Shown piece after piece: positions 1-64,000 of a stretch of 64,000 bases of DNA. The notes under the pieces are model-generated. The model worked only from the letters and a program-made list of their open reading frames with translations, was not told the DNA's origin and did not search any database. The position numbers were made by a program, and so were the translations under genes. Source of the stretch: Roseovarius sp. A-2 (lineage in GTDB: Bacteria > Pseudomonadota > Alphaproteobacteria > Rhodobacterales > Rhodobacteraceae); the NCBI RefSeq assembly GCF_002072155.1, contig NZ_BDIY01000013.1, forward strand, positions 1-64,000, read 5' to 3'. Each line of letters starts with the position of its first letter. Position 1 is the first letter of the stretch.

Positions 1-326
1 ACTGGCCACATGAGGCGACAACGGGCATCAGGCATGCATTCCATTCGATCCGAAGGGGTGGGCGCTCAAGGGTCTCAGTCCCATAGACGGGAAACCATTC
101 CCCATCGGTGACTTCTTCAGCGGCCTGTTAGGGGTCCACCGGCCAGAATGGCGACATGAAATTCACCCAGAGCCCCTATTGAGATACAGACCAAGTAACT
201 TGGCACTGCCGCTTCGGATTTGATTTGGTCTGCGACGTTTCATTATCGATAATGCTGTTTTAGCCGCCGCATCTGGCGGAACCGGATTGCGCCCTCTATT
301 GTCCGTTAGGATTGCGAGGACAAATA
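1..326. other. Unassigned leading stretch
   Basis: No gene could be supported here. Short open frames run in from the left edge and stop within about 110 bases, and none resembles a family I recognise. The only structured element is the palindrome at 241-254, described separately. The stretch probably holds the end of an unseen neighbouring feature plus the promoter region of the GntR gene. Confidence 0.5.
241..254. promoter_or_regulatory. 14-bp perfect palindrome upstream of the GntR gene
   Basis: The sequence CATTATCGATAATG is its own reverse complement and ends 72 bases before the ATG of the FCD-type GntR gene. GntR regulators of this subfamily often bind short palindromes in their own promoters, so this is a candidate autoregulatory operator. 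That role is inferred from position and symmetry alone. Confidence 0.4.
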
Positions 327-989
327 ATGAATGCCAACGCGGAAACATCGCTATCGGGCGCCGAAAGCCTGAACGCGACAGTTTATGCTGACCTTTGCGT
401 CAAGCTGATCACGGGCGTGTTAAAGCCCGCCGAAGCGGTTTCTGTCCGCAAGCTTGCGGAAAGCTACGGTGTTTCAACGATGCCGGTACGCGAAGCACTC
501 AGGCAACTGGCATCAGAAGGGGCGTTGAACTCTGCCGCACGCAAGGCTTACCGCGTCCCTGACCTGACCACAAAAGAGGCCTCAGACCTTTTCTTTGTCA
601 GGGGCGTTTTAGAGGGGGCCGCTGCGGAAATAGCCGCGCAACGCATCACGGCCAAAACCCTGTCAAGATTGCAGAAATCCGTGGAAAAGACCCATCGTCA
701 CCTGGAAGCCCGCGACGCATCCGGGTTTTTACTGGCCAACTACGAGTTTCACAGCACGATCTATCACTGCAGCGACAATAGCGTGCTCGTGCTAAGCATT
801 GACCGCTTATATGTGCAAACAGGTCCGTGGCTTGCGCATGGAATTGAAAATCTGGTGAATGCGGACAACTGGCTTGGGGAACATGAGCTGATCATCGACG
901 CCCTGCGCGATGGAGACGCCAAAACCGCACGCCGGTTGATAGAAGAAGACGCGTTTTGGGGCTGCGAACTTTACCGCCACAACGACTGA
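327..989 (+). CDS. GntR family regulator, FCD (FadR-like) subfamily
   Basis: Cytoplasmic DNA-binding regulator of about 220 residues. The N-terminal winged helix-turn-helix is visible as VRKLAESYGVSTMPVREALR, followed by the all-helical FCD ligand domain with spaced Asp/His residues (FHSTIY, GEHELI) that bind a metal and carboxylate effector in this subfamily. The ATG at 327 is preferred over the upstream TTG at 312 because GCGAGGA lies just before it. The next metabolic genes downstream are the ankyrin gene and a Rieske oxygenase on the same strand, so it may control that oxygenase. The effector cannot be read from the sequence. Confidence 0.85.
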   Translation: MNANAETSLSGAESLNATVYADLCVKLITGVLKPAEAVSVRKLAESYGVSTMPVREALRQLASEGALNSAARKAYRVPDLTTKEASDLFFVRGVLEGAAAEIAAQRITAKTLSRLQKSVEKTHRHLEARDASGFLLANYEFHSTIYHCSDNSVLVLSIDRLYVQTGPWLAHGIENLVNADNWLGEHELIIDALRDGDAKTARRLIEEDAFWGCELYRHND

Positions 990-1186
990 GCCCGGCGCTA
1001 ATGCGCCTGTAAAAAGCCAACCAGCCCCGAGACCCATCCCTTTGCGGGTCGTGGTGCAGACGAGTGATCCTGAGGTTCGTGGTGTAATGACCGCTCCGAG
1101 CCCACTTTGATTTGATGTTTCTCGTTAGCAATGCGGAATTCTAATGTATTATTGGAGCACTGAAGACGATTTTCGCGGGAAGAAAA

Positions 1187-1573
1187 ATGTCTAAAAAGTT
1201 CAAATCCAGAGAGACGTTGGATCAACTCCTTTCTTCATGTTCCGACACCATGTTTCCTGCCGAAATGGGTGAAGCTCCCGTTAGCATCGATAGCAGAGAC
1301 AGTGTTGGTGATACCCCATTGCATGTAATGCTTTGGCGAAAAAATACGTATGGAGCACTGTTACTTATCGAGGCAGGTGCCGACTTAAACGCCGTTGGAG
1401 ACATGTCTGAAACGCCGCTTCATGTCGCCGTAAGCCAAGGAAACATTAAAGTTGTGGAAGCGCTCTTGAAATCTGGTGCGAATCCGGCAGCTAAATCTGA
1501 GTTTGGGAAGTCACCCAAAGAAATTGCCGTCGAATTGGGTGGCGAGATGCAACGGTGTTTTGGCAGTCAGTGA
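1187..1573 (+). CDS. Small ankyrin-repeat protein
   Basis: A 128-residue protein with about two and a half ankyrin repeats. Consensus pieces DTPLHVMLW, EAGADLNAVGD, ETPLHVAVSQGN and LLKSGANPAAKS are clear, with a TPLH motif opening each full repeat. No signal peptide or membrane segment is visible, so it is probably a cytoplasmic protein-interaction module. Codon use is more AT-rich than in the adjacent oxygenase gene. A short hairpin (1637-1657) follows. Its partner is unknown and it does not fit the surrounding catabolic genes. Confidence 0.75.
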   Translation: MSKKFKSRETLDQLLSSCSDTMFPAEMGEAPVSIDSRDSVGDTPLHVMLWRKNTYGALLLIEAGADLNAVGDMSETPLHVAVSQGNIKVVEALLKSGANPAAKSEFGKSPKEIAVELGGEMQRCFGSQ

Positions 1574-1899
1574 CTTTATCGTCGTAGTATTGCGAATGGC
1601 AACTAAGTCCGCTGAGCTGACAACCGGCGCGAGCGACTCCCGAGATTTCTTCGGGAGCCGCTGATCGATATGGCTTCGCAGTCACAATGGCTTTGGCCCA
1701 AGCTTGCAACACGAAATGCAAAGGGCTGGCCCTGAAACTGGTCGCCCACATGGGGCAAACGACTCACTTTTCGCGCACTGCAAACGGCACCGCCCGTCTT
1801 TCATTCGATTCATGACTTTCCGACCTACTTTTCCTTTGCTGGTAGTTCCGGGTTGTGCTACCAATCTGTGATCACAGATTGTCAAATACGGAGCAAACA
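1574..1899. other. Intergenic stretch with a weak hairpin and an operator-like palindrome
   Basis: About 330 bases without a supportable gene. It holds a 7-bp stem hairpin (CTCCCGA/TCGGGAG, 1637-1657, no T-run), which may be a weak terminator for the ankyrin gene, and the perfect palindrome at 1863-1880. Nothing else was recognised. Confidence 0.5.
1863..1880. promoter_or_regulatory. 18-bp perfect palindrome before the Rieske oxygenase gene
   Basis: AATCTGTGATCACAGATT is an exact 18-bp palindrome ending 19 bases before the ATG at 1900. It is a good candidate operator for a dimeric repressor. It does not match the HutC-like boxes elsewhere in the window. The FCD-type GntR at 327 is the nearest candidate binder. 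The core TGTGATCACA resembles CRP half-sites, but the usual 6-bp spacer is absent. Confidence 0.6.
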
Positions 1900-3057
1900 A
1901 TGCAAGCGACAAAGCCACGTGACGCCCAAGATCTGCGCCAGCACCTGACCGACCTCACCTCAAAATCAAAGGATGACGCCTATAGCATGCCGTCGGATTT
2001 CTATACGTCCGAAGCATTCTTGGAACTTGAGAAGGAACAGATTTTCCGCCGCGAATGGGTCTGCATCGGTCATGTCGGAGAGGTCGCCAATCCGGGCGAT
2101 TTTTACACGACTGAACTGTTGGGAGAGCAGCTTCTGGTCGCGCGCGACGATGAAGGTACGATCAACGTTCTGTCCAATGTTTGCCGTCACCGCGGAAACC
2201 TTGTCGTAAACGAAGACAGCGGCAATCGCCGTAGTTTTGTATGCCCCTATCACGCATGGACATACGCGCGCGATGGTGCTCTGAAAACGGCACCTTTGAT
2301 GAAAAAGGCAAAGGCATTTGATGCGGCCAAATGCAGCCTGCCAAAACTCGCGACAGAGATCTGGAACAACTTCATCTTTGTAAATCTGGACGGCACGGCA
2401 AAGCCACTGGCCCCACAATTGGCGTCACTGGACGGTATTTTGCACAATTACCACCACGAACTGCGCAACCTGCTTTTCAAGGAAGACGCTGTTTGGGGTA
2501 CGAACTGGAAAAACCTGACCGAGAATTTCATGGAAGGGTATCACCTGTTTGCAACCCACCCGAAAACACTCCAGCCGATGACCCCAACGCAGCTGTGCCG
2601 CAAAGTCCCCGGCGAAGATCGTTGGACGGCCTATCGATCCTATTACGACCCCGAATTTCCGCCGCGCGGCCCGTTTCATGACGACATGACCGAGGACGAG
2701 CAACGCAACAGCGTGTTGTTCAACATCTTCCCCAGCTTTGTGGTGGCTGTGGCCGCGAACTATACGCTCTTCCTTTGTTTGCGTCCCAACGGCGTGGATA
2801 AGGTTTCGATCCGCTGGGGTGTATGTGGCCTGAAAACAGACCCGCTCGATCCCGAGGTCGTGGCCTATGTCGATCTGTGCAAAGCTTTCAACGCAGAAGA
2901 CAAGGAAAAGCTGGAAACTCTGCAGGCGGCCCAAAATACACGTTATTTCGGGGGTGGCCCATTGGCGCCCGACGATCTGGAAGGCACGATCTGGGACTTT
3001 CTGAAATATATGGAAGGGATGCTTGGCGCGAAAGACACGCCCATTGCAGCCGAATAA
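1900..3057 (+). CDS. Rieske non-heme iron oxygenase alpha subunit, betaine-demethylase type
   Basis: A 385-residue aromatic-ring-hydroxylating type oxygenase. The Rieske [2Fe-2S] ligands are C95/H97 (NVCRHRG) and C115/H118 (FVCPYHAWTY). The mononuclear iron ligands are H215 and H220 in ENFMEGYHLFATHP. Size and architecture fit the group that N-demethylates quaternary amines (glycine betaine and proline betaine demethylases) or oxidises choline and carnitine, releasing formaldehyde in the demethylase cases. The ATG at 1900 is chosen over the GTG at 1855 because ACGGAGC precedes it and the palindrome would otherwise lie inside the gene. The reductase gene converges on it and frmA lies beyond. 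The substrate is not known; the hut context suggests a methylated histidine. Confidence 0.85.
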   Translation: MQATKPRDAQDLRQHLTDLTSKSKDDAYSMPSDFYTSEAFLELEKEQIFRREWVCIGHVGEVANPGDFYTTELLGEQLLVARDDEGTINVLSNVCRHRGNLVVNEDSGNRRSFVCPYHAWTYARDGALKTAPLMKKAKAFDAAKCSLPKLATEIWNNFIFVNLDGTAKPLAPQLASLDGILHNYHHELRNLLFKEDAVWGTNWKNLTENFMEGYHLFATHPKTLQPMTPTQLCRKVPGEDRWTAYRSYYDPEFPPRGPFHDDMTEDEQRNSVLFNIFPSFVVAVAANYTLFLCLRPNGVDKVSIRWGVCGLKTDPLDPEVVAYVDLCKAFNAEDKEKLETLQAAQNTRYFGGGPLAPDDLEGTIWDFLKYMEGMLGAKDTPIAAE

Positions 3058-3063
3058 AAAGAC

Positions 3064-3092
3064 ATCGCGCGCCCGACCAACGGGCGCGCGAT
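3064..3092. terminator. Bidirectional intrinsic terminator between oxygenase and reductase genes
   Basis: A perfect 12-bp stem (ATCGCGCGCCCG / CGGGCGCGCGAT) with a 5-base loop ACCAA, followed by TTTTCTTT on the plus strand. It sits between the convergent stop codons at 3057 and 3098 and can serve both transcripts. Confidence 0.85.
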
Positions 3093-3097
3093 TTTCT

Positions 3098-4303
3098 TTA
3101 CAAGAGTGATTTCAGCGCGGTATCCGGCGAGGCAATCATATCAGGAGCAGGGGATTTCCCCGCCTCGATCAGGCGTTTGCCAACCATAAACTCACGCGGC
3201 GCATTCATCGCATCCACCGCCAGCAGGTTTACACCCCGATAATACCAATGCGACACAGCGCCGGGTTTGTCGCCTGAACGGGTGACAACGGCATCATAGC
3301 CCGTGTTCAACCCGGCAATCTGCAACTTCACATCATACTGGTCAGACCAAAACCACGGTTTGGCGACATAGGGCGCATTGGCCCCCATGATATTCGCGGC
3401 AACCGCTTCTGCCTGATCAATAGCGTTTGGCACGCTTTCAAGACGAATGCGCGCCTCACCTAGCGGGAAAGACGCACAATCGCCCGCGGCCCAGATATCC
3501 GCCACGGAGGTTTTGCCAAACGCGTCGGTGCTGATTCCGTTGTCGATGGTTAGCCCAGCAGATTGGGCCAGTGCGGTGTTGGGGCGAATGCCGATGCCTG
3601 CAATGACAAAATCAACATCCAGCGTTTGCCCGTCACTCAAGACAGCTTGCGTTACCTCGGTGTCGCCCATCAGTTTCGCAAGCCCCACCCCCTCGAGGAT
3701 ATTCACACCGTGGCTTTGATGAAGCGCACGAAAGTAATCCGCGGTTTGTGGCGATGCGACACGTTGCAAGATACGCTCGGCCATTTCGACAACGGTGACA
3801 TTCAATCCAAGCTTTGCAGCAACGGCGGCCGCTTCCAACCCGATATACCCGCCGCCCACAATCAAGGCACGTTTTCCTGTGGCGAAATGCGGTGCCATCG
3901 CATCAATATCGCCAAGTGTTCTGACACAATAAACACCCTTTAGATCGCCGCCAATCTGCGCAGGCAATCGGATCGGGCTTGAGCCTGTTGTAAGGACCAG
4001 TGTGTCATAATCCACCTGCTCATCCCCGACCGTCAGACGGCGCGCACCGGGGTCAATGGCCGTTACTGCCCCCCCCATACGCACGGCGATATCCGCTTCA
4101 TCATAGGCCGATTGCGGACGCAAAAACAGGCGCTCCCGCGTCATATCCCCCAACAGATAGGCCTTGGACAAGGGCGGGCGCTGATACGGCAGGTCAGGCT
4201 CGTCGCCGATCAGGGTAATCGCCCCGGTATGCTTGAGGGCGCGCAATTTGAACGCCAAAGCGCTTGCCGCCTGCCCCGCTCCGACAACGACGATATGTTT
4301 CAT
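3098..4303 (-). CDS. FAD-dependent NAD(P)H:ferredoxin-type reductase
   Basis: A 401-residue pyridine nucleotide-disulfide family oxidoreductase of the ferredoxin/putidaredoxin reductase group. The FAD-binding GxGxxG is at the N-terminus (VVVGAGQAASALAF) and an NAD-binding GGGYIGLEAAA lies mid-protein, followed by the IWAAGDCA motif that contacts FAD. No redox-active CxxxxC is seen, as expected for oxygenase-coupled reductases. The ATG at 4303 follows GAAGGAAGA, so the upstream in-frame start is less likely. The gene lies 37 bases behind frmA on the same strand, and the two probably form an operon. I infer that it feeds electrons to the Rieske oxygenase at 1900, perhaps through a ferredoxin not in the window. 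Confidence 0.8.
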   Translation of the reverse strand: MKHIVVVGAGQAASALAFKLRALKHTGAITLIGDEPDLPYQRPPLSKAYLLGDMTRERLFLRPQSAYDEADIAVRMGGAVTAIDPGARRLTVGDEQVDYDTLVLTTGSSPIRLPAQIGGDLKGVYCVRTLGDIDAMAPHFATGKRALIVGGGYIGLEAAAVAAKLGLNVTVVEMAERILQRVASPQTADYFRALHQSHGVNILEGVGLAKLMGDTEVTQAVLSDGQTLDVDFVIAGIGIRPNTALAQSAGLTIDNGISTDAFGKTSVADIWAAGDCASFPLGEARIRLESVPNAIDQAEAVAANIMGANAPYVAKPWFWSDQYDVKLQIAGLNTGYDAVVTRSGDKPGAVSHWYYRGVNLLAVDAMNAPREFMVGKRLIEAGKSPAPDMIASPDTALKSLL

Positions 4304-4340
4304 GAAATCTTCCTTCGGCAAGAAGCAGGCGGTTTGATGA

Positions 4341-5456
4341 TCAGAATTCCACCACGGCGCGGATGGATTTGCCCTGATGCATCAGCTCGAACCCCTCGTT
4401 GATCTGATCAAGCGTCAACTTGTGCGTGATCATCGGGTCAATCTCGATCTTACCGTTCATGTACCAATCCACGATCTTGGGCACGTCTGTACGGCCCTTG
4501 GCCCCACCAAACGCCGTGCCGCGCCAGACACGCCCCGTGACCAATTGGAATGGACGGGTGGAAATCTCGGCCCCCGCTGCGGCCACGCCGATGATGATGC
4601 TTTCGCCCCAGCCCTTATGGGCGGCCTCAAGCGCGTCGCGCATGACCTTGGTGTTGCCCGTGGCGTCAAAGGTATAATCAGCCCCACCGCCGGTCAACTC
4701 AACCAGATGCGCCACCAGATCACCGTCGATCTTGGAGGGATTCACGAAATCGGTCATCCCGAAATACTTGCCCGTTTCTTCTTTGTCGTCGTTCAGATCA
4801 ACGCCCACGATCTGATCCGCACCCGCAAGGCGCAGCCCCTGGATCACGTTAAGGCCAATCCCCCCCAGACCAAACACCACGCAACGCGCGCCGATCTCGA
4901 CCTTGGCCGTGTTGATCACCGCACCAATGCCGGTGGTCACGCCGCAGCCGATGTAACAAATCTTGTCAAACGGCGCGTCCTTGCGCACTTTGGCCAGCGC
5001 AATTTCCGGCACAACCGTATGGTTGGCAAAGGTCGAACAGCCCATGTAATGGTGGATCGGCGTGCCATCCAGCATGGAAAACCGCGTCGTGCCATCGGGC
5101 AATTGTCCACGCCCTTGGGTGATCCGGATCGCTTGGCACAGGTTGGTTTTCCCGCTCAGGCAATAGTCGCATTCACGGCATTCAGGCGTATAGAGCGGGA
5201 TCACATGATCGCCCGGCTCCAGCGTCGTGACGCCCTCGCCCACCTCCAACACAATGCCCGCGCCTTCATGGCCGAGGATCGCGGGGAATATCCCTTCGGG
5301 GTCGTCGCCAGAGCGGGTGAATTCATCTGTATGGCACAGCCCGGTGGCCTTGATCTCAACCAGGACCTCGCCACGCTTTGGGCCTTCAAGATTGACCTCC
5401 ATGATTTCAAGCGGTTTACCTGCTTCTACGGCAACGGCGGCGCGGGTTCTCATCAT
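4341..5456 (-). CDS. frmA: S-(hydroxymethyl)glutathione dehydrogenase (class III alcohol dehydrogenase)
   Basis: A 371-residue zinc MDR enzyme that oxidises the formaldehyde-glutathione adduct to S-formylglutathione. Catalytic zinc ligands C41 (GLCHTDEF) and H63 (LGHEGAG) and the structural zinc lobe C93/C96/C99/C107 (PECRECDYCLSGKTNLC) are intact, as is the NAD-binding GLGGIGLNV. Length is typical of class III enzymes. GAGGAG precedes the two consecutive ATG codons at 5456 and 5453. The gene is divergent from hutD, and a HutC-like operator lies in the shared promoter. A formaldehyde dehydrogenase tied to histidine utilisation makes sense only if upstream steps release formaldehyde. Confidence 0.93.
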   Translation of the reverse strand: MMRTRAAVAVEAGKPLEIMEVNLEGPKRGEVLVEIKATGLCHTDEFTRSGDDPEGIFPAILGHEGAGIVLEVGEGVTTLEPGDHVIPLYTPECRECDYCLSGKTNLCQAIRITQGRGQLPDGTTRFSMLDGTPIHHYMGCSTFANHTVVPEIALAKVRKDAPFDKICYIGCGVTTGIGAVINTAKVEIGARCVVFGLGGIGLNVIQGLRLAGADQIVGVDLNDDKEETGKYFGMTDFVNPSKIDGDLVAHLVELTGGGADYTFDATGNTKVMRDALEAAHKGWGESIIIGVAAAGAEISTRPFQLVTGRVWRGTAFGGAKGRTDVPKIVDWYMNGKIEIDPMITHKLTLDQINEGFELMHQGKSIRAVVEF

Positions 5457-5478
5457 GGGGGATCTCCTCGAATTTTAT

Positions 5479-5486
5479 GTATAGAC
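5479..5486 (+). promoter_or_regulatory. HutC-like operator between frmA and hutD
   Basis: GTATAGAC matches the HutC-subfamily GntR consensus GTMTAKAC exactly. It lies 23 bases upstream of frmA and 84 bases upstream of hutD, in an AT-rich context (TTATGTATAGACTTAT). It could repress both divergent genes. Assignment rests on similarity to the known subfamily consensus and on recurrence in this window. Confidence 0.65.
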
Positions 5487-5569
5487 TTATTTTGATTTAG
5501 CATATTAATTAAAGTGCAGGCAGGGTTGGGTCAAGCAGTCTGTTTCAAAAAAGAAGAGGAGGTCATCCG

Positions 5570-6157
5570 ATGCGGATTCTGCACTTGAGCGCCCTGATCG
5601 ACGTTCCCTGGAAAAACGGTGGCGGCGTCACGCGCAATATCGCCAAGGGGATGCGCCGCGATCACGTGGTCTGGACAATCAGCCGCGCGGATGTGGCGCA
5701 GGACGGTGCGTTTTCGGATTTCTCCGGCATGATGCGGGTGCTGACCGTGGTGTCGGGCGGCGCGATGGTGCTCGACACCCCGAGCACCTCGCTGGAGGCA
5801 AACCTCTGGGAGCCGGTGCGCTTTGAGGGCGCCCTCAAGGTTCATTCGCGCCTGCAAGACGGCCCGTTGACCGACCTGAACCTGATGTTTGATCCGGCCC
5901 TGTGCGAGGGGGATGTGATCACGCACCGAGGGCCGCTTGACCAAATCGCCCGGCGGCCCATGCAGGGTATCCTCGCGTTTCATGTGCTTTCAGGTAATCC
6001 GATGATCAACGCGGCGCGACTGAGCACAGGCGACACCGCGTTGATTACAGAAACAGATGCGACACTGACCCTTGCCGACGGCGACGCCCTGCTTGAGATC
6101 CGTCTGACCTATCTGGATCAGAGCGATGCCATCAGGCTCTGCATGGCTGAACGATAG
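5570..6157 (+). CDS. hutD: HutD family protein
   Basis: A 195-residue cupin-fold protein of the HutD family, recognisable by VPWKNGGGVTRNIA near the N-terminus. HutD is not an enzyme of the histidine pathway. It is reported to fine-tune hut expression or limit intermediate levels. GGAGG lies 7 bases before the ATG. The last 40 bases overlap the 3' end of the convergent hutF, an unusually tight arrangement. Confidence 0.88.
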   Translation: MRILHLSALIDVPWKNGGGVTRNIAKGMRRDHVVWTISRADVAQDGAFSDFSGMMRVLTVVSGGAMVLDTPSTSLEANLWEPVRFEGALKVHSRLQDGPLTDLNLMFDPALCEGDVITHRGPLDQIARRPMQGILAFHVLSGNPMINAARLSTGDTALITETDATLTLADGDALLEIRLTYLDQSDAIRLCMAER

Positions 6158-7476
6158 GCTGCGGTAATTTCATCGCGCCGGATGTGGCGGCCCGATTGCA
6201 CAGCATGTCGCCCGGCGGACCAGACATCGGTGACAACCCCATCCTTGGCCGCGAACACCAAACCATCAAGAAGCTGGTCACGGCGCAGGGCACAAAGCGC
6301 TGCGGCCTTGCTGTCAATCGCGGCCAGATCGGCCAGCTCACCGACGGCAATCTCACCTGCGCCACGGCCAAGCGCCTGCGCGCCGCCTTTGGCCGCGCCG
6401 GTATATAATGTGTCGCCAACCGAGCCTTCGCCAACAACCATCACATTGCGCGCAACGTCACGCAGGCGTTGGGAATATTCCAGGGTGCGCAATTCTTCGG
6501 TCAGCGAGATCAGGACGTTTGAATCAGAGCCGATGCCGAATGCGCCCCCGGCCCCGAGATAGGCGGGGCCATTGAACGGCCCGTCGCCAAGGTTGGCCTC
6601 GGTCACCGGACAAAGCCCGGCAACCGCGCCGGATCTGGCCATTTCAGTGGTTTCATCCGGCGTCATGTGGGTGGCATGGATCAGGCACCAGTCCGGCGTC
6701 ACATTCGTATTCGCCAGCAACCACTCGACAGGTCGCGCGCCCAGCCAAGCCTGAATGTCCACAACTTCCTTGGGCTGCTCGGCGATGTGGATGTGAATCG
6801 GTCCCGCCGGGTGGGCGCTCAGGACCGAAACCAGATCATCGGGCGATGTGGCGCGCAGGGAATGCGGCGCAATCCCGACGCGGCAATCGGCAGGCAAGTT
6901 CGCAACAGCGACCCTGGCCCGCGCCACCAGATCGTTGAACCGATCCACCGTATTGCCAAACCGCGCCTGCCCCGCCTCAAGCGGCACCTGTCCCGCCCCA
7001 CCATAACTATAGAGAACCGGCAGGTGGGTCAGCCCGATGCCGGTGGTTGCCGCCGCCGCCGCGATGCGCGCCGACAGTTCACCCAAGTCGTCATAGGGCG
7101 TTCCGCCGGGTTGGTGATGCAGATAGTGAAACTCGCCGACGCTGGCATAGCCCGCTTCCTGCATCTCCAGAAAGACAAGACCGGCGATGGCTTCGATATG
7201 CTCCGGCGTCAGGGTTGCGGTAAATCGATACATCAACTCGCGCCATGTCCAGAAGCTGTCTTTGCCCGCCATGCGATATTCGGTCATCCCCGCCATCGCC
7301 CGCTGAAAGCTATGGCTGTGCAGGTTGGCAAGCGCGGGCAACAGCGTATCGACGCACACGTCCGCGGCCTGCGGCTGTTGATCGGTCTCGACCCTGGTGA
7401 TCCGGCCATTTTCGACCTCAATCCGAACGTTATCGGCCCAACCACCGGGCAGTCTGGCAAGCGATGCAAAGATCAT
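6118..7476 (-). CDS. hutF: Formimidoylglutamate deiminase
   Basis: A 452-residue amidohydrolase-superfamily metalloenzyme that converts N-formimidoyl-L-glutamate to N-formyl-L-glutamate and ammonia. Together with HutG it forms the five-step route, instead of direct formimidase cleavage by a HutG-type arginase-fold enzyme. The metal motif HSHSFQR (ANLHSHSFQRAMAG), a HIHIAEQ segment and the late GIGSDSNVL aspartate motif are present. The ATG at 7476 has GAGAG upstream; an ATG at 7491 is the alternative. The gene is divergent from hutI across a HutC-like operator. Confidence 0.92.
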   Translation of the reverse strand: MIFASLARLPGGWADNVRIEVENGRITRVETDQQPQAADVCVDTLLPALANLHSHSFQRAMAGMTEYRMAGKDSFWTWRELMYRFTATLTPEHIEAIAGLVFLEMQEAGYASVGEFHYLHHQPGGTPYDDLGELSARIAAAAATTGIGLTHLPVLYSYGGAGQVPLEAGQARFGNTVDRFNDLVARARVAVANLPADCRVGIAPHSLRATSPDDLVSVLSAHPAGPIHIHIAEQPKEVVDIQAWLGARPVEWLLANTNVTPDWCLIHATHMTPDETTEMARSGAVAGLCPVTEANLGDGPFNGPAYLGAGGAFGIGSDSNVLISLTEELRTLEYSQRLRDVARNVMVVGEGSVGDTLYTGAAKGGAQALGRGAGEIAVGELADLAAIDSKAAALCALRRDQLLDGLVFAAKDGVVTDVWSAGRHAVQSGRHIRRDEITAAYRSAMQSLMASL

Positions 7477-7496
7477 TTGGCTCTCTTTCATTTTTT

Positions 7497-7510
7497 ATGT
7501 GTAGACATAT
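7497..7510 (+). promoter_or_regulatory. HutC-like operator between hutF and hutI
   Basis: ATGTGTAGACATAT contains GTGTAGAC, one mismatch from GTMTAKAC, flanked by symmetric ATGT/ACAT arms. It lies in the divergent promoter of hutF (minus strand) and the hutIHGU operon (plus strand), where HutC is expected to act. Confidence 0.7.
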
Positions 7511-7549
7511 TGCACATTAACGCGTACCAGAAAAGGCGAATTCTGACCA

Positions 7550-8773
7550 ATGGTGAATGAAATGACTGAGAATCACAGGGTCTTCGTCGATCTGACTGCT
7601 GCGACCATGAGTGCGACGCAAACGGCCTATGGTTTGGTCGAAGATGCGGCCATCGCGGTGAGCGACGGACGGATTGACTGGGTCGGCGCGCGCAACGACC
7701 TGCCCACGCAATATGCGGACCTTGAGCAACAATCGCTTGGTGGCCGCCTTGTCACCCCCGGTTTGATCGACTGTCACACTCATATCGTGCATGGTGGTGA
7801 CCGCGCCGTGGAATTCGAGATGCGCCTGAACGGGGCCAGCTATGAAGAGGTCGCGCGCGCCGGTGGCGGGATCGTGTCCACCGTCAAGGCCACCCGCGCC
7901 GCGAGCGAGGATCTATTACTGACCGACGCGCTGCGCCGCGTCGATGTCTTGATGTCCGAGGGTGTGACCAGCATCGAGATCAAATCGGGTTATGGCCTGG
8001 ATATCGAAACCGAGCTGCGCATGCTGCGCGTCGCCCGCGCGGTCATGGCAAACCGCCGCATCCGCGTAAAGACCACCTTTCTTGGGGCCCACGCGACCCC
8101 GGCCGAATATGCCGGGCGCAATGATGCCTATATCGACGAGGTCTGCATCCCGGCCCTGCGCGCGGCGCATGCCGAAGGGCTGGTCGATGCGGTCGACGGG
8201 TTCTGCGAAGGCATCGCGTTTCAGCCCGACCAGATCGCCCGCGTCTTCGACGTGGCCCGCGACCTCGGCTTGCCGGTCAAGCTTCATGCCGAGCAATTGT
8301 CCAACCTTGGCGGTGCTAAACTGGCGGCGCAATATGGCGCACTGTCTGCTGATCATATCGAGTATCTGGACGAGGATGGTGTCAAGGCGATGGCCAAGGC
8401 GGGCACCGTGGCCGTCATCCTGCCCGGCGCGTTCTATACCCTGCGCGAAACGCAAGAGCCGCCGATTGATCTCTTGCGCAAGCACGGCGTGCCGATGGCC
8501 CTGGCCACCGATATCAACCCCGGCTCATCGCCACTCAATTCCCTGCTGCTGACGCTGAACATGGGCTGCACCCTGTTTCGCATGACCCCCGAAGAGGCCC
8601 TGCGCGGCGCCACCGCAAACGCCGCGCGCGCGCTTGGTTTGACGGATGTCGGCACCATCGCGCCCGGCATGCGCGCCGAAATGGCGGTATGGGATATCAA
8701 ACACCCTGCCGAACTGGCCTATCGCATCGGCTTCAACCCCCTACATTCCCGCATTTTCGGAGGCATATCGTGA
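7550..8773 (+). CDS. hutI: Imidazolonepropionase
   Basis: A 407-residue zinc amidohydrolase that opens imidazolone-5-propionate to N-formimidoyl-L-glutamate. The metal site [10 protein letters not shown], the family segment [18 protein letters not shown] and the late [10 protein letters not shown] motif are all present. The start is either ATG 7550 or ATG 7562, and neither has a strong ribosome-binding site. The stop overlaps the hutH start (GTGA), so translation is probably coupled. It is the first gene of the hutIHGU operon. Confidence 0.94.
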
Positions 8774-10308
8774 CCACACTTACCCTCACCCCCGGCGCTG
8801 TCACGCTGGATGATCTGGCCGAAATTTTCTGGAATGAGGCATCGGTGCGCCTTGATCCCGCGTGCCACCCGGCCATTGAACTTGCCCATTCCCGCATCGC
8901 AAAGGCGGTTGCCGGGACCGATGCGGTTTATGGCGTTAACACCGGTTTTGGCAAGCTGGCCTCGGTCAAAATCGAATCCAAAGACACCGCCACGCTTCAG
9001 CGCAATCTGATCCTGTCCCATTGCTGTGGTGTTGGCCCGGCGATTTCGCGCCGTCATGCGCGTTTGCTGATGGCGCTCAAATTGCTCAGCCTCGGGCGCG
9101 GCGCATCCGGTGTGCGGCTGGAGGTTGTCACGCTGATCGAGGCAATGCTGGACAAGGGCGTGACACCGGTCATTCCCGCGCAAGGCTCGGTCGGCGCGTC
9201 GGGCGATCTTGCCCCGCTGGCGCATATGGCGGCGGTGATGATGGGCCATGGCGAGGCCGAGTTTGACGGGCAGGTCATGTCCGGAGACAAGGCATTGAAA
9301 GCGGCGGGTTTGACCCCGGTCGAGCTTGGCCCGAAAGAAGGGCTCGCGTTGATCAATGGCACACAGTTTTCCACCGCCTTCGCGCTTGCCGGTCTCTTTG
9401 GCGCATGGCGTGCTGCCCATTCGGCGCTTGTCACATCGGCCTTGTCGACGGACGCGATCATGGGGTCCACAGCGCCCTTGCAGCCCGAAATCCACGCCCT
9501 GCGCGGCCACCCTGGCCAGATAGAGGCGGGCGAAACCATGCGCGCGCTTTTGGCCGGCTCCGAGATCCGCGACAGCCATGTCGTCGATGACGCGCGGGTG
9601 CAGGACCCCTATTGCATCCGCTGCCAACCGCAGGTGACCGGCGCGGCGATGGATGTGCTGCGCATGGCGGCGCGCACGCTTGAGATTGAAGCGAATGCCG
9701 CCACAGATAATCCGCTTGTTCTGATCGAGGCGGACCTGATCGTGTCGGGCGGCAATTTCCACGCCGAGCCGGTTGGCTTTGCCGCCGATATGATCGCGCT
9801 TGCCATCGCCGAGATCGGCGCCATCGCGCAGCGCCGCGTGGCCCTGATTGTCGATCCGGTGCTGAGCTTTAACCTGCCGCCGTTCCTGACGCCCAATCCC
9901 GGCCTGAACTCTGGCTACATGATTGCCGAGGTCACCACTGCCGCCCTGATGAGCGAGAACAAGCATCTGGCAAACCCTTGTGTCACCGACAGCACGCCGA
10001 CCTCTGCCAACCAAGAAGACCACGTCAGCATGGCCGCCCATGGCGCGCGCCGCTTGGGTCAGATGATCGAAAACCTCAATCGTATTCTGGGGGTTGAGCT
10101 GCTCTGCGCCGCGCAAGGCATTGATTTCCGCGCCCCGCTGACAACCAGCGAGACCTTGCAGCGCGTTGTTGCACGGGTGCGTCGCGATGTGGCGACACTG
10201 GGCCAGGACCGCTACCTCGCGCCTGATCTGGAACGCGCCGCGGTGATGATCGCAGAGGGCGATATCGTCGCCGCCACGGGCGTCGCCATGCCGGGTGTTG
10301 CGGCATGA
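8770..10308 (+). CDS. hutH: Histidine ammonia-lyase
   Basis: A 512-residue lyase that deaminates L-histidine to trans-urocanate. The autocatalytic MIO cofactor triad A143-S144-G145 is seen in [14 protein letters not shown], at the family's usual position, with [11 protein letters not shown] near the N-terminus. The start is the GTG at 8770, preceded by CGGAGGC and overlapping the hutI stop; an in-frame upstream ATG at 8689 would lie deep inside hutI. The stop overlaps the ATG of hutG. Confidence 0.95.
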
Positions 10309-11105
10309 AACCCGTCGAGATTCAACAGGGCGACAGCCCGATTGTTCTGGGCTTGCCGCATACCGGCACCTTTGTGCCCGAGGATATCCTGGCCGACCTG
10401 AACCCGCGCGGACGTGGGCTGGATGACACCGACTGGCATATTCACAGGCTCTACGACGGTGTTCTGGCAGGCGCGACCACGGTACGTGCGACCTTCCACC
10501 GTTATGTGATTGACGCCAATCGCGACCCGTCAGGCGTCTCGCTCTATCCGGGGCAGAACACCACCGGCTTGGTCCCCCTGACCGATTTTGATGGTCATGA
10601 CATCTGGGCGACCCCGCCCACCGAAGCAGAGATAGAAGAGCGCCGCGAAACCTTTCACGCGCCCTATCACGCGGCGGTGCAGGCCGAGCTTGAACGGGTG
10701 CGCGATCTGCACGGCATCGCGATCTTGTATGATTGCCACTCCATCCGCTCAGGTATTCCGTTCCTGTTTGACGGCACCCTGCCCGACTTCAACATCGGCA
10801 CCAATCTGGGCAGCACCTGCGCGCCCGAGATTGAAGCGGCCACGCAAGACATTTGCGCCGCTGCCGAGGGCTATACCTCAATCACCAATGGCCGTTTCAA
10901 AGGCGGCTGGACCACCCGTCACTATGGCCGCCCCACCGAGGGGTTGCACGCCATCCAGATGGAATTGGCGCAAAGCACCTATCTGAGCGCCGAGACCGCG
11001 CCGTGGGGCTATGACGAAGACAAAGCCGCGCGCCTGCGCCCTCACCTCACATCTATTCTGACGAAACTGGCCGCCCTGGCCCCGACCCTGAAAGGCACAT
11101 CATGA
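10305..11105 (+). CDS. hutG: N-formylglutamate deformylase
   Basis: A 266-residue N-formylglutamate amidohydrolase that completes the HutF route, giving L-glutamate and formate. Family landmarks include the N-terminal [13 protein letters not shown], the [16 protein letters not shown] segment with its metal-binding Asp/His, and the MELAQSTYL segment near the C-terminus. It overlaps hutH and hutU by ATGA junctions, so the operon is translationally coupled. Confidence 0.93.
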
Positions 11106-12769
11106 GCGATCCGCGCAAGAACACCCGTGACGTTTTTCCCGCCACCGGCACCGAGTTGACGGCCAAAAGCTGGCTTACCGAAGCGCCGCTGCGGATGTTG
11201 ATGAACAACCTGCACCCCGACGTCGCCGAAAACCCGCATGAATTGGTGGTTTATGGCGGTATTGGCCGTGCTGCACGCACCTGGAAGGATTACGACATGA
11301 TCGTCGCCTCGCTGCGCGCGCTGGAGGACGACCAAACCCTTCTGGTGCAATCGGGCAAGCCTGTCGGCGTGTTCCAGACCCACAAGGATGCACCGCGCGT
11401 CTTGATCGCGAATTCCAATCTGGTGCCGCATTGGGCCACATGGGATCATTTCAACGAGCTCGATAAAAAGGGTCTGGCCATGTACGGCCAGATGACCGCC
11501 GGGTCGTGGATCTACATCGGTAGCCAAGGCATCGTGCAGGGCACATACGAGACCTTTGTCGAGGCGGGCCGCCAGCATTATGATGGCGATCTCAAAGGCA
11601 AATGGATCCTCACCGGCGGACTTGGCGGTATGGGCGGCGCACAACCCCTCGCGGCGGTGATGGCCGGGGCCTGCTGTCTGGCGGTCGAGTGCAACCCCGA
11701 CAGCATTGATTTCCGTCTGCGCACGAAATACGTCGACGAAAAGGCCGAAACGCTGGATGAAGCGCTTGAGATGATCGAACGCTGGACCAAGGCCGGCGAG
11801 GCGAAATCCGTGGCCCTGCTCGGCAATGCGGCGGATGTGTTCCCCGAACTGGTCAAACGCGGTGTGCGCCCCGATATCGTCACCGACCAGACCTCGGCGC
11901 ATGACCCGGTCAACGGCTACCTGCCGCAGGGCTGGACCATGGCGCAATGGAAAGACAAACGCGAAAGCGCGCCGAAAGAGGTCGAAAAGGCCGCACGCGC
12001 CAGCATGAAGGTGCAGGTCAAGGCGATGGTCGATTTCCACGCTGCCGGTATTCCGACCGTCGATTACGGCAACAACATCCGCCAGATGGCGCTGGAAGAA
12101 GGGCTGGAAAACGCCTTTGATTTCCCCGGCTTCGTGCCCGCCTATATTCGCCCGCTGTTCTGTCGCGGCATCGGCCCGTTCCGGTGGGCCGCCTTGTCGG
12201 GCGACCCCGAGGACATCTACAAAACCGACGCCAAAGTGAAAGAGATCCTGGCCGAGGACTCGCATCTGCACAACTGGCTGGATATGGCCCGCGAGCGGAT
12301 TTCGTTTCAGGGCCTGCCTGCGCGGATCTGCTGGGTTGGTCTGGGCGTGCGCCACAAGCTGGGCCTTGCGTTCAACGAAATGGTGCGCAACGGCGAGCTT
12401 AGCGCGCCGATCGTGATTGGCCGCGATCATCTGGATTCAGGCTCGGTTGCCTCGCCCAACCGCGAGACCGAAGCGATGAAGGACGGCTCTGATGCGGTCA
12501 GCGACTGGCCTTTGCTCAACGCACTTCTCAACACCGCGTCGGGCGCGACATGGGTGTCGCTGCACCACGGTGGCGGTGTTGGCATGGGCTTTTCACAGCA
12601 CTCCGGCATGGTGATCTGTTGTGACGGCACCGAGGATGCGGATCGCCGCATCGCACGGGTGTTGTGGAACGATCCCGCAACCGGCGTGATGCGCCACGCC
12701 GATGCGGGCTATGACGAGGCGCTCGAGTGCGCCCACGAGAATGGTTTGAACCTGCCGGGAATTCTCTGA
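11102..12769 (+). CDS. hutU: Urocanate hydratase
   Basis: A 555-residue NAD-dependent urocanase that converts urocanate to imidazolone-5-propionate. Typical segments include the tightly bound NAD Rossmann region [30 protein letters not shown], and the C-terminal [17 protein letters not shown]. Length matches the family. It is the last gene of hutIHGU and ends 44 bases before the convergent hutC stop, with a hairpin between. Confidence 0.95.
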
Positions 12770-12775
12770 AGACTT

Positions 12776-12804
12776 GCACCGTCGCCCTGTCCCGGCGGCG
12801 GTGC
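12776..12804. terminator. Hairpin between convergent hutU and hutC
   Basis: An 11-bp stem (GCACCGTCGCC / GGCGGCGGTGC, one G-U pair) with a 7-base loop separates the two stop codons. It lacks a following T-run, so it may act as a weak bidirectional terminator or as an mRNA-stabilising 3' structure. Confidence 0.5.
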
Positions 12805-12813
12805 CCCTGCCCG

Positions 12814-13503
12814 TCAATAGCGCGTCGTCATCCGATGCCCGGGGCGATAGGACAGCTTGACATATGTAACGGCCTGCCCCTCCCACCAGGTCGACCGCTC
12901 CACGGTGAAAACCGGATCGCCGATCTTGCTGGCAAGATATTGCGACAGGTCCAGATCCACCAGCCCCGCCGAAAAGCTGATCTCGGCGTCGGAAAACGGG
13001 ATTGTGGCGACCAGCCATTCATTGGGCCCCGTCACCGCAAAATCGGCCTTTTCGGCCTGCGGCAGAACCGCGAGATTGATCCATCTGTCTTCATATTGAT
13101 AGGGGTCGCCATCGGCGTAATGCATGCACACCAGATGCACAACCCGGCCCCCCGGCGGTAATTTCAACCGCGCCCGGAGCCAGTCAGGCGCCTCCACCAC
13201 TGAGTGACTGACCAGAGAATAGCGGTACTGCGCGCCCTTTTCCTCGATCTCCCCGCGCACCAGCGGAATATCGAACCGCGCCTGACGGACCGGGCTTTGA
13301 CGCACCCGCGTGCCCGCCTTGCGACGGCGCTCGATGATGCCATCATCGGCAAGCTCGCGCATGGCACGGTTCACGGTGGCACGGGCACAGCCATATATCC
13401 CCGCAAGCTCGATTTCGTTGGGAATAAAACTTCCAGGCCCCCATTCCCCCCTGGTGATCTTTGACAGGATGTCGGTTTTGACGTCTCTATAGGTGACTTT
13501 CAT
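12814..13503 (-). CDS. hutC: Histidine utilisation repressor, GntR/HutC family
   Basis: A 229-residue GntR regulator with an N-terminal winged helix (ELAGIYGCARATVNRAMREL) and a C-terminal UTRA effector domain, which in HutC binds urocanate and releases the operators. The ATG at 13503 (MKVTYRDVK) is chosen over 13563 because an operator-like sequence would otherwise fall inside the gene. HutC-like sites at frmA/hutD, hutF/hutI, the peptide permeases and the binding protein suggest a regulon larger than hut itself. Confidence 0.92.
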   Translation of the reverse strand: MKVTYRDVKTDILSKITRGEWGPGSFIPNEIELAGIYGCARATVNRAMRELADDGIIERRRKAGTRVRQSPVRQARFDIPLVRGEIEEKGAQYRYSLVSHSVVEAPDWLRARLKLPPGGRVVHLVCMHYADGDPYQYEDRWINLAVLPQAEKADFAVTGPNEWLVATIPFSDAEISFSAGLVDLDLSQYLASKIGDPVFTVERSTWWEGQAVTYVKLSYRPGHRMTTRY

Positions 13504-13527
13504 AACTGACCAATTCTTTTGCTTTGC

Positions 13528-13535
13528 GTATAGTT
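13528..13535 (+). promoter_or_regulatory. Weak HutC-like site upstream of hutC
   Basis: GTATAGTT has two mismatches to GTMTAKAC and lies 24 bases before the chosen hutC start. It could allow autorepression. This is the weakest of the set. Confidence 0.35.
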
Positions 13536-13600
13536 CATTTGCACCTGCGCGATTGTCGTACATCTGCCAGACCCGCCCCCCCCTTTGAAACCGCTTGAAA

Positions 13601-13613
13601 AGAAAATCTAAAC
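13601..13613 (+). promoter_or_regulatory. 13-base motif shared with the second Rieske promoter
   Basis: AGAAAATCTAAAC upstream of the permease operon recurs exactly on the minus strand at 20493-20505, upstream of the VanA-like gene. It may be a site for the LysR regulator encoded at 20504-21415. Confidence 0.4.
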
Positions 13614-13671
13614 GGTCTCACAGTTGAGCTGCACTTGACGCCGAGTACCAGTTCGCCTCACTCTCCTATTA

Positions 13672-13684
13672 ATCTAGACATAAT
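13672..13684 (+). promoter_or_regulatory. HutC-like site before the peptide permease operon
   Basis: ATCTAGACATAAT lies 27 bases upstream of the permease start. Its last ten bases (TAGACATAAT) are identical to the site at 21521-21530 before the binding-protein gene and nearly match the hutF/hutI site. The palindromic core is TCTAGA. Confidence 0.5.
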
Positions 13685-13711
13685 GCAATCCTCCAAGACA
13701 AAAGTGTGCAC

Positions 13712-14668
13712 ATGAACTCAATCCTGTCCATCGTCTTCAAACGTTTACTGATTGGTCTGCTGACTCTCTGGATTGTTACGGTCATTATCTTTGCCGCAAT
13801 CGAAATGCTGCCAGGTGACATCGCAACCGAAATGTTGGGCCAGGCAGCAACCGAAGAAAGCCTTGCGGCGTTTCGCGAAAAATTCGACCTAAACCGCCCG
13901 CTTCATGAACGGTATTTCTCTTGGCTGGCGGGGGCCGCAACAGGTGATTTCGGGATATCGCTGGCCAATCAACGCCCGATCTCAGAGTTGATCGGTCAAC
14001 GCACTGCAAATACTTTTTTCCTGGCTGGCTATGCCGCCGCAATCTCGGTGCCGATTGCCGTCGTATCCGGCATGATGGCCGCGCTTTACAACGGATCGGT
14101 GTTTGATCGCCTGCTCTCCAACTCAACGTTGGCGGCGATTTCCTTTCCTGAATTCTTTATCGCCTACATCCTGATCCTCATATTTTCCGTAGGGTTCGGT
14201 TGGTTCCCGAGCCTTGCCAATGTCGATGTCGATACGAGCTTGGGCGAGCGATTATACATAACCTTTCTACCGGCAATGACGCTGACGTTGATCGTTCTGG
14301 CCTATATGATGCGTATGACGCGGGCCGCGATCCTGAACCTCCTGGCGCTGCCCTATATCGAAATGGCCCACCTCAAGGGTATCAAACGCTGGCGCGTGAT
14401 CGCCGTGCATGCGCTTCCCAATGCCCTTGCTCCGATCATCAATGTGATCGCGCTGAACCTTGCCTATCTGATTGTCGGCGTGGTTCTGGTCGAGGTGGTG
14501 TTTGTCTATCCGGGTCTTGGGCAAACACTGGTGGACGCTGTATCCAAACGCGATGTGACGGTCGTGCAAGCGGCATGTCTGATCTTCGCCGCGACGTACA
14601 TCCTGCTCAATCTACTGGCAGACATTTTGTCGATCATCGCAAACCCACGCCTTCTACATCCGAGATAA
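13712..14668 (+). CDS. Peptide/opine-type ABC transporter permease (DppB-like)
   Basis: A 318-residue inner-membrane permease with about six transmembrane helices. The N-terminal helix (RLLIGLLTLWIVTVIIFAAI) and periplasmic EKFDLNRPLHERYFSWLAGA segment are typical of DppB/OppB, and the EAA loop region (AHLKGIKRWRVIAVHALPNA) contacts the ATPase. The start is ATG 13712 or GTG 13706; no clear ribosome-binding site decides. It is the first gene of a permease-permease-ATPase-deacylase operon whose binding protein is encoded separately at 21590. HutC-like and LysR-like sites precede it. Confidence 0.88.
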   Translation: MNSILSIVFKRLLIGLLTLWIVTVIIFAAIEMLPGDIATEMLGQAATEESLAAFREKFDLNRPLHERYFSWLAGAATGDFGISLANQRPISELIGQRTANTFFLAGYAAAISVPIAVVSGMMAALYNGSVFDRLLSNSTLAAISFPEFFIAYILILIFSVGFGWFPSLANVDVDTSLGERLYITFLPAMTLTLIVLAYMMRMTRAAILNLLALPYIEMAHLKGIKRWRVIAVHALPNALAPIINVIALNLAYLIVGVVLVEVVFVYPGLGQTLVDAVSKRDVTVVQAACLIFAATYILLNLLADILSIIANPRLLHPR

Positions 14669-14671
14669 CAT

Positions 14672-15529
14672 ATGCATAATCTGTTTCTTCAGCTTCGCGA
14701 TGCGCCTGTTTCGGCCTGGGTCGGCATGTTAATCGTCGCCTTCTACGCGATCATTGCGATTGGCGCGCCGCTGTTTGCCCCTTACGCAGAAAGCGCCTCT
14801 GTGGGCGCGCAATATCAACCCTGGACCGCCCCGCATTACCTGGGAACCGACATCTTGGGTCGGGATGTGTTGTCCCGCCTGATATACGGCGCACGCAATA
14901 CTGTCGGCATTGCGCTGGCGACAACGGCGCTCGCCTTTACGCTTGGGGCGGTTTTCGGGCTTTTGGCGGCGACCATTGGCGGTTGGTTTGACGTGATCGC
15001 CTCGCGGGCGGTTGATGTGCTGATGGCGATCCCGCCGCTGATTTTCGCGCTGCTTATCCTCACGATAACAGGCACCTCTGTTGTCGCCCTGATCGTCGTC
15101 ATCGCCGTGTTGGACAGTACGCGGGTCTTCCGCCTGTCGCGCGCCGTGGCACAGGGGATTTTGACGATGGATTATATCGAAGTCGCACGCATGCGCGGTG
15201 AGGGCCTGTTTTGGCTGATCCGCAAAGAGGTCCTGCCCAATGCAGCGGCCCCTTTGATTGCGGAATTTGGCTTGCGGTTTTGTTTTGTGTTTCTGTTTAT
15301 CTCGGCGCTGTCCTTCCTTGGCCTTGGCATACAGCCCCCAACCGCTGATTGGGGTGGCATGGTGCGTGAAAGTGCAAAGCTGATCTCTTTTGCGAATTTC
15401 AGCACATGGCAAACCGCCACCTTTGGCCTTGCGCCCTTGCTCCCCGCCGGGGCCATCGCGTTGCTGACGATTGGCGTGAACCTTGTTGTGGATTGGGTTT
15501 TGCATATGTCATCCGGCCTGAAGGAATAA
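14672..15529 (+). CDS. Peptide/opine-type ABC transporter permease (DppC-like)
   Basis: A 285-residue DppC/OppC-type permease. The family segment GTDILGRDVLSRLIYGAR and the coupling loop VARMRGEGLFWLIRKEVLPN are present, along with GLGIQPPTADWGGMV near the C-terminus. It starts 3 bases after the DppB-like stop and ends 3 bases before the ATPase start. Confidence 0.9.
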   Translation: MHNLFLQLRDAPVSAWVGMLIVAFYAIIAIGAPLFAPYAESASVGAQYQPWTAPHYLGTDILGRDVLSRLIYGARNTVGIALATTALAFTLGAVFGLLAATIGGWFDVIASRAVDVLMAIPPLIFALLILTITGTSVVALIVVIAVLDSTRVFRLSRAVAQGILTMDYIEVARMRGEGLFWLIRKEVLPNAAAPLIAEFGLRFCFVFLFISALSFLGLGIQPPTADWGGMVRESAKLISFANFSTWQTATFGLAPLLPAGAIALLTIGVNLVVDWVLHMSSGLKE

Positions 15530-15532
15530 AGC

Positions 15533-17161
15533 ATGTCAGATATTTTGCTCGATATGAAAAATGTCGCCATCGAAGGGTACTCCGACAGGCAATGGAAGCC
15601 GATTATCAAAGGCGTCGATCTGAGCCTGAAACGCGGTGAAATTCTGGGCCTGATCGGCGAAAGCGGTGCGGGAAAATCAACACTTGGACTGGCCGCGATG
15701 GGCTATACCAAGGGCGGTTGCCGGATCAGCGGCGGGCAAATCATGTTTGACGGCCAAGACCTGACCACCGCCTCGCGCAATTCATTGCGCAAGTTGCGCG
15801 GCAAACGCATTGCTTATGTCGCGCAATCGGCCGCCTCGGCGTTCAATCCCGCTTTCAAACTTATCAATCAGTATTGCGAGGCCCCCGTCCAGCATGGCGT
15901 CATGTCGAAAGCTCAGGCGCAATCGGACGCGGTGGAGCTTTACCGAAAAATCCGCCTGCCAGATCCCGACACCATCGGGTTTCGCTACCCGCATCAGGTG
16001 TCTGGCGGCCAGTTGCAAAGGGCCATGACGGCCATGGCCATGGCCTGCCGACCGGACCTGATCATTTTTGACGAACCGACAACGGCGTTGGATGTCACCA
16101 CCCAGATCGAGGTTCTGGCCGCCATCCGCGACATCGTTCGCGAATATAATACCGCTGCGATCTATATCACGCATGATCTTGCCGTCGTTGCGCAGATGGC
16201 CGACCAGATCAAGGTGCTGCTGCGCGGAGAAGAGGTTGAACAGGCCCCTGCCCGTGAAATGCTCGCCAATCCGCAGCAGACCTATACCAAGTCGTTATGG
16301 GCCGTGCGTGACTTTCGCCGGGCACCGCGCCCGCCCCGCGAGGACGGTGAGAGTACTCTGCTGGACGTCAAAGGCATGGATGCGTCCTATGGCACCACCA
16401 AAGTGCTGGATAATATCAATCTGACCATCAAGCGCGGCAGCACGGTCGCCGTTGTCGGGGAAAGCGGATCGGGAAAATCCACCCTTGCACGGGTGATCAT
16501 GGGCCTGCTGCCACCGATTGAAGGCGAAGTCATATACGACGGTGTGCCGCTCCAGAAAGTTGGCGCAAAACGTGCACGCGGGTTGCAGCGTCACCTTCAG
16601 ATGATCCATCAAATGGCCGATACGGCGCTCAACCCCAAACAGCGGATCAAAGATGTCATCGGCCGCCCCCTGACGTTTTTCCTTGGCCTGAAGGGGGCCG
16701 CGAAAGAGGCCCGCATCAGAGAGCTGTTGACGTTGATCGAACTTGACCCCGACGTTTTCATGAACCGCTTTCCATCCGAGCTGTCAGGTGGGCAAAAACA
16801 ACGTGTCTGTATCGCTCGCGCCTTGGCGGCGGAGCCCGATTTCATCATCTGCGATGAGGTTACTTCGGCATTGGACCAACTGGTCGCAGAAGGAATTTTA
16901 CGCTTGTTGGACCGCCTGCAACGAGAACTGGATTTGACCTATTTGTTTGTCACGCATGATATTGCGACGGTCCGTTCCATCGCGGATGACGTCGTCGTCA
17001 TGCAAAACGGAAAGATTGTTGAACAAGGCCCCAAGGACGAGATTTTCGCCCCCCCGCACGCCCCCTATACCGAACTTCTGCTGTCCTCGGTGCCGGAAAT
17101 GGATCCTGACTGGCTGACGGACCTTCTGGAAGAACGCATGACAGCAGAGCAAAGCCAATGA
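15533..17161 (+). CDS. Fused double ABC ATPase of the peptide transporter (DppD-DppF type)
   Basis: A 542-residue protein carrying two complete nucleotide-binding domains. The first has Walker A GESGAGKST, signature VSGGQLQRA and Walker B DLIIFDEPTT. The second has GESGSGKST, LSGGQKQRV and DFIICDEVTS. One polypeptide therefore replaces the separate DppD and DppF, an arrangement common in Rhizobiales and Rhodobacterales. The stop overlaps the deacylase start by ATGA, so the deacylase is translationally coupled to the importer. Confidence 0.92.
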   Translation: MSDILLDMKNVAIEGYSDRQWKPIIKGVDLSLKRGEILGLIGESGAGKSTLGLAAMGYTKGGCRISGGQIMFDGQDLTTASRNSLRKLRGKRIAYVAQSAASAFNPAFKLINQYCEAPVQHGVMSKAQAQSDAVELYRKIRLPDPDTIGFRYPHQVSGGQLQRAMTAMAMACRPDLIIFDEPTTALDVTTQIEVLAAIRDIVREYNTAAIYITHDLAVVAQMADQIKVLLRGEEVEQAPAREMLANPQQTYTKSLWAVRDFRRAPRPPREDGESTLLDVKGMDASYGTTKVLDNINLTIKRGSTVAVVGESGSGKSTLARVIMGLLPPIEGEVIYDGVPLQKVGAKRARGLQRHLQMIHQMADTALNPKQRIKDVIGRPLTFFLGLKGAAKEARIRELLTLIELDPDVFMNRFPSELSGGQKQRVCIARALAAEPDFIICDEVTSALDQLVAEGILRLLDRLQRELDLTYLFVTHDIATVRSIADDVVVMQNGKIVEQGPKDEIFAPPHAPYTELLLSSVPEMDPDWLTDLLEERMTAEQSQ

Positions 17162-18216
17162 GCCTGAGGTTTGGAACAGTTCATTCGGCGCTCGATCTTC
17201 GCGCAGAAGGGAAACGCGCCGACGTTTTTGCCTTTACCCATTCAGACAACCGATACGGATTTTCATCCATTCAATCGCCCCTTGCCGTCATCTGTGGCGG
17301 TGAAGGCCCGACAGCCTTGGTTTGCGGCGGCAATCACGGTGACGAATACGAAGGCCAGATCATCGTGCGGCGGTTGTTCGAGATGCTGGAAGCCAGCGAT
17401 CTGAACGGGCGTCTGATCCTTGCGCCCTCTCTGAACATGCCAGCGGTTCAATCCGTAAGCCGGACGTCGCCGCTGGATGGCGGTAACCTGAACCGTTCGT
17501 TCACTGGCCTGGCCTTTGCGGGGCCAACCCAGGACATCGCCGGATTTGTAACCACGCATCTCATATCAGAGGCCGATCTTGCGATCGACATCCATTCGGG
17601 TGGCAAAATCTCGAACTATCTGGATACGGCTTATTTTTGCCTTTCCGGCGATCCCGCACAAAATGCCCAGACCCGTGAGCTCTCCTGCGTTATGGGCTTG
17701 CCCTATACGATGGTTGTGCCGGCCAGCGACACAAATGGCGATTTCGACAGTAAGGCACATGCCGTCGGCTGCGCGATGATTTCGTGTGAGCTGGGCGGAG
17801 AGGCGAAAGTCTCGTTGCAGTCACTGGAAAGAGGATGGCACGGCGTGCTGAGGCTGCTGGTGCATCAAGGCGTCCTTCGCGCGCAGGCTGCGGAACGGCT
17901 GGGCATGCCCCCTTCCCCCCAGACAACCTTTATCGACCTGGGTGAGAACGTGCAGTATGTCACGGCGCAATCCTATGGCATGATGGAGCCCCTGGTATGC
18001 CTTGGGGATCGGGTTGCAAAAGGTCAGGCGCTTATGCAGCTACGCGATCTCTATAAGATGGATGCAACGCCGCAGGTTTTGACCAGTGCATGTGAGGGCA
18101 TTGTTTCAATCGTGCGGACCACGCCGATTGTCACACCGGGAGACCACCTATGCGTGATCTGCCCGGAGCTTTCGAGTGAGGGCTTAGAGGCTCAGATAGC
18201 AGCCGCCACGACCTGA
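17158..18216 (+). CDS. Zinc deacylase, succinylglutamate desuccinylase/aspartoacylase family
   Basis: A 352-residue carboxypeptidase-fold enzyme. The zinc ligands are H60 and E63 (GGNHGDEYEG) and H146 (DIHSGG), the AstE/AspA signature. Length and layout are close to the DoeB-type deacetylases that remove an acetyl group from N-acetyl-2,4-diaminobutyrate in ectoine breakdown, but no other ectoine gene is present. The four-base overlap with the importer ATPase implies it processes the imported compound. I infer hydrolysis of an N-acyl or amide-linked amino acid; the substrate is unknown. Confidence 0.8.
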   Translation: MSLRFGTVHSALDLRAEGKRADVFAFTHSDNRYGFSSIQSPLAVICGGEGPTALVCGGNHGDEYEGQIIVRRLFEMLEASDLNGRLILAPSLNMPAVQSVSRTSPLDGGNLNRSFTGLAFAGPTQDIAGFVTTHLISEADLAIDIHSGGKISNYLDTAYFCLSGDPAQNAQTRELSCVMGLPYTMVVPASDTNGDFDSKAHAVGCAMISCELGGEAKVSLQSLERGWHGVLRLLVHQGVLRAQAAERLGMPPSPQTTFIDLGENVQYVTAQSYGMMEPLVCLGDRVAKGQALMQLRDLYKMDATPQVLTSACEGIVSIVRTTPIVTPGDHLCVICPELSSEGLEAQIAAATT

Positions 18217-18220
18217 GGCG

Positions 18221-19363
18221 TCAGATATCCAACACCACGGCGCCTTTGGGCCGAGAACAGCAAATCAAGACTTGCCCTTCTTCGGGTTGAATCAAGGGCT
18301 CTTCAAAATATTCGACGGTGCCCGAGACCAATGTACACTTACAGCTATTGCAAATGCCTGACCGGCAGCTGAATTCAGGATTCAGCCCCGCATTTTCGGC
18401 CAGTTCAAGCAATGAACCCGCGAAACCGTCCCATTCGGCCGAGGTGTTTGATTTGCGAAATGTCACTTCGCCTTGTGACGGCGTGCCGGTGTGTTTCGCC
18501 CCCTCATCCGCCGCGGCCCATGCGTCGGGGTCGGTCAAGAACGTCAACGCCTGAATAGTCGGGGCAGCACGTGATGCAGCCTTGCGAATGTCGGGTTTCA
18601 CCAACAGCTGATCCAACGATTTTGCCTTGCCGAAGAACTCATAGGCGATGCGCCCCTTGGGCACGCCCACGTCCTGGAGTAATTGATACATCGCCACCAT
18701 GAAAGGCGTCGGTCCACACAGATAGACCTCGTAATCGTCGACGGGCAGATTGTTCTGCAAGAAGGCCTTGTCGATCACACCCTGGGCGTCAAAGCTTTGG
18801 GCGGCACGGTCTGCTTCATCGGGTGTCCGATAGACGAAACGCGCTCTGATACGGTCATTGACACAGGCCAGAACCTCGTCGCGCAAGGCGTGAACCCGGC
18901 CATTTTCACAGGCATGCAGGAAATATACGTCACGACCGCTGTCGCGCAGACGGTGCAGCATGGACACCATCGGCGTCAGCCCCACCCCGCCCGACAATAG
19001 GAGCACCGGGCGGTTGCTGGATTCATCCAGCACGAACGCGCCGCGCGGGGCTGCAATATCAATGATCTGGCCAACCTCGACCTGATCGTGGAGCCAGCAG
19101 GACCCCACTCCGTCCGGCGCGCCGTTCAGCCCGGCCTCGCGTTTCACGGTGATCCGGTGGTGGCGCGTCTCTGACGGATCGCAGGACACCGAATAGGTCT
19201 TGAGCACCGGATCGCCGTCCCCCGGCATCCGCAGGGTCAGATACTGCCCCGGCTTCACCTCCCAGACAGGCGCGCCATCGGTTGGCTCAAGGTAGAACGA
19301 GGTGATGATGTCGCTTTCGGCAACCTTGTCCGCCACGCGGAATTCACGAAATCCGACGACCAT
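18221..19363 (-). CDS. Oxygenase reductase with FAD, NAD and C-terminal plant-type [2Fe-2S] domains (VanB-like)
   Basis: A 380-residue reductase. An FAD-binding domain (residues about 1-110) is followed by an NAD(P)-binding domain with GGVGLTPMVSML. The C-terminal ferredoxin has cluster ligands near C333, C338, C341 and C369 (SCRSGICNSCKC and ICCSRP). It is longer than VanB because of a linker of about 50 residues before the ferredoxin. The start lies 1 base after the stop of the Rieske gene, so they form an operon. It passes NAD(P)H electrons to that oxygenase. Confidence 0.88.
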   Translation of the reverse strand: MVVGFREFRVADKVAESDIITSFYLEPTDGAPVWEVKPGQYLTLRMPGDGDPVLKTYSVSCDPSETRHHRITVKREAGLNGAPDGVGSCWLHDQVEVGQIIDIAAPRGAFVLDESSNRPVLLLSGGVGLTPMVSMLHRLRDSGRDVYFLHACENGRVHALRDEVLACVNDRIRARFVYRTPDEADRAAQSFDAQGVIDKAFLQNNLPVDDYEVYLCGPTPFMVAMYQLLQDVGVPKGRIAYEFFGKAKSLDQLLVKPDIRKAASRAAPTIQALTFLTDPDAWAAADEGAKHTGTPSQGEVTFRKSNTSAEWDGFAGSLLELAENAGLNPEFSCRSGICNSCKCTLVSGTVEYFEEPLIQPEEGQVLICCSRPKGAVVLDI

Positions 19364-19364
19364 C

Positions 19365-20405
19365 TTACTGGCTCAACTTAGCGTCAACCATCGCCTCTTC
19401 GGCGATCATTGCTTCCAACTGGCGGCGGAACCGCAGCTGACCTGCATCAATGCCAAGATCAATGTGCGGCGATGTTTTCTCATCCATCCCGATCTGGACC
19501 TGATCGAGCACTGCGCGATCTTCTTCAAAGGCGTTGCGAACATCTTCGCTCATCATCTTTGACAGCTCTTCGTCGTCTGGCCGGATATTGCGCAACTGGA
19601 ACCAGTAATAGCGGGTCTCGGTCTCGGTCGTGGGGGTCATGAAGTTATAGCTGTCCATGACAAACGTTTTTTCATGCAGTGTGCCATCGACGCCCCCGGT
19701 GCCCGCAGGGGTAAACACCGCGCGGATCAACGCGTGACTGGGATAGCGCACCTCGTAATGCTGAAGCCGGTCGCAATTGCCCTCGAATTCCACGACCTTT
19801 TTGTAAAACGGCGCAGGCTCGTGATCCATCATCCAACGGTGAACGATCACGCCCGTATCAGTCTTGGTCACCCGGAGCGGAGCATCCTTCGTCTCGGCCG
19901 ACGCAAAGGACGTCTCATGCACCCAGGCCACATGCGTGGGGTCCAGCAGGTTGTCGCACATCAGTAGGTAATTGCAGTTCAGCTCCATCGCCGCGCCGCG
20001 GTTGATGCCCCACTCGGGGCTGTCGAAATTGGGGATGTCGATGATATCTTCGGGGTCCGCGATTGCCGCGTTGCCCATCCAGATCCAGATCAGCCCGTAT
20101 TTCTCATGCACCGGATAGGGGCGCACGCGCGCCGCCGACGGGATGCGCCCGCCGCCCGGCGCCCAGACGCATTGGCCCGCACAATCAAACGTCAGCCCGT
20201 GATAGCCGCATTCCACGGTATCGCCCTTGATCCGCCCCTTGGAAAGAGGCAGCTTGCGATGCGGACAGGCATCCTCCATCGCGATCACTTCGCCGTCGCT
20301 GTTGCGAAACATGCAGATCTTTTCGCCCAGCACTTTGACTTGTTTGAGATCGTTGACGATTTCATCGCTCCACGCGGCGACGTACCATGCATTCTTGAGA
20401 AACAT
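19365..20405 (-). CDS. Rieske oxygenase alpha subunit, VanA-type demethylase
   Basis: A 346-residue two-component Rieske oxygenase. Ligands are C47/H49 (CPHRKLPLS) and C66/H69 (CGYHGLTFD). The N-terminus MFLKNAWYVAAWSDEI is characteristic of the vanillate-demethylase group, which includes O-demethylases and N-demethylases acting on ring N-methyl groups. AGGAAG precedes the ATG. With the reductase it forms a second, phylogenetically distinct Rieske system in this neighbourhood, next to the LysR gene and the peptide importer. I infer oxidative removal of a methyl group, possibly from an imidazole ring. The substrate is not shown by sequence. Confidence 0.87.
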   Translation of the reverse strand: MFLKNAWYVAAWSDEIVNDLKQVKVLGEKICMFRNSDGEVIAMEDACPHRKLPLSKGRIKGDTVECGYHGLTFDCAGQCVWAPGGGRIPSAARVRPYPVHEKYGLIWIWMGNAAIADPEDIIDIPNFDSPEWGINRGAAMELNCNYLLMCDNLLDPTHVAWVHETSFASAETKDAPLRVTKTDTGVIVHRWMMDHEPAPFYKKVVEFEGNCDRLQHYEVRYPSHALIRAVFTPAGTGGVDGTLHEKTFVMDSYNFMTPTTETETRYYWFQLRNIRPDDEELSKMMSEDVRNAFEEDRAVLDQVQIGMDEKTSPHIDLGIDAGQLRFRRQLEAMIAEEAMVDAKLSQ

Positions 20406-20492
20406 ATGACTTCCTAGCTGACGTGTTGGCTTTGATCGGGCTGACGATACATCCGCTCAAGCTTCAAAAAAACCGAGGCTGCACGGCCTATT

Positions 20493-20507
20493 GTTTAGAT
20501 TTTCTAA
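20493..20507 (-). promoter_or_regulatory. LysR-like dyad upstream of the VanA-type gene
   Basis: A 5-3-5 dyad, TTAGATTTTCTAA, at 20495-20507. On the minus strand it includes AGAAAATCTAAAC, identical to 13601-13613 before the permease operon. It overlaps the LysR stop codon and lies about 90 bases before the oxygenase start. Confidence 0.4.
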
Positions 20508-21415
20508 CCGTTTACATTTTTTGCTTCCGCCAGAAGCCAATTTAGAAACTCTCGGGGTTTTTCCTTTTCCAGCATCGCCGCCCCCCAGCAGACATAATAA
20601 GGTTCGGGCATTTCGATCGATTCCTGAGATATCCGGATCAAACGTCCCAACCCGATATCAACAGACGCAAAGGACGATTGCGCCAAGGCAATTCCCTGCC
20701 CGCTTACCACGGATTCCAGCGCAGAGCCGGATAGCGAATGTATGCTGGTGGGCTTTCGCGTTGGCTGGGGAAGACCTTGCGCGGCAAGCCATGTCCCCAA
20801 CTTGGGCACAGAGGTAAAGGACGGGCCCCAATCAATATCAACCCACGGCAGGTCAGCCAGTTTTGACGGTTCAAGTGCCTCGGGATTGTTTTTTAAAAAC
20901 TCAGGTGAACAAACCGGAAAGCACACATCATGAAATAATGCGCGCGCATGTGGAAATACATTCGAAACCTTGCCATAGGTCAGACGGAACATGTGATCAA
21001 GAAATGCCGGCTCCGGCTCTTCATGGGTTGCCTCCAACCTGATCGAGACCCCCTCACTACGCGCTTCGAAACTGTGCAATCGAGGTTGCAGCCATTTCAA
21101 TAAGAGTGTCGGCAACCCCGAAACGTTAATGTCCAATGAGGATTTTTGCTGCGCCAATAGCGTCTGAGCGCGCCGTAGCTTTTCAAATCCTTCGGAGACA
21201 ACGAGATGGTAGGATCTTGCCTTGGGCACCAATGAGGCACGCCGCCCATCTTTCATGATGAGTTGCATTTGCAAATGATCTTCGAGTAATTTGAGCTGTT
21301 GACTGATCGCGCCCGGAGTAACGCCTAATTCTTGTGCAGCTCCGTTGACCGATGCAAGCCTCCCGAAACTTTCAAATGCTTGCAATGCACGTAAAGGTGG
21401 CAGATTAGATCGCAT
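20504..21415 (-). CDS. LysR family regulator (GcvA-like)
   Basis: A 303-residue LysR regulator with an N-terminal helix-turn-helix (GRLASVNGAAQELGVTPGAISQQLKLLE) and a C-terminal substrate-binding domain. The N-terminal PPLRALQAFESFGRL is typical of the GcvA/AmpR branch. It is divergent from the binding-protein gene and codirectional with the Rieske operon downstream, so it is the likely local activator of the 13.7-25.7 kb cluster. No ligand can be predicted. Confidence 0.9.
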   Translation of the reverse strand: MRSNLPPLRALQAFESFGRLASVNGAAQELGVTPGAISQQLKLLEDHLQMQLIMKDGRRASLVPKARSYHLVVSEGFEKLRRAQTLLAQQKSSLDINVSGLPTLLLKWLQPRLHSFEARSEGVSIRLEATHEEPEPAFLDHMFRLTYGKVSNVFPHARALFHDVCFPVCSPEFLKNNPEALEPSKLADLPWVDIDWGPSFTSVPKLGTWLAAQGLPQPTRKPTSIHSLSGSALESVVSGQGIALAQSSFASVDIGLGRLIRISQESIEMPEPYYVCWGAAMLEKEKPREFLNWLLAEAKNVNG

Positions 21416-21455
21416 TTTGCCCCAAATAGCCTGTTTTGCAACGTTACGCCAGCGA

Positions 21456-21467
21456 TACTAAACAGTA
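21456..21467. promoter_or_regulatory. Candidate LysR dyad in the divergent promoter
   Basis: TACTAAACAGTA has symmetric TACT/AGTA arms around AAAC, between the LysR gene and the binding-protein gene. It shares the CTAAAC element with the motifs at 13601 and 20493. Confidence 0.3.
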
Positions 21468-21517
21468 ACTCTCCAAAACTGATTTGTCACCCGTAATGTT
21501 GCCCCATACCGTATTAA

Positions 21518-21530
21518 GCGTAGACATAAT
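21518..21530 (+). promoter_or_regulatory. HutC-like site before the solute-binding-protein gene
   Basis: GCGTAGACATAAT lies 59 bases before the ATG. The ten bases TAGACATAAT are identical to the site before the permease operon. The core GCGTAGAC differs from GTMTAKAC at two positions. Confidence 0.45.
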
Positions 21531-21589
21531 AGCAGCCAGCAAGAAAACGTTCGCCCTCAAGGGCCACATAATCCAGCAGGAGATCATCC

Positions 21590-23146
21590 ATGACTTTTAC
21601 AACAAACCGACGCAACCTGTTGCTCGGCGCCAGCGCACTTGGTGCAACGACCCTTCTGGGGGTTTCAGGCCAACCGCTCCGCGCAGCGACACCCTCGCAA
21701 GGCGGCACATTGCGCATTGGCAACGGCAGATTTGATTCCGGTGAAACGCTTGATCCGCAAGCAACCGAAACATCCTTCATGCAGAACCTCCAATGGCAAA
21801 TTCGTAACAACCTGGTCGAGGTAGGCGCAGGCGGCGTTCTGGTGCCCGAGCTTGCGACCAGCTGGGATTCAAATGACGACCTGACAGTCTGGACGTTCCA
21901 GATTCGCGAAGGGGTAGAGTTCCATAATGGCAAGACGATGGACGCGGATGATGTTGTCTTCTCGATCAACCTCCACCGTGGAGAGGCGTCGTATTCACAG
22001 GTCAAATCCCTCGTCTCTGTCATCAGTGACGTCAAGGCGACGGCACCAAACGAAGTAACCTTCACCCTGGACAAGCCCAATGCAGGTTTTCCCGCCCTTT
22101 TGTCGGTGACTTGTTTGTATATCGTTCCCGCAGGCGACACGAACTTTGACGCAGGCATCGGCACTGGTCCTTACATTCTGGAATCTTATGAACCCGGAGT
22201 GAAATCTGTCGTTCGCAAGAATCCCAACTACTGGAAAGAAGGCCGCGGTCATTTTGACTCAGTTGAAATGCTGGCCATTCGCGACGTGAACGCGCGGACG
22301 ACCGCGCTGCAAACCGGGCAAATTGATGTGATGAACGCGGTCGACCCGACCACAGCCAACCTATTGTCCATGTTGCCCGGTATTGACCTGCTTCAGACAC
22401 AGGGAAAGGTGCATTACGCCTTTAGCATGCTCACAACCGATCCGTTGTTTTCCGATGTTCGTGTGCGCAAAGCGATGAAGCTCTCGATCAACCGTCAGGA
22501 CATGGTCGACAAGATGCTGAACGGGTATGGCTCGATTGCCAACGACCAACCTATTTCCTCCGCTTACCCGTACTATGACCCGGATCAGGTACAGAATGAA
22601 TATGATCCTGAGCAGGCGAAATCGCTGTTGAAAGCCGCCGGGGCCGAAGGATTGACGACCACGTTGCACGCGTCGAACACACCCTTCACAGGTGCGGTTG
22701 AGGCCGCCCAATTGTTCAGTGAACACGCCTCTGCATCAGGCATCACAATCAACGTCTCGCGTGAACCTGACGATGGCTACTGGTCCAACATCTGGATGAA
22801 AAAACCCTTCTTTGCATCACGCTGGTCTGGCCGTGCGACTGAAGATCTCATGCTGACGCTGGCCTATTCACGTGAATCCCGGGGCGATTACAACGAAACC
22901 AACTGGGATAATGACGCATTCAACCTTGCATTGACTGCCGCGCGTTCGGAAAAAGACGAAGCCAAGCGCCGTGCCCTTTATGCAGAGTGCCAGATGCTTG
23001 TCAGCGATAATGGAGGCATGATTGCCCCCGTTTGGGCGGACATCCTTGATGCGAAATCCAACAAGGTCTCCACCGGCGACGCAATCTCAGGCGACTGGGA
23101 TCTGGACGGCGACCGCTGCGCAGAGCGTTGGTGGTTCAACGCCTAA
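21590..23146 (+). CDS. Family 5 extracellular solute-binding protein (peptide/opine type), Tat-exported
   Basis: A 518-residue periplasmic binding protein. The N-terminus carries a twin-arginine signal (NRRNLLLGASALGATTLLG), followed by the mature start GGTLRIGNGRFDSGETLDPQ. Family 5 landmarks include VWTFQIREGVEFHNGKTMDADDVV and AMKLSINRQDMVDKMLNG. It almost certainly delivers substrate to the permeases encoded at 13712-15529. A strong hairpin follows the stop, which often allows higher expression of the binding protein than of downstream genes. Ligand class is di/oligopeptide or a modified amino acid. Confidence 0.9.
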   Translation: MTFTTNRRNLLLGASALGATTLLGVSGQPLRAATPSQGGTLRIGNGRFDSGETLDPQATETSFMQNLQWQIRNNLVEVGAGGVLVPELATSWDSNDDLTVWTFQIREGVEFHNGKTMDADDVVFSINLHRGEASYSQVKSLVSVISDVKATAPNEVTFTLDKPNAGFPALLSVTCLYIVPAGDTNFDAGIGTGPYILESYEPGVKSVVRKNPNYWKEGRGHFDSVEMLAIRDVNARTTALQTGQIDVMNAVDPTTANLLSMLPGIDLLQTQGKVHYAFSMLTTDPLFSDVRVRKAMKLSINRQDMVDKMLNGYGSIANDQPISSAYPYYDPDQVQNEYDPEQAKSLLKAAGAEGLTTTLHASNTPFTGAVEAAQLFSEHASASGITINVSREPDDGYWSNIWMKKPFFASRWSGRATEDLMLTLAYSRESRGDYNETNWDNDAFNLALTAARSEKDEAKRRALYAECQMLVSDNGGMIAPVWADILDAKSNKVSTGDAISGDWDLDGDRCAERWWFNA

Positions 23147-23163
23147 AATATGAACCACACATG

Positions 23164-23193
23164 TTGCGGGCCGCGCTTCATCGCGGCCCGCAA
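23164..23193 (+). terminator. Strong hairpin after the binding-protein gene
   Basis: A perfect 12-bp stem (TTGCGGGCCGCG / CGCGGCCCGCAA) with a 6-base loop, without a T-run. It sits between the binding-protein stop and the next ATG, and probably stabilises the upstream mRNA or partly attenuates read-through into the flavoprotein gene. Confidence 0.65.
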
Positions 23194-23223
23194 GCGCTTT
23201 CAAACCACCGGGAACCCATAGAA

Positions 23224-24594
23224 ATGCGTAATAACCTCCCCGCCCTTCTTGATGTTTTGCGGGTCCAGTTCGCAGATCGCGTCCTGTCATCGAACGCAGC
23301 ACGTGAACAACATGGCAGCGGAGAAAGCCATCTGCCCGCAGCATGGCCTGACGCCGTCGTTATGGCGCACACAACCCAAGAGGTGTCTGACGTATTGCGC
23401 GCCTGCACCAAGCACCATGTGCCTGTCATACCGTTTGGCGCGGGGTCGTCTCTGGAGGGGCAAATTCACGCGCCACACGGCGGAATCAGCATTGATATGT
23501 CGGCGATGGACAAGGTTATCTCGGTACATGATGCAGACATGGATTGTACCGTGCAATGCGGCGTCACCCGTCAAGCATTGAACGAACATCTGCGCGCGAC
23601 CGGGTTGTTCTTTCCGGTCGATCTGGGCGCGCATGCAAGCTTGGGTGGGATGGCGGCAACGCGTGCCTCTGGTACGACAACAGTGCGCTATGGCTCCATG
23701 CGCGATCTTGTTCTGGGCCTCACCGTCGTTATGCCCGATGGCGAAATCATTCGTACCGGAAGCCGCGCCCGAAAATCATCTGCGGGCTACGATCTGACGC
23801 GATTGTTTGTCGGATCAGAAGGCACATTGGGTATCATAACGGAATTAAGCCTGCGCCTGTTTGGAATTCCGGAAGCGACACAAACCGCCATGTGTAGTTT
23901 CAACTCAATCGAAGATGCCACGGAAACAGTTGTGATGGCGTTGCAATGCGGCCTTGCGCTCAACCGGATAGAGCTGGCCGACACGCTGCAAATGCAAGCG
24001 ACCAACCGATACTCCCACACGGCCCTCCCTGAATGCCCCACGATTTGGGTGGAAATGACCGGATCGCCCGCAACGGTTGAGAATGATATGGCCACCTTTG
24101 AGGGCCTAGCAGAGACAGCACGGCAGATTGACCGCGCGACAACTGCCGATGACGCCACCCGCATCTGGCGGGTCCGACATGACGCTCTCTATGCCGCGCG
24201 GGCGTTGCGCCCTGGCATCAAAGGGATATCCACTGACGTTTGCGTGCCGATCTCACAACTGCCCGCCTGTGTCAGCGCAATCCAAGAGGTCATCGCAACG
24301 ACCTCTATTCAAGCCCCCTTGGTGGGTCATGTCGGGGACGGGAATTTTCATCTCGTTCTGCTCTACGACCCTGAAAGTGAAACCGAAGTCCGCGAAGCGC
24401 GCCACATCAATTCCAGTCTCGTTGAAATGGCGATTGAAATGGGCGGCACCTGCACCGGTGAACACGGCGTCGGCTTGGGGAAAAAGCCCTATCTGCAAGC
24501 AGAGCACGGCCCTGCCCTTGGCGTCATGGCCCGCATCAAAAAGGCCATCGACCCCGACAACATCATGAACCCCGGCAAAATTTTCGATCTTTAA
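23224..24594 (+). CDS. FAD-linked oxidase, D-lactate/D-2-hydroxyacid dehydrogenase-like
   Basis: A 456-residue flavoprotein of the GlcD/Dld/D2HGDH group. The N-terminal PCMH-type FAD domain has PFGAGSSLEGQI and a glycine-rich GSEGTLGIITELSLRLFG. The C-terminal FAD-oxidase domain ends with TGEHGVGLGKKPYL and DPDNIMNPGKIF. It oxidises D-2-hydroxyacids to 2-oxoacids, usually passing electrons to the quinone pool or cytochrome c. The ATG at 23224 is preferred over the 23128 start, which overlaps the binding-protein gene. Beside a transaminase, it could handle an imidazolyl-lactate-type intermediate (inference). Confidence 0.82.
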   Translation: MRNNLPALLDVLRVQFADRVLSSNAAREQHGSGESHLPAAWPDAVVMAHTTQEVSDVLRACTKHHVPVIPFGAGSSLEGQIHAPHGGISIDMSAMDKVISVHDADMDCTVQCGVTRQALNEHLRATGLFFPVDLGAHASLGGMAATRASGTTTVRYGSMRDLVLGLTVVMPDGEIIRTGSRARKSSAGYDLTRLFVGSEGTLGIITELSLRLFGIPEATQTAMCSFNSIEDATETVVMALQCGLALNRIELADTLQMQATNRYSHTALPECPTIWVEMTGSPATVENDMATFEGLAETARQIDRATTADDATRIWRVRHDALYAARALRPGIKGISTDVCVPISQLPACVSAIQEVIATTSIQAPLVGHVGDGNFHLVLLYDPESETEVREARHINSSLVEMAIEMGGTCTGEHGVGLGKKPYLQAEHGPALGVMARIKKAIDPDNIMNPGKIFDL

Positions 24595-24609
24595 CAAATA
24601 GGAACTCCA

Positions 24610-25707
24610 ATGCCTGCTTCCCTTCCCAGTGATCTGATCCGCAAAGAGGTTGCTCAGCTTCCCACCTATAATGCAGGCCTTGCTTTGGATCAGTTCAAGG
24701 CAAGATACGGCGTTGATTGTCTGGCGAAACTTGACAGCAATGAAAGCCCGATGGGCCCCTCACCTTTGGCAATCAAGGCCATGCAGGACGCGGCAACGGG
24801 TGTCGGTCGTTACCCTGATGCGGCCAATACCGCGTTGCGCGATTTGATCGCCCGCTCGATGGGCACGCAGGCGGATCGCGTCATCGTCGGCAACGGGTCC
24901 GAAGACCTCATTGGTGCGCTTTTCCGGGCTGTCATCCGCCCTGAAGATAAAGTTGTCACAATCTGCCCCAGCTTCGGCCTTCACGAATTTGGCGCGCAGA
25001 TGTTTGGCGCAACAGTCACCAAGGTCAATTTCAACGCGGATTGGTCTTTTCCCGTAGATGGCCTGCGTGAGGCATTACGATCCAAGCCACGCGTTTTGAT
25101 TTTTTCCTCTCCCAGCAACCCCGCAGGTCCCGCCATTTCGGAAACGGAATTCCGACAGGTGATCGCAGATACAGACCCCGCCACCCTTATTTGTTTTGAT
25201 GAAGCCTACGCCGAATTCATTGAAAGCAGCAAACGTTTCAACGCACTGCAAATATTGGACGACGCCGGAAAGCCTTCTATCATCTTGCGCACATTCTCGA
25301 AAGCCTACGGTCTGGCAGGTGCGCGTGTAGGATACGGTATCGCAAGTGACCCACAGCTCGTTGCTGCATTTATGAAAACGCGCAATCCGTTCGGCGTGAA
25401 CGCCATGGCAGCCTGCGGCGCATCTGAGGCTATTGGCGATCGGGCACATCTTGACAAAACCGTCGGTCTCGCAACGAGGGAACGAGAAAGGGTTGCTACT
25501 GCTTTAACCTCAAAGGGATACAAATGCGCCCCGTCTCAAACCAACTTTGTGTTCTTTGATACCGGTGCGTCGGCCAAAATTTTGGCCGAAAAACTGCGCA
25601 CCAAAGGCGTGTTGATCAAAGCGTGGCTGGAAGAGCCTTTCGAAAACTGGGCGCGCGTCACCGTAGGTACACCTGCTGAAAACGATGCATTCTTGAATGC
25701 CCTGTAG
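24610..25707 (+). CDS. HisC-like PLP aminotransferase
   Basis: A 365-residue class I/II aminotransferase close to histidinol-phosphate aminotransferases. The substrate segment KLDSNESPMGPSP and the PLP-lysine motif RTFSKAYGLAGARVGYG are clear. It starts 15 bases after the flavoprotein gene and is the last gene of this cluster. Since it sits in a catabolic and transport operon rather than with his genes, I infer that it transaminates a histidine-like or aromatic amino acid rather than histidinol phosphate. A biosynthetic role is not excluded. Confidence 0.8.
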   Translation: MPASLPSDLIRKEVAQLPTYNAGLALDQFKARYGVDCLAKLDSNESPMGPSPLAIKAMQDAATGVGRYPDAANTALRDLIARSMGTQADRVIVGNGSEDLIGALFRAVIRPEDKVVTICPSFGLHEFGAQMFGATVTKVNFNADWSFPVDGLREALRSKPRVLIFSSPSNPAGPAISETEFRQVIADTDPATLICFDEAYAEFIESSKRFNALQILDDAGKPSIILRTFSKAYGLAGARVGYGIASDPQLVAAFMKTRNPFGVNAMAACGASEAIGDRAHLDKTVGLATRERERVATALTSKGYKCAPSQTNFVFFDTGASAKILAEKLRTKGVLIKAWLEEPFENWARVTVGTPAENDAFLNAL

Positions 25708-25749
25708 GTGTTTACCATGACATTTCCGGATTCCTAATTCTGAAACTCA

Positions 25750-25777
25750 CCCCCTACCGGCTCACGCCGGTAGGGGG
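25750..25777 (+). terminator. Hairpin after the aminotransferase gene
   Basis: An 11-bp perfect stem (CCCCCTACCGG / CCGGTAGGGGG) with a 6-base loop, 42 bases past the stop codon. The T-run is poor. It marks the end of the catabolic cluster and lies just before the IS256 remnant. Confidence 0.55.
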
Positions 25778-25799
25778 GCCGGTTTCGGCGCTGTGACGG

Positions 25800-26230
25800 T
25801 GCGATAGGGTGTCTGGTAGATGTCCATCATCGAAAGTGGACATCTTGAGGTTCGCGATGTCGCCAAGCGGATGGACGAGGCGAAGCACGATGTGCTGACC
25901 TGCACGGCGTTCGACGAGAGCCTGCGCTCGAAGTTGCACAGCACCAATTCCTTGGAGCGCATCAACAAGGAGATCAAGCGGCGCACCAACATCGTCGGCA
26001 TCTTTCCCAATCGTGAGGCCGTCATCCACCCCGTCCGCGCGCTGATGCTGGAACAAAATGACGAGTGGGCCGTCTCCCGCCGCTACATGCCGGTGAAAAA
26101 GCTGACCGCCATGTGCAACGATGCGGACACGGCGACGATGATCGCCGCCCAGTGAACGAGCGACACCAGCTACCAAGAAGCGGGTGGACGCCAGTTCCTA
26201 CACCATTTCCCGGGACATTACCCGTTGCTG
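25800..26230 (+). pseudogene. IS256-family transposase remnant (3' end only)
   Basis: The frame at 25820-26155 encodes the C-terminal part of a Mutator/IS256 transposase, recognisable by LHSTNSLERINKEIKRRTNIVGIFPN. The N-terminal and central catalytic regions are missing and no left terminal repeat was found. Beyond 26155 the sequence still resembles the tail of such an element. It forms the left border of the metal and stress block. Confidence 0.75.
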
Positions 26231-26397
26231 CAGCCTCATCTCTTTGCCCTTTCGAAAGAACTGGCGGTGCAGGGGCCCAAACGGACCTCTGGTTTTCCAA
26301 ACTGCGCGCGAATTTCGGGAACCTTTGCGGTCCTGCTGCATCCAATGGCCAGGTGACGAGAAATCGCACCGGTTGAAAATTGGAAAAGGACCCCACC

Positions 26398-26817
26398 ATG
26401 ATCAAGCATATCCTGCTGGCCTCGAGCCTTGTTTTCGCCTCCGCGACGCTTGCAATTGCCCACGACGAAGAGGCCTTGCGGCAGGCGCCTCCGGGTGAGC
26501 CCTATGTGCAGGTCAGCGACGTGCTGCCGCTTCCCGAGTTTATCCCGGGATTGGGCACGCTGTTCGTCAATCCCGAAAACCTGCCGGCAGGCCCGTTCCT
26601 ATCCTACGACCATGACGGCACGCTTTCGGCCACGATCTACATGACCCCGCTGGAAGACCTGCAGGCGGGGACGGCCTATGACGGGCTCGGGATCGGCTCT
26701 CACGAGGTGAGTTCAGTCGACATCTACTATAATGCCGGTCATCCGGGCGTCGAGAAGCCGCATGCGCATGTCGTGCTCTTCCATGACGCGGATGCCAAAG
26801 GGCGACTTGCACAATGA
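26398..26817 (+). CDS. Secreted protein of unknown function
   Basis: A 139-residue protein with a Sec signal peptide (MIKHILLASSLVFASATLAIAH). The mature part contains a His-rich tail motif GVEKPHAHVVLFHDAD that could bind a metal. It resembles uncharacterised small periplasmic proteins; I cannot name a function. The ATG at 26398 follows AAAAGGA. It overlaps the cupredoxin gene by ATGA and is the first gene of a coupled operon with a cupredoxin and a sigma factor. A GGAAC at 26318 could be part of an ECF-type promoter (weak). Confidence 0.7.
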   Translation: MIKHILLASSLVFASATLAIAHDEEALRQAPPGEPYVQVSDVLPLPEFIPGLGTLFVNPENLPAGPFLSYDHDGTLSATIYMTPLEDLQAGTAYDGLGIGSHEVSSVDIYYNAGHPGVEKPHAHVVLFHDADAKGRLAQ

Positions 26818-27344
26818 CCCGCATAAACCGTCGTATCATACTTCTCGGGGGCGGCGTCACCGCCGCCCTCGGGAACCCTTTCCTGGCCCTGGCACATGCC
26901 AGGGTAGAGATCGAAATGCGCGGCACGTCCCGCGGTGAGCGGATCTGGTTCGATCCGATCGGCCTTGCGGTCGCCCCGGGCACCACGCTGCGGTTCACCA
27001 ACCGCGATCCGGGAAACAGCCATACCGCGACCACCTATCATCCGCAGATCTTCGGCAGGGCAAGGCGCATACCGGCCTCTGCCGAGCCTTGGAACAGCGA
27101 CTACCTCCTGCCCGCCGAAAGCTTCGAGATCACGCTGACGGTGCCAGGCATCTACGACTACTATTGCATCCCGCACGAGATGGCGGCCATGATCGGTAGG
27201 ATCGTCGTCGGCACGCCGGATAGCGCTGGATGGGAAGGTCCCTCCGGGGATCGCGACGACATCTCTAACGAGGTGCTTGCGGCGCTTCCGACCGTTGACG
27301 CTATTCTCGCGAATGGCCGTATCGGCATGGAGGACAGGCCATGA
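26814..27344 (+). CDS. Cupredoxin (plastocyanin/azurin-like) exported protein
   Basis: A 176-residue protein with an N-terminal arginine pair and hydrophobic segment (INRRIILLGGGVTAALG), consistent with Tat or Sec export. The single cupredoxin domain has the copper ligands His (NSHTATTYHP) and Cys-x3-His-x-Met (DYYCIPHEMAAM). It would be a type 1 copper electron carrier in the periplasm. A tail of about 45 residues follows the domain. It is translationally coupled on both sides (ATGA overlaps), so it works with the secreted protein and the sigma factor. Confidence 0.85.
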   Translation: MTRINRRIILLGGGVTAALGNPFLALAHARVEIEMRGTSRGERIWFDPIGLAVAPGTTLRFTNRDPGNSHTATTYHPQIFGRARRIPASAEPWNSDYLLPAESFEITLTVPGIYDYYCIPHEMAAMIGRIVVGTPDSAGWEGPSGDRDDISNEVLAALPTVDAILANGRIGMEDRP

Positions 27345-28042
27345 CATCACAGTTGAACCGCCTGCATGCCCCGGTGCCCGATGCAACCACGCCCGAGGCC
27401 GACCTGGTCCGGGGCGCACGCGATGGCCGTGAAGCCGCGGTGCGTGAACTGATTCGTCGGCTGAATCCCCGGCTGTTTCGGGTCGCCCGTGGTATCGTCG
27501 CCAGCGATGCCGAAGCAGAGGACGTGGTGCAAGATGCCTATTTCGCCGCCTTTGCCAAACTGGACAGCTTTCGCGAGGAAGCGCGCTTTACAACCTGGAT
27601 CACGCGGATCGCCATCAACGTCGCGAAAATGCAGCGCCGCCGCGATCATCCCAACGAGGTATATGATACCGTGACCGAAGATGACGCATCCCAAATCCTC
27701 GCCTTTCCCGGGCAGGGCGGCGAACCGGTCGAGGCGACCCTTGGCCGGGCACAGATCCGTGCCCTCACAGAAAAAGCGGTCGCCGATCTGCCGCCCGACC
27801 TTCGACTGGTCTTCATCCTGCGCGAAACCGAGGGGCTGAGCACCGCCGAAACCGCCAAGGCGCTGGAAATCAACCCGATCACAGTAAAAACGCGGCTCTT
27901 TCGTGCGCGACGTCGGCTGAGGACAGCGCTGGAAGAACAGGCACGCGGCGGGTTCGAGACGATCTTTCCCTTCGACGGCCAGCGCTGCGTTCACATGGCC
28001 GACCGGGTCGTCGGCACACTCAAGGACCAGGGGAGGCTCTGA
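27341..28042 (+). CDS. ECF sigma factor of RNA polymerase
   Basis: A 233-residue sigma-70 family factor with only regions 2 and 4. Region 2 is seen as ASDAEAEDVVQDAYFAAFAKL and region 4 as GLSTAETAKALEINPITVKT. An extra C-terminal tail (FPFDGQRCVHMADRV) follows region 4. No anti-sigma gene is visible beside it, so control may come through the tail, the coupled exported proteins or transcription. folE2 begins 1 base after the stop. Confidence 0.9.
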   Translation: MTSQLNRLHAPVPDATTPEADLVRGARDGREAAVRELIRRLNPRLFRVARGIVASDAEAEDVVQDAYFAAFAKLDSFREEARFTTWITRIAINVAKMQRRRDHPNEVYDTVTEDDASQILAFPGQGGEPVEATLGRAQIRALTEKAVADLPPDLRLVFILRETEGLSTAETAKALEINPITVKTRLFRARRRLRTALEEQARGGFETIFPFDGQRCVHMADRVVGTLKDQGRL

Positions 28043-28043
28043 C

Positions 28044-29051
28044 ATGGGATCGGCATTTCCAAGATTGATCGCCAGCGCCGCGAAGGCGGGCGACACCGCA
28101 GAGGGCCAAGGCTATCGCGTGCTCAATCGCGACTATCCGCGGGACTTCACGCCCGATGCGGCCTATCGCGCCTCAATGCCCGATTTGCAGAACGGCCCCG
28201 CCTCGCTGATCCGGGGCGCACGCCGCAAGCTGCAGCATGTCGGCATCTCCAACTTCCGCCTGCCACTGAGGTTCACGTGCCGCGACGGCGGCGAGACAAC
28301 ATTGCAGGTATCGGTGAGTGGCACCGTCGGGCTGGATGCCGGGAAGAAGGGCATCAACATGTCCCGCATCATGCGCAGTTTCTATCGGCATGCGGAGTCA
28401 GTTTTCAACTTTGATACGATGTCGGCGGTGCTTGACGACTATCTTGGCGATCTGGAAAGCGACGATGCCCGGTTGCAACTGCGGTTTTCCTACCCGCTCA
28501 CGGTGCCATCGCTGCGGTCGGGCCTGAAGGGGTATCAATACTACGGTCTCGCCATGGAACTCTCGGAGGTGAACGACTTGCGGCAACGGTTCGTGCATCT
28601 CGACTACGCCTATTCCTCGACCTGCCCGTGTTCACTGGAACTCAGCGAACATGCGAGGCAGGTGCGCGGGCAATTGGCAACGCCGCATTCGCAGCGCTCG
28701 GTGGCGCGTATTTCGGTCGAGGTCGTTGGCGAAAAGCAATTGTGGTTCGAGGACCTGATCGACATGGCCCGGGCGGCCGTGCCGACCGAAACCCAAGTCA
28801 TGGTCAAGCGTGAGGATGAACAGGCATTCGCCGAATTGAATGCCGCCAATCCGATCTTCGTCGAGGATGCCGCCCGGTTGTTTTGCGAGCCGTTGCAGAA
28901 GGATGTGAGGGTCGGCGATTTTCGGATCATCGCCAGTCACCAGGAGAGCCTGCACAGCCACGATGCCGTCAGCGTCCTTACGGCGGGGGAGAGCTTTGTT
29001 TCCGGCAGCATGGACCCGGACTTGTTGGCGTCGATCGCGCGGGCCGGTTGA
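28044..29051 (+). CDS. folE2: GTP cyclohydrolase IB
   Basis: A 335-residue FolE2-type GTP cyclohydrolase, which makes 7,8-dihydroneopterin triphosphate for folate and related pterins. The active-site cysteine lies in STCPCSLELSEHA, with HSQRSVARISVEV downstream. FolE2 tolerates metals other than zinc and typically backs up the zinc-dependent FolE under zinc limitation or metal stress. Its position in the sigma-factor/cupredoxin operon suggests induction by the same stress. Confidence 0.93.
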   Translation: MGSAFPRLIASAAKAGDTAEGQGYRVLNRDYPRDFTPDAAYRASMPDLQNGPASLIRGARRKLQHVGISNFRLPLRFTCRDGGETTLQVSVSGTVGLDAGKKGINMSRIMRSFYRHAESVFNFDTMSAVLDDYLGDLESDDARLQLRFSYPLTVPSLRSGLKGYQYYGLAMELSEVNDLRQRFVHLDYAYSSTCPCSLELSEHARQVRGQLATPHSQRSVARISVEVVGEKQLWFEDLIDMARAAVPTETQVMVKREDEQAFAELNAANPIFVEDAARLFCEPLQKDVRVGDFRIIASHQESLHSHDAVSVLTAGESFVSGSMDPDLLASIARAG

Positions 29052-29640
29052 CCGATTTCGACCTGATGGTGCCGTGTGCATGGTGCTCTTGTGACGAGCG
29101 TAGCTCATCATCGAAAGACAGGTATCCCGCAAACCGGAGGCTGACGCCATCCGCTACGAACGTCAGCTCTCCAAACTCGAGTAAGCGAAAATTAATTCGC
29201 GAGTGATGCCCGCTAAGCGGGCGCGCTCTACCTGCTCATCCCTTTCGAAAGCGGGGGCTCGATCCTATACGTGTCAGGCGCGCTGCCTGTCCCGGGCGGC
29301 CCGGCCGCTACGTTTGTCGATTTCACCAACCAACGCGGGTTGTTTCACGCCGGGGTGGTGGACGATGTGCTCATGATAACCGCCAAGGCTTTCGTGTAGC
29401 TGCACATCGGGCGCTTTCGCTGCCGACAGGGCCTTGATTGCATGCGTCCAGTTGCACCTCTGACTTCACCCGTTCGATCCATTCTACTACGCTTGGAGGC
29501 GACAGTCATTTCGACGGTAGGCGCTAAAATCGTTGGATCGGGCCTCCTATTCTTGATGCCATGGGCACCTGTTAAAAATGATGTTTTACATATCAGTAAT
29601 TATTGTCTAAATATCTCATATCATATACAGGATATACATA
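29052..29640. other. Intergenic stretch without a supportable gene
   Basis: About 590 bases. Short gene-like scraps are visible, for example a frame ending near 29182 (AIRYERQLSKLE) and one ending near 29400, but neither has a start or a recognised family. A small hairpin GCCCGC-TAA-GCGGGC lies at 29208-29222. The last 80 bases are strongly AT-rich and form the promoter region of the XRE gene. Confidence 0.5.
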
Positions 29641-29901
29641 ATGATCACAGGTCCGCAGATGCGCGCGGCACGCGCGCTGATCGGCATTGACCAGAAGACA
29701 CTGGCCAAGCTGGCCGGCCTCTCGGTGCCGACCATCCAGCGCATGGAGGCCGGCAGCGGCAATGTGCGCGGTGTCGTGGACAGCCTCACCAAAGTCGTCG
29801 AGGCGCTTGAATTCGCCGGTATCGAACTGATCGGCGAAGGCTCTGTCAGCACAGCAAGCGGACGGGGCGTGCGACTGAAGATGCCTTCCTCGAAACACTG
29901 A
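29641..29901 (+). CDS. XRE-type helix-turn-helix regulator
   Basis: An 86-residue DNA-binding protein with one lambda-repressor-like fold: QMRAARALIGIDQKTLAKLAGLSVPTIQRME. No effector domain follows. Its AT-rich promoter contains ATATACAGGATATACATAATG-like repeats directly before the ATG, which could be autoregulatory. It lies 75 bases before the SulP transporter gene and probably controls it; similar small regulators are often found next to sulP. Confidence 0.8.
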   Translation: MITGPQMRAARALIGIDQKTLAKLAGLSVPTIQRMEAGSGNVRGVVDSLTKVVEALEFAGIELIGEGSVSTASGRGVRLKMPSSKH

Positions 29902-29975
29902 CCCCTCAACCCGCGACGGCGACCGCCGACACCAGGCCGACGATCCCGCCGCAACCTTACAAGGTGCGGCCACAG

Positions 29976-31697
29976 ATGAAAAAACAGACCACCAAACTGA
30001 GCGACGCTCCCAGTTTCGCCGAGCTCTTCACCCCTAAACTCCTCACCATCCTTCGCGAAGGCTATGGCCCGGTGCAGTTGCGCGCAGACGCCATCGCCGG
30101 ACTGACCGTGGCGATTGTCGCGCTGCCGCTCTCGATGGCCATCGCCATAGCCTCCGGCGCGACGCCGGCACAGGGGCTCTACACGGCCATTGTCGGCGGC
30201 TTCCTGGTCTCGCTTCTGGGTGGATCGCGCTTCCAGATCGGTGGCCCGGCCGGCGCTTTCATCGTGCTGGTTGCCGCAACCGTGGCACAGCACGGGATGG
30301 AGGGGCTGATCCTCGCCACGTTCCTGTCGGGGCTGATGATGACCGCCGCCGGCTTTCTGAGGCTTGGTGCCTTCATCAAGTTCATCCCCTATCCGGTCAC
30401 GGTCGGGTTCACCGCCGGAATCGCGGTGATCATTTTCGCCAGTCAAGTCAGGGAGCTGTTTGGCCTCGCGCTGGAGCATGAGCCGGGCGAACTCCTGGAA
30501 AAGGTCCCCGCGCTCTGGGCCGCACGATCGAGCCTGACGCCAGCCGCGCTCGGCGTTTCCGCGGCGACGGTCGCCGTGATCCTCGTGGTGCGACGCTGGC
30601 GCCCGCACTGGCCGGGGATGCTGATCGCCGTCGGCTTTGCCGCCACAGCGACCGCCATATTCACGCTGCCGGTGCAGACCATCGGCACAAAGTTCGGCGG
30701 CATCCCCTCGTCGCTTCCGGCACCGGACCTGCCCCCTTTCTCGACGGAAAGCGTCCTCGCGGTTCTCCCGGCGGCACTCTCCTTCACCTTGCTGGGGGCC
30801 ATCGAGTCGCTGCTCTCCGCCGTCGTCGCCGACGGCATGACCGGGCGCCGCCATCGGTCGAACTGCGAACTCGTGGCGCAGGGCGCGGCCAACATCGGGT
30901 CATCCCTCTTCGGCGGCTTCTGCGTGACGGGCACCATCGCGCGCACCGCGACAAATGTCCGGGCCGGGGCGCATGGTCCGGTGGCCGGGATGCTGCACGC
31001 CGTATTCCTGCTCCTGTTCATGCTGGTTGCCGCGCCGCTCGCCTCATACATCCCGCTGGCCGCGCTGGCCGGTGTGCTGGCCGTCGTGGCCTGGAACATG
31101 ATCGAAAAATCAGCCATCGCGATCCTCGTCCGATCGGGTTGGGGCGAGGCGACGGTGCTGGGCGTCACCTTTTTCCTGACCATTTTCCGCGATCTGACCG
31201 AGGCCATCGTCGTCGGATTCGCACTTGGGTCGGTCCTCTTCATTCATCGCATGAGCCGGACAACAGGTGTTGTGACAGACGGTGTCTTTGTCGGTCGGGA
31301 CGAGGCCGACACCGCCCACCCGCGCGGCGAATACCATGAAGACGACGCCCAGAACCCCGACGTAGTCATCTACCGGATCACCGGCGCCCTGTTCTTCGGA
31401 GCGACCGCCTCCATCGGGTCTGTGCTCGATCGCATCCAGGACACCCACAAGGCGCTGATCGTCGACTTCTCATCCGTGCCATTCCTCGATTCGACGGGCG
31501 CCAACATGATCGAGGGACTTGCCCACAAGGCGCGCAAGAAAGGTGTCGCGCTTTGGCTTACGGGCGCAACCAGCGACAGCCAGCGTGTCCTTGCCACCCA
31601 CGGCCTGAAGCCACCGGTGGCCCACTATGCCACCACGATCGACACGGCTCTCACTCAGGTCCGCGATGTCCCGACGACTGATCGGGGAGCGGCCTGA
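29976..31697 (+). CDS. SulP family anion transporter with STAS domain
   Basis: A 573-residue inner-membrane SLC26/SulP transporter. The membrane part covers roughly residues 25-430 with the family segments ALPLSMAIAIASGATPAQGLYTA split by helices 1-2 and GGPAGAFIVLVAATV. The C-terminal STAS domain contains VDFSSVPFLDSTGANMI. SulP proteins move sulfate, bicarbonate or other anions; substrate cannot be told here. ATG 29976 is preferred over GTG 29964, with AAGG upstream. The stop overlaps the ATG of the small winged-helix gene. Confidence 0.88.
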   Translation: MKKQTTKLSDAPSFAELFTPKLLTILREGYGPVQLRADAIAGLTVAIVALPLSMAIAIASGATPAQGLYTAIVGGFLVSLLGGSRFQIGGPAGAFIVLVAATVAQHGMEGLILATFLSGLMMTAAGFLRLGAFIKFIPYPVTVGFTAGIAVIIFASQVRELFGLALEHEPGELLEKVPALWAARSSLTPAALGVSAATVAVILVVRRWRPHWPGMLIAVGFAATATAIFTLPVQTIGTKFGGIPSSLPAPDLPPFSTESVLAVLPAALSFTLLGAIESLLSAVVADGMTGRRHRSNCELVAQGAANIGSSLFGGFCVTGTIARTATNVRAGAHGPVAGMLHAVFLLLFMLVAAPLASYIPLAALAGVLAVVAWNMIEKSAIAILVRSGWGEATVLGVTFFLTIFRDLTEAIVVGFALGSVLFIHRMSRTTGVVTDGVFVGRDEADTAHPRGEYHEDDAQNPDVVIYRITGALFFGATASIGSVLDRIQDTHKALIVDFSSVPFLDSTGANMIEGLAHKARKKGVALWLTGATSDSQRVLATHGLKPPVAHYATTIDTALTQVRDVPTTDRGAA

Positions 31698-31960
31698 TGC
31701 CTGCATCCGGCTGGGAAACACGTCGCCCGGCACGGCGAAGAAACAGCCGGGCTGAGGCGCGGCGACGCTATGTTCTCGAGGCTCTTGAACGACCGCGGAC
31801 TCAGGCGGAGCTCCGCGATGCCCTCAGGATGAGCAACAGCGGGATCTTGCATCTTCTGCGACGGATGGAGCGGGACGGGCTGGTGCGGCCCGCCGAACGG
31901 GTCGCCTGGACACGGATCTGGGAGCGCACACTCAAGTCGGAAACGGGACGACGGTCATGA
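31697..31960 (+). CDS. Small winged-helix protein
   Basis: An 87-residue basic protein with a predicted winged helix (RPRTQAELRDALRMSNSGILHLLRRMERDGLV), like MarR/ArsR domains without the rest. It overlaps the sulP stop codon (TGATG), so it is translated with the transporter. It ends 8 bases before the convergent P-type ATPase stop. Its role is probably local regulation, not established. Confidence 0.65.
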   Translation: MPASGWETRRPARRRNSRAEARRRYVLEALERPRTQAELRDALRMSNSGILHLLRRMERDGLVRPAERVAWTRIWERTLKSETGRRS

Positions 31961-31968
31961 CGGACGTC

Positions 31969-34251
31969 TCAGGTCGTCGCGGATGCGTGTTCGGCACGGG
32001 CGCTTACGATGTCTGGATTGGCTTGCCCGGTCGTCTCGGACGAGCCGGACGGCCGAAAGAAAAGCAGCCGTAGGGCGTTCATCGTGACCAGCACGGTGGC
32101 ACCGGTGTCGGCGAGGATCGCGATCCAGAGGCCGGTGATTCCGAGCAGTGTGGTGACGAGGAAAACGGCCTTCAGCCCGAGCGCGATGGCGATGTTCTGG
32201 CGGATGTTGACCATGGTCCCGCGGGCAAGACGGATGGTGGCAGGCGCATCGGTGACGCGGTCGCGCAGGATCGCCGCATCGGCCGTCTCCAGCGCCACGT
32301 CAGTGCCCGAGCCCATGGCGACGCCGACATGTGCCGCGGCCAGCGCCGGCGCATCGTTGATCCCGTCGCCGATCATCATGACCCGCGCGTCAGAGGTCAG
32401 GTCGCGGATCGCGGCGACCTTGTCTTCGGGCATCAGGTTGGCGTGATGGTCGATCCCAAGCCCCTTGGCGATGGCGCGCGCGGTGCGGGAATTGTCCCCG
32501 GTCAGCATGATCGGGCAAACCCCCAGCGTGCGCAGCTGCGCGACCGCGTTTGCCGCGTCATCGCGCGGTTCATCCCGCAGCGCGATAAGGCCTTGGGGCA
32601 GGTCCGCGCGCAACACGATCACCACGGTCTTGCCTTCGGATTCCAGTGCGGCCACGCGGCTGCGCACGGCGTCGCCAAGTGCGCCACGTTCCTCCGCCAG
32701 CCGGGGTGAGCCGACGCAGACCAGCGCGCCGTCGATCATGGCCTGCGCGCCCTTGCCGGGCAGCGCCCGCCCGTCGAAGGCGACAGCTGCGGTGACGCCG
32801 CGCCGGTCGGCCTCGGCGCAGATCGCCCGGCCCAGCGGATGGCTGGCACCGCTCTCGACACCGGCGGCGAGCGCCAGCAGGCCCGCCTCGTCCCCCTCCA
32901 GCACAGACAGGTCGGTCACCTGGGGTCTGCCCTGCGTCAATGTGCCAGTCTTATCGAAGGCGACATGCGTGGTCCGCGCCGCCGCCTCGATCACCGCACC
33001 GCCCTTCATCAGCAGGCCGCTGCGCGCCCCGGTCGAAAGCGCCGAGGTGATCGACGCGGGCACCGAGATCACCAGCGCGCAGGGGCAGCCGATCAGCAGC
33101 AGCGCCAGCGCGCGGTAGATCCACTCCTCCCAGGCCAGCCCGAAGGCCAGCGGCGGAACGACCGCGACCAGCACCGCCGCGCCGACCACGGCGGGCATGT
33201 AGACGCGGCTGAACCGGTCGATGAAGCGTTCGGTCGGCGCACGCGCGCTTTCGGCCTCTTCGACGAGGCGCACGATGCGGGCGATGGTGTTGTCCTCCGC
33301 GGCCTTCGTGACGCACACGCGCAGCAGCGCCTCGGTGTTGATCGACCCGGCGAAGACCTCGCCGCCAGGTTCCTTTAGGCTCGGCACGCTCTCTCCCGTC
33401 ACCGGGCTTTCATCGACGCCGGAGACGCCATCGACGACCTCGCCATCGCAGGGCACGCGGTCGCCGGGGCGGACTTGCACGATCTGGCCAACGCGTAGCG
33501 TGTCGGCCGGCACGTCGCGGGTTCCGGGCTCGACTTCGAGCCGCGCGGTCTTCGGCACCAGCTTGGAGAGCGCACGGATGCTGTCGCGCGCCTTGCCGGC
33601 CGAGACACCTTCCAGCAGCTCGCCCACAGCAAAGAGGAAGACGACCAACGCCGCCTCTTCCGGCTCACCAATCGCCAGCGCACCGCCGGCGGCGATGGTC
33701 ATAAGCATCTCGATGGTGAAGGGCATGCCTACACGGGCCATCGCGAACGCCCGCCGGGCCACCGGGATCAGCCCGATCAGGGTGGCGAGCACGAAGGCCC
33801 AATGCGCGATGCCAGTGGGCAGGAAAAGGTTCGATGCCCAGGCCGCGGCGAGCAGCGCCGCAGTGCCGATCACCAGCCGGCCCTTCGTTGCTTGATACCA
33901 TGACGGCGTGTCACTCGGTTGTGCCGCATCCGCCGCCTCATCCTCCGGCTCCGGCGAGTCTGCCGCTACCGGGAAGGCTCCGTCGGGCAGGACGAAGCCG
34001 CCCCTCGGCTTCTCGGGCCGTGCCCCTTTGACCGCGATGCCGAAGCCAACCCCACGCACTGCCTTCTCGACATCTTCGGGAGATGTGCGTGCCTCGTCCA
34101 AGGTCACGCGCAGCCGCTCGGCCATCAGCGCGACATCGACATCGCCGACGCCGGGCAGGCGTTCGACCGCGCCGCGCACCTTGGCGGCGCAGGACCCGCA
34201 ATCCATGCCCGTCACCTGCCACTCGCGTTGCCCTGCGCTTCCGTCCGCCAT
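31969..34251 (-). CDS. zntA: Zn/Cd/Pb-translocating P1B-type ATPase
   Basis: A 760-residue heavy-metal exporter. The N-terminal HMA domain binds metal through C18/C21 (GMDCGSCAAK). Further motifs are the transmembrane CPC (IGCPCALV), the phosphorylated aspartate D433 (DKTGTLTQG), HPLGRA and GDGINDAPALAAAHVG. The CPC and the overall pattern fit the ZntA subgroup exporting Zn, Cd or Pb. The true start is the ATG at 34251; the open frame continues upstream but would run through the opposite-strand MerR gene. It is expressed from the MerR-type divergent promoter. Confidence 0.92.
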   Translation of the reverse strand: MADGSAGQREWQVTGMDCGSCAAKVRGAVERLPGVGDVDVALMAERLRVTLDEARTSPEDVEKAVRGVGFGIAVKGARPEKPRGGFVLPDGAFPVAADSPEPEDEAADAAQPSDTPSWYQATKGRLVIGTAALLAAAWASNLFLPTGIAHWAFVLATLIGLIPVARRAFAMARVGMPFTIEMLMTIAAGGALAIGEPEEAALVVFLFAVGELLEGVSAGKARDSIRALSKLVPKTARLEVEPGTRDVPADTLRVGQIVQVRPGDRVPCDGEVVDGVSGVDESPVTGESVPSLKEPGGEVFAGSINTEALLRVCVTKAAEDNTIARIVRLVEEAESARAPTERFIDRFSRVYMPAVVGAAVLVAVVPPLAFGLAWEEWIYRALALLLIGCPCALVISVPASITSALSTGARSGLLMKGGAVIEAAARTTHVAFDKTGTLTQGRPQVTDLSVLEGDEAGLLALAAGVESGASHPLGRAICAEADRRGVTAAVAFDGRALPGKGAQAMIDGALVCVGSPRLAEERGALGDAVRSRVAALESEGKTVVIVLRADLPQGLIALRDEPRDDAANAVAQLRTLGVCPIMLTGDNSRTARAIAKGLGIDHHANLMPEDKVAAIRDLTSDARVMMIGDGINDAPALAAAHVGVAMGSGTDVALETADAAILRDRVTDAPATIRLARGTMVNIRQNIAIALGLKAVFLVTTLLGITGLWIAILADTGATVLVTMNALRLLFFRPSGSSETTGQANPDIVSARAEHASATT

Positions 34252-34285
34252 GATGGCACTCCGTTGTGATTCCCAGTCGGGTTTT

Positions 34286-34316
34286 GATATACGATCTACA
34301 GCAACTGTAGGTTCAA
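34286..34316 (-). promoter_or_regulatory. MerR-type promoter of the metal ATPase with 19-bp spacer
   Basis: On the minus strand a -35 TTGAAC (34311-34316) and a -10 TATATC (34286-34291) are separated by 19 bp. The spacer contains the dyad CTACAG-TTG-CTGTAG (34296-34310). An overlong spacer with a central dyad is the hallmark of MerR-activated promoters, where metal-bound regulator untwists the DNA. Confidence 0.85.
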
Positions 34317-34374
34317 GCCCCGCAATGAGGTTTTCCGCGCGCGCCTCTATCGAAACGACAAAAGGACAGGATAC

Positions 34375-34803
34375 ATGCTCTCCATCGGCATATTGGCACG
34401 GCGGACCGGCACCAAGGTGCAGACGATCCGCTACTATGAACAGATCGGCCTGATGCCCGAACCCGGCCGGACCGAGGGCGGCCAGCGTCGCTACGGCGAT
34501 GTCGAGCTCGACCGCCTGGCTTTCATCCGACACTCGCGGCAGTTGGGCTTTTCGCTCAACGCGATCCGGGAATTGCTCGACCTCTCGGACAGCCCTGAAC
34601 GCTCCTGCGCGCAGGTCGATGCGGTGGCGCAGAGGCAGCTGAAGGAGGTCGAGGACCGCATTGCCCGGCTCGAAGCGCTGCGCATCGAGCTGCGCCGGAT
34701 GATCAGCGAGTGCAGTGCCGACCGGGTCGCGGACTGCCGCATCCTCGAAGTGTTGCGTGACCACGAGGAGTGCCTTGCCGATCACGATCCGCCGAGCGCC
34801 TGA
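34375..34803 (+). CDS. MerR family metal-responsive regulator (ZntR/CadR/PbrR-like)
   Basis: A 142-residue MerR regulator: helix-turn-helix IGILARRTGTKVQTIRYYEQIGLMP, dimerisation coiled coil, and metal-site cysteines C78, C113, C121 and C133. The spacing resembles divalent-metal sensors (Zn, Cd, Pb) rather than the Cu(I) sensors. It is divergent from the ATPase gene and surely controls it through the dyad between them. Confidence 0.9.
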   Translation: MLSIGILARRTGTKVQTIRYYEQIGLMPEPGRTEGGQRRYGDVELDRLAFIRHSRQLGFSLNAIRELLDLSDSPERSCAQVDAVAQRQLKEVEDRIARLEALRIELRRMISECSADRVADCRILEVLRDHEECLADHDPPSA

Positions 34804-34811
34804 TACCGATC

Positions 34812-35174
<363 letters not shown>

Positions 35175-35217
35175 TTACTGCCGATGCCGAGGACAACTAC
35201 TCCTTCACTATCGGCCT

Positions 35218-36064
35218 CTATGAGTGGCCCTTGCCATCCATCGATATCTTCACCTTGGCCTCCTTCAGCTCATCGATCCAGTCGCTGCCGGTGAACTGCG
35301 ATCCCTGATCGGTGTTGAAGATCTCCGGCGGGCCATAGGTGGTCAACGCGTCTTTCAGCGCTGCGACACAGCAATCCGCGTCGAGCGTGTTCGACAGCTG
35401 CCAAGCCAGCACCTTGCGGCTATACCGGACCATGGTGGCCACCAGATACGGGAACCCCCGCTCCATCCGGATATAGGTGGTGTCGGCGCACCAGACCTGG
35501 TTCTGGTAGATCGCCACCAACCGCATCACGCGCATCAGGCGCCGCACACGATGACGGCCACACTTGTGACCCTGCCGCTTCATGTGCCGCGCCATCTGGT
35601 GAGAGCCATACCACAGGGTATCCAAGAACGGCTTGTCGATGATCTCCATGACGGCCAGGTTCTCGGCGCTGTCGCCTTTGGAGCGACAATACAGCGTCGC
35701 GCGCGACATTTACAGCAGCGTGCATTGCCGTCGCTGGCTCAGGACATGATCCTTGCTCACCTTTTTCTGCCACGCGTCCCGAGCAGCTGAACCGAGGCAT
35801 TGGCCAAAAATCCCGTTCCATCACCAGCTGCCCGAACTTCGAATGCAGCTTCTCGATCTCCGCCGCGTTCCCCTTCCCGGGATCAGCACCCCGCCGGGTG
35901 AACGCCGTGGCCATGTTCTCGATCGCCGCACGATTCCATGTGCTGATCTGGTTTGGATGCACGCCATATTTCTTCGCCAACTCGGCCGGCGTCATCTCTT
36001 CTCGGATCCCTTCGAGCGCGACCTTCGCCTTGAACTCAGACGTATGTGTCTTTCTCTTTGTCAT
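35218..36064 (-). pseudogene. Decayed IS3-family element (OrfA and OrfB)
   Basis: OrfA starts at 36064 with MTKRKTHTSEFKAKVALEGI and a helix-turn-helix, and loses frame near residue 85. OrfB follows in another frame with VWCADTTYIRMERGFPYLVA and NTDQGSQFTG of the DDE domain. About 20 residues are missing between RLVAIYQ and NQVWC, and the sequence stops after KISMDGKGHS, before the last catalytic glutamate. It cannot make active transposase. Confidence 0.85.
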
Positions 36065-36432
36065 TTTTGATCGTCTCTCGCGTCATGCGATCCACCTTAA
36101 CAAATGGTCTGAATTTCTCCGGCCACCTCTGGAAAGCTGCGGCAGGGTTGCGCGATCCAATTCGACGGCCCGCACGGTTTGGGCCAGATCCGTCCCCACT
36201 ACGTGCGGTTTCTGGGCCCATCCCACCGGGCGGCAACTCATCAGATTACTAAACCGTGCCGTTTTATTATCCACGAAACACGCAGCCAACCGTCATCAAT
36301 CGGCCTGACGTCGAAAACACTTGATTAGCAGTCGGAACTCAGGGAGTATGCAACCTATGGCGGCATCGCATTAACCTATGGTTGCACCACATAACTAGGC
36401 CCGAAAAACCTTTAACTTTAGGAAAAAAGTAA
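36065..36432. other. Stretch between IS remnant and the Hint-domain gene
   Basis: About 370 bases. The left part is probably the remaining end of the IS3 element, with no matching terminal repeat located. The right part becomes AT-rich and serves as the leader of the Hint gene. No gene is supported. Confidence 0.45.
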
Positions 36433-37647
36433 ATGGCGATAATCTCTGTAGATCTACTGAACAATTCAACGGTCACTATTGATAGTCTGAATGCGAACGA
36501 TGGCGATGTTATTAACATTACCGCTTTGGGGAGCTCAGAACTAATTGTCGACGGGGTCGATGTAGAGGTTGGAAGTATCGCTGGAGTTCAAGCTCTCTCT
36601 GCACCCACATTTACTTCTACAGGCGGCGCTAATCTGACGATTGATCAAGGACTTCTAAACGTTCCCGCGCTTAACAACTTCACTTTCAATATTGAAGATA
36701 ACAGTCATACCACCCTTGACGGATCCACCGTGACTGCACTGAACGGTCTGAACAGCTACGACGTCAACTTTTCTGGCGCAGATGCAGGGTCTTTTACGTA
36801 CGATGACCCTGATGTCGGGATCGCATCCGTTGTAAACTTTAATGTTACGGGGATGGAGGCTGGTGACCAAATGAACTTGGGAGACGGCAACTGGCAGCTA
36901 GACGACGGTAGTATTCTTAACCCCCTCGACGCCTTTCGCGACGGCAAGTTGCATCTGGAGAATGGTGCAGCTGGGGTATTACAAACGAAAGTAACGGCCA
37001 GCATTGAGATGACTCAAGAGGAGTATGATGAGTTCCTTGAAGACCCGTCTGCCTTCCTCTCCGGACAGGACTTTACTATGGTTTGCTTTGCCGCTGGAAC
37101 GCGCATCGCGACACCAGATGGGGAATGCGCCGTTGAAGCGCTTGAAATTGGTGACATGGTTCTAACCGCCGCAGGCACCACTGTCCCGGTCAAATGGATG
37201 GGGCGCCAAACCGTGCACAAGGTTTTCACCCCTAAAGAACGTTTTGTGCCTGTGCGGGTAAAGGCTGGCGCGCTTGGAAATAACTTACCTCATACCGATC
37301 TCTTGGTTACGGCGGATCATGCGTTGATCATAGATGAACTTGCGATCAACGCCGGCGCGCTAGTCAACGGCACAACCATTGTTTTTGAAAGGGTGGAAGA
37401 CCTGCCTCAGAAAGTCACTTATTATCATATCGAGACCGAGGATCATAACGTTGTGCTCGCCAACGGGGCTGCTGCTGAAACCTATGTGGATTATATTGAG
37501 CGCCGGGGATTTGATAATTACGCAGAATATGTGGACCTTTATGGAGAGGAACGCACTATCATTGAAATGGCTCGTCCTCGGATCTCTTCAGCTCGGCTTT
37601 TGCCACCGTCAATCTGTGCGCGTCTAGGCGTGCAAAAAATCGCCTGA
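36433..37647 (+). CDS. Hint-domain (hedgehog/intein-like) protein
   Basis: A 404-residue protein. The C-terminal half is a Hint domain beginning at CFAAGTRIATPDGECAVEAL, with the nucleophilic cysteine and the TADHALI histidine block. The N-terminal half (about residues 1-200) is rich in Asn, Asp, Thr and Val and looks like a beta-repeat surface segment. Such proteins are frequent in Rhodobacterales and are probably secreted or self-processing, but the function is not established. AGGAAAA precedes the ATG. GC content is visibly lower than in the flanking metabolic genes. Confidence 0.85.
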   Translation: MAIISVDLLNNSTVTIDSLNANDGDVINITALGSSELIVDGVDVEVGSIAGVQALSAPTFTSTGGANLTIDQGLLNVPALNNFTFNIEDNSHTTLDGSTVTALNGLNSYDVNFSGADAGSFTYDDPDVGIASVVNFNVTGMEAGDQMNLGDGNWQLDDGSILNPLDAFRDGKLHLENGAAGVLQTKVTASIEMTQEEYDEFLEDPSAFLSGQDFTMVCFAAGTRIATPDGECAVEALEIGDMVLTAAGTTVPVKWMGRQTVHKVFTPKERFVPVRVKAGALGNNLPHTDLLVTADHALIIDELAINAGALVNGTTIVFERVEDLPQKVTYYHIETEDHNVVLANGAAAETYVDYIERRGFDNYAEYVDLYGEERTIIEMARPRISSARLLPPSICARLGVQKIA

Positions 37648-37654
37648 TGATTTA

Positions 37655-37910
37655 TAACGCAGCTACGCCGTAATCCGAAATTTGTCGTAGTTGATGACCC
37701 GGATGTTGTCTGACACCTGATCGCGAAACTATTCCCACTCGTTGGGAATAGTTTCGCGGAAGACCATTAGGATCGCATTCGCGAACTGCTCTTGGCTTGG
37801 ATCGTGCCGATTTTGTGTCACGTGTTGGTGCATGATGGCCCACAACCTTTCTATCGGGTTCAGATGTGGGCAGTCGGGCGGCAGCTGGATCACATGGATG
37901 CGACACTCTG
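37655..37910 (-). pseudogene. IS630-family transposase C-terminal remnant
   Basis: Reading the minus strand gives DCPHLNPIERLWAIMHQHVT followed by FRETIPNEWE, a stop codon, then FRDQVSDNIRVINYDKFR. This is the end of an IS630/DDE_3 transposase interrupted by a nonsense codon. The N-terminal two thirds are absent. The stop codon falls within a 16-bp perfect inverted repeat. Confidence 0.7.
37722..37758. repeat. 16-bp perfect inverted repeat with 5-base loop
   Basis: CGCGAAACTATTCCCA at 37722-37737 is exactly reverse-complemented at 37743-37758, separated by CTCGT. It lies inside the IS630 remnant and introduces its stop codon. There is no T-run on either side. Confidence 0.8.
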
Positions 37911-38198
37911 GTCTGGCCAGGAATTCATCGAGTTATGCGTTGATGTTGAATGCCGACATCCAGATCGTCTGCGAAAGCAGGCTCCGTGCAGCCATACCGG
38001 AAATCTGCTCAGAGCCCACTGCGCCGATGACAGAGCTTGGCACCGCTGGCAAGTTTGGCGTAAACGGGGCTCTGCAAAATAAGCCGCCAAGACATTGGTT
38101 CCGAACTTGTTTCTCGATGCTTCTATTAACGAGCCTTCACGTTCGGGAGGCCAATGGTACGCTCTACTCCAAAGCAACAATAAAACCTTCAGTCAAAT

Positions 38199-39104
38199 CT
38201 ACCAGACCGCTTTGAGTTGATCGAAAAGCGCAGCCATGACCGGCGCCTCTTTCTGCGCTTCCAAGGCAAGGACGCATAGGCAGGCAGGAATTCTCTGGGT
38301 TTCGCAGACGGTCAACCCGTAGGCCTGACGTTGGTGCAACGCGATGGACTCACGACAAAGGCTAAGCCCAACGCCGGAACGCACCATTTCCAGCATCGAC
38401 GCCTCGTGGTCGACCAGCGCCACGGAATTCTGCACGACGCCGTGACGGGAAAATATCCTGGTCAAAAGACGATTGTGGACCGACACCGCCGTTGTCCCGA
38501 TCCAGGGAAGCGCCGCAAGTTCGGCCAAGGACGCATCGCCGACCCGCGTCTCCCAGCCGACGGGGGCGATGATGCGATAGTCAAATTGAGCCAGTTTCAG
38601 GGTCTGAAGGGGCTGTTCCGACGGGATTTCGCCAATTTCTTCGGGTGCGCAGAGATAAAAGCCGATGTCGATTGTTTGGCGTTTCAATTTGTCGAGGATT
38701 TCGCCGCTGACCCCATGAACGAGTTCGGTGACAATCTCAGGATGGTTCTCTTTCAGACTGCTCAGCAATTTGCCAAGGCGGATGAATTCGGGATCCACGA
38801 TGGTGCCGATCCGCAGCTTGCCCGATATCTGGCCGCTTTGCGTGCTGGCGCTGCGTCGCAGATCGGCCATGGCGTTCAGAACTTGTTCGGCCTTGGGCAG
38901 CAGGGCTTTTCCATCCTCAGTCAAATCAAGCCCGTGCGGGGTGCGCCGGAACAAGGTGATTCCGGTTTCCTCGCTCAATCGCTTGATCTGGTGGCTGATG
39001 GCTGGCTGGGTGAGGTGCAGAAGTTCCGCAGCGCGCGAAACGCTCCCTTCTCGTGCCACGGTCACAAAGGCCAAGATATTGTTGGGGTTAAACAATCTCT
39101 TCAT
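38199..39104 (-). CDS. LysR family regulator of the DMSP cluster
   Basis: A 301-residue LysR regulator with a helix-turn-helix at GSVSRAAELLHLTQPAISHQIKRL and a normal effector domain. It is divergent from the GMC oxidoreductase gene, the first gene of the dddD operon. DMSP clusters commonly carry a LysR activator (DddR in other bacteria), so that is its likely role. Direct orthology cannot be shown by reading alone. Confidence 0.85.
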   Translation of the reverse strand: MKRLFNPNNILAFVTVAREGSVSRAAELLHLTQPAISHQIKRLSEETGITLFRRTPHGLDLTEDGKALLPKAEQVLNAMADLRRSASTQSGQISGKLRIGTIVDPEFIRLGKLLSSLKENHPEIVTELVHGVSGEILDKLKRQTIDIGFYLCAPEEIGEIPSEQPLQTLKLAQFDYRIIAPVGWETRVGDASLAELAALPWIGTTAVSVHNRLLTRIFSRHGVVQNSVALVDHEASMLEMVRSGVGLSLCRESIALHQRQAYGLTVCETQRIPACLCVLALEAQKEAPVMAALFDQLKAVW

Positions 39105-39294
39105 ATTATCAGATTTAATATCAGGTTGAAAATTATGTCATTAGGAATGTGTCTTTTGGCTTTCTAAACCTCCATAAGTTGATGCGCAGGGAGGAACGTA
39201 TCGCACCGCTGACATCTCGTCCCGGTTAAGGGGCGGAACAACGGGGGCTGGTGCTTTCTTCGATGCCGTTGAACAAGCAGGAGGGTGTGCCAAG

Positions 39295-40959
39295 ATGTCA
39301 GTGGTCGGGGAAGATTTCGATTTCATAGTGATCGGCGGAGGGTCGGCGGGCTGCCTGCTTGCCAACCGGCTGAGCGTCGATCCAGGCAACCGGGTGCTGC
39401 TGCTGGAGGCCGGGAAGGTCGATAACTACCCATGGATTCACATTCCCGTTGGCTATTTGTATTGCATCGGAAACCCGCGCACCGATTGGATGTATAACAC
39501 CGAGGCCGACAAGGGCCTGAATGGCCGGATCCTGCGCTATCCCCGCGGCAAAACCCTTGGCGGCTGTTCGTCGATCAATGGCATGATCTACATGCGGGGG
39601 CAGGCGCGTGACTACGACAATTGGGCCAAGCTGAGCGGGGAAGAGGCCTGGAACTGGGGCAACTCCTTACGTGATTTCATGGCCCATGAGGACCATCACA
39701 AGCTGGATGGCGGAGCCGACCCGAAGACCGGGGACAATAGCCGGTTTTCCGACTTGCACGGCCATGGCGGCGAATGGCGGGTGGAAAAGCAGCGCCTGCG
39801 GTGGGACGTGCTTGATAGCTTTGCCGATGCCGCCGCGCAGGCAGGGGTAGAAAAAACCGACGATTTCAACAGCGGAGACAATGCCGGGGTTGGCTATTTC
39901 GATGTCAATCAGCGGTCGGGCTGGCGCTGGAATACATCAAAGGCCTTTTTGCGGCCGGCGAAGTCAAGGCCCAACCTGACGGTCTGGACCGAGGCACAGG
40001 TTGAGAAGCTGACCTTTGGTAGGGATGAAAGTGGCGCACTGCGGTGCTGTGGGGCGCGGGTCAACCGCAAGGGTCAGACCGTGTCTGTGTCAGCCAGCCG
40101 TGAGACAATTCTGTCGGCCGGAGCGATCAACTCGCCGCAAATCCTGCAACTCTCGGGGATTGGTCCGGCTGCGCTGTTGCAGCAGCACGGGATAGAGGTG
40201 CTGCGCGACGCGCGGGTGGGCGAAAACCTTCAAGATCATCTACAGATCCGTGCAGTTTACAAGGTCAAGGGCACGCGTACGCTCAACACCCTTGCGGGCA
40301 ACATGTTTGGCAAGGCGATGATTGGTGCGGAATACTTGTTGAAACGGTCCGGCCCGATGAGCATGTCGCCAAGTCAACTGGGCGCGTTTACGCGCTCTGA
40401 TCCCTCCCGGTCGCATGCCAATCTGGAATACCATGTGCAACCGCTGAGCCTCGAAGCTTTTGGCGAAGATCTGCACGATTTCCCGGCGATCACAGTCAGC
40501 GTTTGCAACCTCAACCCCACGAGTCGGGGCCATGTGCGCATTCGTTCAAACGACTTCCGCGATGCGCCGATGATCTCGCCCAACTATCTGGCCACCGAGG
40601 ATGACCGCAAGGTTGCAGCCGACAGCCTGCGCCAAGTGCGCGAGATTATGTCGAAGCCCGCGATGCAGCCCTATTACCCAGAAGAACACAAGCCGGGCCT
40701 TCAGTATCAAAGCGACGAGGACCTTTCCAAACTGGCCGGCGACATTGCCAATACGATCTTCCATCCGGTTGGCACGGTCAAAATGGGGAAAGACGGCGAT
40801 GACACGGCTGTGCTCGACCCGCATCTGCGGCTCAAGGGCGTGTCGGGGCTGCGCGTTGTGGATGCGTCGATCATGCCCGAAATCACCAGCGGCAACACCA
40901 ATTCCCCGACCTTGATGATCGCGGAAAAGGCAGCTCGGTGGATCCTTGCAGGCCAATAG
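39295..40959 (+). CDS. GMC family FAD-dependent alcohol dehydrogenase (DddA/choline-dehydrogenase-like)
   Basis: A 554-residue GMC oxidoreductase. The FAD motif is GGGSAGCLLANRL. The two GMC signatures are GKTLGGCSSINGMIYMRG and GAINSPQILQLSGIGP, and the C-terminal catalytic histidine region is NTIFHPVGTVKMG. In Halomonas a related enzyme, DddA, oxidises the 3-hydroxypropionate formed from DMSP to malonate semialdehyde. Being 28 bases upstream of dddD, it probably does the same here. Choline or another alcohol is the main alternative substrate. Confidence 0.82.
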   Translation: MSVVGEDFDFIVIGGGSAGCLLANRLSVDPGNRVLLLEAGKVDNYPWIHIPVGYLYCIGNPRTDWMYNTEADKGLNGRILRYPRGKTLGGCSSINGMIYMRGQARDYDNWAKLSGEEAWNWGNSLRDFMAHEDHHKLDGGADPKTGDNSRFSDLHGHGGEWRVEKQRLRWDVLDSFADAAAQAGVEKTDDFNSGDNAGVGYFDVNQRSGWRWNTSKAFLRPAKSRPNLTVWTEAQVEKLTFGRDESGALRCCGARVNRKGQTVSVSASRETILSAGAINSPQILQLSGIGPAALLQQHGIEVLRDARVGENLQDHLQIRAVYKVKGTRTLNTLAGNMFGKAMIGAEYLLKRSGPMSMSPSQLGAFTRSDPSRSHANLEYHVQPLSLEAFGEDLHDFPAITVSVCNLNPTSRGHVRIRSNDFRDAPMISPNYLATEDDRKVAADSLRQVREIMSKPAMQPYYPEEHKPGLQYQSDEDLSKLAGDIANTIFHPVGTVKMGKDGDDTAVLDPHLRLKGVSGLRVVDASIMPEITSGNTNSPTLMIAEKAARWILAGQ

Positions 40960-40987
40960 GCCGGCGCGTTTGTCAATCGGAGGAAAC

Positions 40988-43498
40988 ATGCGCAACTCGT
41001 TCTCAAACCTTCCCTTGACTGGGGTCAAAGTGGTCGATTTCGGTCAATACATCGCCGGGCCCGCCGTTGCGATGCTGCTGGGTGATCTGGGCGCCACGGT
41101 TGTGCATATCGACCCGCCGGAGGGGCCGATGTGGGACAGCCCGGCCAATGCCACGTTGATGCGAAACAAGTTGATCGTGAACCTTGACCTGAAATCCGAC
41201 CAAGGGCTGGCCGACGCCCGCGCGCTTTGTGCCGAGGCCGATATCATTGTCGAAAATTTCCGCCCCGGAAAGCTGGCTGCATTGGGCATTGATTTCGCGG
41301 CGATGCGCGAAGAGCGGCCCGAGTTGATCACTGTGTCCCTGCCGGGGTTTGCCTCCAACGATGCCGAGCACCGCGAATTGCGGGCCTTTGAAAGCGTGGT
41401 GGCAGCGAGTTCGGGCGTGTTTACCGACATGGGGCTGAACCGCGTTCTGATGGGGTTGAACCCCTCGTTCTCGCCGCTGCCGCTGTCATCCGCCTATGCC
41501 TCGCAGATCGCGGCCTCGGCGACGGTTCTGGCGCTGCAATCACGTCAGTTGACCGGCTTGGGCGACCAGATCGAGGTGCCGCTGGCGGCGGCCGTGATGG
41601 AGGGGTTGTGCTACAACTCAATCAAGGTGTCGGACATGCCCGAACGCTACCTGACCCAACGCGAGATCGAGATCGAGCGACGCCGCGTCGAGGGCCTGCC
41701 GATGAACGTGTCCTATGAGGACTTGCAGGAGCTGCTCGATCCGTTCTTTCGCAGCTACATGTGCAAGGACGGGCGGATGTTCTACGTGGTTTGCCCCAGC
41801 CACAAGCATCACGCGCGCCGCTGCCTTGAGGTGCTCGGCCTGTACGAAGAGATGATCGAAGAGGGGCTGCAGGAAGAGGACGACACCTACAAACCCCAGT
41901 CCGAATGGGTGTCCGACACATCGCTCGGAGTTTATCCGATGCCAAAGGAATGGGCCGACAAGATCGCCGCGCGGATGAAAGAGGTCTTCATGACCCGAAC
42001 CTCGCATGAATGGAAGCGCATGTTCGGGCGCGCGGGCATTCCGGGCGCACCGCAGCGTTGGCTGCAAGAGTGGATCAACGACGAATACGCCGAGGCGTCT
42101 GGTTTGATGATCGACGTCTGGGACCCGATCTATGGCGAGATGACCCAACCCGGCCCGGTGGTCTGGATGGAGGAAAGCGGGGAAGACGCGCTGTCGCCCG
42201 CGCCGCGCCGCTGGGTCGAGGTGCCCGAGGCCTTGAAAGTACTGCGCAAGCTGCGCACCGACATCCCCGACCCCGAAGACGGGATCGCGCAAGAGGGCTG
42301 GCTGTCAGGCGTTCGCGTACTGGATATGTGCAACGTGATCGCCGGACCGCATGCTGCCAGCTATCTGGCGCGGTTTGGCGCGGAGGTGATCAAGCTCGAC
42401 CCGGCAACACCGCTTTATGACAGCTGGAATACCGTGATCTATGGCCTGAGCCAAGGGCGCGGCAAGAAGTCGATCCTTGCCGATGCCAAGTCCGAACACG
42501 GACGAAAGGTGTTGGAGGATCTGGTGAAATCCGTCGACGTGATCTTCTGGAACGCGCCGGACAGTCAGATCAAACGGATGGGGCTGGACGCCGAGAGCCT
42601 GCGCAAACTGAACCCCGAAGCGGTTTTCTGCAAACTCGATTGCTTTAGTGGCGTGCGGCGCGGCGTGCGCACCGATTACATCGGCTATGATGATCTGGTG
42701 CAGGCCACCACCGGGATCATGCTGCGTTTTGGCGGAGCGATGGACCGCCCCGAGGAGCACGCCCATGTCGGCACCATTGACGTGATGTGCGGCTTTGGCG
42801 GCGCGTTGGCGGTGGCGTCGGCGCTCTATCAAAAACACCGGTTCGGACGCATCGGGCGCGGGCGCACCTCGCTCAGCGCCAATAGCGGGCTGCTGCAAAT
42901 CCCCTTTGCCTATGACTATCGCGGGCGCGGGCTGTTCGATGAACCGTCCGGCCCCGAGGTCAACGGCTACGATCCCCTCAGCCGCTTCTACAGCACCGCA
43001 TCGGGCGTTTACATCCTGCTCAGCGCCTATGAGACCGATCTGCCGCGATTCCGCAAAGTCGAAGATCTCGAAAACCTGCCTGATATTCCTGAAGAGGAGC
43101 GCGCCGCCTACCTTGCCAGCGCCTTCCAATCGCATCCCGCGGCCAAATGGATAGAGCGCTTGCGTGCGGCCGATATCGGCTGCGCTATCTGCCACAACAT
43201 CGAGGCGCTGCGGTCAGAAAACCTGCGCGACCCAGACGGCACGCCCGGCACCGATCGAGGCAGCTATTCCTTCTCGCAGTACGCCGATCATCCCAGCGGG
43301 CATGAGATCGTTCAACTTGATCCCTATGCTGTCCGCCCTGTGCGCGGGCGTGTCTATACCCTGCCGCCAACCGAAAAATTCGGTGCCTCCACACGCGCGA
43401 TCCTTGGCGATCTCGGTTATTCCGATGCCGCGATCGAGCGGATGTTGAAATCCGACCAGGTCAGCGAAAGCTGGAGTACAGAATACCTGCCCAGTTAA
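40988..43498 (+). CDS. dddD: DMSP CoA-transferase/lyase (fused class III CoA-transferase)
   Basis: An 836-residue protein with two tandem CaiB/BaiF-type domains, about residues 1-430 and 440-836. This double layout and length are characteristic of DddD, which transfers CoA to DMSP and releases dimethyl sulfide, leaving 3-hydroxypropionyl-CoA. Domain 1 opens with VKVVDFGQYIAGPAVAMLLG and domain 2 with VRVLDMCNVIAGPHAASYLA. The catalytic aspartate of class III transferases is D598 (GTIDVMCGFG). CGGAGGAAAC precedes the ATG at 40988. The neighbouring BCCT transporter, GMC dehydrogenase and LysR gene support the call. Carnitine CoA-transferases are single-domain and about half as long. Confidence 0.88.
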   Translation: MRNSFSNLPLTGVKVVDFGQYIAGPAVAMLLGDLGATVVHIDPPEGPMWDSPANATLMRNKLIVNLDLKSDQGLADARALCAEADIIVENFRPGKLAALGIDFAAMREERPELITVSLPGFASNDAEHRELRAFESVVAASSGVFTDMGLNRVLMGLNPSFSPLPLSSAYASQIAASATVLALQSRQLTGLGDQIEVPLAAAVMEGLCYNSIKVSDMPERYLTQREIEIERRRVEGLPMNVSYEDLQELLDPFFRSYMCKDGRMFYVVCPSHKHHARRCLEVLGLYEEMIEEGLQEEDDTYKPQSEWVSDTSLGVYPMPKEWADKIAARMKEVFMTRTSHEWKRMFGRAGIPGAPQRWLQEWINDEYAEASGLMIDVWDPIYGEMTQPGPVVWMEESGEDALSPAPRRWVEVPEALKVLRKLRTDIPDPEDGIAQEGWLSGVRVLDMCNVIAGPHAASYLARFGAEVIKLDPATPLYDSWNTVIYGLSQGRGKKSILADAKSEHGRKVLEDLVKSVDVIFWNAPDSQIKRMGLDAESLRKLNPEAVFCKLDCFSGVRRGVRTDYIGYDDLVQATTGIMLRFGGAMDRPEEHAHVGTIDVMCGFGGALAVASALYQKHRFGRIGRGRTSLSANSGLLQIPFAYDYRGRGLFDEPSGPEVNGYDPLSRFYSTASGVYILLSAYETDLPRFRKVEDLENLPDIPEEERAAYLASAFQSHPAAKWIERLRAADIGCAICHNIEALRSENLRDPDGTPGTDRGSYSFSQYADHPSGHEIVQLDPYAVRPVRGRVYTLPPTEKFGASTRAILGDLGYSDAAIERMLKSDQVSESWSTEYLPS

Positions 43499-43658
43499 GG
43501 GCCGGGGGCGAAGGGGGCAGTCTGCTTCCTGCGTCGTATTGCAGTGTGCTGGGCCCTTGGCTCGCCGCATCGTCCATCAGGTTCGGACCTGTCACGTCGA
43601 ATGGATGTTCGACGAACGGAGGAGGCTGTCCGCGCCTAAGTGCCAGAACGGAGGAAAT

Positions 43659-45317
43659 ATGGCAGATAAACCCCCATTGATGGATCTTCAGATCCCGACC
43701 GCAGACAGCGGTTTCTATTCCGGTTTCGCCAAAAGCGTGGCGATCCCGTCTAAAATCCTTGTTGCCGCGTTGATTGTCTGGGCCATCAGCGTGCCCGATA
43801 ACGCGGCCGCCGTGCTCAACGCGATGAACGGGGCGATGCTCAAAAGCTTCGCGAGTTGGTATGTCTACGTCGTCGCGCTGTTCTTAATCCTTTGCATTGT
43901 GCTGGCTCTGATCCCCAAGACCGGGCGCCTGAAACTGGGCCTGCCCGAGGACCGCCCTGAATTTTCGCGATTTTCGTGGTTTTCGATGATGTTCGGTGCC
44001 GGAATCGGAATCGGCATGCTGACCTTTGCCACCGCCGAACCAATGTATCACTTCGCCAAAAATCCGAATGTCATCATGGGCGAAACGACCGGGTCTGCGG
44101 CGGATAACGTGACTGCGGCCTATGTGTGGTCGTTCCTGCACTGGGGCTTTTCGGCCTGGGCCTGCTATGCGCTGGTTGGGCTGTCGCTGGCCTATTTTTC
44201 CTATCGGCGCAACCTGCCGCTGACCGTGCGCTCCGGGCTGACGCCGCTGTTTGGCAAGCGCATGTCGGGGTCTGTCGGGCATGTTGTGGATATTGTCGCG
44301 GTTGTGGCGACCATCCTTGGCGTGGCGCAAACCCTTGGTTTTGGGGTTGAACAGTTTGTCGCCGGGCTTAACCGAGTGGGCTTTGGAGACTGGATCGTCA
44401 TGGCCGACGGGAAACCCACAGTTGCAGGCATCATGGTTGCCCTGATCGTGATCCTTGGGGCTTCGACCCTGTCGGCACTGTCGGGTGTGGGCAAGGGCAT
44501 CAAGTGGCTGTCGAACCTGAACATGGGGCTCAGCTTCTTTCTGCTCGCCTTTTTCATCCTGTTCGGCTCCACCTTCTTTGGCCTTGGTGCGCTGTTCTCG
44601 GGGTTGATCACCTATCTTATGGAACTGCCCGGCCTTTTGCTCACCGTCTGGCATGCGGATGGTACCGAAACCGGCGATGCGCTGGCCGCGTGGCAGGGGG
44701 GGTGGTCAGTGTTCTACTGGGCCTGGTGGATCGCCTTCGCACCGTTCGTGGGCGTCTTCCTTGCTCGCATTTCTCGCGGGCGCAGCATCCGGGAATATGT
44801 GATGGGCGCCATCGTGATCCCGTCGCTGATGTGCTTCGTCTGGTTCACGGTCGTCGGGGGCACGGCGATCGACATGACGCTGAACGGCTCCGCAGGCGAT
44901 GCCATTTCAGACGCCGGCCAGGAGAGCCAGCTTTTTGTGATGCTCGACCTCATCTTGAGCGGCGGGCTGGCCTGGATCATGGCGGCCATCGTGGTGGTGC
45001 TGTTGCTGACCTATCTGGTCACAACGGCGGATTCCGCGATCCTGATCGTCAACACCATCAACGCCGCTGGAGAGGAAAGCCCGAAAGGCCGAATTCACAT
45101 CATCTTTTGGGGTGTCGCACTCAGCCTCGTCGTGGGTGGGTTGCTTCTGGTTGGCGGGCTCAACGCTATCAAGACAGCCATGGTGATCGGTGCACTGCCA
45201 TTCAGCTTTGTGATGTTTCTGATGTGTGCAGCGTTGATCAAAGCGGTCATCAAGGACGGGGTCCGTGAACGAAACGGCGTGCAAAGTGTGAGCTACCCCC
45301 CGAAATTCGGACACTGA
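43659..45317 (+). CDS. dddT: BCCT family betaine/DMSP transporter, C-terminus replaced by IS sequence
   Basis: A 552-residue sodium- or proton-coupled BCCT carrier with about 12 membrane helices. The family signature is FYWAWWIAFAPFVGVFLARI, and MMFGAGIGIGMLTFATAEP forms the glycine-rich helix. GGAGGAAAT precedes the ATG at 43659. In DMSP clusters this carrier (DddT) imports DMSP. The last ten or so residues (SVSYPPKFGH) are encoded by the end of the adjacent IS3 element, so the native cytoplasmic tail has been cut off. All membrane helices seem intact, and the carrier may still work with altered regulation. Confidence 0.82.
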   Translation: MADKPPLMDLQIPTADSGFYSGFAKSVAIPSKILVAALIVWAISVPDNAAAVLNAMNGAMLKSFASWYVYVVALFLILCIVLALIPKTGRLKLGLPEDRPEFSRFSWFSMMFGAGIGIGMLTFATAEPMYHFAKNPNVIMGETTGSAADNVTAAYVWSFLHWGFSAWACYALVGLSLAYFSYRRNLPLTVRSGLTPLFGKRMSGSVGHVVDIVAVVATILGVAQTLGFGVEQFVAGLNRVGFGDWIVMADGKPTVAGIMVALIVILGASTLSALSGVGKGIKWLSNLNMGLSFFLLAFFILFGSTFFGLGALFSGLITYLMELPGLLLTVWHADGTETGDALAAWQGGWSVFYWAWWIAFAPFVGVFLARISRGRSIREYVMGAIVIPSLMCFVWFTVVGGTAIDMTLNGSAGDAISDAGQESQLFVMLDLILSGGLAWIMAAIVVVLLLTYLVTTADSAILIVNTINAAGEESPKGRIHIIFWGVALSLVVGGLLLVGGLNAIKTAMVIGALPFSFVMFLMCAALIKAVIKDGVRERNGVQSVSYPPKFGH

Positions 45318-46190
45318 CATAAGCTACGATTTTCAGTCTGCTGATCTTCGACGAGAAGGAGATCAGAGATGTCGAAACGCAAGCAGCACGCGCCCGAGTT
45401 CAAGGCGAAGGTCGCGCTGGAGGCCCTGAAGGGCGAGACCGAGCAGAACCTCGGCCTGATGCGGCGGCTCGACGAACAGTTCCTGGAAACGCCGTTCTTC
45501 GGTGTTCGGCAGATGACCTGGCACCTGCGCAACGACGGTCATCTGGTGAACGAGAAGCGCATCCGCCGGTTGATGCGCGTGATGAGGCTGATGCCGATCT
45601 ACCAGAAGCCCAACACCAGCAGGCCGGCGAAAGGACACAAGACCTATCCCTACCTGCTGAGAGGTCTGAGGGTGGATCGTCCCAACCAGGTCTGGTGCTC
45701 GGACATCACCTACCTGCCGATGCGGCGCGGATTCCTGTATCTCGTCGCCATCATGGACTGGCATACCCGCAAGGTCCTGGCCTGGCGGATCTCGAACACG
45801 CTGGAGGCCGACGTCTGCGTCGAGGCGCTGAACGAGGCCATCCACAAGTTCGGCCCGCCCGAGATCATGAACACCGACCAAGGAGCTCAGTTCACGTCCT
45901 TTGCCTGGACCGACCGGTTGCGCCGGTCCGGCGTGCGTATCTCCATGGATGGGAAAGGCCGGTTTCTCGACAACATCTTCATAGAGCGGCTGTGGCGGAG
46001 CCTGAAATACGAGTGCGTCTACCTGCATGCTTGGGAAACCGGCTCGGAGGCAAAGGCAGGCATCCGAAAATCGATGACCTTCTACAATCCACGTCGCCGC
46101 CACTCAGCACTGGTTGGAAAAGCCCCGTCGCTTTCGAACGGAAGGTGGCTTAAACGAGCACTTGGGGCGGCACAAAAGCGGGACACGTCC
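45289..46190 (+). mobile_element. IS3-family element, internally deleted and mosaic
   Basis: The element appears to start at TGAGCTACCCCC (about 45289), inside the 3' end of the BCCT gene. Its transposase frame begins at 45369 with OrfA residues MSKRKQHAPEFKAKVALEAL and passes in frame into OrfB at TEQNLGLMRRLDEQFLETPF. The C-terminal part of OrfA and the start of OrfB are therefore missing. The OrfB DDE motifs (WCSDITYLP, NTDQGAQFTS, NIFIERLWRSLKYE) are present. The final segment resembles a different IS3 subgroup. The right boundary is approximate, and no matching right terminal repeat was found. Confidence 0.7.
45369..46153 (+). pseudogene. IS3 transposase OrfA-OrfB in-frame deletion fusion
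   Basis: The junction KGETEQN suggests deletion between short GGCGAGAC-like repeats in orfA and orfB. Near 46108 the natural ending (GWKSPVAFERKVA, stop at 46153) lies in the +1 frame relative to the main frame, so a frameshift alters the C-terminus. The main frame reads on to 46247. The loss of the OrfA DNA-binding tail makes activity unlikely. Confidence 0.75.
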
Positions 46191-46522
46191 ACGCCAACTT
46201 GTTCGCGCGGGACTTGCAACATTTCAAAAGTGATACGCATTTCTTGAACATCTACCGCACGATCACGAACTTCGACATCCAATAGCCCCGTATAAACCGC
46301 TCCCAATGAACCAAGCACGCCACCTAAGAAGCCCAGCGAAGGTGCAAGCCAAGGCGGGTTAGCCCTGTATGGAGACTTTGAGTGTTCTGCGTCAAATTGG
46401 CTTTTCGCCAAATCACTTGCCGCTTTAGAAGTCTCGATATCTGCGGTGACCTTTTCCCGTTCAAGGTCATGCTGGGCACGTAAAAGTTCGAGGCGAGCAC
46501 GTTCAATATCATTTGATTCCAT
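46082..46522 (-). pseudogene. Truncated coiled-coil membrane protein interrupted by the IS element
   Basis: The frame starts at 46522 with MESNDIERARLELLRAQHDL, a charged coiled coil of about 50 residues, followed by one transmembrane segment (PPWLAPSLGFLGGVLGSLGA). From about 46200 onward it reads antisense into the IS element, so the native C-terminus is lost. I do not recognise the family. It points to an IS-mediated rearrangement joining this gene end to the DMSP cluster. Confidence 0.6.
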
Positions 46523-46879
46523 ACGTCACCTTAAGCATTCCTTGGAGTGGAGCTATCAGTAGTTTTGTAATGAGGCGGCGTTTTGGCCGAAACGCATACG
46601 TTTCTGACACTGGCGAAAACGACCGTGTTTGGCGCTTAGGCATGATTATGGATATGCCCGCGTGGACTTTTAACTGCGCATGATTTCAAGGAAAGCGGCT
46701 CGACAGGTGTGGTGTGCCAACTCCTTGTTGGGCTGAATGCAAGAGAGTTCGTGATCTCACAACCTACGGCACTCTTCAAAAAGGCGAGGCAAGTGGCAGA
46801 CTTGAAAACATCTGCGCAAAGCGCAAAACTCCTCATAATACTAATTTGCTTTGGAAATATCGGATTTGGAGTTTTGGAA
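46523..46879. other. Intergenic stretch before the lipoprotein gene
   Basis: About 360 bases. The frame of the lipoprotein gene is open from 46709, but no ribosome-binding site or signal peptide supports that earlier start. Nothing else was recognised. Confidence 0.4.
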
Positions 46880-47842
46880 ATGAAAATGATTAGACCACGT
46901 TTAGTTCCCATTGCGCTCATGTTGGCGGTTTCGGCGTGCATTCCCTTGTCTTCAGAAACAGCGGCGTCTGACGAATCGCCGCAAGCCGTCAGTTTTCAAC
47001 AATGTGGTTTGCCGCAGAGTCTGGAACACATGACCCGTCGTGATGGCACACGAACTGTCGTCCATGACGGGGCTGGAACGATCGGTTTCATCTCAAATTA
47101 TGCAGTGAATACAGATGGCGCGCCAAACTCTTATCATCCTGATGATCTGGGGGGATCCGGCGGGTTGGCGATAAACACGATTTGTAATGGTGCAAATGCC
47201 TTTTCTGCATCAGGTCAGCGGTACAATTACAGCCAGTGCCAGCCATTGATCGACACTTTCAGACAGGCAAGGTCAGAAGGTTGGAATAAACCCGGTGGCG
47301 CCCGCATGGATTTCTATGGTGTCGCTACCAAGGACAAAACCGACGCGGTGCCTTGCATAAATGAGTCTGGAACATATGCAGGGTACATGGTGTCTACGAC
47401 TTCGCTTGCGGCGGACCCGTCTTTGGGCGTTTGCAATCAAGAACGTTATCTGAATGCGCTTGAGGTAAATTTTATCATTCGGCCCGGCTCCAAGTTGAAT
47501 GGCGTTGGGATGAACTTGCGGGACATTGCAGCTGTGGTAAATACCGAGACAAATGATATCCATTTCGCAATCGTCGGAGACACGGGACCTGCAACCGGCT
47601 TGGGTGAAGGCTCTGTTGCGCTGCTCAAATCCTTGGGGCAGAGGGACGATTTTCCGCGTACGCGTCGTGAAACGTATCGGTACGGACAAAACGACGTAGC
47701 AACATATATTTTTCCGGCGGCGGATTTGGCAGGGAATGTCACGCAAGACCGCATTGACGCTGCGGGGAAAGCTGCAATGGAGGCGTTTGGCGGGAAAGAC
47801 CGCATTCTTTCATGCAACCAAGAATTGCTCGGCACGCAATAG
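46880..47842 (+). CDS. Lipoprotein resembling GH75-type chitosanase
   Basis: A 320-residue protein with a lipoprotein signal (PRLVPIALMLAVSACIPL), giving a predicted acylated cysteine after the VSA motif. The mature part has IGFISNYAVNTDGAPNSYHP and FAIVGDTGPATGLGEGSVAL, segments that resemble the glycoside hydrolase 75 chitosanase core. The aspartate in the first segment could be a catalytic residue of that family. I infer a surface or periplasmic polysaccharide hydrolase. Assignment to GH75 is from memory of the motif pattern and is moderate at best. It starts at ATG 46880, with 46886 possible. Confidence 0.5.
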   Translation: MKMIRPRLVPIALMLAVSACIPLSSETAASDESPQAVSFQQCGLPQSLEHMTRRDGTRTVVHDGAGTIGFISNYAVNTDGAPNSYHPDDLGGSGGLAINTICNGANAFSASGQRYNYSQCQPLIDTFRQARSEGWNKPGGARMDFYGVATKDKTDAVPCINESGTYAGYMVSTTSLAADPSLGVCNQERYLNALEVNFIIRPGSKLNGVGMNLRDIAAVVNTETNDIHFAIVGDTGPATGLGEGSVALLKSLGQRDDFPRTRRETYRYGQNDVATYIFPAADLAGNVTQDRIDAAGKAAMEAFGGKDRILSCNQELLGTQ

Positions 47843-48921
47843 GTTTGGTACCGGCTACGAGGCGTGGGTGATGAAGCGCCTTATGGCTGCATCAGATCCC
47901 TGTTGAAACATTATGATTTGCGGGTAATCAAACGACCGCTTCGTCCCGCAAATGGCTCATTGGTTACGTCGAGGTTACCGATGCAGATCGTGGCTCAAAA
48001 CTAGAGTTTGTGAGCCAGGGCAGAACCGACCGTTTGTTGGACGGCTTCACCGAAGCCGACATTGGAGCAGGCGCGGCAAAAGCTCACTTTGTCCCGGCAG
48101 TTTACCAGTTCGCGGAGGATGCAGCGAAGGTCGGCTTGCGCAGTTTCGATCCAAGGCCATTGAGTCCGCTTCGGTCGCGACAAAGCCATTTTGAGAGAAA
48201 GGGAAAAGATCAAAAAACAGACCATCCGACAACGCCGCTTGCAACACCAGAAACAAGCCGCATAATCAATCACACAAACGAGCCAGAGCCTCTAATGCTC
48301 AAGCCGCTCTGATGTTCCATTTTATATGACGACGGACAGACCAGGGCTCCACCCTGAATGCCAAACTCCCGCATCAGCCGTTCGACGGTGCAGCGGGCCA
48401 CGCAAAAGCCCTCCCATCGCATTGCTGCAGAACACCTATACTGGGTGCGCTTTGGCGCGCGGCTCGACGCGCTGCGGGCCTTGCTCCGAACTGAAGGGAT
48501 CAACCTATGGCGTCCTTTGTCGCGGACACGCCGCAACGCCGGTTCGGTGAGGCGTAGATCGCAGCCCAACGCAAGGTCATGGCCCGCCCGGTAATCCGTG
48601 ACCGGGACAAGTTTTTCTGGGTTGGGATCAGACTGTTCGGCAGGCTTTGCTTGCAGGCTCCTGATGCCGCATGCTGAACACATTCGGCGAATGACCGGAT
48701 CGACGGGCCGCTCTGCGACGGAGCGTGTCCAGTTCGAACTGGCAGGTCAGGGCCGATCCTCGCAACCAAGTGCGCGAGACGCTCGTAATTCGCAGAGTTC
48801 TTAGCATGTTCGTAGCATGCTGGCCTCGTTTGGTTAAAAGTCGATATCGTAACTTTGCAGCGTGACAAATCCAGAAAAAGGGACCGCTTCTCGCGGCCCC
48901 AATCTCAGGTCAAGTCACAGA
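47843..48921. other. Decayed stretch with an IS3 scrap
   Basis: About 1.1 kb without an intact gene. On the minus strand near 48330-48430, VARCTVERLMREFGIQGGAL is the N-terminal part of an IS3-type OrfB, out of frame on both sides. Short frames around 47950-48310 did not match any family I know. The right end contains the terminator of the SoxC/cytochrome operon. Confidence 0.55.
48874..48900 (-). terminator. Intrinsic terminator of the SoxC/cytochrome operon
   Basis: On the minus strand GGGGCCGC-GAGAA-GCGGTCCC (one mismatch) is followed by TTTTT. It lies 22 bases after the cytochrome stop codon. Confidence 0.8.
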
Positions 48922-49614
48922 TTACTTTGTGGCTCCGACATCCGGCCTTGGATCTGACACGAAGCCATCAGCGTTTGGCATCTTGACTTTGGCCAGAGTA
49001 TCCGCATCAAGCGTGGTATCGGGATCATCGCTGATGATATCCGCCCGCCCGAGAACATAGGCGCTGACGGCATAGACCTCATCGGCCGAGAGCGAGCCCG
49101 GCGCATTCATCGGCATCGCGCGATGCACGTAGTCGAAGAGCGTGCTGGCATAGGGCCAGTAGCTCTCGACCGTCTTGACCGGCTTTGCATCGGTCAGCGT
49201 TCCGCGCCCACCGATCAGTTTCGGCGCACCGATGTCCTTGTTGCCCTCGAGGTCTGCCCCGTGACAGGCCGCGCAGGTTTGGGAATAGACCTCCTCACCC
49301 TCAGCGTAGGTGCCCTGTCCGGGCGGCAATCCACGCCCGTCCGGCATCGCGTCTATGTCGATGCGGGCAATCTGCTCGTCCGTTGCGGGCTGTCCAACCC
49401 CGAATTCAAGATTGTCCGGGTTGATGTCCCCCACGCTTTGGGCGCTGGAGGCGGGTGGCTGCATCGGCGCGCGCTCATCGTATTCGCCGATCCTTTCAGG
49501 AAGTTCGGCGACCGTGCGAGGAGGCTCGCTCTCGCTCGAGTTTTCTTGCGCGATACCCGGGCCCGTGGCCGCCATCGCGAGGGTGCATAGCAGTGAAAGT
49601 TTACGCGTGAACAT
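48922..49614 (-). CDS. Monoheme cytochrome c, partner of the SoxC-like protein
   Basis: A 230-residue exported protein with a Sec signal (SLLCTLAMAATGPGIAQ). One heme site is seen, CAACH, with the axial methionine likely in HRAMPMNAPG. Between the signal and the heme domain lies an acidic, Pro-rich linker. It overlaps the SoxC-like gene by 14 bases and should accept electrons from its molybdenum centre. Classical SoxD is about 380 residues with two heme domains, so this is a shorter variant, closer in size to sulfite dehydrogenase cytochromes. Confidence 0.85.
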   Translation of the reverse strand: MFTRKLSLLCTLAMAATGPGIAQENSSESEPPRTVAELPERIGEYDERAPMQPPASSAQSVGDINPDNLEFGVGQPATDEQIARIDIDAMPDGRGLPPGQGTYAEGEEVYSQTCAACHGADLEGNKDIGAPKLIGGRGTLTDAKPVKTVESYWPYASTLFDYVHRAMPMNAPGSLSADEVYAVSAYVLGRADIISDDPDTTLDADTLAKVKMPNADGFVSDPRPDVGATK

Positions 49615-50986
49615 TGGTCACCTCCCCGTCTTGTGCGATATGCCAGCTTTGGATGGCGTTCAGGTGATAGACCGAGTTCAGGCCCCGCACGTCGACCAGT
49701 TCCGGCAGGGTCGGCTGCACATATCCGGTTTCATCGACCGTGCGGCTTTGCAGCACCGCTTCCTCGCCCGTCCAGGTCCAGGGAATTCGGAATCTGGTGT
49801 GGCATTTCGGCAGAACTGGCCCGTCCAGAGCCGCCTCCCGCCATGTCGCGCCACCATCGGTCGAGACCTCGACCTTGGTCACCTTGCCACGCCCGGACCA
49901 GGCAAGCCCGGTGATTTCATAGAACCCCGGTCGCGGCAGCTTCATTGCACCGGACGGGAAGGTGATCACCGATTTCGCCTCCATCTCCAGCGAGAACTGT
50001 CGCGCCATTCCATCGGGCATCAGGTCGGTATATTTTGAGGTTTCCTCGCGGGTCATGAACGGCTTGTCGCTGACCTCGAGCCGACGCAGCCATTTGATAT
50101 GGGTATTGCCCTCATAACCCGGAAGCAGGAGCCGCAACGGGTAGCCCTGTTCGGCGCGCAGCGCCTCGCCGTTCTGGGCATAGGCGACGATGGCGTCATC
50201 CATCGCCTTGTCGATCGGAACCGAACGGGTCAAAACGGCCGCATCGGCACCTTCAGCCAGAATCCAGGCCGCGCCATCCGACAGACCGACCATCTCCAGC
50301 AATGTTGACAGGCGCACGCCGGTCCATTCCGACGTCGAGGTCAGGCCGTGCGTGCCCTGAACCGTCTTCAGCGTCGGCTCGTCCCATTCGGTCAGACCGT
50401 TGCCGGAGCACTCGATGAAACAGATACGGCTGACGGCGGGCAAGCGCTTGATGTCGTCCATAGTGAACCGCATCGGCTCGTCGACCATCCCGTGCAGGAT
50501 CAACTCATGCGTTTTTGGGTCAATCGCAGGGATACCCGCGTGATGCCGCTCGAAATGCAGGCCCGAGGGCGTGATAACACCGTGGCCGGAGGCCAGCGGC
50601 GTCATTGACCAACTGGAGTCGAGACTGGCTGTGGGATAACGCCAGCGCACCTCATTCTCGAACTGTGAGCGGGAGCCGTATCCACCGTCATCGAGGATCG
50701 TGCGTCCTTGTTCCTTGGTAGGGTCTGGTTGCACCCGGTGCTCGAACGCTCCCGGGGGTGCATCGGCGGTGGCCTGACCGGCCGTGAAGGCGGCCCCGCC
50801 CAGGGCAATGCCACCCGCCAACATATTCCGACGCGTCAGGCCGTTGAACATGCCCTCCTTGCACTCACAGTCCTCCTTATCAGGTGCCCCGGCGAGCATC
50901 TGGCGTTCGATCTCGACCAGGCTTTCTGCCATGTGACGTTCCGTGGGCCCGTATCGTGACGCGGAAAACCTTTTATTCCTTGGCAT
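49601..50986 (-). CDS. soxC: SoxC-like molybdopterin sulfane/sulfite dehydrogenase
   Basis: A 461-residue sulfite-oxidase-family enzyme with a Tat motif (GLTRRNMLAGGIALGG) preceded by a cytoplasmic stretch of about 45 residues. The molybdenum-ligating cysteine is in RICFIECSGNG. The C-terminal dimerisation domain follows from about residue 330. In the Sox pathway SoxC oxidises protein-bound sulfane sulfur in the periplasm. Without soxXYZAB nearby, a sulfite or organosulfur substrate is equally possible. GGAGGA precedes the ATG at 50986. The operon is divergent from the IclR gene. Confidence 0.85.
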   Translation of the reverse strand: MPRNKRFSASRYGPTERHMAESLVEIERQMLAGAPDKEDCECKEGMFNGLTRRNMLAGGIALGGAAFTAGQATADAPPGAFEHRVQPDPTKEQGRTILDDGGYGSRSQFENEVRWRYPTASLDSSWSMTPLASGHGVITPSGLHFERHHAGIPAIDPKTHELILHGMVDEPMRFTMDDIKRLPAVSRICFIECSGNGLTEWDEPTLKTVQGTHGLTSTSEWTGVRLSTLLEMVGLSDGAAWILAEGADAAVLTRSVPIDKAMDDAIVAYAQNGEALRAEQGYPLRLLLPGYEGNTHIKWLRRLEVSDKPFMTREETSKYTDLMPDGMARQFSLEMEAKSVITFPSGAMKLPRPGFYEITGLAWSGRGKVTKVEVSTDGGATWREAALDGPVLPKCHTRFRIPWTWTGEEAVLQSRTVDETGYVQPTLPELVDVRGLNSVYHLNAIQSWHIAQDGEVTNVHA

Positions 50987-51043
50987 TGCATCCTCCTCCG
51001 TTAATTTCATATTTCACCAAGCAAACTCATCCATTCAGTGTAT

Positions 51044-51085
51044 AATTCCCACTGAGTGATAATGTTGCCCCATAAAGTGGGAATT
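51044..51085. promoter_or_regulatory. Inverted repeat between soxC-like operon and IclR gene
   Basis: AATTCCCACT (51044-51053) and AGTGGGAATT (51076-51085) form a 10-bp inverted repeat with a 22-base spacer in the divergent promoter. The right arm ends 5 bases before the IclR ATG. It is a candidate IclR operator. Confidence 0.6.
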
Positions 51086-51090
51086 TGTAA

Positions 51091-51816
51091 ATGGATAATC
51101 GCAATCTTGCTGTTCTCGAGGAGATCGCACGTCTTGGTGAGGAGGCCACGGCGCGGCGCATCGCAGACGAGGTGACCTTGCCACAAGCCACGGTTTACCG
51201 GCGGATCACCGACCTTGAGAACCTGGGCCTGGTCGAGCGCGCGGGAAGACGTTATCGCATTGGGTCAAGGCTTTATCGATTACTCGCGGCGGGCACCTCG
51301 ACAAGCGAATTGGTGAGCGCGGTATCGCCTGTTCTGTCGGGCATGGCCGAGGCCACAGGCGAGGCAACATTTGCGGCGCGGCTCGTAGAGAAAGGAATAG
51401 ATCTTTTTCAGACCTGCGTTCCGGTCAATGCTAAGGCGGCGGTCGTCGTTCCGAGCAAAGGCCTCCGCCCCGCGAGTATATGTTCCGCTGCAAAGGCAAT
51501 ACTTGCGCATGTTCCCGGCACCTTGCAGAAGGAGATCATCGCCGCGGCCGAGCCTTTGTTCCCTGATCTGCCGGCGAAGAAAGCCGCTATGCTGGAAGGA
51601 GAGCTTGATCAAATCCGCGATTGCGGTATCGCCTATTGTATCGGTGAAGAAGACCCTGATCTTGCGAGTGTTGCCGTTTCCACGCAATTGAACGGTGCCT
51701 TTGGCCAGATGTGTGTTGGAGTCGTGGGGCCGCGCGGTCGCATCATGCGGAAGCTCGAAACTGATCTTGAAAAGACCCTCAAGCTTCATGGTGCCAAAGT
51801 CGATCTCGATGGATAA
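51091..51816 (+). CDS. IclR family regulator
   Basis: A 241-residue regulator with an N-terminal winged helix (ARRIADEVTLPQATVYRRITDLENLGLVERAG) and a C-terminal IclR ligand domain. It is divergent from the soxC-like operon and likely controls it through the inverted repeat. The linking of an IclR regulator to a SoxC/cytochrome pair hints at an organic inducer, perhaps an organosulfonate or a product of DMSP/DMS metabolism (inference). Confidence 0.88.
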   Translation: MDNRNLAVLEEIARLGEEATARRIADEVTLPQATVYRRITDLENLGLVERAGRRYRIGSRLYRLLAAGTSTSELVSAVSPVLSGMAEATGEATFAARLVEKGIDLFQTCVPVNAKAAVVVPSKGLRPASICSAAKAILAHVPGTLQKEIIAAAEPLFPDLPAKKAAMLEGELDQIRDCGIAYCIGEEDPDLASVAVSTQLNGAFGQMCVGVVGPRGRIMRKLETDLEKTLKLHGAKVDLDG

Positions 51817-52064
51817 GTTCGTCCGCGTTTCAGCGATTCACGACATCCCAGTTTTACATGGCGGTGAGTGTTCATTTCGAATGGCACGGCGCAGTATTCA
51901 AGAATTCGGGCAAATGGCAGGTCTGGGCCGTCCATAAAGACAACAGACGTTTCGATCTCGATGGCCGATCGCCAGAAGGAATACCATCAGAGGCATCAAC
52001 CTCGAAAGAATGATCGGTGCGAAAGACCACTGAGCAGGTCATTTCGCACCGTAGATTGCGAGGG

Positions 52065-52615
52065 CTATAGCTTGCCTTCCTCGATTGTGCGAATTACTTC
52101 CGCAAGGGTCTCGACCGCATCCCGAAGCGGGTTCGGCAAACCTTTCATTTCCTTCGCGAGCTTTGCGTAGCTGTGCAGGGCCGGACTGACCGCCTGTTTC
52201 GAAGACGGGTTCTTATGCGAAAGCAATGCATCGATGACTTGGGGGGAATTCCAAATAACGTCAAAATTGTCGCTCCTGTACGCCGAAGATCATGACGATG
52301 CCAATCGCCTACGCTCGAAATCTCCTGAAGCTGCAATTTCGAACGATTCCAGTTTCCGAGTTGACCAAACTCTTGGTTAGGAAACAGTAGATCGTCATTT
52401 TTTCGGCGATCGAAGCCGGGAAGCGCCTTTAGCAAATCAATAGCAGCATCCGACAGCGGATGTGTCACCTGATGACCGCCCTTGACTCGCTTGGTCCAGG
52501 TTTTCTCTTCGAAGTTCACATCCCGCAATCGGGCGGCTTCAACTTCCTCCCTTCTCGCCAAGGCGTGCTGGATAGCGGCGAGGTGCCTGGGGAAAACTCT
52601 GGTATCCACCGCCCG
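52065..52615 (-). pseudogene. Tyrosine recombinase (integrase) remnant with frameshift
   Basis: The minus strand encodes REEVEAARLRDVNFEEKTWT, then LSDAAIDLLKALPG and WHRHDLRRTGATILTLFGIP with the catalytic HxxR box. At the G-run near 52240 the frame shifts; the other frame continues with IDALLSHKNPSSKQAV and ends EEGKL at 52065. The N-terminal domain is absent. A dead integrase beside IS scraps suggests a lost genomic island. Confidence 0.75.
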
Positions 52616-52635
52616 ATAACTGTGCCGATGAGTAT

Positions 52636-52890
52636 TTGCATCCATATCTGAACGAGCTGGAGCGCTCCAAGGTGATCGACCGGCTGGACCAGCTGGGTGC
52701 TCCCGCAATTGTAGAACTTCTGAGCACGATCGCAGCCAATGAGGATTCGCTGAAACGTCTGCAAGATGAGGTTACGCGCACCGAAGCTGTTGCGCCCCAT
52801 GTCGATAAAAACCGCGAGCGCCTGACCCAGGTAAACGGCGAGATTCAGCAATATGATCAGGGGATCGGCGCTCTAAAGCGTGAAATGGCG
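52636..52890 (+). pseudogene. Unrecognised coiled-coil gene fragment
   Basis: The open frame YLNELERSKVIDRLDQLGAP through GEIQQYDQGIGALKRE is a helical, charged segment without start or end context. It is cut off on the right by an IS3 piece. I cannot name the parent gene. Confidence 0.35.
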
Positions 52891-53016
52891 TCTTTACCAG
52901 CGGTAGAAAGTCGTGCGGGGAATGCCCAGCATGTCGAGGGTCATCTTGGTGGGCAGGTGTGATCCTTCAACAGTGCGGATGATCTCCAGCTTCTCGGATG
53001 CAGGGTAGCTCATTCC
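52890..53016 (-). pseudogene. IS3-family OrfB fragment (5' end)
   Basis: Reverse-strand reading from about 53016 gives [20 protein letters not shown] and then LDMLGIPRTTFYRW, the opening of an IS3-type OrfB transposase. It ends after about 40 codons. Confidence 0.65.
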
Positions 53017-53054
53017 TCGACCTCCCCAGCCCCTGTCATGCTTTTTTTGAGCAG

Positions 53055-53313
53055 ACCCGATGTCTGTCCCTCGACGGGCGTGCTTTCAACATTGCCTGTG
53101 GTCAGATCGACATCGGCAATGCATTGACCGACATGTCGCGCGGCCAGACTGCGGGCGTGCCACAAGCGGACGGATCAACCCAGGTCGAAGCAGTGATGGA
53201 CGCAAGCCATGTGGCATCATCGGTCTTTAACATGGCGATTTTACCGCTCGAAGCTAACGTGCAATTCATAACCGTGATGGCAAGGGATATGCCGTATATC
53301 GGGCGCGGCTGAC
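53055..53313 (+). pseudogene. Short-chain dehydrogenase C-terminal fragment
   Basis: The frame [20 protein letters not shown] through [19 protein letters not shown], ending at 53313, matches the C-terminal third of SDR-family oxidoreductases. The Rossmann fold and the YxxxK catalytic site are missing. Confidence 0.65.
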
Positions 53314-53399
53314 AGCTCGGTTATTTCTTGGCGACAGTTTGCTTGGAAATGGTGCGGGTCAGAAGCTGACCCGCTTCCCGAATTTTTGCATTTCCGCTT

Positions 53400-53543
53400 T
53401 TTCGTAATCAGATGAGCAGCAACACAGCCGATCTTGGGTGCAATGGCCGCTATCGCGCCCGCCTGCGTTTCATAAGAGCCTTGATGCTCAAACACCATTC
53501 GGACCGCCCGCGCGCGGACCTCGGGCGAGTAGCGATTTGCCAT
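53400..53543 (-). pseudogene. IS3-family OrfA fragment
   Basis: From 53543 the minus strand reads MANRYSPEVRARAVRMVFEH and YETQAGAIAAIAPKIGC, the start of an IS3-type OrfA with its helix-turn-helix, then loses similarity. It probably belonged to the same element as the OrfB piece at 52890-53016, with the SDR fragment now lying between them. Confidence 0.65.
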
Positions 53544-53589
53544 TTTCGCCTTTCGTCATAACCATCATTCTTACCTAAGTTGATGGTCT

Positions 53590-53760
53590 CCGACAAACCC
53601 GGGGCGGTTCATATCTACAATCACCTGCCATGATCGCAGCCTATCTCGCAGATGGACCGGCTTGTGCGCAGGTCATCTTCGAGACGGGCAGAATGGCCCC
53701 CATGCTTTATTACGGGCTGGTCAAGCAGGGCGTCCCGGTCCAGTGCGTTGAGAGGACTAT
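53590..53760 (+). pseudogene. IS110-family transposase fragment
   Basis: The stretch VIFETGRMAPMLYYGLVKQG matches the DEDD-type transposase N-terminal domain of IS110. It is cut after about 50 codons. Confidence 0.6.
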
Positions 53761-53877
53761 CCCACCGCTACCGTGGTCCAATTTTGCACCGGCGTTCTCA
53801 CATTTTGTGCAGCCGTGCAAAAATCCGCAACGAGAAGTACTATGACCAGGTCAGTGGCTGTTTTGCCCAAGGTATTT

Positions 53878-54804
53878 TCATGCATCGGGAACAATCAGAC
53901 CCGCGCCTACTGGACCTTCGAAATAGGCGACACAGGTATCGACGAACAATTGAACCAGTCTTCGTTTTGGCCCCGGTGCGAACCCGAGCGAGACAGTGAC
54001 GCCGCTTGCACTGTCGGCGATAGGAAGGCAGCGTATCTCTTGCCCGGCATAGCTTTGAACGTCGCGGGGCTTCATGTTCAACAAGGATATTCCCATCCTT
54101 GATGCCACAAGGGACCGGACCATTTCGGTTGAATTGGTGGTTGCGACGATACGCAGGTCTGTGCCTCCTTGTTCAAGGAGTTCCAGATAATACCCACGCG
54201 CGGCGGGACGGTCTAAAAAGATCAGCGGCTCGGCCACGATTTGAGAGACCGTCACGGCATCGCAATGTGTAAAGGCATGGTCCGCCGGACATAAACAATA
54301 GGTGGGCGCAAAAATAAGCGATCGCGTTTCAATTTGTGGGTTTGGCAATTCTTCGACAAAGAGGATCACGTCGAACTGACCGTCCAGCAAACCCTTCTGA
54401 ACAGAGTCGTTGTCGCCTTCGGAAAAGGCAAAGGCCACATCTGGGTGCGCGCCTGAAATATCTGCCGCAAGATCTGGCAGGAAAGCCGGAGCAATTGGCG
54501 CATTGTAGCCAATTGCCAGATTGCCGGAAAAACTCGACTTCAGATCAGATACACCCGACAGTAACGTGTCATAGCGCTCCAGCAGATCATCGATGCCTCG
54601 CGCCACGTCCCGGCCTGCCAGTGTCGGGAATATCCCCTTCGCCCGTGCTCGCGTGACCAGCGTCATGCCAAACGCCGCCTCCGCCTGATCCAGTGCTGCG
54701 GCAATTGCTGATGGCGTCACATGCATGGCGTCTGCGGCGGCCGTTATGCTGCCACGCTGCAAAGCTGCTTGGACGTAGCGCATCGCGCGAAGAGACAGGG
54801 CCAT
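53878..54804 (-). CDS. LysR family regulator
   Basis: A 308-residue LysR protein with helix-turn-helix GSITAAADAMHVTPSAIAAAL and an effector domain. Unlike canonical members the recognition helix carries AIAAALDQAE instead of the usual SxxIxxLE pattern. It is divergent from the DMGDH-like gene (102 bases between the starts) and is its likely regulator. Confidence 0.85.
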   Translation of the reverse strand: MALSLRAMRYVQAALQRGSITAAADAMHVTPSAIAAALDQAEAAFGMTLVTRARAKGIFPTLAGRDVARGIDDLLERYDTLLSGVSDLKSSFSGNLAIGYNAPIAPAFLPDLAADISGAHPDVAFAFSEGDNDSVQKGLLDGQFDVILFVEELPNPQIETRSLIFAPTYCLCPADHAFTHCDAVTVSQIVAEPLIFLDRPAARGYYLELLEQGGTDLRIVATTNSTEMVRSLVASRMGISLLNMKPRDVQSYAGQEIRCLPIADSASGVTVSLGFAPGPKRRLVQLFVDTCVAYFEGPVGAGLIVPDA

Positions 54805-54906
54805 GCCATAACCTTAGATTTTGTGAGGTAATACCTCGCATAAAAACATTTTTCAAAGGATTGTTTTTTTGCGAACCTTTGCCAAGCCGAAAAAGTGGAG
54901 CGTGAG

Positions 54907-57342
54907 ATGAAATCCAGAACGAAAGTTGTCGTCATCGGCGGCGGCATCGCGGGCTGCTCGACCCTGTATCACCTGACGCAAGAGGGATGGTCCGATGTTG
55001 TCCTGGTCGAGCGGGATGAGTTGACCTCTGGCACTACATGGCACTCGGCAGCTCAGGTCACGAATTTCGGCATGACCCAGACAATGGTGGGCCTCAAATC
55101 CCACTCCATCGCCCTCTATCAGAAGTTGCGGGACGATCCCGAATACCCGGTGGGCTATCACCATGGGGATGGCGGCATCCGGCTGGCCAACACCGAGGCG
55201 CAGATGCAGGGCTATCGGCACTTCGCATCAATGGCGCGAGGTATGGGCGTGGAATATGAGGTCATCGACGCAGAAGAATGCGCGCGCCGTCACCCATTGA
55301 TTTCGACCGAGAACCTGCTTGGCGGGCTCTGGGATGGCGAAGACGGTGATATTGATCCCGCTCAGCTTTGTCAGGCACTCGCCTTTCATGCGCGCAAGGC
55401 CGGGGCAGAGGTCTATCGCAACACCCCCGTGACCGGCCTGACCCAGCACAAGGACGATACGTGGACCGTTCACACCCAACACGGTGACATAGACTGCGAT
55501 GTTGTCGTCAATGCGGGCGGCTATCGCGTCAACGAGGTGGCGGCGATGATGGGTGTCCAGCATCCGGTCGCATCCATGGAACACCAGTATTTCATAACCG
55601 AGGATATCCCCGCCATCGCCGAAGCTGGGCATCGGATGCCGCTGCTGCGCTGCCCGATCTCAGACTACTATTCCCGTCAGGAAAAAGGTGGCCTGCTGGT
55701 CGGATTTTACGAACAGGATTGCAAGACCTGGGGCATGGATGGGATCAGCCCGAGCTTCTCCAACGACCTTTGCCCCGATGATTTGGATCGGGTGATGGAC
55801 GTTCTCGAAGGCGCGTTCGAGAGGATGCCCGTGTTGGCCGAGGTCGGCATCAAGCGCATCGTGAACGGTCCGATCACCTACACGATTGATGGCGCACCGT
55901 TGGTTGGCTCTATCCCCGGCAAGCGTAACGCCTACTGCATCATCGGCCTGCGCGCGGGGCTAGGCGAAGGCGGCGGGCATGGTTGGCTTCTTGCGCAGCA
56001 GATTGTCCATGGCGAGGCGTGCTATGACACATGGGTGATCGACCCGCGCCGGTTCTCCGGGCATGCAACCGTGGAACTGACCGCGCGCAAGGCGATCGAA
56101 GACTATCAGAACGAATTCAGGTTTCATTTCCCGCACGAGCATCGCCCTGCCGGACGAAACGCTAAGGCGACCCCTTTGACGCCTGTCCTGGCAGCCGAAG
56201 GCGCGGAATTCACGGTCGTCAACGGGTGGGAGCGTGTGGACTACATCAAGCCATCGCCGGATTTCCGCCCGTCGCTGAGCTTCGACTTTGACGAGGCATT
56301 CCATGTGGTCGCGGCCGAAGTGCAGAACGTCGCCACCAACGTGGGCCTGACCGAAGTCAACGGGTTCAATCGGATTGAGATCACCGGCGCCGACCGTCAT
56401 GCGTTTCTCGACCGGATGATCTGTGGCACCGTTGCAGCGCGCGCGGGCCGTGTCGGCCTCGGTTATCTCTTGAACCACCAAGGCTGCATCAAGTCCGAGG
56501 CAACGATTGCCAATCTGCCCGCCTCGGATCGAGGGCCTGAACGGGTCTGGTATGGGTCGGCGGCGGCCTCGGAATACCACGACATGGATTGGCTGACGGC
56601 GCATCTCGAACCGGGTGAAGATGTCCAGTTGCGCAGCCTGACAAACGATCAAACGATCCTGGTTTTGGCCGGGCCAAAGGCACGCGCGGTCCTTTCAGAC
56701 TGCGCCAGAGGCGATTGGACTGCTGAGGCCTTCTCATGGTTGTCCGTGAGAGACTGCTGTATCGGCTTCGCGCCAGCCACCGTCATGGGCATCAGCTTTT
56801 CCGGTGAACTGGCGTATGAAATCCATGTGCCGAATGCTTCGCTCTATGCGGCCTATCTTGCTTTGCGCGAAGCGGGCGAGGCGCATGGGCTCAAACTTTT
56901 TGGCGCGCGGGCGGTCGACTCCATGCGCATGGAAAAAGGGTTCCTGCATTGGAAAGCCGACCTATTAACGGAATTTGACCCGTTCGAGACGGGACTCTCG
57001 AGGTTCGTTAAGCTGGACAAGGGCGAGTTCATCGGAAGGGCTGCTCTACTGAAACGCCAGGAGACCGGGCCGGGTCGCAAGCTGGTGACGCTCAGGATCG
57101 AGGCGCAACACGCGCCGGCACATCCGGGTGCATCCTTGATGCGTGGGGATGACGTGGTTGGCACGATCACATCCGGAGACTACGGGCATCGCGTTGGCAT
57201 GAACCTCGGCTACGCCTTCATTGCACCCGAATTGGCCAGAATCGGGGCCGCGATGGAACTGGATCTGTGTGGTGAACGCGTTGGTGCAAAGGTCATCGAA
57301 CCATCACCGTACGACCCAGATTTCGGACGGATGCGAAGCTGA
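54907..57342 (+). CDS. Dimethylglycine/sarcosine dehydrogenase-like flavoprotein (DAO plus GcvT domains)
   Basis: An 811-residue two-domain enzyme. The N-terminal D-amino-acid-oxidase fold has VVVIGGGIAGCSTLYHL and SGTTWHSA, whose histidine is the site of covalent FAD attachment in DMGDH and sarcosine dehydrogenase. The C-terminal half (from about residue 430) is the GcvT/aminomethyltransferase fold that transfers the removed one-carbon unit to tetrahydrofolate. It oxidatively N-demethylates a small secondary or tertiary amine. ATG 54907 is preferred over GTG 54895 because GGAG lies 6 bases before it. The exact amine substrate is unknown. Confidence 0.88.
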   Translation: MKSRTKVVVIGGGIAGCSTLYHLTQEGWSDVVLVERDELTSGTTWHSAAQVTNFGMTQTMVGLKSHSIALYQKLRDDPEYPVGYHHGDGGIRLANTEAQMQGYRHFASMARGMGVEYEVIDAEECARRHPLISTENLLGGLWDGEDGDIDPAQLCQALAFHARKAGAEVYRNTPVTGLTQHKDDTWTVHTQHGDIDCDVVVNAGGYRVNEVAAMMGVQHPVASMEHQYFITEDIPAIAEAGHRMPLLRCPISDYYSRQEKGGLLVGFYEQDCKTWGMDGISPSFSNDLCPDDLDRVMDVLEGAFERMPVLAEVGIKRIVNGPITYTIDGAPLVGSIPGKRNAYCIIGLRAGLGEGGGHGWLLAQQIVHGEACYDTWVIDPRRFSGHATVELTARKAIEDYQNEFRFHFPHEHRPAGRNAKATPLTPVLAAEGAEFTVVNGWERVDYIKPSPDFRPSLSFDFDEAFHVVAAEVQNVATNVGLTEVNGFNRIEITGADRHAFLDRMICGTVAARAGRVGLGYLLNHQGCIKSEATIANLPASDRGPERVWYGSAAASEYHDMDWLTAHLEPGEDVQLRSLTNDQTILVLAGPKARAVLSDCARGDWTAEAFSWLSVRDCCIGFAPATVMGISFSGELAYEIHVPNASLYAAYLALREAGEAHGLKLFGARAVDSMRMEKGFLHWKADLLTEFDPFETGLSRFVKLDKGEFIGRAALLKRQETGPGRKLVTLRIEAQHAPAHPGASLMRGDDVVGTITSGDYGHRVGMNLGYAFIAPELARIGAAMELDLCGERVGAKVIEPSPYDPDFGRMRS

Positions 57343-58017
57343 AAAACGCGATTGAAGAAGTATTCCGCCGAGGAGCCCCAGCTGCCTGGGATTGGGCAGA
57401 ACAGCGATGTACACGGAGTCATGAATGGCGACTGCACCTGAGCAATTTTCGTAAGGAGGAGTTCACCCAGGCGGTCACCGGAAATCTTTGGCGAAAGAAC
57501 GCTTCGTCCAGCACAGCCTTTATCAGATCGGCAAGAATGCTGCGCGATGAACGAATGGCCGTTCTGGTGACGCTGCCGCGCGGCATTTGACACATCGGCC
57601 AGCGGCGGCTTTGGGCCGGTCGCGTCGGTGGCGCGAGCACCGTTGTTACCAGGTGCTGTGTGTTTGCTGCGGCGCGGGAAAGATCTTGGCCAGTATGCGG
57701 AGGTTTTGGGCGGTGGCGGCGAGGAGAAATTCGTCATTTGCACTGTATGGGCCACGTAATCGGAGCCGTCCCAGGCCGAGGATGCGTTTGAGGTGGGCAA
57801 ATAGCATCTCGACCTTTTTCCGGAGCCTCATCGAGATGTCGTATTGCGGGTCTTGGCGATGTCGCGGGCGACCTGGCCGGCGTCTTCGTGCTCTTCGCGG
57901 GTGATCTTGCGCGCCTCGGCGTTGGGGCAGCATTTGGCTTTGGATGCCGTATTCGTCATGATCCACCTTTGCGCTATCTGGTCTATCGCTCCGTGATGCT
58001 CGCGAGGGTCTTTGGTG
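57343..58017. other. IS-derived stretch downstream of the DMGDH-like gene
   Basis: About 670 bases without an intact gene. The right half contains the transposase remnant listed separately. The left half has no recognised content. Confidence 0.5.
57650..57960 (-). pseudogene. IS5/IS1182-type transposase C-terminal remnant
   Basis: The minus strand encodes RKKVEMLFAHLKRILGLGRL and DEFLLAATAQNLRILAKIFP, the end of a DDE transposase of the IS4/IS5/IS1182 group. The N-terminal part is missing or frameshifted (a Cys-rich zinc-like segment lies in another frame at about 57900-57960). Confidence 0.65.
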
Positions 58018-58827
58018 TCACAGGATGCGGCGTCTCAGGAATGCCGAGATGACTTCGCCCATAATCACCAGCGCGATGATGGCGAGCAGGATGGTGGCGA
58101 CTTCGGGCCAGTTAAACGTGTCGATGGCGCCTTGCAGGATAATGCCGATGCCGCCCGCGCCGACAAGGCCGAGCACGGTGGATTCGCGCAGGTTGATATC
58201 CCAACGCAAGATCGCGACCGCCCAGAAGGTCGGCATGACCTGCGGGATGATGGCATAGACGATAACCTTGAAGCGTGAGGCCCCCGTGGCCTCCAATGCT
58301 TCGACAGGGCGCGTGTCGATTTCCTCAATCGCTTCACCGAGCAATTTGCCGATAAAGCCGATCGAGCGGAACATGATCGCGATAATACCAGCGACGATGC
58401 CGGGGCCGAAGATGGCGACGAAAAGCAGCGCCCAGATGATCGTATTTACCGACCGCGACGTTACCAGGATCAACCGCCCCAGCCAGAGCGTCGCGCGGTT
58501 GGGTGTGGTGTTCTGCGCTGAGATATAGGCCACCGGCAGCGACAGCAGCACGGCGAAAGCCGTCGCGAAGGTCGCGATGTTCACCGTGTCCCACAGCACT
58601 TTGAGGATCGTATCTAGGTTGGTGGGGTCCGGCGGATACATCCGCCCGAATAGGTCGCCGATCTGTTCGGGCGCACCCCAGACCCAGTCCCAGACCACCC
58701 TGATCGAAGACAGCGCCCAGATGATGGCCAGCGCACAGCCCGCGAGGGCGCCCCAGCGGGTCAGTTTTTGTCTCAAGGTGAACCGGGTCCAGTCGTCACG
58801 GCCAAACTGATCGGAAATTGAGGTCAT
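58018..58827 (-). CDS. phnE: Phosphonate-type ABC transporter permease (second PhnE)
   Basis: A 269-residue inner-membrane permease with about six helices. The coupling loop EALEATGASRFKVIVYAIIP and the segment LRESTVLGLVGAGGIGIIL are characteristic of PhnE. It overlaps the upstream phnE by 4 bases and is the last gene of the phnD-phnC-phnE-phnE operon. Confidence 0.88.
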   Translation of the reverse strand: MTSISDQFGRDDWTRFTLRQKLTRWGALAGCALAIIWALSSIRVVWDWVWGAPEQIGDLFGRMYPPDPTNLDTILKVLWDTVNIATFATAFAVLLSLPVAYISAQNTTPNRATLWLGRLILVTSRSVNTIIWALLFVAIFGPGIVAGIIAIMFRSIGFIGKLLGEAIEEIDTRPVEALEATGASRFKVIVYAIIPQVMPTFWAVAILRWDINLRESTVLGLVGAGGIGIILQGAIDTFNWPEVATILLAIIALVIMGEVISAFLRRRIL

Positions 58828-59618
58828 TGGATACGCTTCCGGATAACGCCGCTGACCGCCTCGGAGAGCAGGATCACGGCGACGATGACGATGGTGATGG
58901 CAAGCGCGAAATCATAATCATAGCGCCCGAAGGCATTGGCGAGGGTGGCACCGATCCCGCCTGCCCCGACGATACCGACTACGGCCGAGGCGCGCAGGTT
59001 TGAATCGAGCTGATAGATGGTCAAACCGATCTGACGCGGCATGATCTGTGGGAAGATCGCGTAAAACAGCGTCGAGAGATAGGGCGCGCCTGCGGCACGC
59101 ATCGCTTCAACCTGGCCAAAGTCGATCTCTTCGATTCGTTCGGCCAGCATCTTGGCAACGAAGCCGATGGAATAGATGATCAGCGTCAGCACCCCGGCGA
59201 AGGGGCCAAAGCCCACTGCCTTGACGAACAGGATTGCGACGATCACCGGATGAAAGCTGCGTGCGATGATGATGATCGCGCGGCCAAGGTAAAAGATCGG
59301 CAGCGGTGCAACGTTGCGGGCCGCCATAAAGGCGATGGGGATCGACAACAGCACCCCGCCCGCCGTCGATAGCACCGCGATCTTGAGACTTTCGAGGAAA
59401 CCGTCGATCAGCAGGCCGCTGCGTTCAAAGCTGGGCGGGAAGGCGCCGCCAAAGATACGCCCGGCGCGTCCGATGCCTTCGGCGACGCGGTTCCAGTCGA
59501 TGGGCATGGTCAGGCCCACCCAGCCAAAATAGCCGATCAGGCCGAGGTAGACCGCCCACCGCAACACAGGATTGGCGATAAAGGGCGGCTTTACCCAAGT
59601 GTCGCGCGGCGCGCTCAT
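58824..59618 (-). CDS. phnE: Phosphonate-type ABC transporter permease (first PhnE)
   Basis: A 264-residue PhnE-type permease with EAMRAAGAPYLSTLFYAIFP as coupling loop and LRASAVVGIVGAGGIGATL. A pair of permeases suggests a heterodimeric channel. The start overlaps the phnC stop by 4 bases. Confidence 0.88.
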   Translation of the reverse strand: MSAPRDTWVKPPFIANPVLRWAVYLGLIGYFGWVGLTMPIDWNRVAEGIGRAGRIFGGAFPPSFERSGLLIDGFLESLKIAVLSTAGGVLLSIPIAFMAARNVAPLPIFYLGRAIIIIARSFHPVIVAILFVKAVGFGPFAGVLTLIIYSIGFVAKMLAERIEEIDFGQVEAMRAAGAPYLSTLFYAIFPQIMPRQIGLTIYQLDSNLRASAVVGIVGAGGIGATLANAFGRYDYDFALAITIVIVAVILLSEAVSGVIRKRIQ

Positions 59619-60391
59619 GAGGCTTTGACCATGTCACCGCCACGGTCGGCGTGCGGGCTGCCGGCATAGATTTCTTCCATTGCGGCCTCGTCCAGCTTGT
59701 CGGGCTTGTCGTCAAAGATGATGCGGCCATAGCGCATCCCGACGATACGGTCGGTATATTCCTTGGCCTCGGTCACGTTGTGGATATTGATGACAACCGG
59801 AAGCTTCAGCTCTCCGGCCAAATCGCGCAGAAGGCCCATGATCTGCTCGGAGGTCTTGGGATCGAGCGAAGCTGTCGGTTCATCCGCCAGCAGGATCTCG
59901 GGCTGTTGCATCAGCGCACGCACGACACCGACCCGCTGGCGTTCACCACCCGAGAGCTGATCGGCGCGAGAGTTGGCGTATTGCGCGATGCCAACCCGCT
60001 CCATCAGCTCAAAGGCGCGGCGAATGTCGGCCTTGGGATAGTTCCGCGTAATCGCGGACCAGGTCGAGATATAACCCAATCGCCCAGACTGGACATTCTC
60101 CATCACAGTCAGCCGATCGACAAGGTTGAACCCCTGAAACACCATGCCGATCTTGCGGCGCGCCTCGCGCAGGTCCTTGCCGCGCAATGCGGTCAGTTCG
60201 GTGCCGTTCAGTACGATGCTGCCCGACGTCGGCTTGACCAGTTGATTGATGCAGCGCAGCAGCGTGCTTTTACCGGCACCGGACGAGCCGATAATCGACA
60301 CAACACTTTCGCCTTCGATGGTCAGGTCAAGGTTCTTGAGAACAGGCTCGCCAGTGCCGTAGCGCTTGACGAGGTCAGTGATTTTCAGCAT
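59615..60391 (-). CDS. phnC: Phosphonate-type ABC transporter ATPase
   Basis: A 258-residue ATPase with Walker A GSSGAGKST, signature LSGGERQRVGV and Walker B ILLADEPTA. The pattern fits PhnC of phosphonate/phosphite importers. It lies 54 bases downstream of phnD. Confidence 0.9.
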   Translation of the reverse strand: MLKITDLVKRYGTGEPVLKNLDLTIEGESVVSIIGSSGAGKSTLLRCINQLVKPTSGSIVLNGTELTALRGKDLREARRKIGMVFQGFNLVDRLTVMENVQSGRLGYISTWSAITRNYPKADIRRAFELMERVGIAQYANSRADQLSGGERQRVGVVRALMQQPEILLADEPTASLDPKTSEQIMGLLRDLAGELKLPVVINIHNVTEAKEYTDRIVGMRYGRIIFDDKPDKLDEAAMEEIYAGSPHADRGGDMVKAS

Positions 60392-60445
60392 GAAAACGCT
60401 TTCTTTGCGGGGCCGCCCAAAACGGACGACCCCGGCGGGATGATG

Positions 60446-61429
60446 TCACTCGGCGGCAAGCCCCTGTGGCGTGTATTCAACGCCGTTGGCCTTCTGGATC
60501 TGGCGGATGACGGCCCATTGATCCTTGTAGGTGATCGGGATGAACTTGCTGACACCGGTGAATTCCTCACCCAGTGCCGTGCCTGCGAAATCGAAGCTAA
60601 AGAAGGCTTCCTTGATCTTTTCCTTCAGCTCGGGCGTGAGATCATGCGCCATGCCGTATGAGGTTGTCGGGAAGGGATCGCTTTCCCAGACGATGCGGAC
60701 GCCTTCAGGATCGTAAAGACCGCGCTCGGCCATGCGATCCACCACTTCCGACGCCACCGGGGCCGCATCATAATCGCCCGCGACAACGCCCAGCATCGAT
60801 TGGTCATGGCTGCCGGAATAGCTGACTTCGTAATCCTGATCCGGGGTGACGCCCAGATCGGGGAACAGCGCGCGCGGTGCCAGGTTGCCTGAGTTGGAGG
60901 TCGGCGAGGTATGCGCGACGCGCTTGCCTGCAAGGTCGGCCATTTCCTTGATGTCGCTGTCGGCCTGGGTATAGACTTGCAGTTTATAGCCGAACTGACC
61001 GTCATCAGCACCCATGATGGCAAAGGGAACATTGCCCGCAAGGTTTACAGCATAGGGCGTCGGCCCAGTGGAGAACCCCGCGATATGCAGGCGGCCAGAA
61101 CGCATTGCTTCGACCTCGGCCGAGTTGGACTGCACTGCAAAGAACTGAACCTTTTTGCCGGTCACCTCTGAGAGATGCTCGATGAACGGGTTCCAGATGT
61201 CCGCGTAGATCGCCGGATCCTCGACCGGCGTATAGGCAAAGACCAGCGTGGACGGGTCCTGCAATTTGCTCGCATCCGTCGGCGCATCGGCCACGAGATC
61301 GCCATCTTCGTCGCAATACATCGCGTCGAGCGCGCCGCGGTTTGAACAATCGGCCTGCGCGAATGCGCTACTCGCCGTAAGGGTCAGGGCCGTTAGAAGG
61401 CCGACCCTCAAAATCGTATCCATAGGCAT
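60446..61429 (-). CDS. phnD: Phosphonate-type periplasmic binding protein
   Basis: A 326-residue binding protein with a Sec signal (ILRVGLLTALTLTASSAFAQ). The PhnD-type core includes VFAYTPVEDPAIYADIW, RSGRLHIAGFSTGPTPYAVN and VAHTSPTSNSGNLAPRALFP, where the Ser/Thr cluster holds the phosphonate-like headgroup in related proteins. GGAGGAG precedes the ATG at 61429; an upstream in-frame ATG at 61537 has no signal peptide next to it. No C-P lyase or phosphonatase gene is in the window, so the ligand could be phosphite, a phosphonate or a phosphate ester. Confidence 0.88.
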   Translation of the reverse strand: MPMDTILRVGLLTALTLTASSAFAQADCSNRGALDAMYCDEDGDLVADAPTDASKLQDPSTLVFAYTPVEDPAIYADIWNPFIEHLSEVTGKKVQFFAVQSNSAEVEAMRSGRLHIAGFSTGPTPYAVNLAGNVPFAIMGADDGQFGYKLQVYTQADSDIKEMADLAGKRVAHTSPTSNSGNLAPRALFPDLGVTPDQDYEVSYSGSHDQSMLGVVAGDYDAAPVASEVVDRMAERGLYDPEGVRIVWESDPFPTTSYGMAHDLTPELKEKIKEAFFSFDFAGTALGEEFTGVSKFIPITYKDQWAVIRQIQKANGVEYTPQGLAAE

Positions 61430-61579
61430 GTTTTTCTCCTCCCTATTGCATCCCCCGTCATACTGCGGCGATGTCGCCAAGATACCATCACCAAAGTCTG
61501 CGATTTGCAACATGTTCTGTGACATAGCGATTGTCATGCAGATCGTCGCTATGCGGGGACGCGCCCTATCATCCTAAGC

Positions 61580-61812
61580 AGGGGCTGGAGGTTATCTGGA
61601 CGACGACACCATCCGTGGCTGGTATAAGTGCTACCAGCACAGTGGCTGTGGAGCGCTTGCCTATGACGGCTGGAAGGGGGCCGTCCCGTAGGACGCGGGC
61701 ACAGGAGGCTGCGTTATGCAGCTGGCTGGAGGGGCACTTTTGCCGCTCAACGGTCGAGCCCCGAGCCCAGATCGCTGCTGAATTTGATCTGAAGTATTCA
61801 CATTCCGACTGA
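61580..61812 (+). pseudogene. IS630-type transposase N-terminal fragment with frameshift
   Basis: The frame DDDTIRGWYKCYQHSGCGAL runs to the G-run near 61676, where the reading shifts to the frame RRTRAQEAALCSWLEGHFCR and EPRAQIAAEFDLKYSHSD. Both pieces resemble the winged-helix start of IS630-like transposases. The catalytic part is missing. Confidence 0.6.
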
Positions 61813-61990
61813 AACGGTCCTCCGCTACCAAATTTCCCCAGTGTTTTCGGTAACTTCCTCTTGTGGGTGCTTAATCCCGGAGTCGCGGTTGGTTTTTCTG
61901 GGTGGCGCCGGGGTGGCGAGATCGTGTGGATGCTCACCACAGCCAGATTGCCCGGCGCCCGCAGTGGACTTTTGGTTGCCCGCAACCCCT

Positions 61991-62854
61991 TCAGTTTGCG
62001 CAAGCGGGTGGTATGGCAAGCACGTCGCATTCGGCCTTGCGCAGGACCGCTTCTGCCACGCTGCCTAAAAAGAACTTGGCAAGGCTACTTCGCCCATGGG
62101 TGCCGACCATGATGAGATCGGCCTTCTCTTCATTTGATGCCCTGAGTATTTCTTCTGCGGTTCCATGGAGGTCTTGCCGCAAGATCCGCTTTGGCGACCG
62201 CCATCTGGATGCCCCAACAAAATCAAGTAGGTTGCGTGTGGCTTCCTTGCGCTGCGTTTCAAGGTAACTTTCCCGGCTATCTGTCGGCAGCGTGTGCCCC
62301 ATGGCGAGGCGGACCGCCGGAGCGTCATAAACATACAGGATTGATGCATCTCCTTCCTGTGCGAATCCCAGTGCCGCACAGACGTTCACCGCCGCCTTGG
62401 CACCTTCGGACAGATCACTTGTCAGCATGACATGGTGATAGCGCCCCACCGGCGGCGCATTGACCATGAGAACGGGACAGGCAACGGAACGAATTGTCCG
62501 TTCAGCAGTCGTGCCGACGAACACATCGCGCAGCGCTCGTCGCCGATGCGCACCGATGACGAGGAGATCCGGACCCTTCTCCTCAACCGTCCGGACAATC
62601 CCTTCAAAAGGATCGGCCAGCACGACGCGGATTTCGCATGCAAGTTCATCGACAGTTCTCACAGTGCTCCGCAACTCGCGCAGCAATTCGGTCGCGGTGT
62701 CGCGTTCAGAGTCAACGATCCGCTTTGGCTGATCATCGTCGACCACATGAATGATGGTTAGCGCGGCACCAAACTGCCGCGCCAACAACGTCGCCCGCCT
62801 TAGCGCCCGATCAGAGCGCTCGGAAAAGTCAGTGGCCAGCATGATCTCTTTCAT
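61991..62854 (-). CDS. Tandem universal stress protein
   Basis: A 287-residue cytoplasmic protein with two UspA folds. Domain 1 starts at MKEIMLATDFSERSDRALRR and domain 2 at about residue 145 with HHVMLTSDLSEGAKAAVN. Domain 2 keeps the ATP-binding pattern GTHGRSSLAKFFLGSVAEAV; in domain 1 the equivalent is GAHRRRALRDVFVGTTAE, missing the second glycine. Binding of ATP may thus be limited to one half. ACGGAGC precedes the ATG at 62854. It is divergent from the antiporter gene; USP genes often accompany membrane transporters. Confidence 0.88.
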   Translation of the reverse strand: MKEIMLATDFSERSDRALRRATLLARQFGAALTIIHVVDDDQPKRIVDSERDTATELLRELRSTVRTVDELACEIRVVLADPFEGIVRTVEEKGPDLLVIGAHRRRALRDVFVGTTAERTIRSVACPVLMVNAPPVGRYHHVMLTSDLSEGAKAAVNVCAALGFAQEGDASILYVYDAPAVRLAMGHTLPTDSRESYLETQRKEATRNLLDFVGASRWRSPKRILRQDLHGTAEEILRASNEEKADLIMVGTHGRSSLAKFFLGSVAEAVLRKAECDVLAIPPACAN

Positions 62855-62991
62855 GGAATGCTCCGTCTTGTAGCGTCGTTGGCGACTTTTTCGTTTAACC
62901 ATGGGGGCATGGCGTTCATCTTGATCAGGATCATCTGGATATCATCAATATTCGCTATTATGGAGAAAACCAAAGCGAACAGGCGGTCCCG

Positions 62992-63063
62992 ATGACACAT
63001 AAAATGTATCAGATGGCAATTCATGCTGCCAATCGAGTCGACGCAGCGACGGACAACGCCTGA
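62992..63063 (+). CDS. Possible 23-residue leader peptide of the antiporter gene
   Basis: A short frame (MTHKMYQMAIHAANRVDAAT then DNA, stop TGA) is preceded by AGGCGG and ends with TGATG, overlapping the antiporter ATG. The layout would couple translation of the two. No conservation can be judged from one sequence, so it may be chance. Confidence 0.35.
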   Translation: MTHKMYQMAIHAANRVDAATDNA

Positions 63064-64000
63064 TGGAGACGCTGATCCACTCCCCCTTCGCGGAAGTCGC
63101 CGTACTTCTTGTCATGGCCGCAGTCATCGGTCTATTCGGCATCCTCCTACGGCAACCGTTGATCGTCAGTTTCATCGCTGTAGGTCTGATCGCGGGGCCG
63201 TCCGCGCTCGACGTTGTGCAGTTCGATGCGCAGATTGATCTGCTCTCGGAGCTTGGCATCGCGGTGCTTCTGTTTCTGGTCGGCATAAAACTCGATGTGA
63301 AACTCATTCGCTCTCTGGGTCAGGTCGCGCTCTTGACCGGTCTGGGGCAGGTTCTGTTCACCTCCGTATTCGGCTACCTGATCGGGCTCGCGCTTGGGTT
63401 AGGGCATATTTCCAGCCTCTATATCGCGGTGGCGCTGACATTTTCCTCCACCATCATCATCGTCAAGCTTTTGTCGGACAAGCGTGAGATCGACAGCCTG
63501 CATGGGCAGATCGCGCTTGGTTTTTTAATCGTGCAGGATCTTGTGGTTGTACTTGCGATGATCGTGCTCTCGGCGATTGGCATCGGCGCAGTGAGCGAAG
63601 ACGGCGGACATGGGGGTGGTTCGGTCCTGCTGATCCTGATTTCAGGCGTGGCCATGGTCGCTCTGGTCGTTCTCTTTGTTCGCTATATTGCCACCCCATT
63701 GACTGAGCGATTGTCGCGGGCACCCGAACTCTTGGTAATCTTCGCCATCGCCATGGCCGCGATGTTTGCGGCCATCGGAGAGGTTGTCGGCCTTGGCAAA
63801 GAGGTCGGCGGTCTTCTGGCGGGCGTTGCGCTCGCCTCGACCCCATATCGTGAAACCATTGCCGCCCGTCTGGCCCCCTTGCGCGATTTTCTGCTGCTGT
63901 TTTTCTTTATCGCGCTTGGCTCTGCGCTGGACCTATCACTGCTGGGGGCGAATGTGGTTGGTGCCCTTGTCTTTTCGCTCTTCGTGCTGATTGGTAATCC
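63063..64000 (+). CDS. Kef-type monovalent cation:proton antiporter (CPA2), 3' end beyond the window
   Basis: At least 312 residues of an inner-membrane antiporter. The sequence has repeated hydrophobic helices, GLIAGPSALDVVQF, ELGIAVLLFLVGIKLDVKL and the glutamine-aspartate helix ALGFLIVQDLVVVL typical of CPA2/KefB carriers. The gene is cut by the window edge, so a C-terminal nucleotide-binding (TrkA-N) domain cannot be checked. ATG 63063 overlaps the stop of a short upstream frame. Confidence 0.85.
   Translation, partial: METLIHSPFAEVAVLLVMAAVIGLFGILLRQPLIVSFIAVGLIAGPSALDVVQFDAQIDLLSELGIAVLLFLVGIKLDVKLIRSLGQVALLTGLGQVLFTSVFGYLIGLALGLGHISSLYIAVALTFSSTIIIVKLLSDKREIDSLHGQIALGFLIVQDLVVVLAMIVLSAIGIGAVSEDGGHGGGSVLLILISGVAMVALVVLFVRYIATPLTERLSRAPELLVIFAIAMAAMFAAIGEVVGLGKEVGGLLAGVALASTPYRETIAARLAPLRDFLLLFFFIALGSALDLSLLGANVVGALVFSLFVLIGN

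Follow-up and report, generated by a model that had tools for sequence, protein, structure and literature searches.

A hut cluster flanked by frmA and two Rieske oxygenases

The window, by which we mean the whole 64,000-nucleotide stretch of Roseovarius sp. A-2 DNA that was analysed, carries an operon of frmA and a reductase gene (red) divergent from hutD, together with further hut genes, an importer and two Rieske oxygenases that we call RieskeA and RieskeB. The genes are as follows:

312-989, + strand: GntR/FCD regulator, probable local regulator of RieskeA (Pfam GntR and FCD)
1900-3057, + strand: RieskeA, a quaternary-ammonium-type (group V-like) Rieske oxygenase (Pfam Rieske and Ring_hydroxyl_A)
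3098-4321, - strand: red, ferredoxin reductase, second gene of the frmA operon (Pfam Pyr_redox_2 and Reductase_C)
4341-5456, - strand: frmA, glutathione-dependent formaldehyde dehydrogenase (TIGR02818)
5570-6157, + strand: hutD (Pfam HutD, 117 bits)
6118-7491, - strand: hutF, formimidoylglutamate deiminase (TIGR02022, above cut-off)
7550-12769, + strand: hutI-hutH-hutG-hutU (TIGR01224, TIGR01225, TIGR02017 and TIGR01228, above cut-offs)
12814-13563, - strand: hutC repressor (TIGR02018, 268 bits against a cut-off of 220)
13706-17161, + strand: Dpp/Opp-type ABC transporter, two permeases and a fused ATPase (from the ORFs and Paracoccus seriniphilus homologues)
17158-18216, + strand: AstE/AspA-family deacylase, DoeB-like (Pfam AstE_AspA_cat; PDB match to DoeB, 2e-46)
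18221-19363, - strand: redB, FAD/NAD/[2Fe-2S] reductase, probable partner of RieskeB (Pfam FAD_binding_6, NAD_binding_1 and Fer2)
19365-20405, - strand: RieskeB, a VanA/DdmC-type Rieske oxygenase (Pfam Rieske and VanA_C)
20504-21415, - strand: LysR regulator (Pfam)
21590-25707, + strand: substrate-binding protein (SBP), GlcD-like FAD oxidase (FADox) and HisC-like aminotransferase (Pfam/NCBIfam)

The preliminary description of this DNA had placed a two-gene frmA-reductase operon divergent from hutD, and its coordinates and gene names hold against TIGR02818, Pfam HutD and the ORF positions. FrmA scores 603.4 bits on TIGR02818 (cut-off 543.95), the model for S-(hydroxymethyl)glutathione dehydrogenase; red starts 19 bp beyond the end of frmA, or 37 bp if translation begins at the ATG at 4303, and 113 bp separate frmA from hutD. 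A sigma-70 promoter scan of positions 3000-8000 found no promoter. HutF, HutI, HutH, HutG, HutU and HutC all score above curated cut-offs, with HutD recognised by Pfam only, and the ABC transporter genes are 87-92% identical to annotated ABC permeases and an ATPase of P. seriniphilus. Elsewhere in the same genome lie a second frmA, with a product 88.7% identical to the first, and an fghA, so the hut-linked frmA is not the only formaldehyde route available. Both Rieske oxygenases were absent from the earlier finding.

The product of red matches putidaredoxin reductase in the PDB (1e-83) and resembles the HcaD/AndAa/putidaredoxin-reductase type, scoring under the cut-off of every equivalog among the matches listed. 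No dedicated ferredoxin gene adjoins red in the window; in Aminobacter the gene order is Rieske-ferredoxin-red. We rejected red as a marker of the cluster, as its relatives are nearly ubiquitous in the family, occurring at E 1e-100 or better in 276 of 295 genomes, own included (61-69% for those listed). Closer relatives were found, among the genomes searched, only in P. seriniphilus (77%) and Pacificibacter (79%), and in a genus-level search the window's own genome alone, of 84, passed 1e-185.

Palindromic sites of HutC type

A matrix built from 10 hutF/hutI-gap sites of other loci, first located with a pattern taken from the window, gives these four top matches there:

5476-5489: predicted HutC-type operator in the frmA/hutD gap, TATGTATAGACTTA (rank 2, 20.1 bits)
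7496-7509: predicted HutC-type operator in the hutF/hutI gap (rank 1, 25.0 bits)
13669-13682: weaker HutC-type site in the hutC/ABC gap (rank 4, 10.9 bits)
21515-21528: predicted HutC-type site ahead of the SBP operon (rank 3, 13.8 bits)

The matrix omits L278 and L280, whose sites match only with 2 mismatches. The reversed-sequence control reached at most 11.0 bits, and the site at 13669 is therefore no better than chance by score; the case for it lies in its place and in a comparable P. seriniphilus site in the equivalent position. Conservation of the palindrome was assessed in every distinct divergent hutF/hutI gap, 14 in all, of the loci retrieved from other genomes, a set that avoids the selection of sites made for the matrix. 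Every one of these gaps contains a palindrome that differs from TATGTNTANACATA at no more than 2 positions; shuffled gaps gave 0.15 on average and never more than 2 of 14. When no pattern was supplied, AGACAT and one other were the six-letter words shared by all 14 gaps. Across the 4.58 Mb genome the palindrome occurs with at most 1 mismatch at three places, two of them in the hut cluster, compared with 0 in the backward control.

The frmA/hutD gap of P. seriniphilus retains the site (TTTGTATAGACTTA), that of genome G248 has a weaker one (TATGTATGTACTTA) and that of Pacificibacter marinus has only a degenerate version with 2 mismatches. The site ahead of SBP has 1-mismatch counterparts in the corresponding position of Mameliella and P. 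yeei; in P. seriniphilus none was found there at up to 2 mismatches. Position and conservation together suggest that these palindromes are HutC sites. The single operator that had been postulated between frmA and hutD would correspond to the palindrome at 5476-5489.

Linkage of RieskeB to hut genes

The hut reactions give off formate and no formaldehyde. Because of this, and because FrmA adjoins both a HutC-type site and Rieske oxygenases, we propose that a demethylation yields histidine. On the reading that we favour, with a probability of about 0.62, the frmA-red operon would belong to a cluster under HutC control through which a methylated derivative of histidine enters the ordinary hut pathway. 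The preliminary description had likewise taken frmA beside hut to point to demethylation upstream of histidine, a suggestion that draws indirect support from the Rieske pair, the recurrence of the linkage and the HutC-type sites. Both oxygenases that share the cluster with frmA belong to subfamilies that contain demethylases.

RieskeB has the Rieske and VanA_C architecture of the VanA/DdmC demethylases along with the Rieske and iron-site motifs, and like them it has a neighbouring reductase in the window, redB following it on the - strand. Methyl removal by the VanA/DdmC group releases formaldehyde. RieskeB differs from these enzymes in being hut-linked and only moderately similar to DdmC (dicamba O-demethylase in the PDB, 2e-40, 142 bits); its best PDB match is 7qwt (158 bits), named merely as a Rieske protein.

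On several Rhodobacterales plasmids, hut genes are accompanied by a module of RieskeB, the Dpp-type importer, the FAD oxidase and the HisC-like aminotransferase, often with an AstE-like deacylase. Nearly all of the window's cluster is conserved on plasmid p599725 of P. seriniphilus, where the order is gntR-RieskeA-red-frmA-hutD-hutF-hutIHGU-hutC-ABC and redB-RieskeB-LysR-SBP-FADox-HisC; three further genes separate the importer from redB, a gene annotated argE lies upstream, and no homologue of AstE occurs in the parts examined. Plasmids of Pseudohalocynthiibacter, Mameliella, Leisingera caerulea and P. yeei carry RieskeB-redB, the importer, SBP, FADox and the HisC-like gene beside hutC-like and hut genes, three of the four with an AstE-like gene as well, and in L. 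caerulea HisC is followed by frmA on the same strand. The module genes accompany a hutC-like gene in P. methylovorus, with hut enzymes absent in range, and in Gemmobacter, where they are reordered and neither an AstE homologue nor hut enzymes occur in range. Nine of 51 matching plasmid records have RieskeB at 79.9% or more, and in the stretches read hut genes are present in 5 of these 9 and frmA in 2.

The genome set comprised 19 loci outside the window's own genome with RieskeB at 76% or more, drawn from 23 such places. Within about 10 kb, hut genes occur at six of these loci (G208, G097, G366, G055, G038 and G248), frmA at three (G211, G038 and G248) and redB at three (G119, G248 and G361); in the same range 13 of 19 are without hut, 16 without frmA and 12 without either, several RieskeB genes being solitary and several contigs ending early (L274, L277, L280, L281, L286 and L288). 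The four omitted places, at 61-62%, have no hut genes in range, and one of them, G038:C4, has frmA with RieskeA. Gemmobacter p2 is counted in both sets (as G361 among the genomes), and the P. seriniphilus stretch exceeds 10 kb, RieskeB lying roughly 9 to 17 kb away from hut and frmA. Under random placement the chance of such co-location is about 4e-9 for hut and 4e-4 for frmA, on the assumption of 4 Mb genomes with about 1.5 frmA copies and with kinship and cut contigs ignored; related plasmid genes may share their context by descent or transfer, making the loci non-independent.

The arrangements themselves vary. Four loci (G208, G097, G366 and G055) have hutU followed directly by RieskeB on the same strand, and since redB is in range only at G119, G248 and G361, these hutU-RieskeB operons are without it. 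In Sulfitobacter W027 a 94% identical RieskeB, a redB split in two and homologues of the importer genes lie next to carnitine genes, and Thalassospira has LysR-RieskeB-redB only; neither locus has hut genes in range. G248 combines fghA-frmA divergent from hutD with redB-RieskeB and has no RieskeA match. Its FghA passes the cut-off of 282 with 417 bits, and fghA encodes the next step of formaldehyde oxidation after frmA.

RieskeA and its probable regulator

Two further features flank RieskeA:

1866-1877: palindrome CTGTGATCACAG, probable GntR/FCD operator of RieskeA
3064-3092: hairpin of 12 pairs between the convergent RieskeA and red, probable shared terminator

The RieskeA ORF is listed from 1855, and the ATG at 1900 is the better start. 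The palindrome is the sole exact match in the window and lies 5' of RieskeA in 8 of the 10 relatives compared, and of the remaining two stretches one was truncated by a contig end; the GntR/FCD regulator has a 76% identical orthologue adjoining RieskeA in P. seriniphilus. Because this perfect palindrome precedes RieskeA both here and in relatives, the arrangement suggests that RieskeA is controlled by the neighbouring GntR/FCD protein, as the presumed regulator, rather than by HutC. Positions 3000-8000 contain 8 terminator-like sites compared with 4.2 in shuffled sequence, so the single hairpin is weak evidence of a terminator.

By sequence and fold, the best relatives of RieskeA are CntA, GbcA and Stc2. 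A profile search of the PDB places CntA on top (7e-50), followed by an uncharacterised protein and then stachydrine demethylase entries, and the AlphaFold2 model (mean pLDDT 78.6; loop 215-231 below 50) appears closest to CntA and Stc2. The bridging glutamate between the Rieske and iron sites is Glu212, invariant in 21 sequences and aligned with CntA E205, and Phe210 places an aromatic residue at the position of CntA Tyr203. RieskeA departs from these enzymes in scoring 139.4 bits on the GbcA model NF058607, which requires 670, in having Gly213 and Leu216 where the group V Cys-X-X-Cys pair near the iron would stand, and in having nearby a reductase of the HcaD/putidaredoxin-reductase kind. In PMC10952381, the Cys-X-X-Cys pair is a feature of some group V members; passages of PMC7948474 have an aromatic residue at 203 marking clade Va, whose members are not those of the methyl-removing clade Vb.

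These properties bear on whether RieskeA, and not RieskeB, yields the formaldehyde, its substrate being hercynine (N-alpha-trimethylhistidine), for example, or another quaternary ammonium compound. RieskeA and the frmA operon converge, its nearest solved structures and its Glu212 and Phe210 are in keeping with quaternary-ammonium enzymes, and its relatives adjoin MttB and DMGDH-like genes. On a G038 contig (L158) with no hut genes in its stretch, RieskeA lies directly upstream of a second frmA on the same strand, and Pacificibacter retains frmA-red with C-terminal pieces of RieskeA, yet has no close RieskeB (best match 39%). We nonetheless consider this alternative unlikely: G248 has fghA-frmA-hut and RieskeB with no RieskeA match, four of the five hut-linked RieskeB plasmids likewise have none in their hut-linked stretches, and both the replaced Cys pair and the clade Va aromatic also count against it. 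A dimethylamine-type demethylase is also absent from the hut cluster, the closest DMGDH-like gene found in the window being at 54895-57342. G248 and the hut-linked plasmid stretches accordingly led us to demote RieskeA as sole source of formaldehyde. RieskeB, being more often tied to hut and accompanying frmA-fghA-hut in G248, is the likely formaldehyde-releasing demethylase on present sequence evidence. An ergothionase role for the histidine-lyase homologue beside RieskeA in L184 and L163 found no support, since it has HutH-family scores only, under cut-off.

Recurrence of frmA beside hut genes

The frmA gene is divergent from hutD in P. seriniphilus, Pacificibacter marinus and G248, and G270 has the different arrangement frmA-hutD-hutC-like, whose 19.9 kb stretch holds neither a Rieske match nor, at up to 2 mismatches, a site of HutC type. 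In G038 (L287), frmA adjoins RieskeB and hut. Conservation of frmA-hutD adjacency in Rhodobacterales, which the preliminary description had put forward as a check, therefore stands in part: it recurs in these few genomes, with G270 rearranged, but the exact adjacency is rare. Pacificibacter is the only hut-linked case among the 80 frmA loci closest to that of the window, the other 79 having no hut genes in the stretch examined, which in some cases was a short contig. Among hutD loci from other genomes frmA adjoins 2 of 29 (G248 and G270; the survey covered 30 of 49 hutD matches, own locus included), and exact adjacency was seen on one plasmid.

All seven cluster-linked FrmA copies scanned, the window's and six others, score above the equivalog cut-off. 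This bears on whether FrmA instead serves another reaction, such as S-nitrosoglutathione reduction or imidazole alcohol oxidation, in which case no demethylation would be implied. Class III alcohol dehydrogenases are promiscuous, and FADox and HisC suggest 2-hydroxy/2-oxo acid chemistry; against this, fghA stands by frmA in the G248 hut cluster, which points to formaldehyde, and frmA recurs beside Rieske oxygenases. We regard such a role as quite improbable. Least credible of all is that frmA came to lie by hut through chance or plasmid shuffling with no functional link, for although the adjacency is rare (1 of 80 frmA loci) and the hut-linked copies are ungrouped in the FrmA tree, the frmA/hutD site is retained in P. 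seriniphilus and, in weaker form, in G248, and different arrangements (L231, L271, L273 and L287) show the same partnership.

In that tree three hut-linked copies lie within 20 mostly Sulfitobacter-type rows, with P. seriniphilus on a long branch and the bootstrap unsettled. The three form no group of their own, and we set the tree aside as proof of a shared history; the lack of such a group suggests that frmA may be a recent recruit.

A candidate pathway for methylated histidine

From the gene families, their order, the sites and their recurrence we infer the following scheme for the favoured reading, including the demethylation itself, its substrate, the electron routing, all regulation and each step from import to histidine. 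The ABC importer would take up the compound, possibly acylated or as a dipeptide, and the AstE-like deacylase would open that form; together the importer and deacylase suggest an acylated or dipeptide substrate, for example anserine. RieskeB with redB would oxidise the N-methyl group to give histidine and formaldehyde, and RieskeA would probably act on a second or related substrate or step, perhaps with red. FrmA would oxidise S-hydroxymethylglutathione, FghA, encoded elsewhere in the genome, would complete the conversion to formate, and the hut enzymes would consume the resulting histidine. By relieving HutC, urocanate would induce the importer, hut and formaldehyde disposal jointly, with RieskeA answering to its own GntR regulator.

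Our leading guess for the substrate is a ring-N-methylated histidine or its dipeptides. In its most specific form, the proposal is of a mobile and previously undescribed Rhodobacterales pathway in which tau- or pi-methylhistidine (perhaps from anserine or balenine) would pass through Dpp-type uptake, AstE-like hydrolysis, imidazole N-demethylation by RieskeB/redB and then hut, with the formaldehyde removed by a co-opted FrmA(-FghA) and the whole set controlled by HutC; this version we hold as tentative and open to doubt. Were the overall reading true, it would give a function to a conserved, generically annotated and often plasmid-borne cluster of marine bacteria, name candidate enzymes for the breakdown of methylated histidine and extend the reach of the hut regulon to formaldehyde disposal. 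A true ring-N-methylhistidine pathway would further link the turnover of dipeptides from animal muscle and of eukaryotic actin to C1 metabolism in marine bacteria.

Among the literature matches listed there was no paper on such a methylated-histidine/Rieske/HutC/formaldehyde pathway, which is weak evidence given that most subscription papers fell outside the scope, and nothing relevant to homarine as the theme of the cluster. The complete hutC, hutD, hutF and hutIHGU with conserved palindromic sites resemble the HutC-regulated hut regulon of Proteobacteria, to which this cluster adds the frmA-reductase pair, two Rieske oxygenases, a deacylase, an FAD oxidase and an aminotransferase. In passages of PMC5343134, transporters and his genes are the extra members of proteobacterial HutC regulons, and the word formaldehyde has 0 occurrences in its main text. 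The comparison suggests an extended form of the hut regulon with formaldehyde disposal, not previously described among the matches listed.

N-demethylation by itself leaves FADox and HisC unexplained, as neither has an evident part in it. The FAD oxidase and the HisC-like aminotransferase could convert imidazole-lactate-type compounds to histidine.

Relatives of the window's Rieske oxygenases in other contexts

Relatives of RieskeA, the CntA/Stc2-like Rieske oxygenase, were found at 75-79% in five other loci (L156, 4875-9969; L157; L160; L184; L152), and in all five they are accompanied by genes for a Dpp-type importer, a DMGDH-like protein and an MttB-family protein. An AstE-like gene is present in four of these loci and the GntR gene in three; hut enzymes are absent from all of them except for a distant HutH homologue in L184; together, the five likely represent a quaternary-amine cluster. 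Genes for HutH-family proteins adjoin RieskeA and MttB at two loci:

L184, 7331-8818, HutH-family protein
L163, 8401-9897, HutH-family protein

Both proteins share 25-26% identity with HutH, whose MIO cofactor forms from an Ala-Ser-Gly triad, and this triad was not found in either.

RieskeB, the VanA/DdmC-like oxygenase, has relatives at 77-78% in two genomes, each with a neighbouring ORF:

L282, 8649-10543, RieskeB relative and neighbouring ORF
L283, 9483-11373, RieskeB relative and neighbouring ORF

The adjoining ORF encodes about 270 aa in both and looks alike over the 62 residues displayed, and this shared neighbour is a context for a RieskeB-type oxygenase different from that of the window.

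Additional window genes, remnants and split genes

Further features lie within the window:

1187-1573, small ankyrin-repeat ORF between gntR (GntR/FCD regulator) and RieskeA
39295-45317 and 54895-57342, GMC oxidoreductase, CoA-transferase, BCCT transporter and DMGDH-like oxidase

No gene is annotated at the position matching the ankyrin-repeat ORF on the Paracoccus seriniphilus plasmid. The latter four are possibly further betaine-type catabolism genes.

In Pacificibacter marinus (L044, 12400-12751), the RieskeA matches adjoining frmA-red-hut are C-terminal pieces only. Two genes are annotated in two pieces, namely hutD in Mameliella alba (L268, 6070-6596) and redB, encoding the probable reductase partner of RieskeB, in Sulfitobacter W027 (L266, 15044-16200); both may reflect decay.
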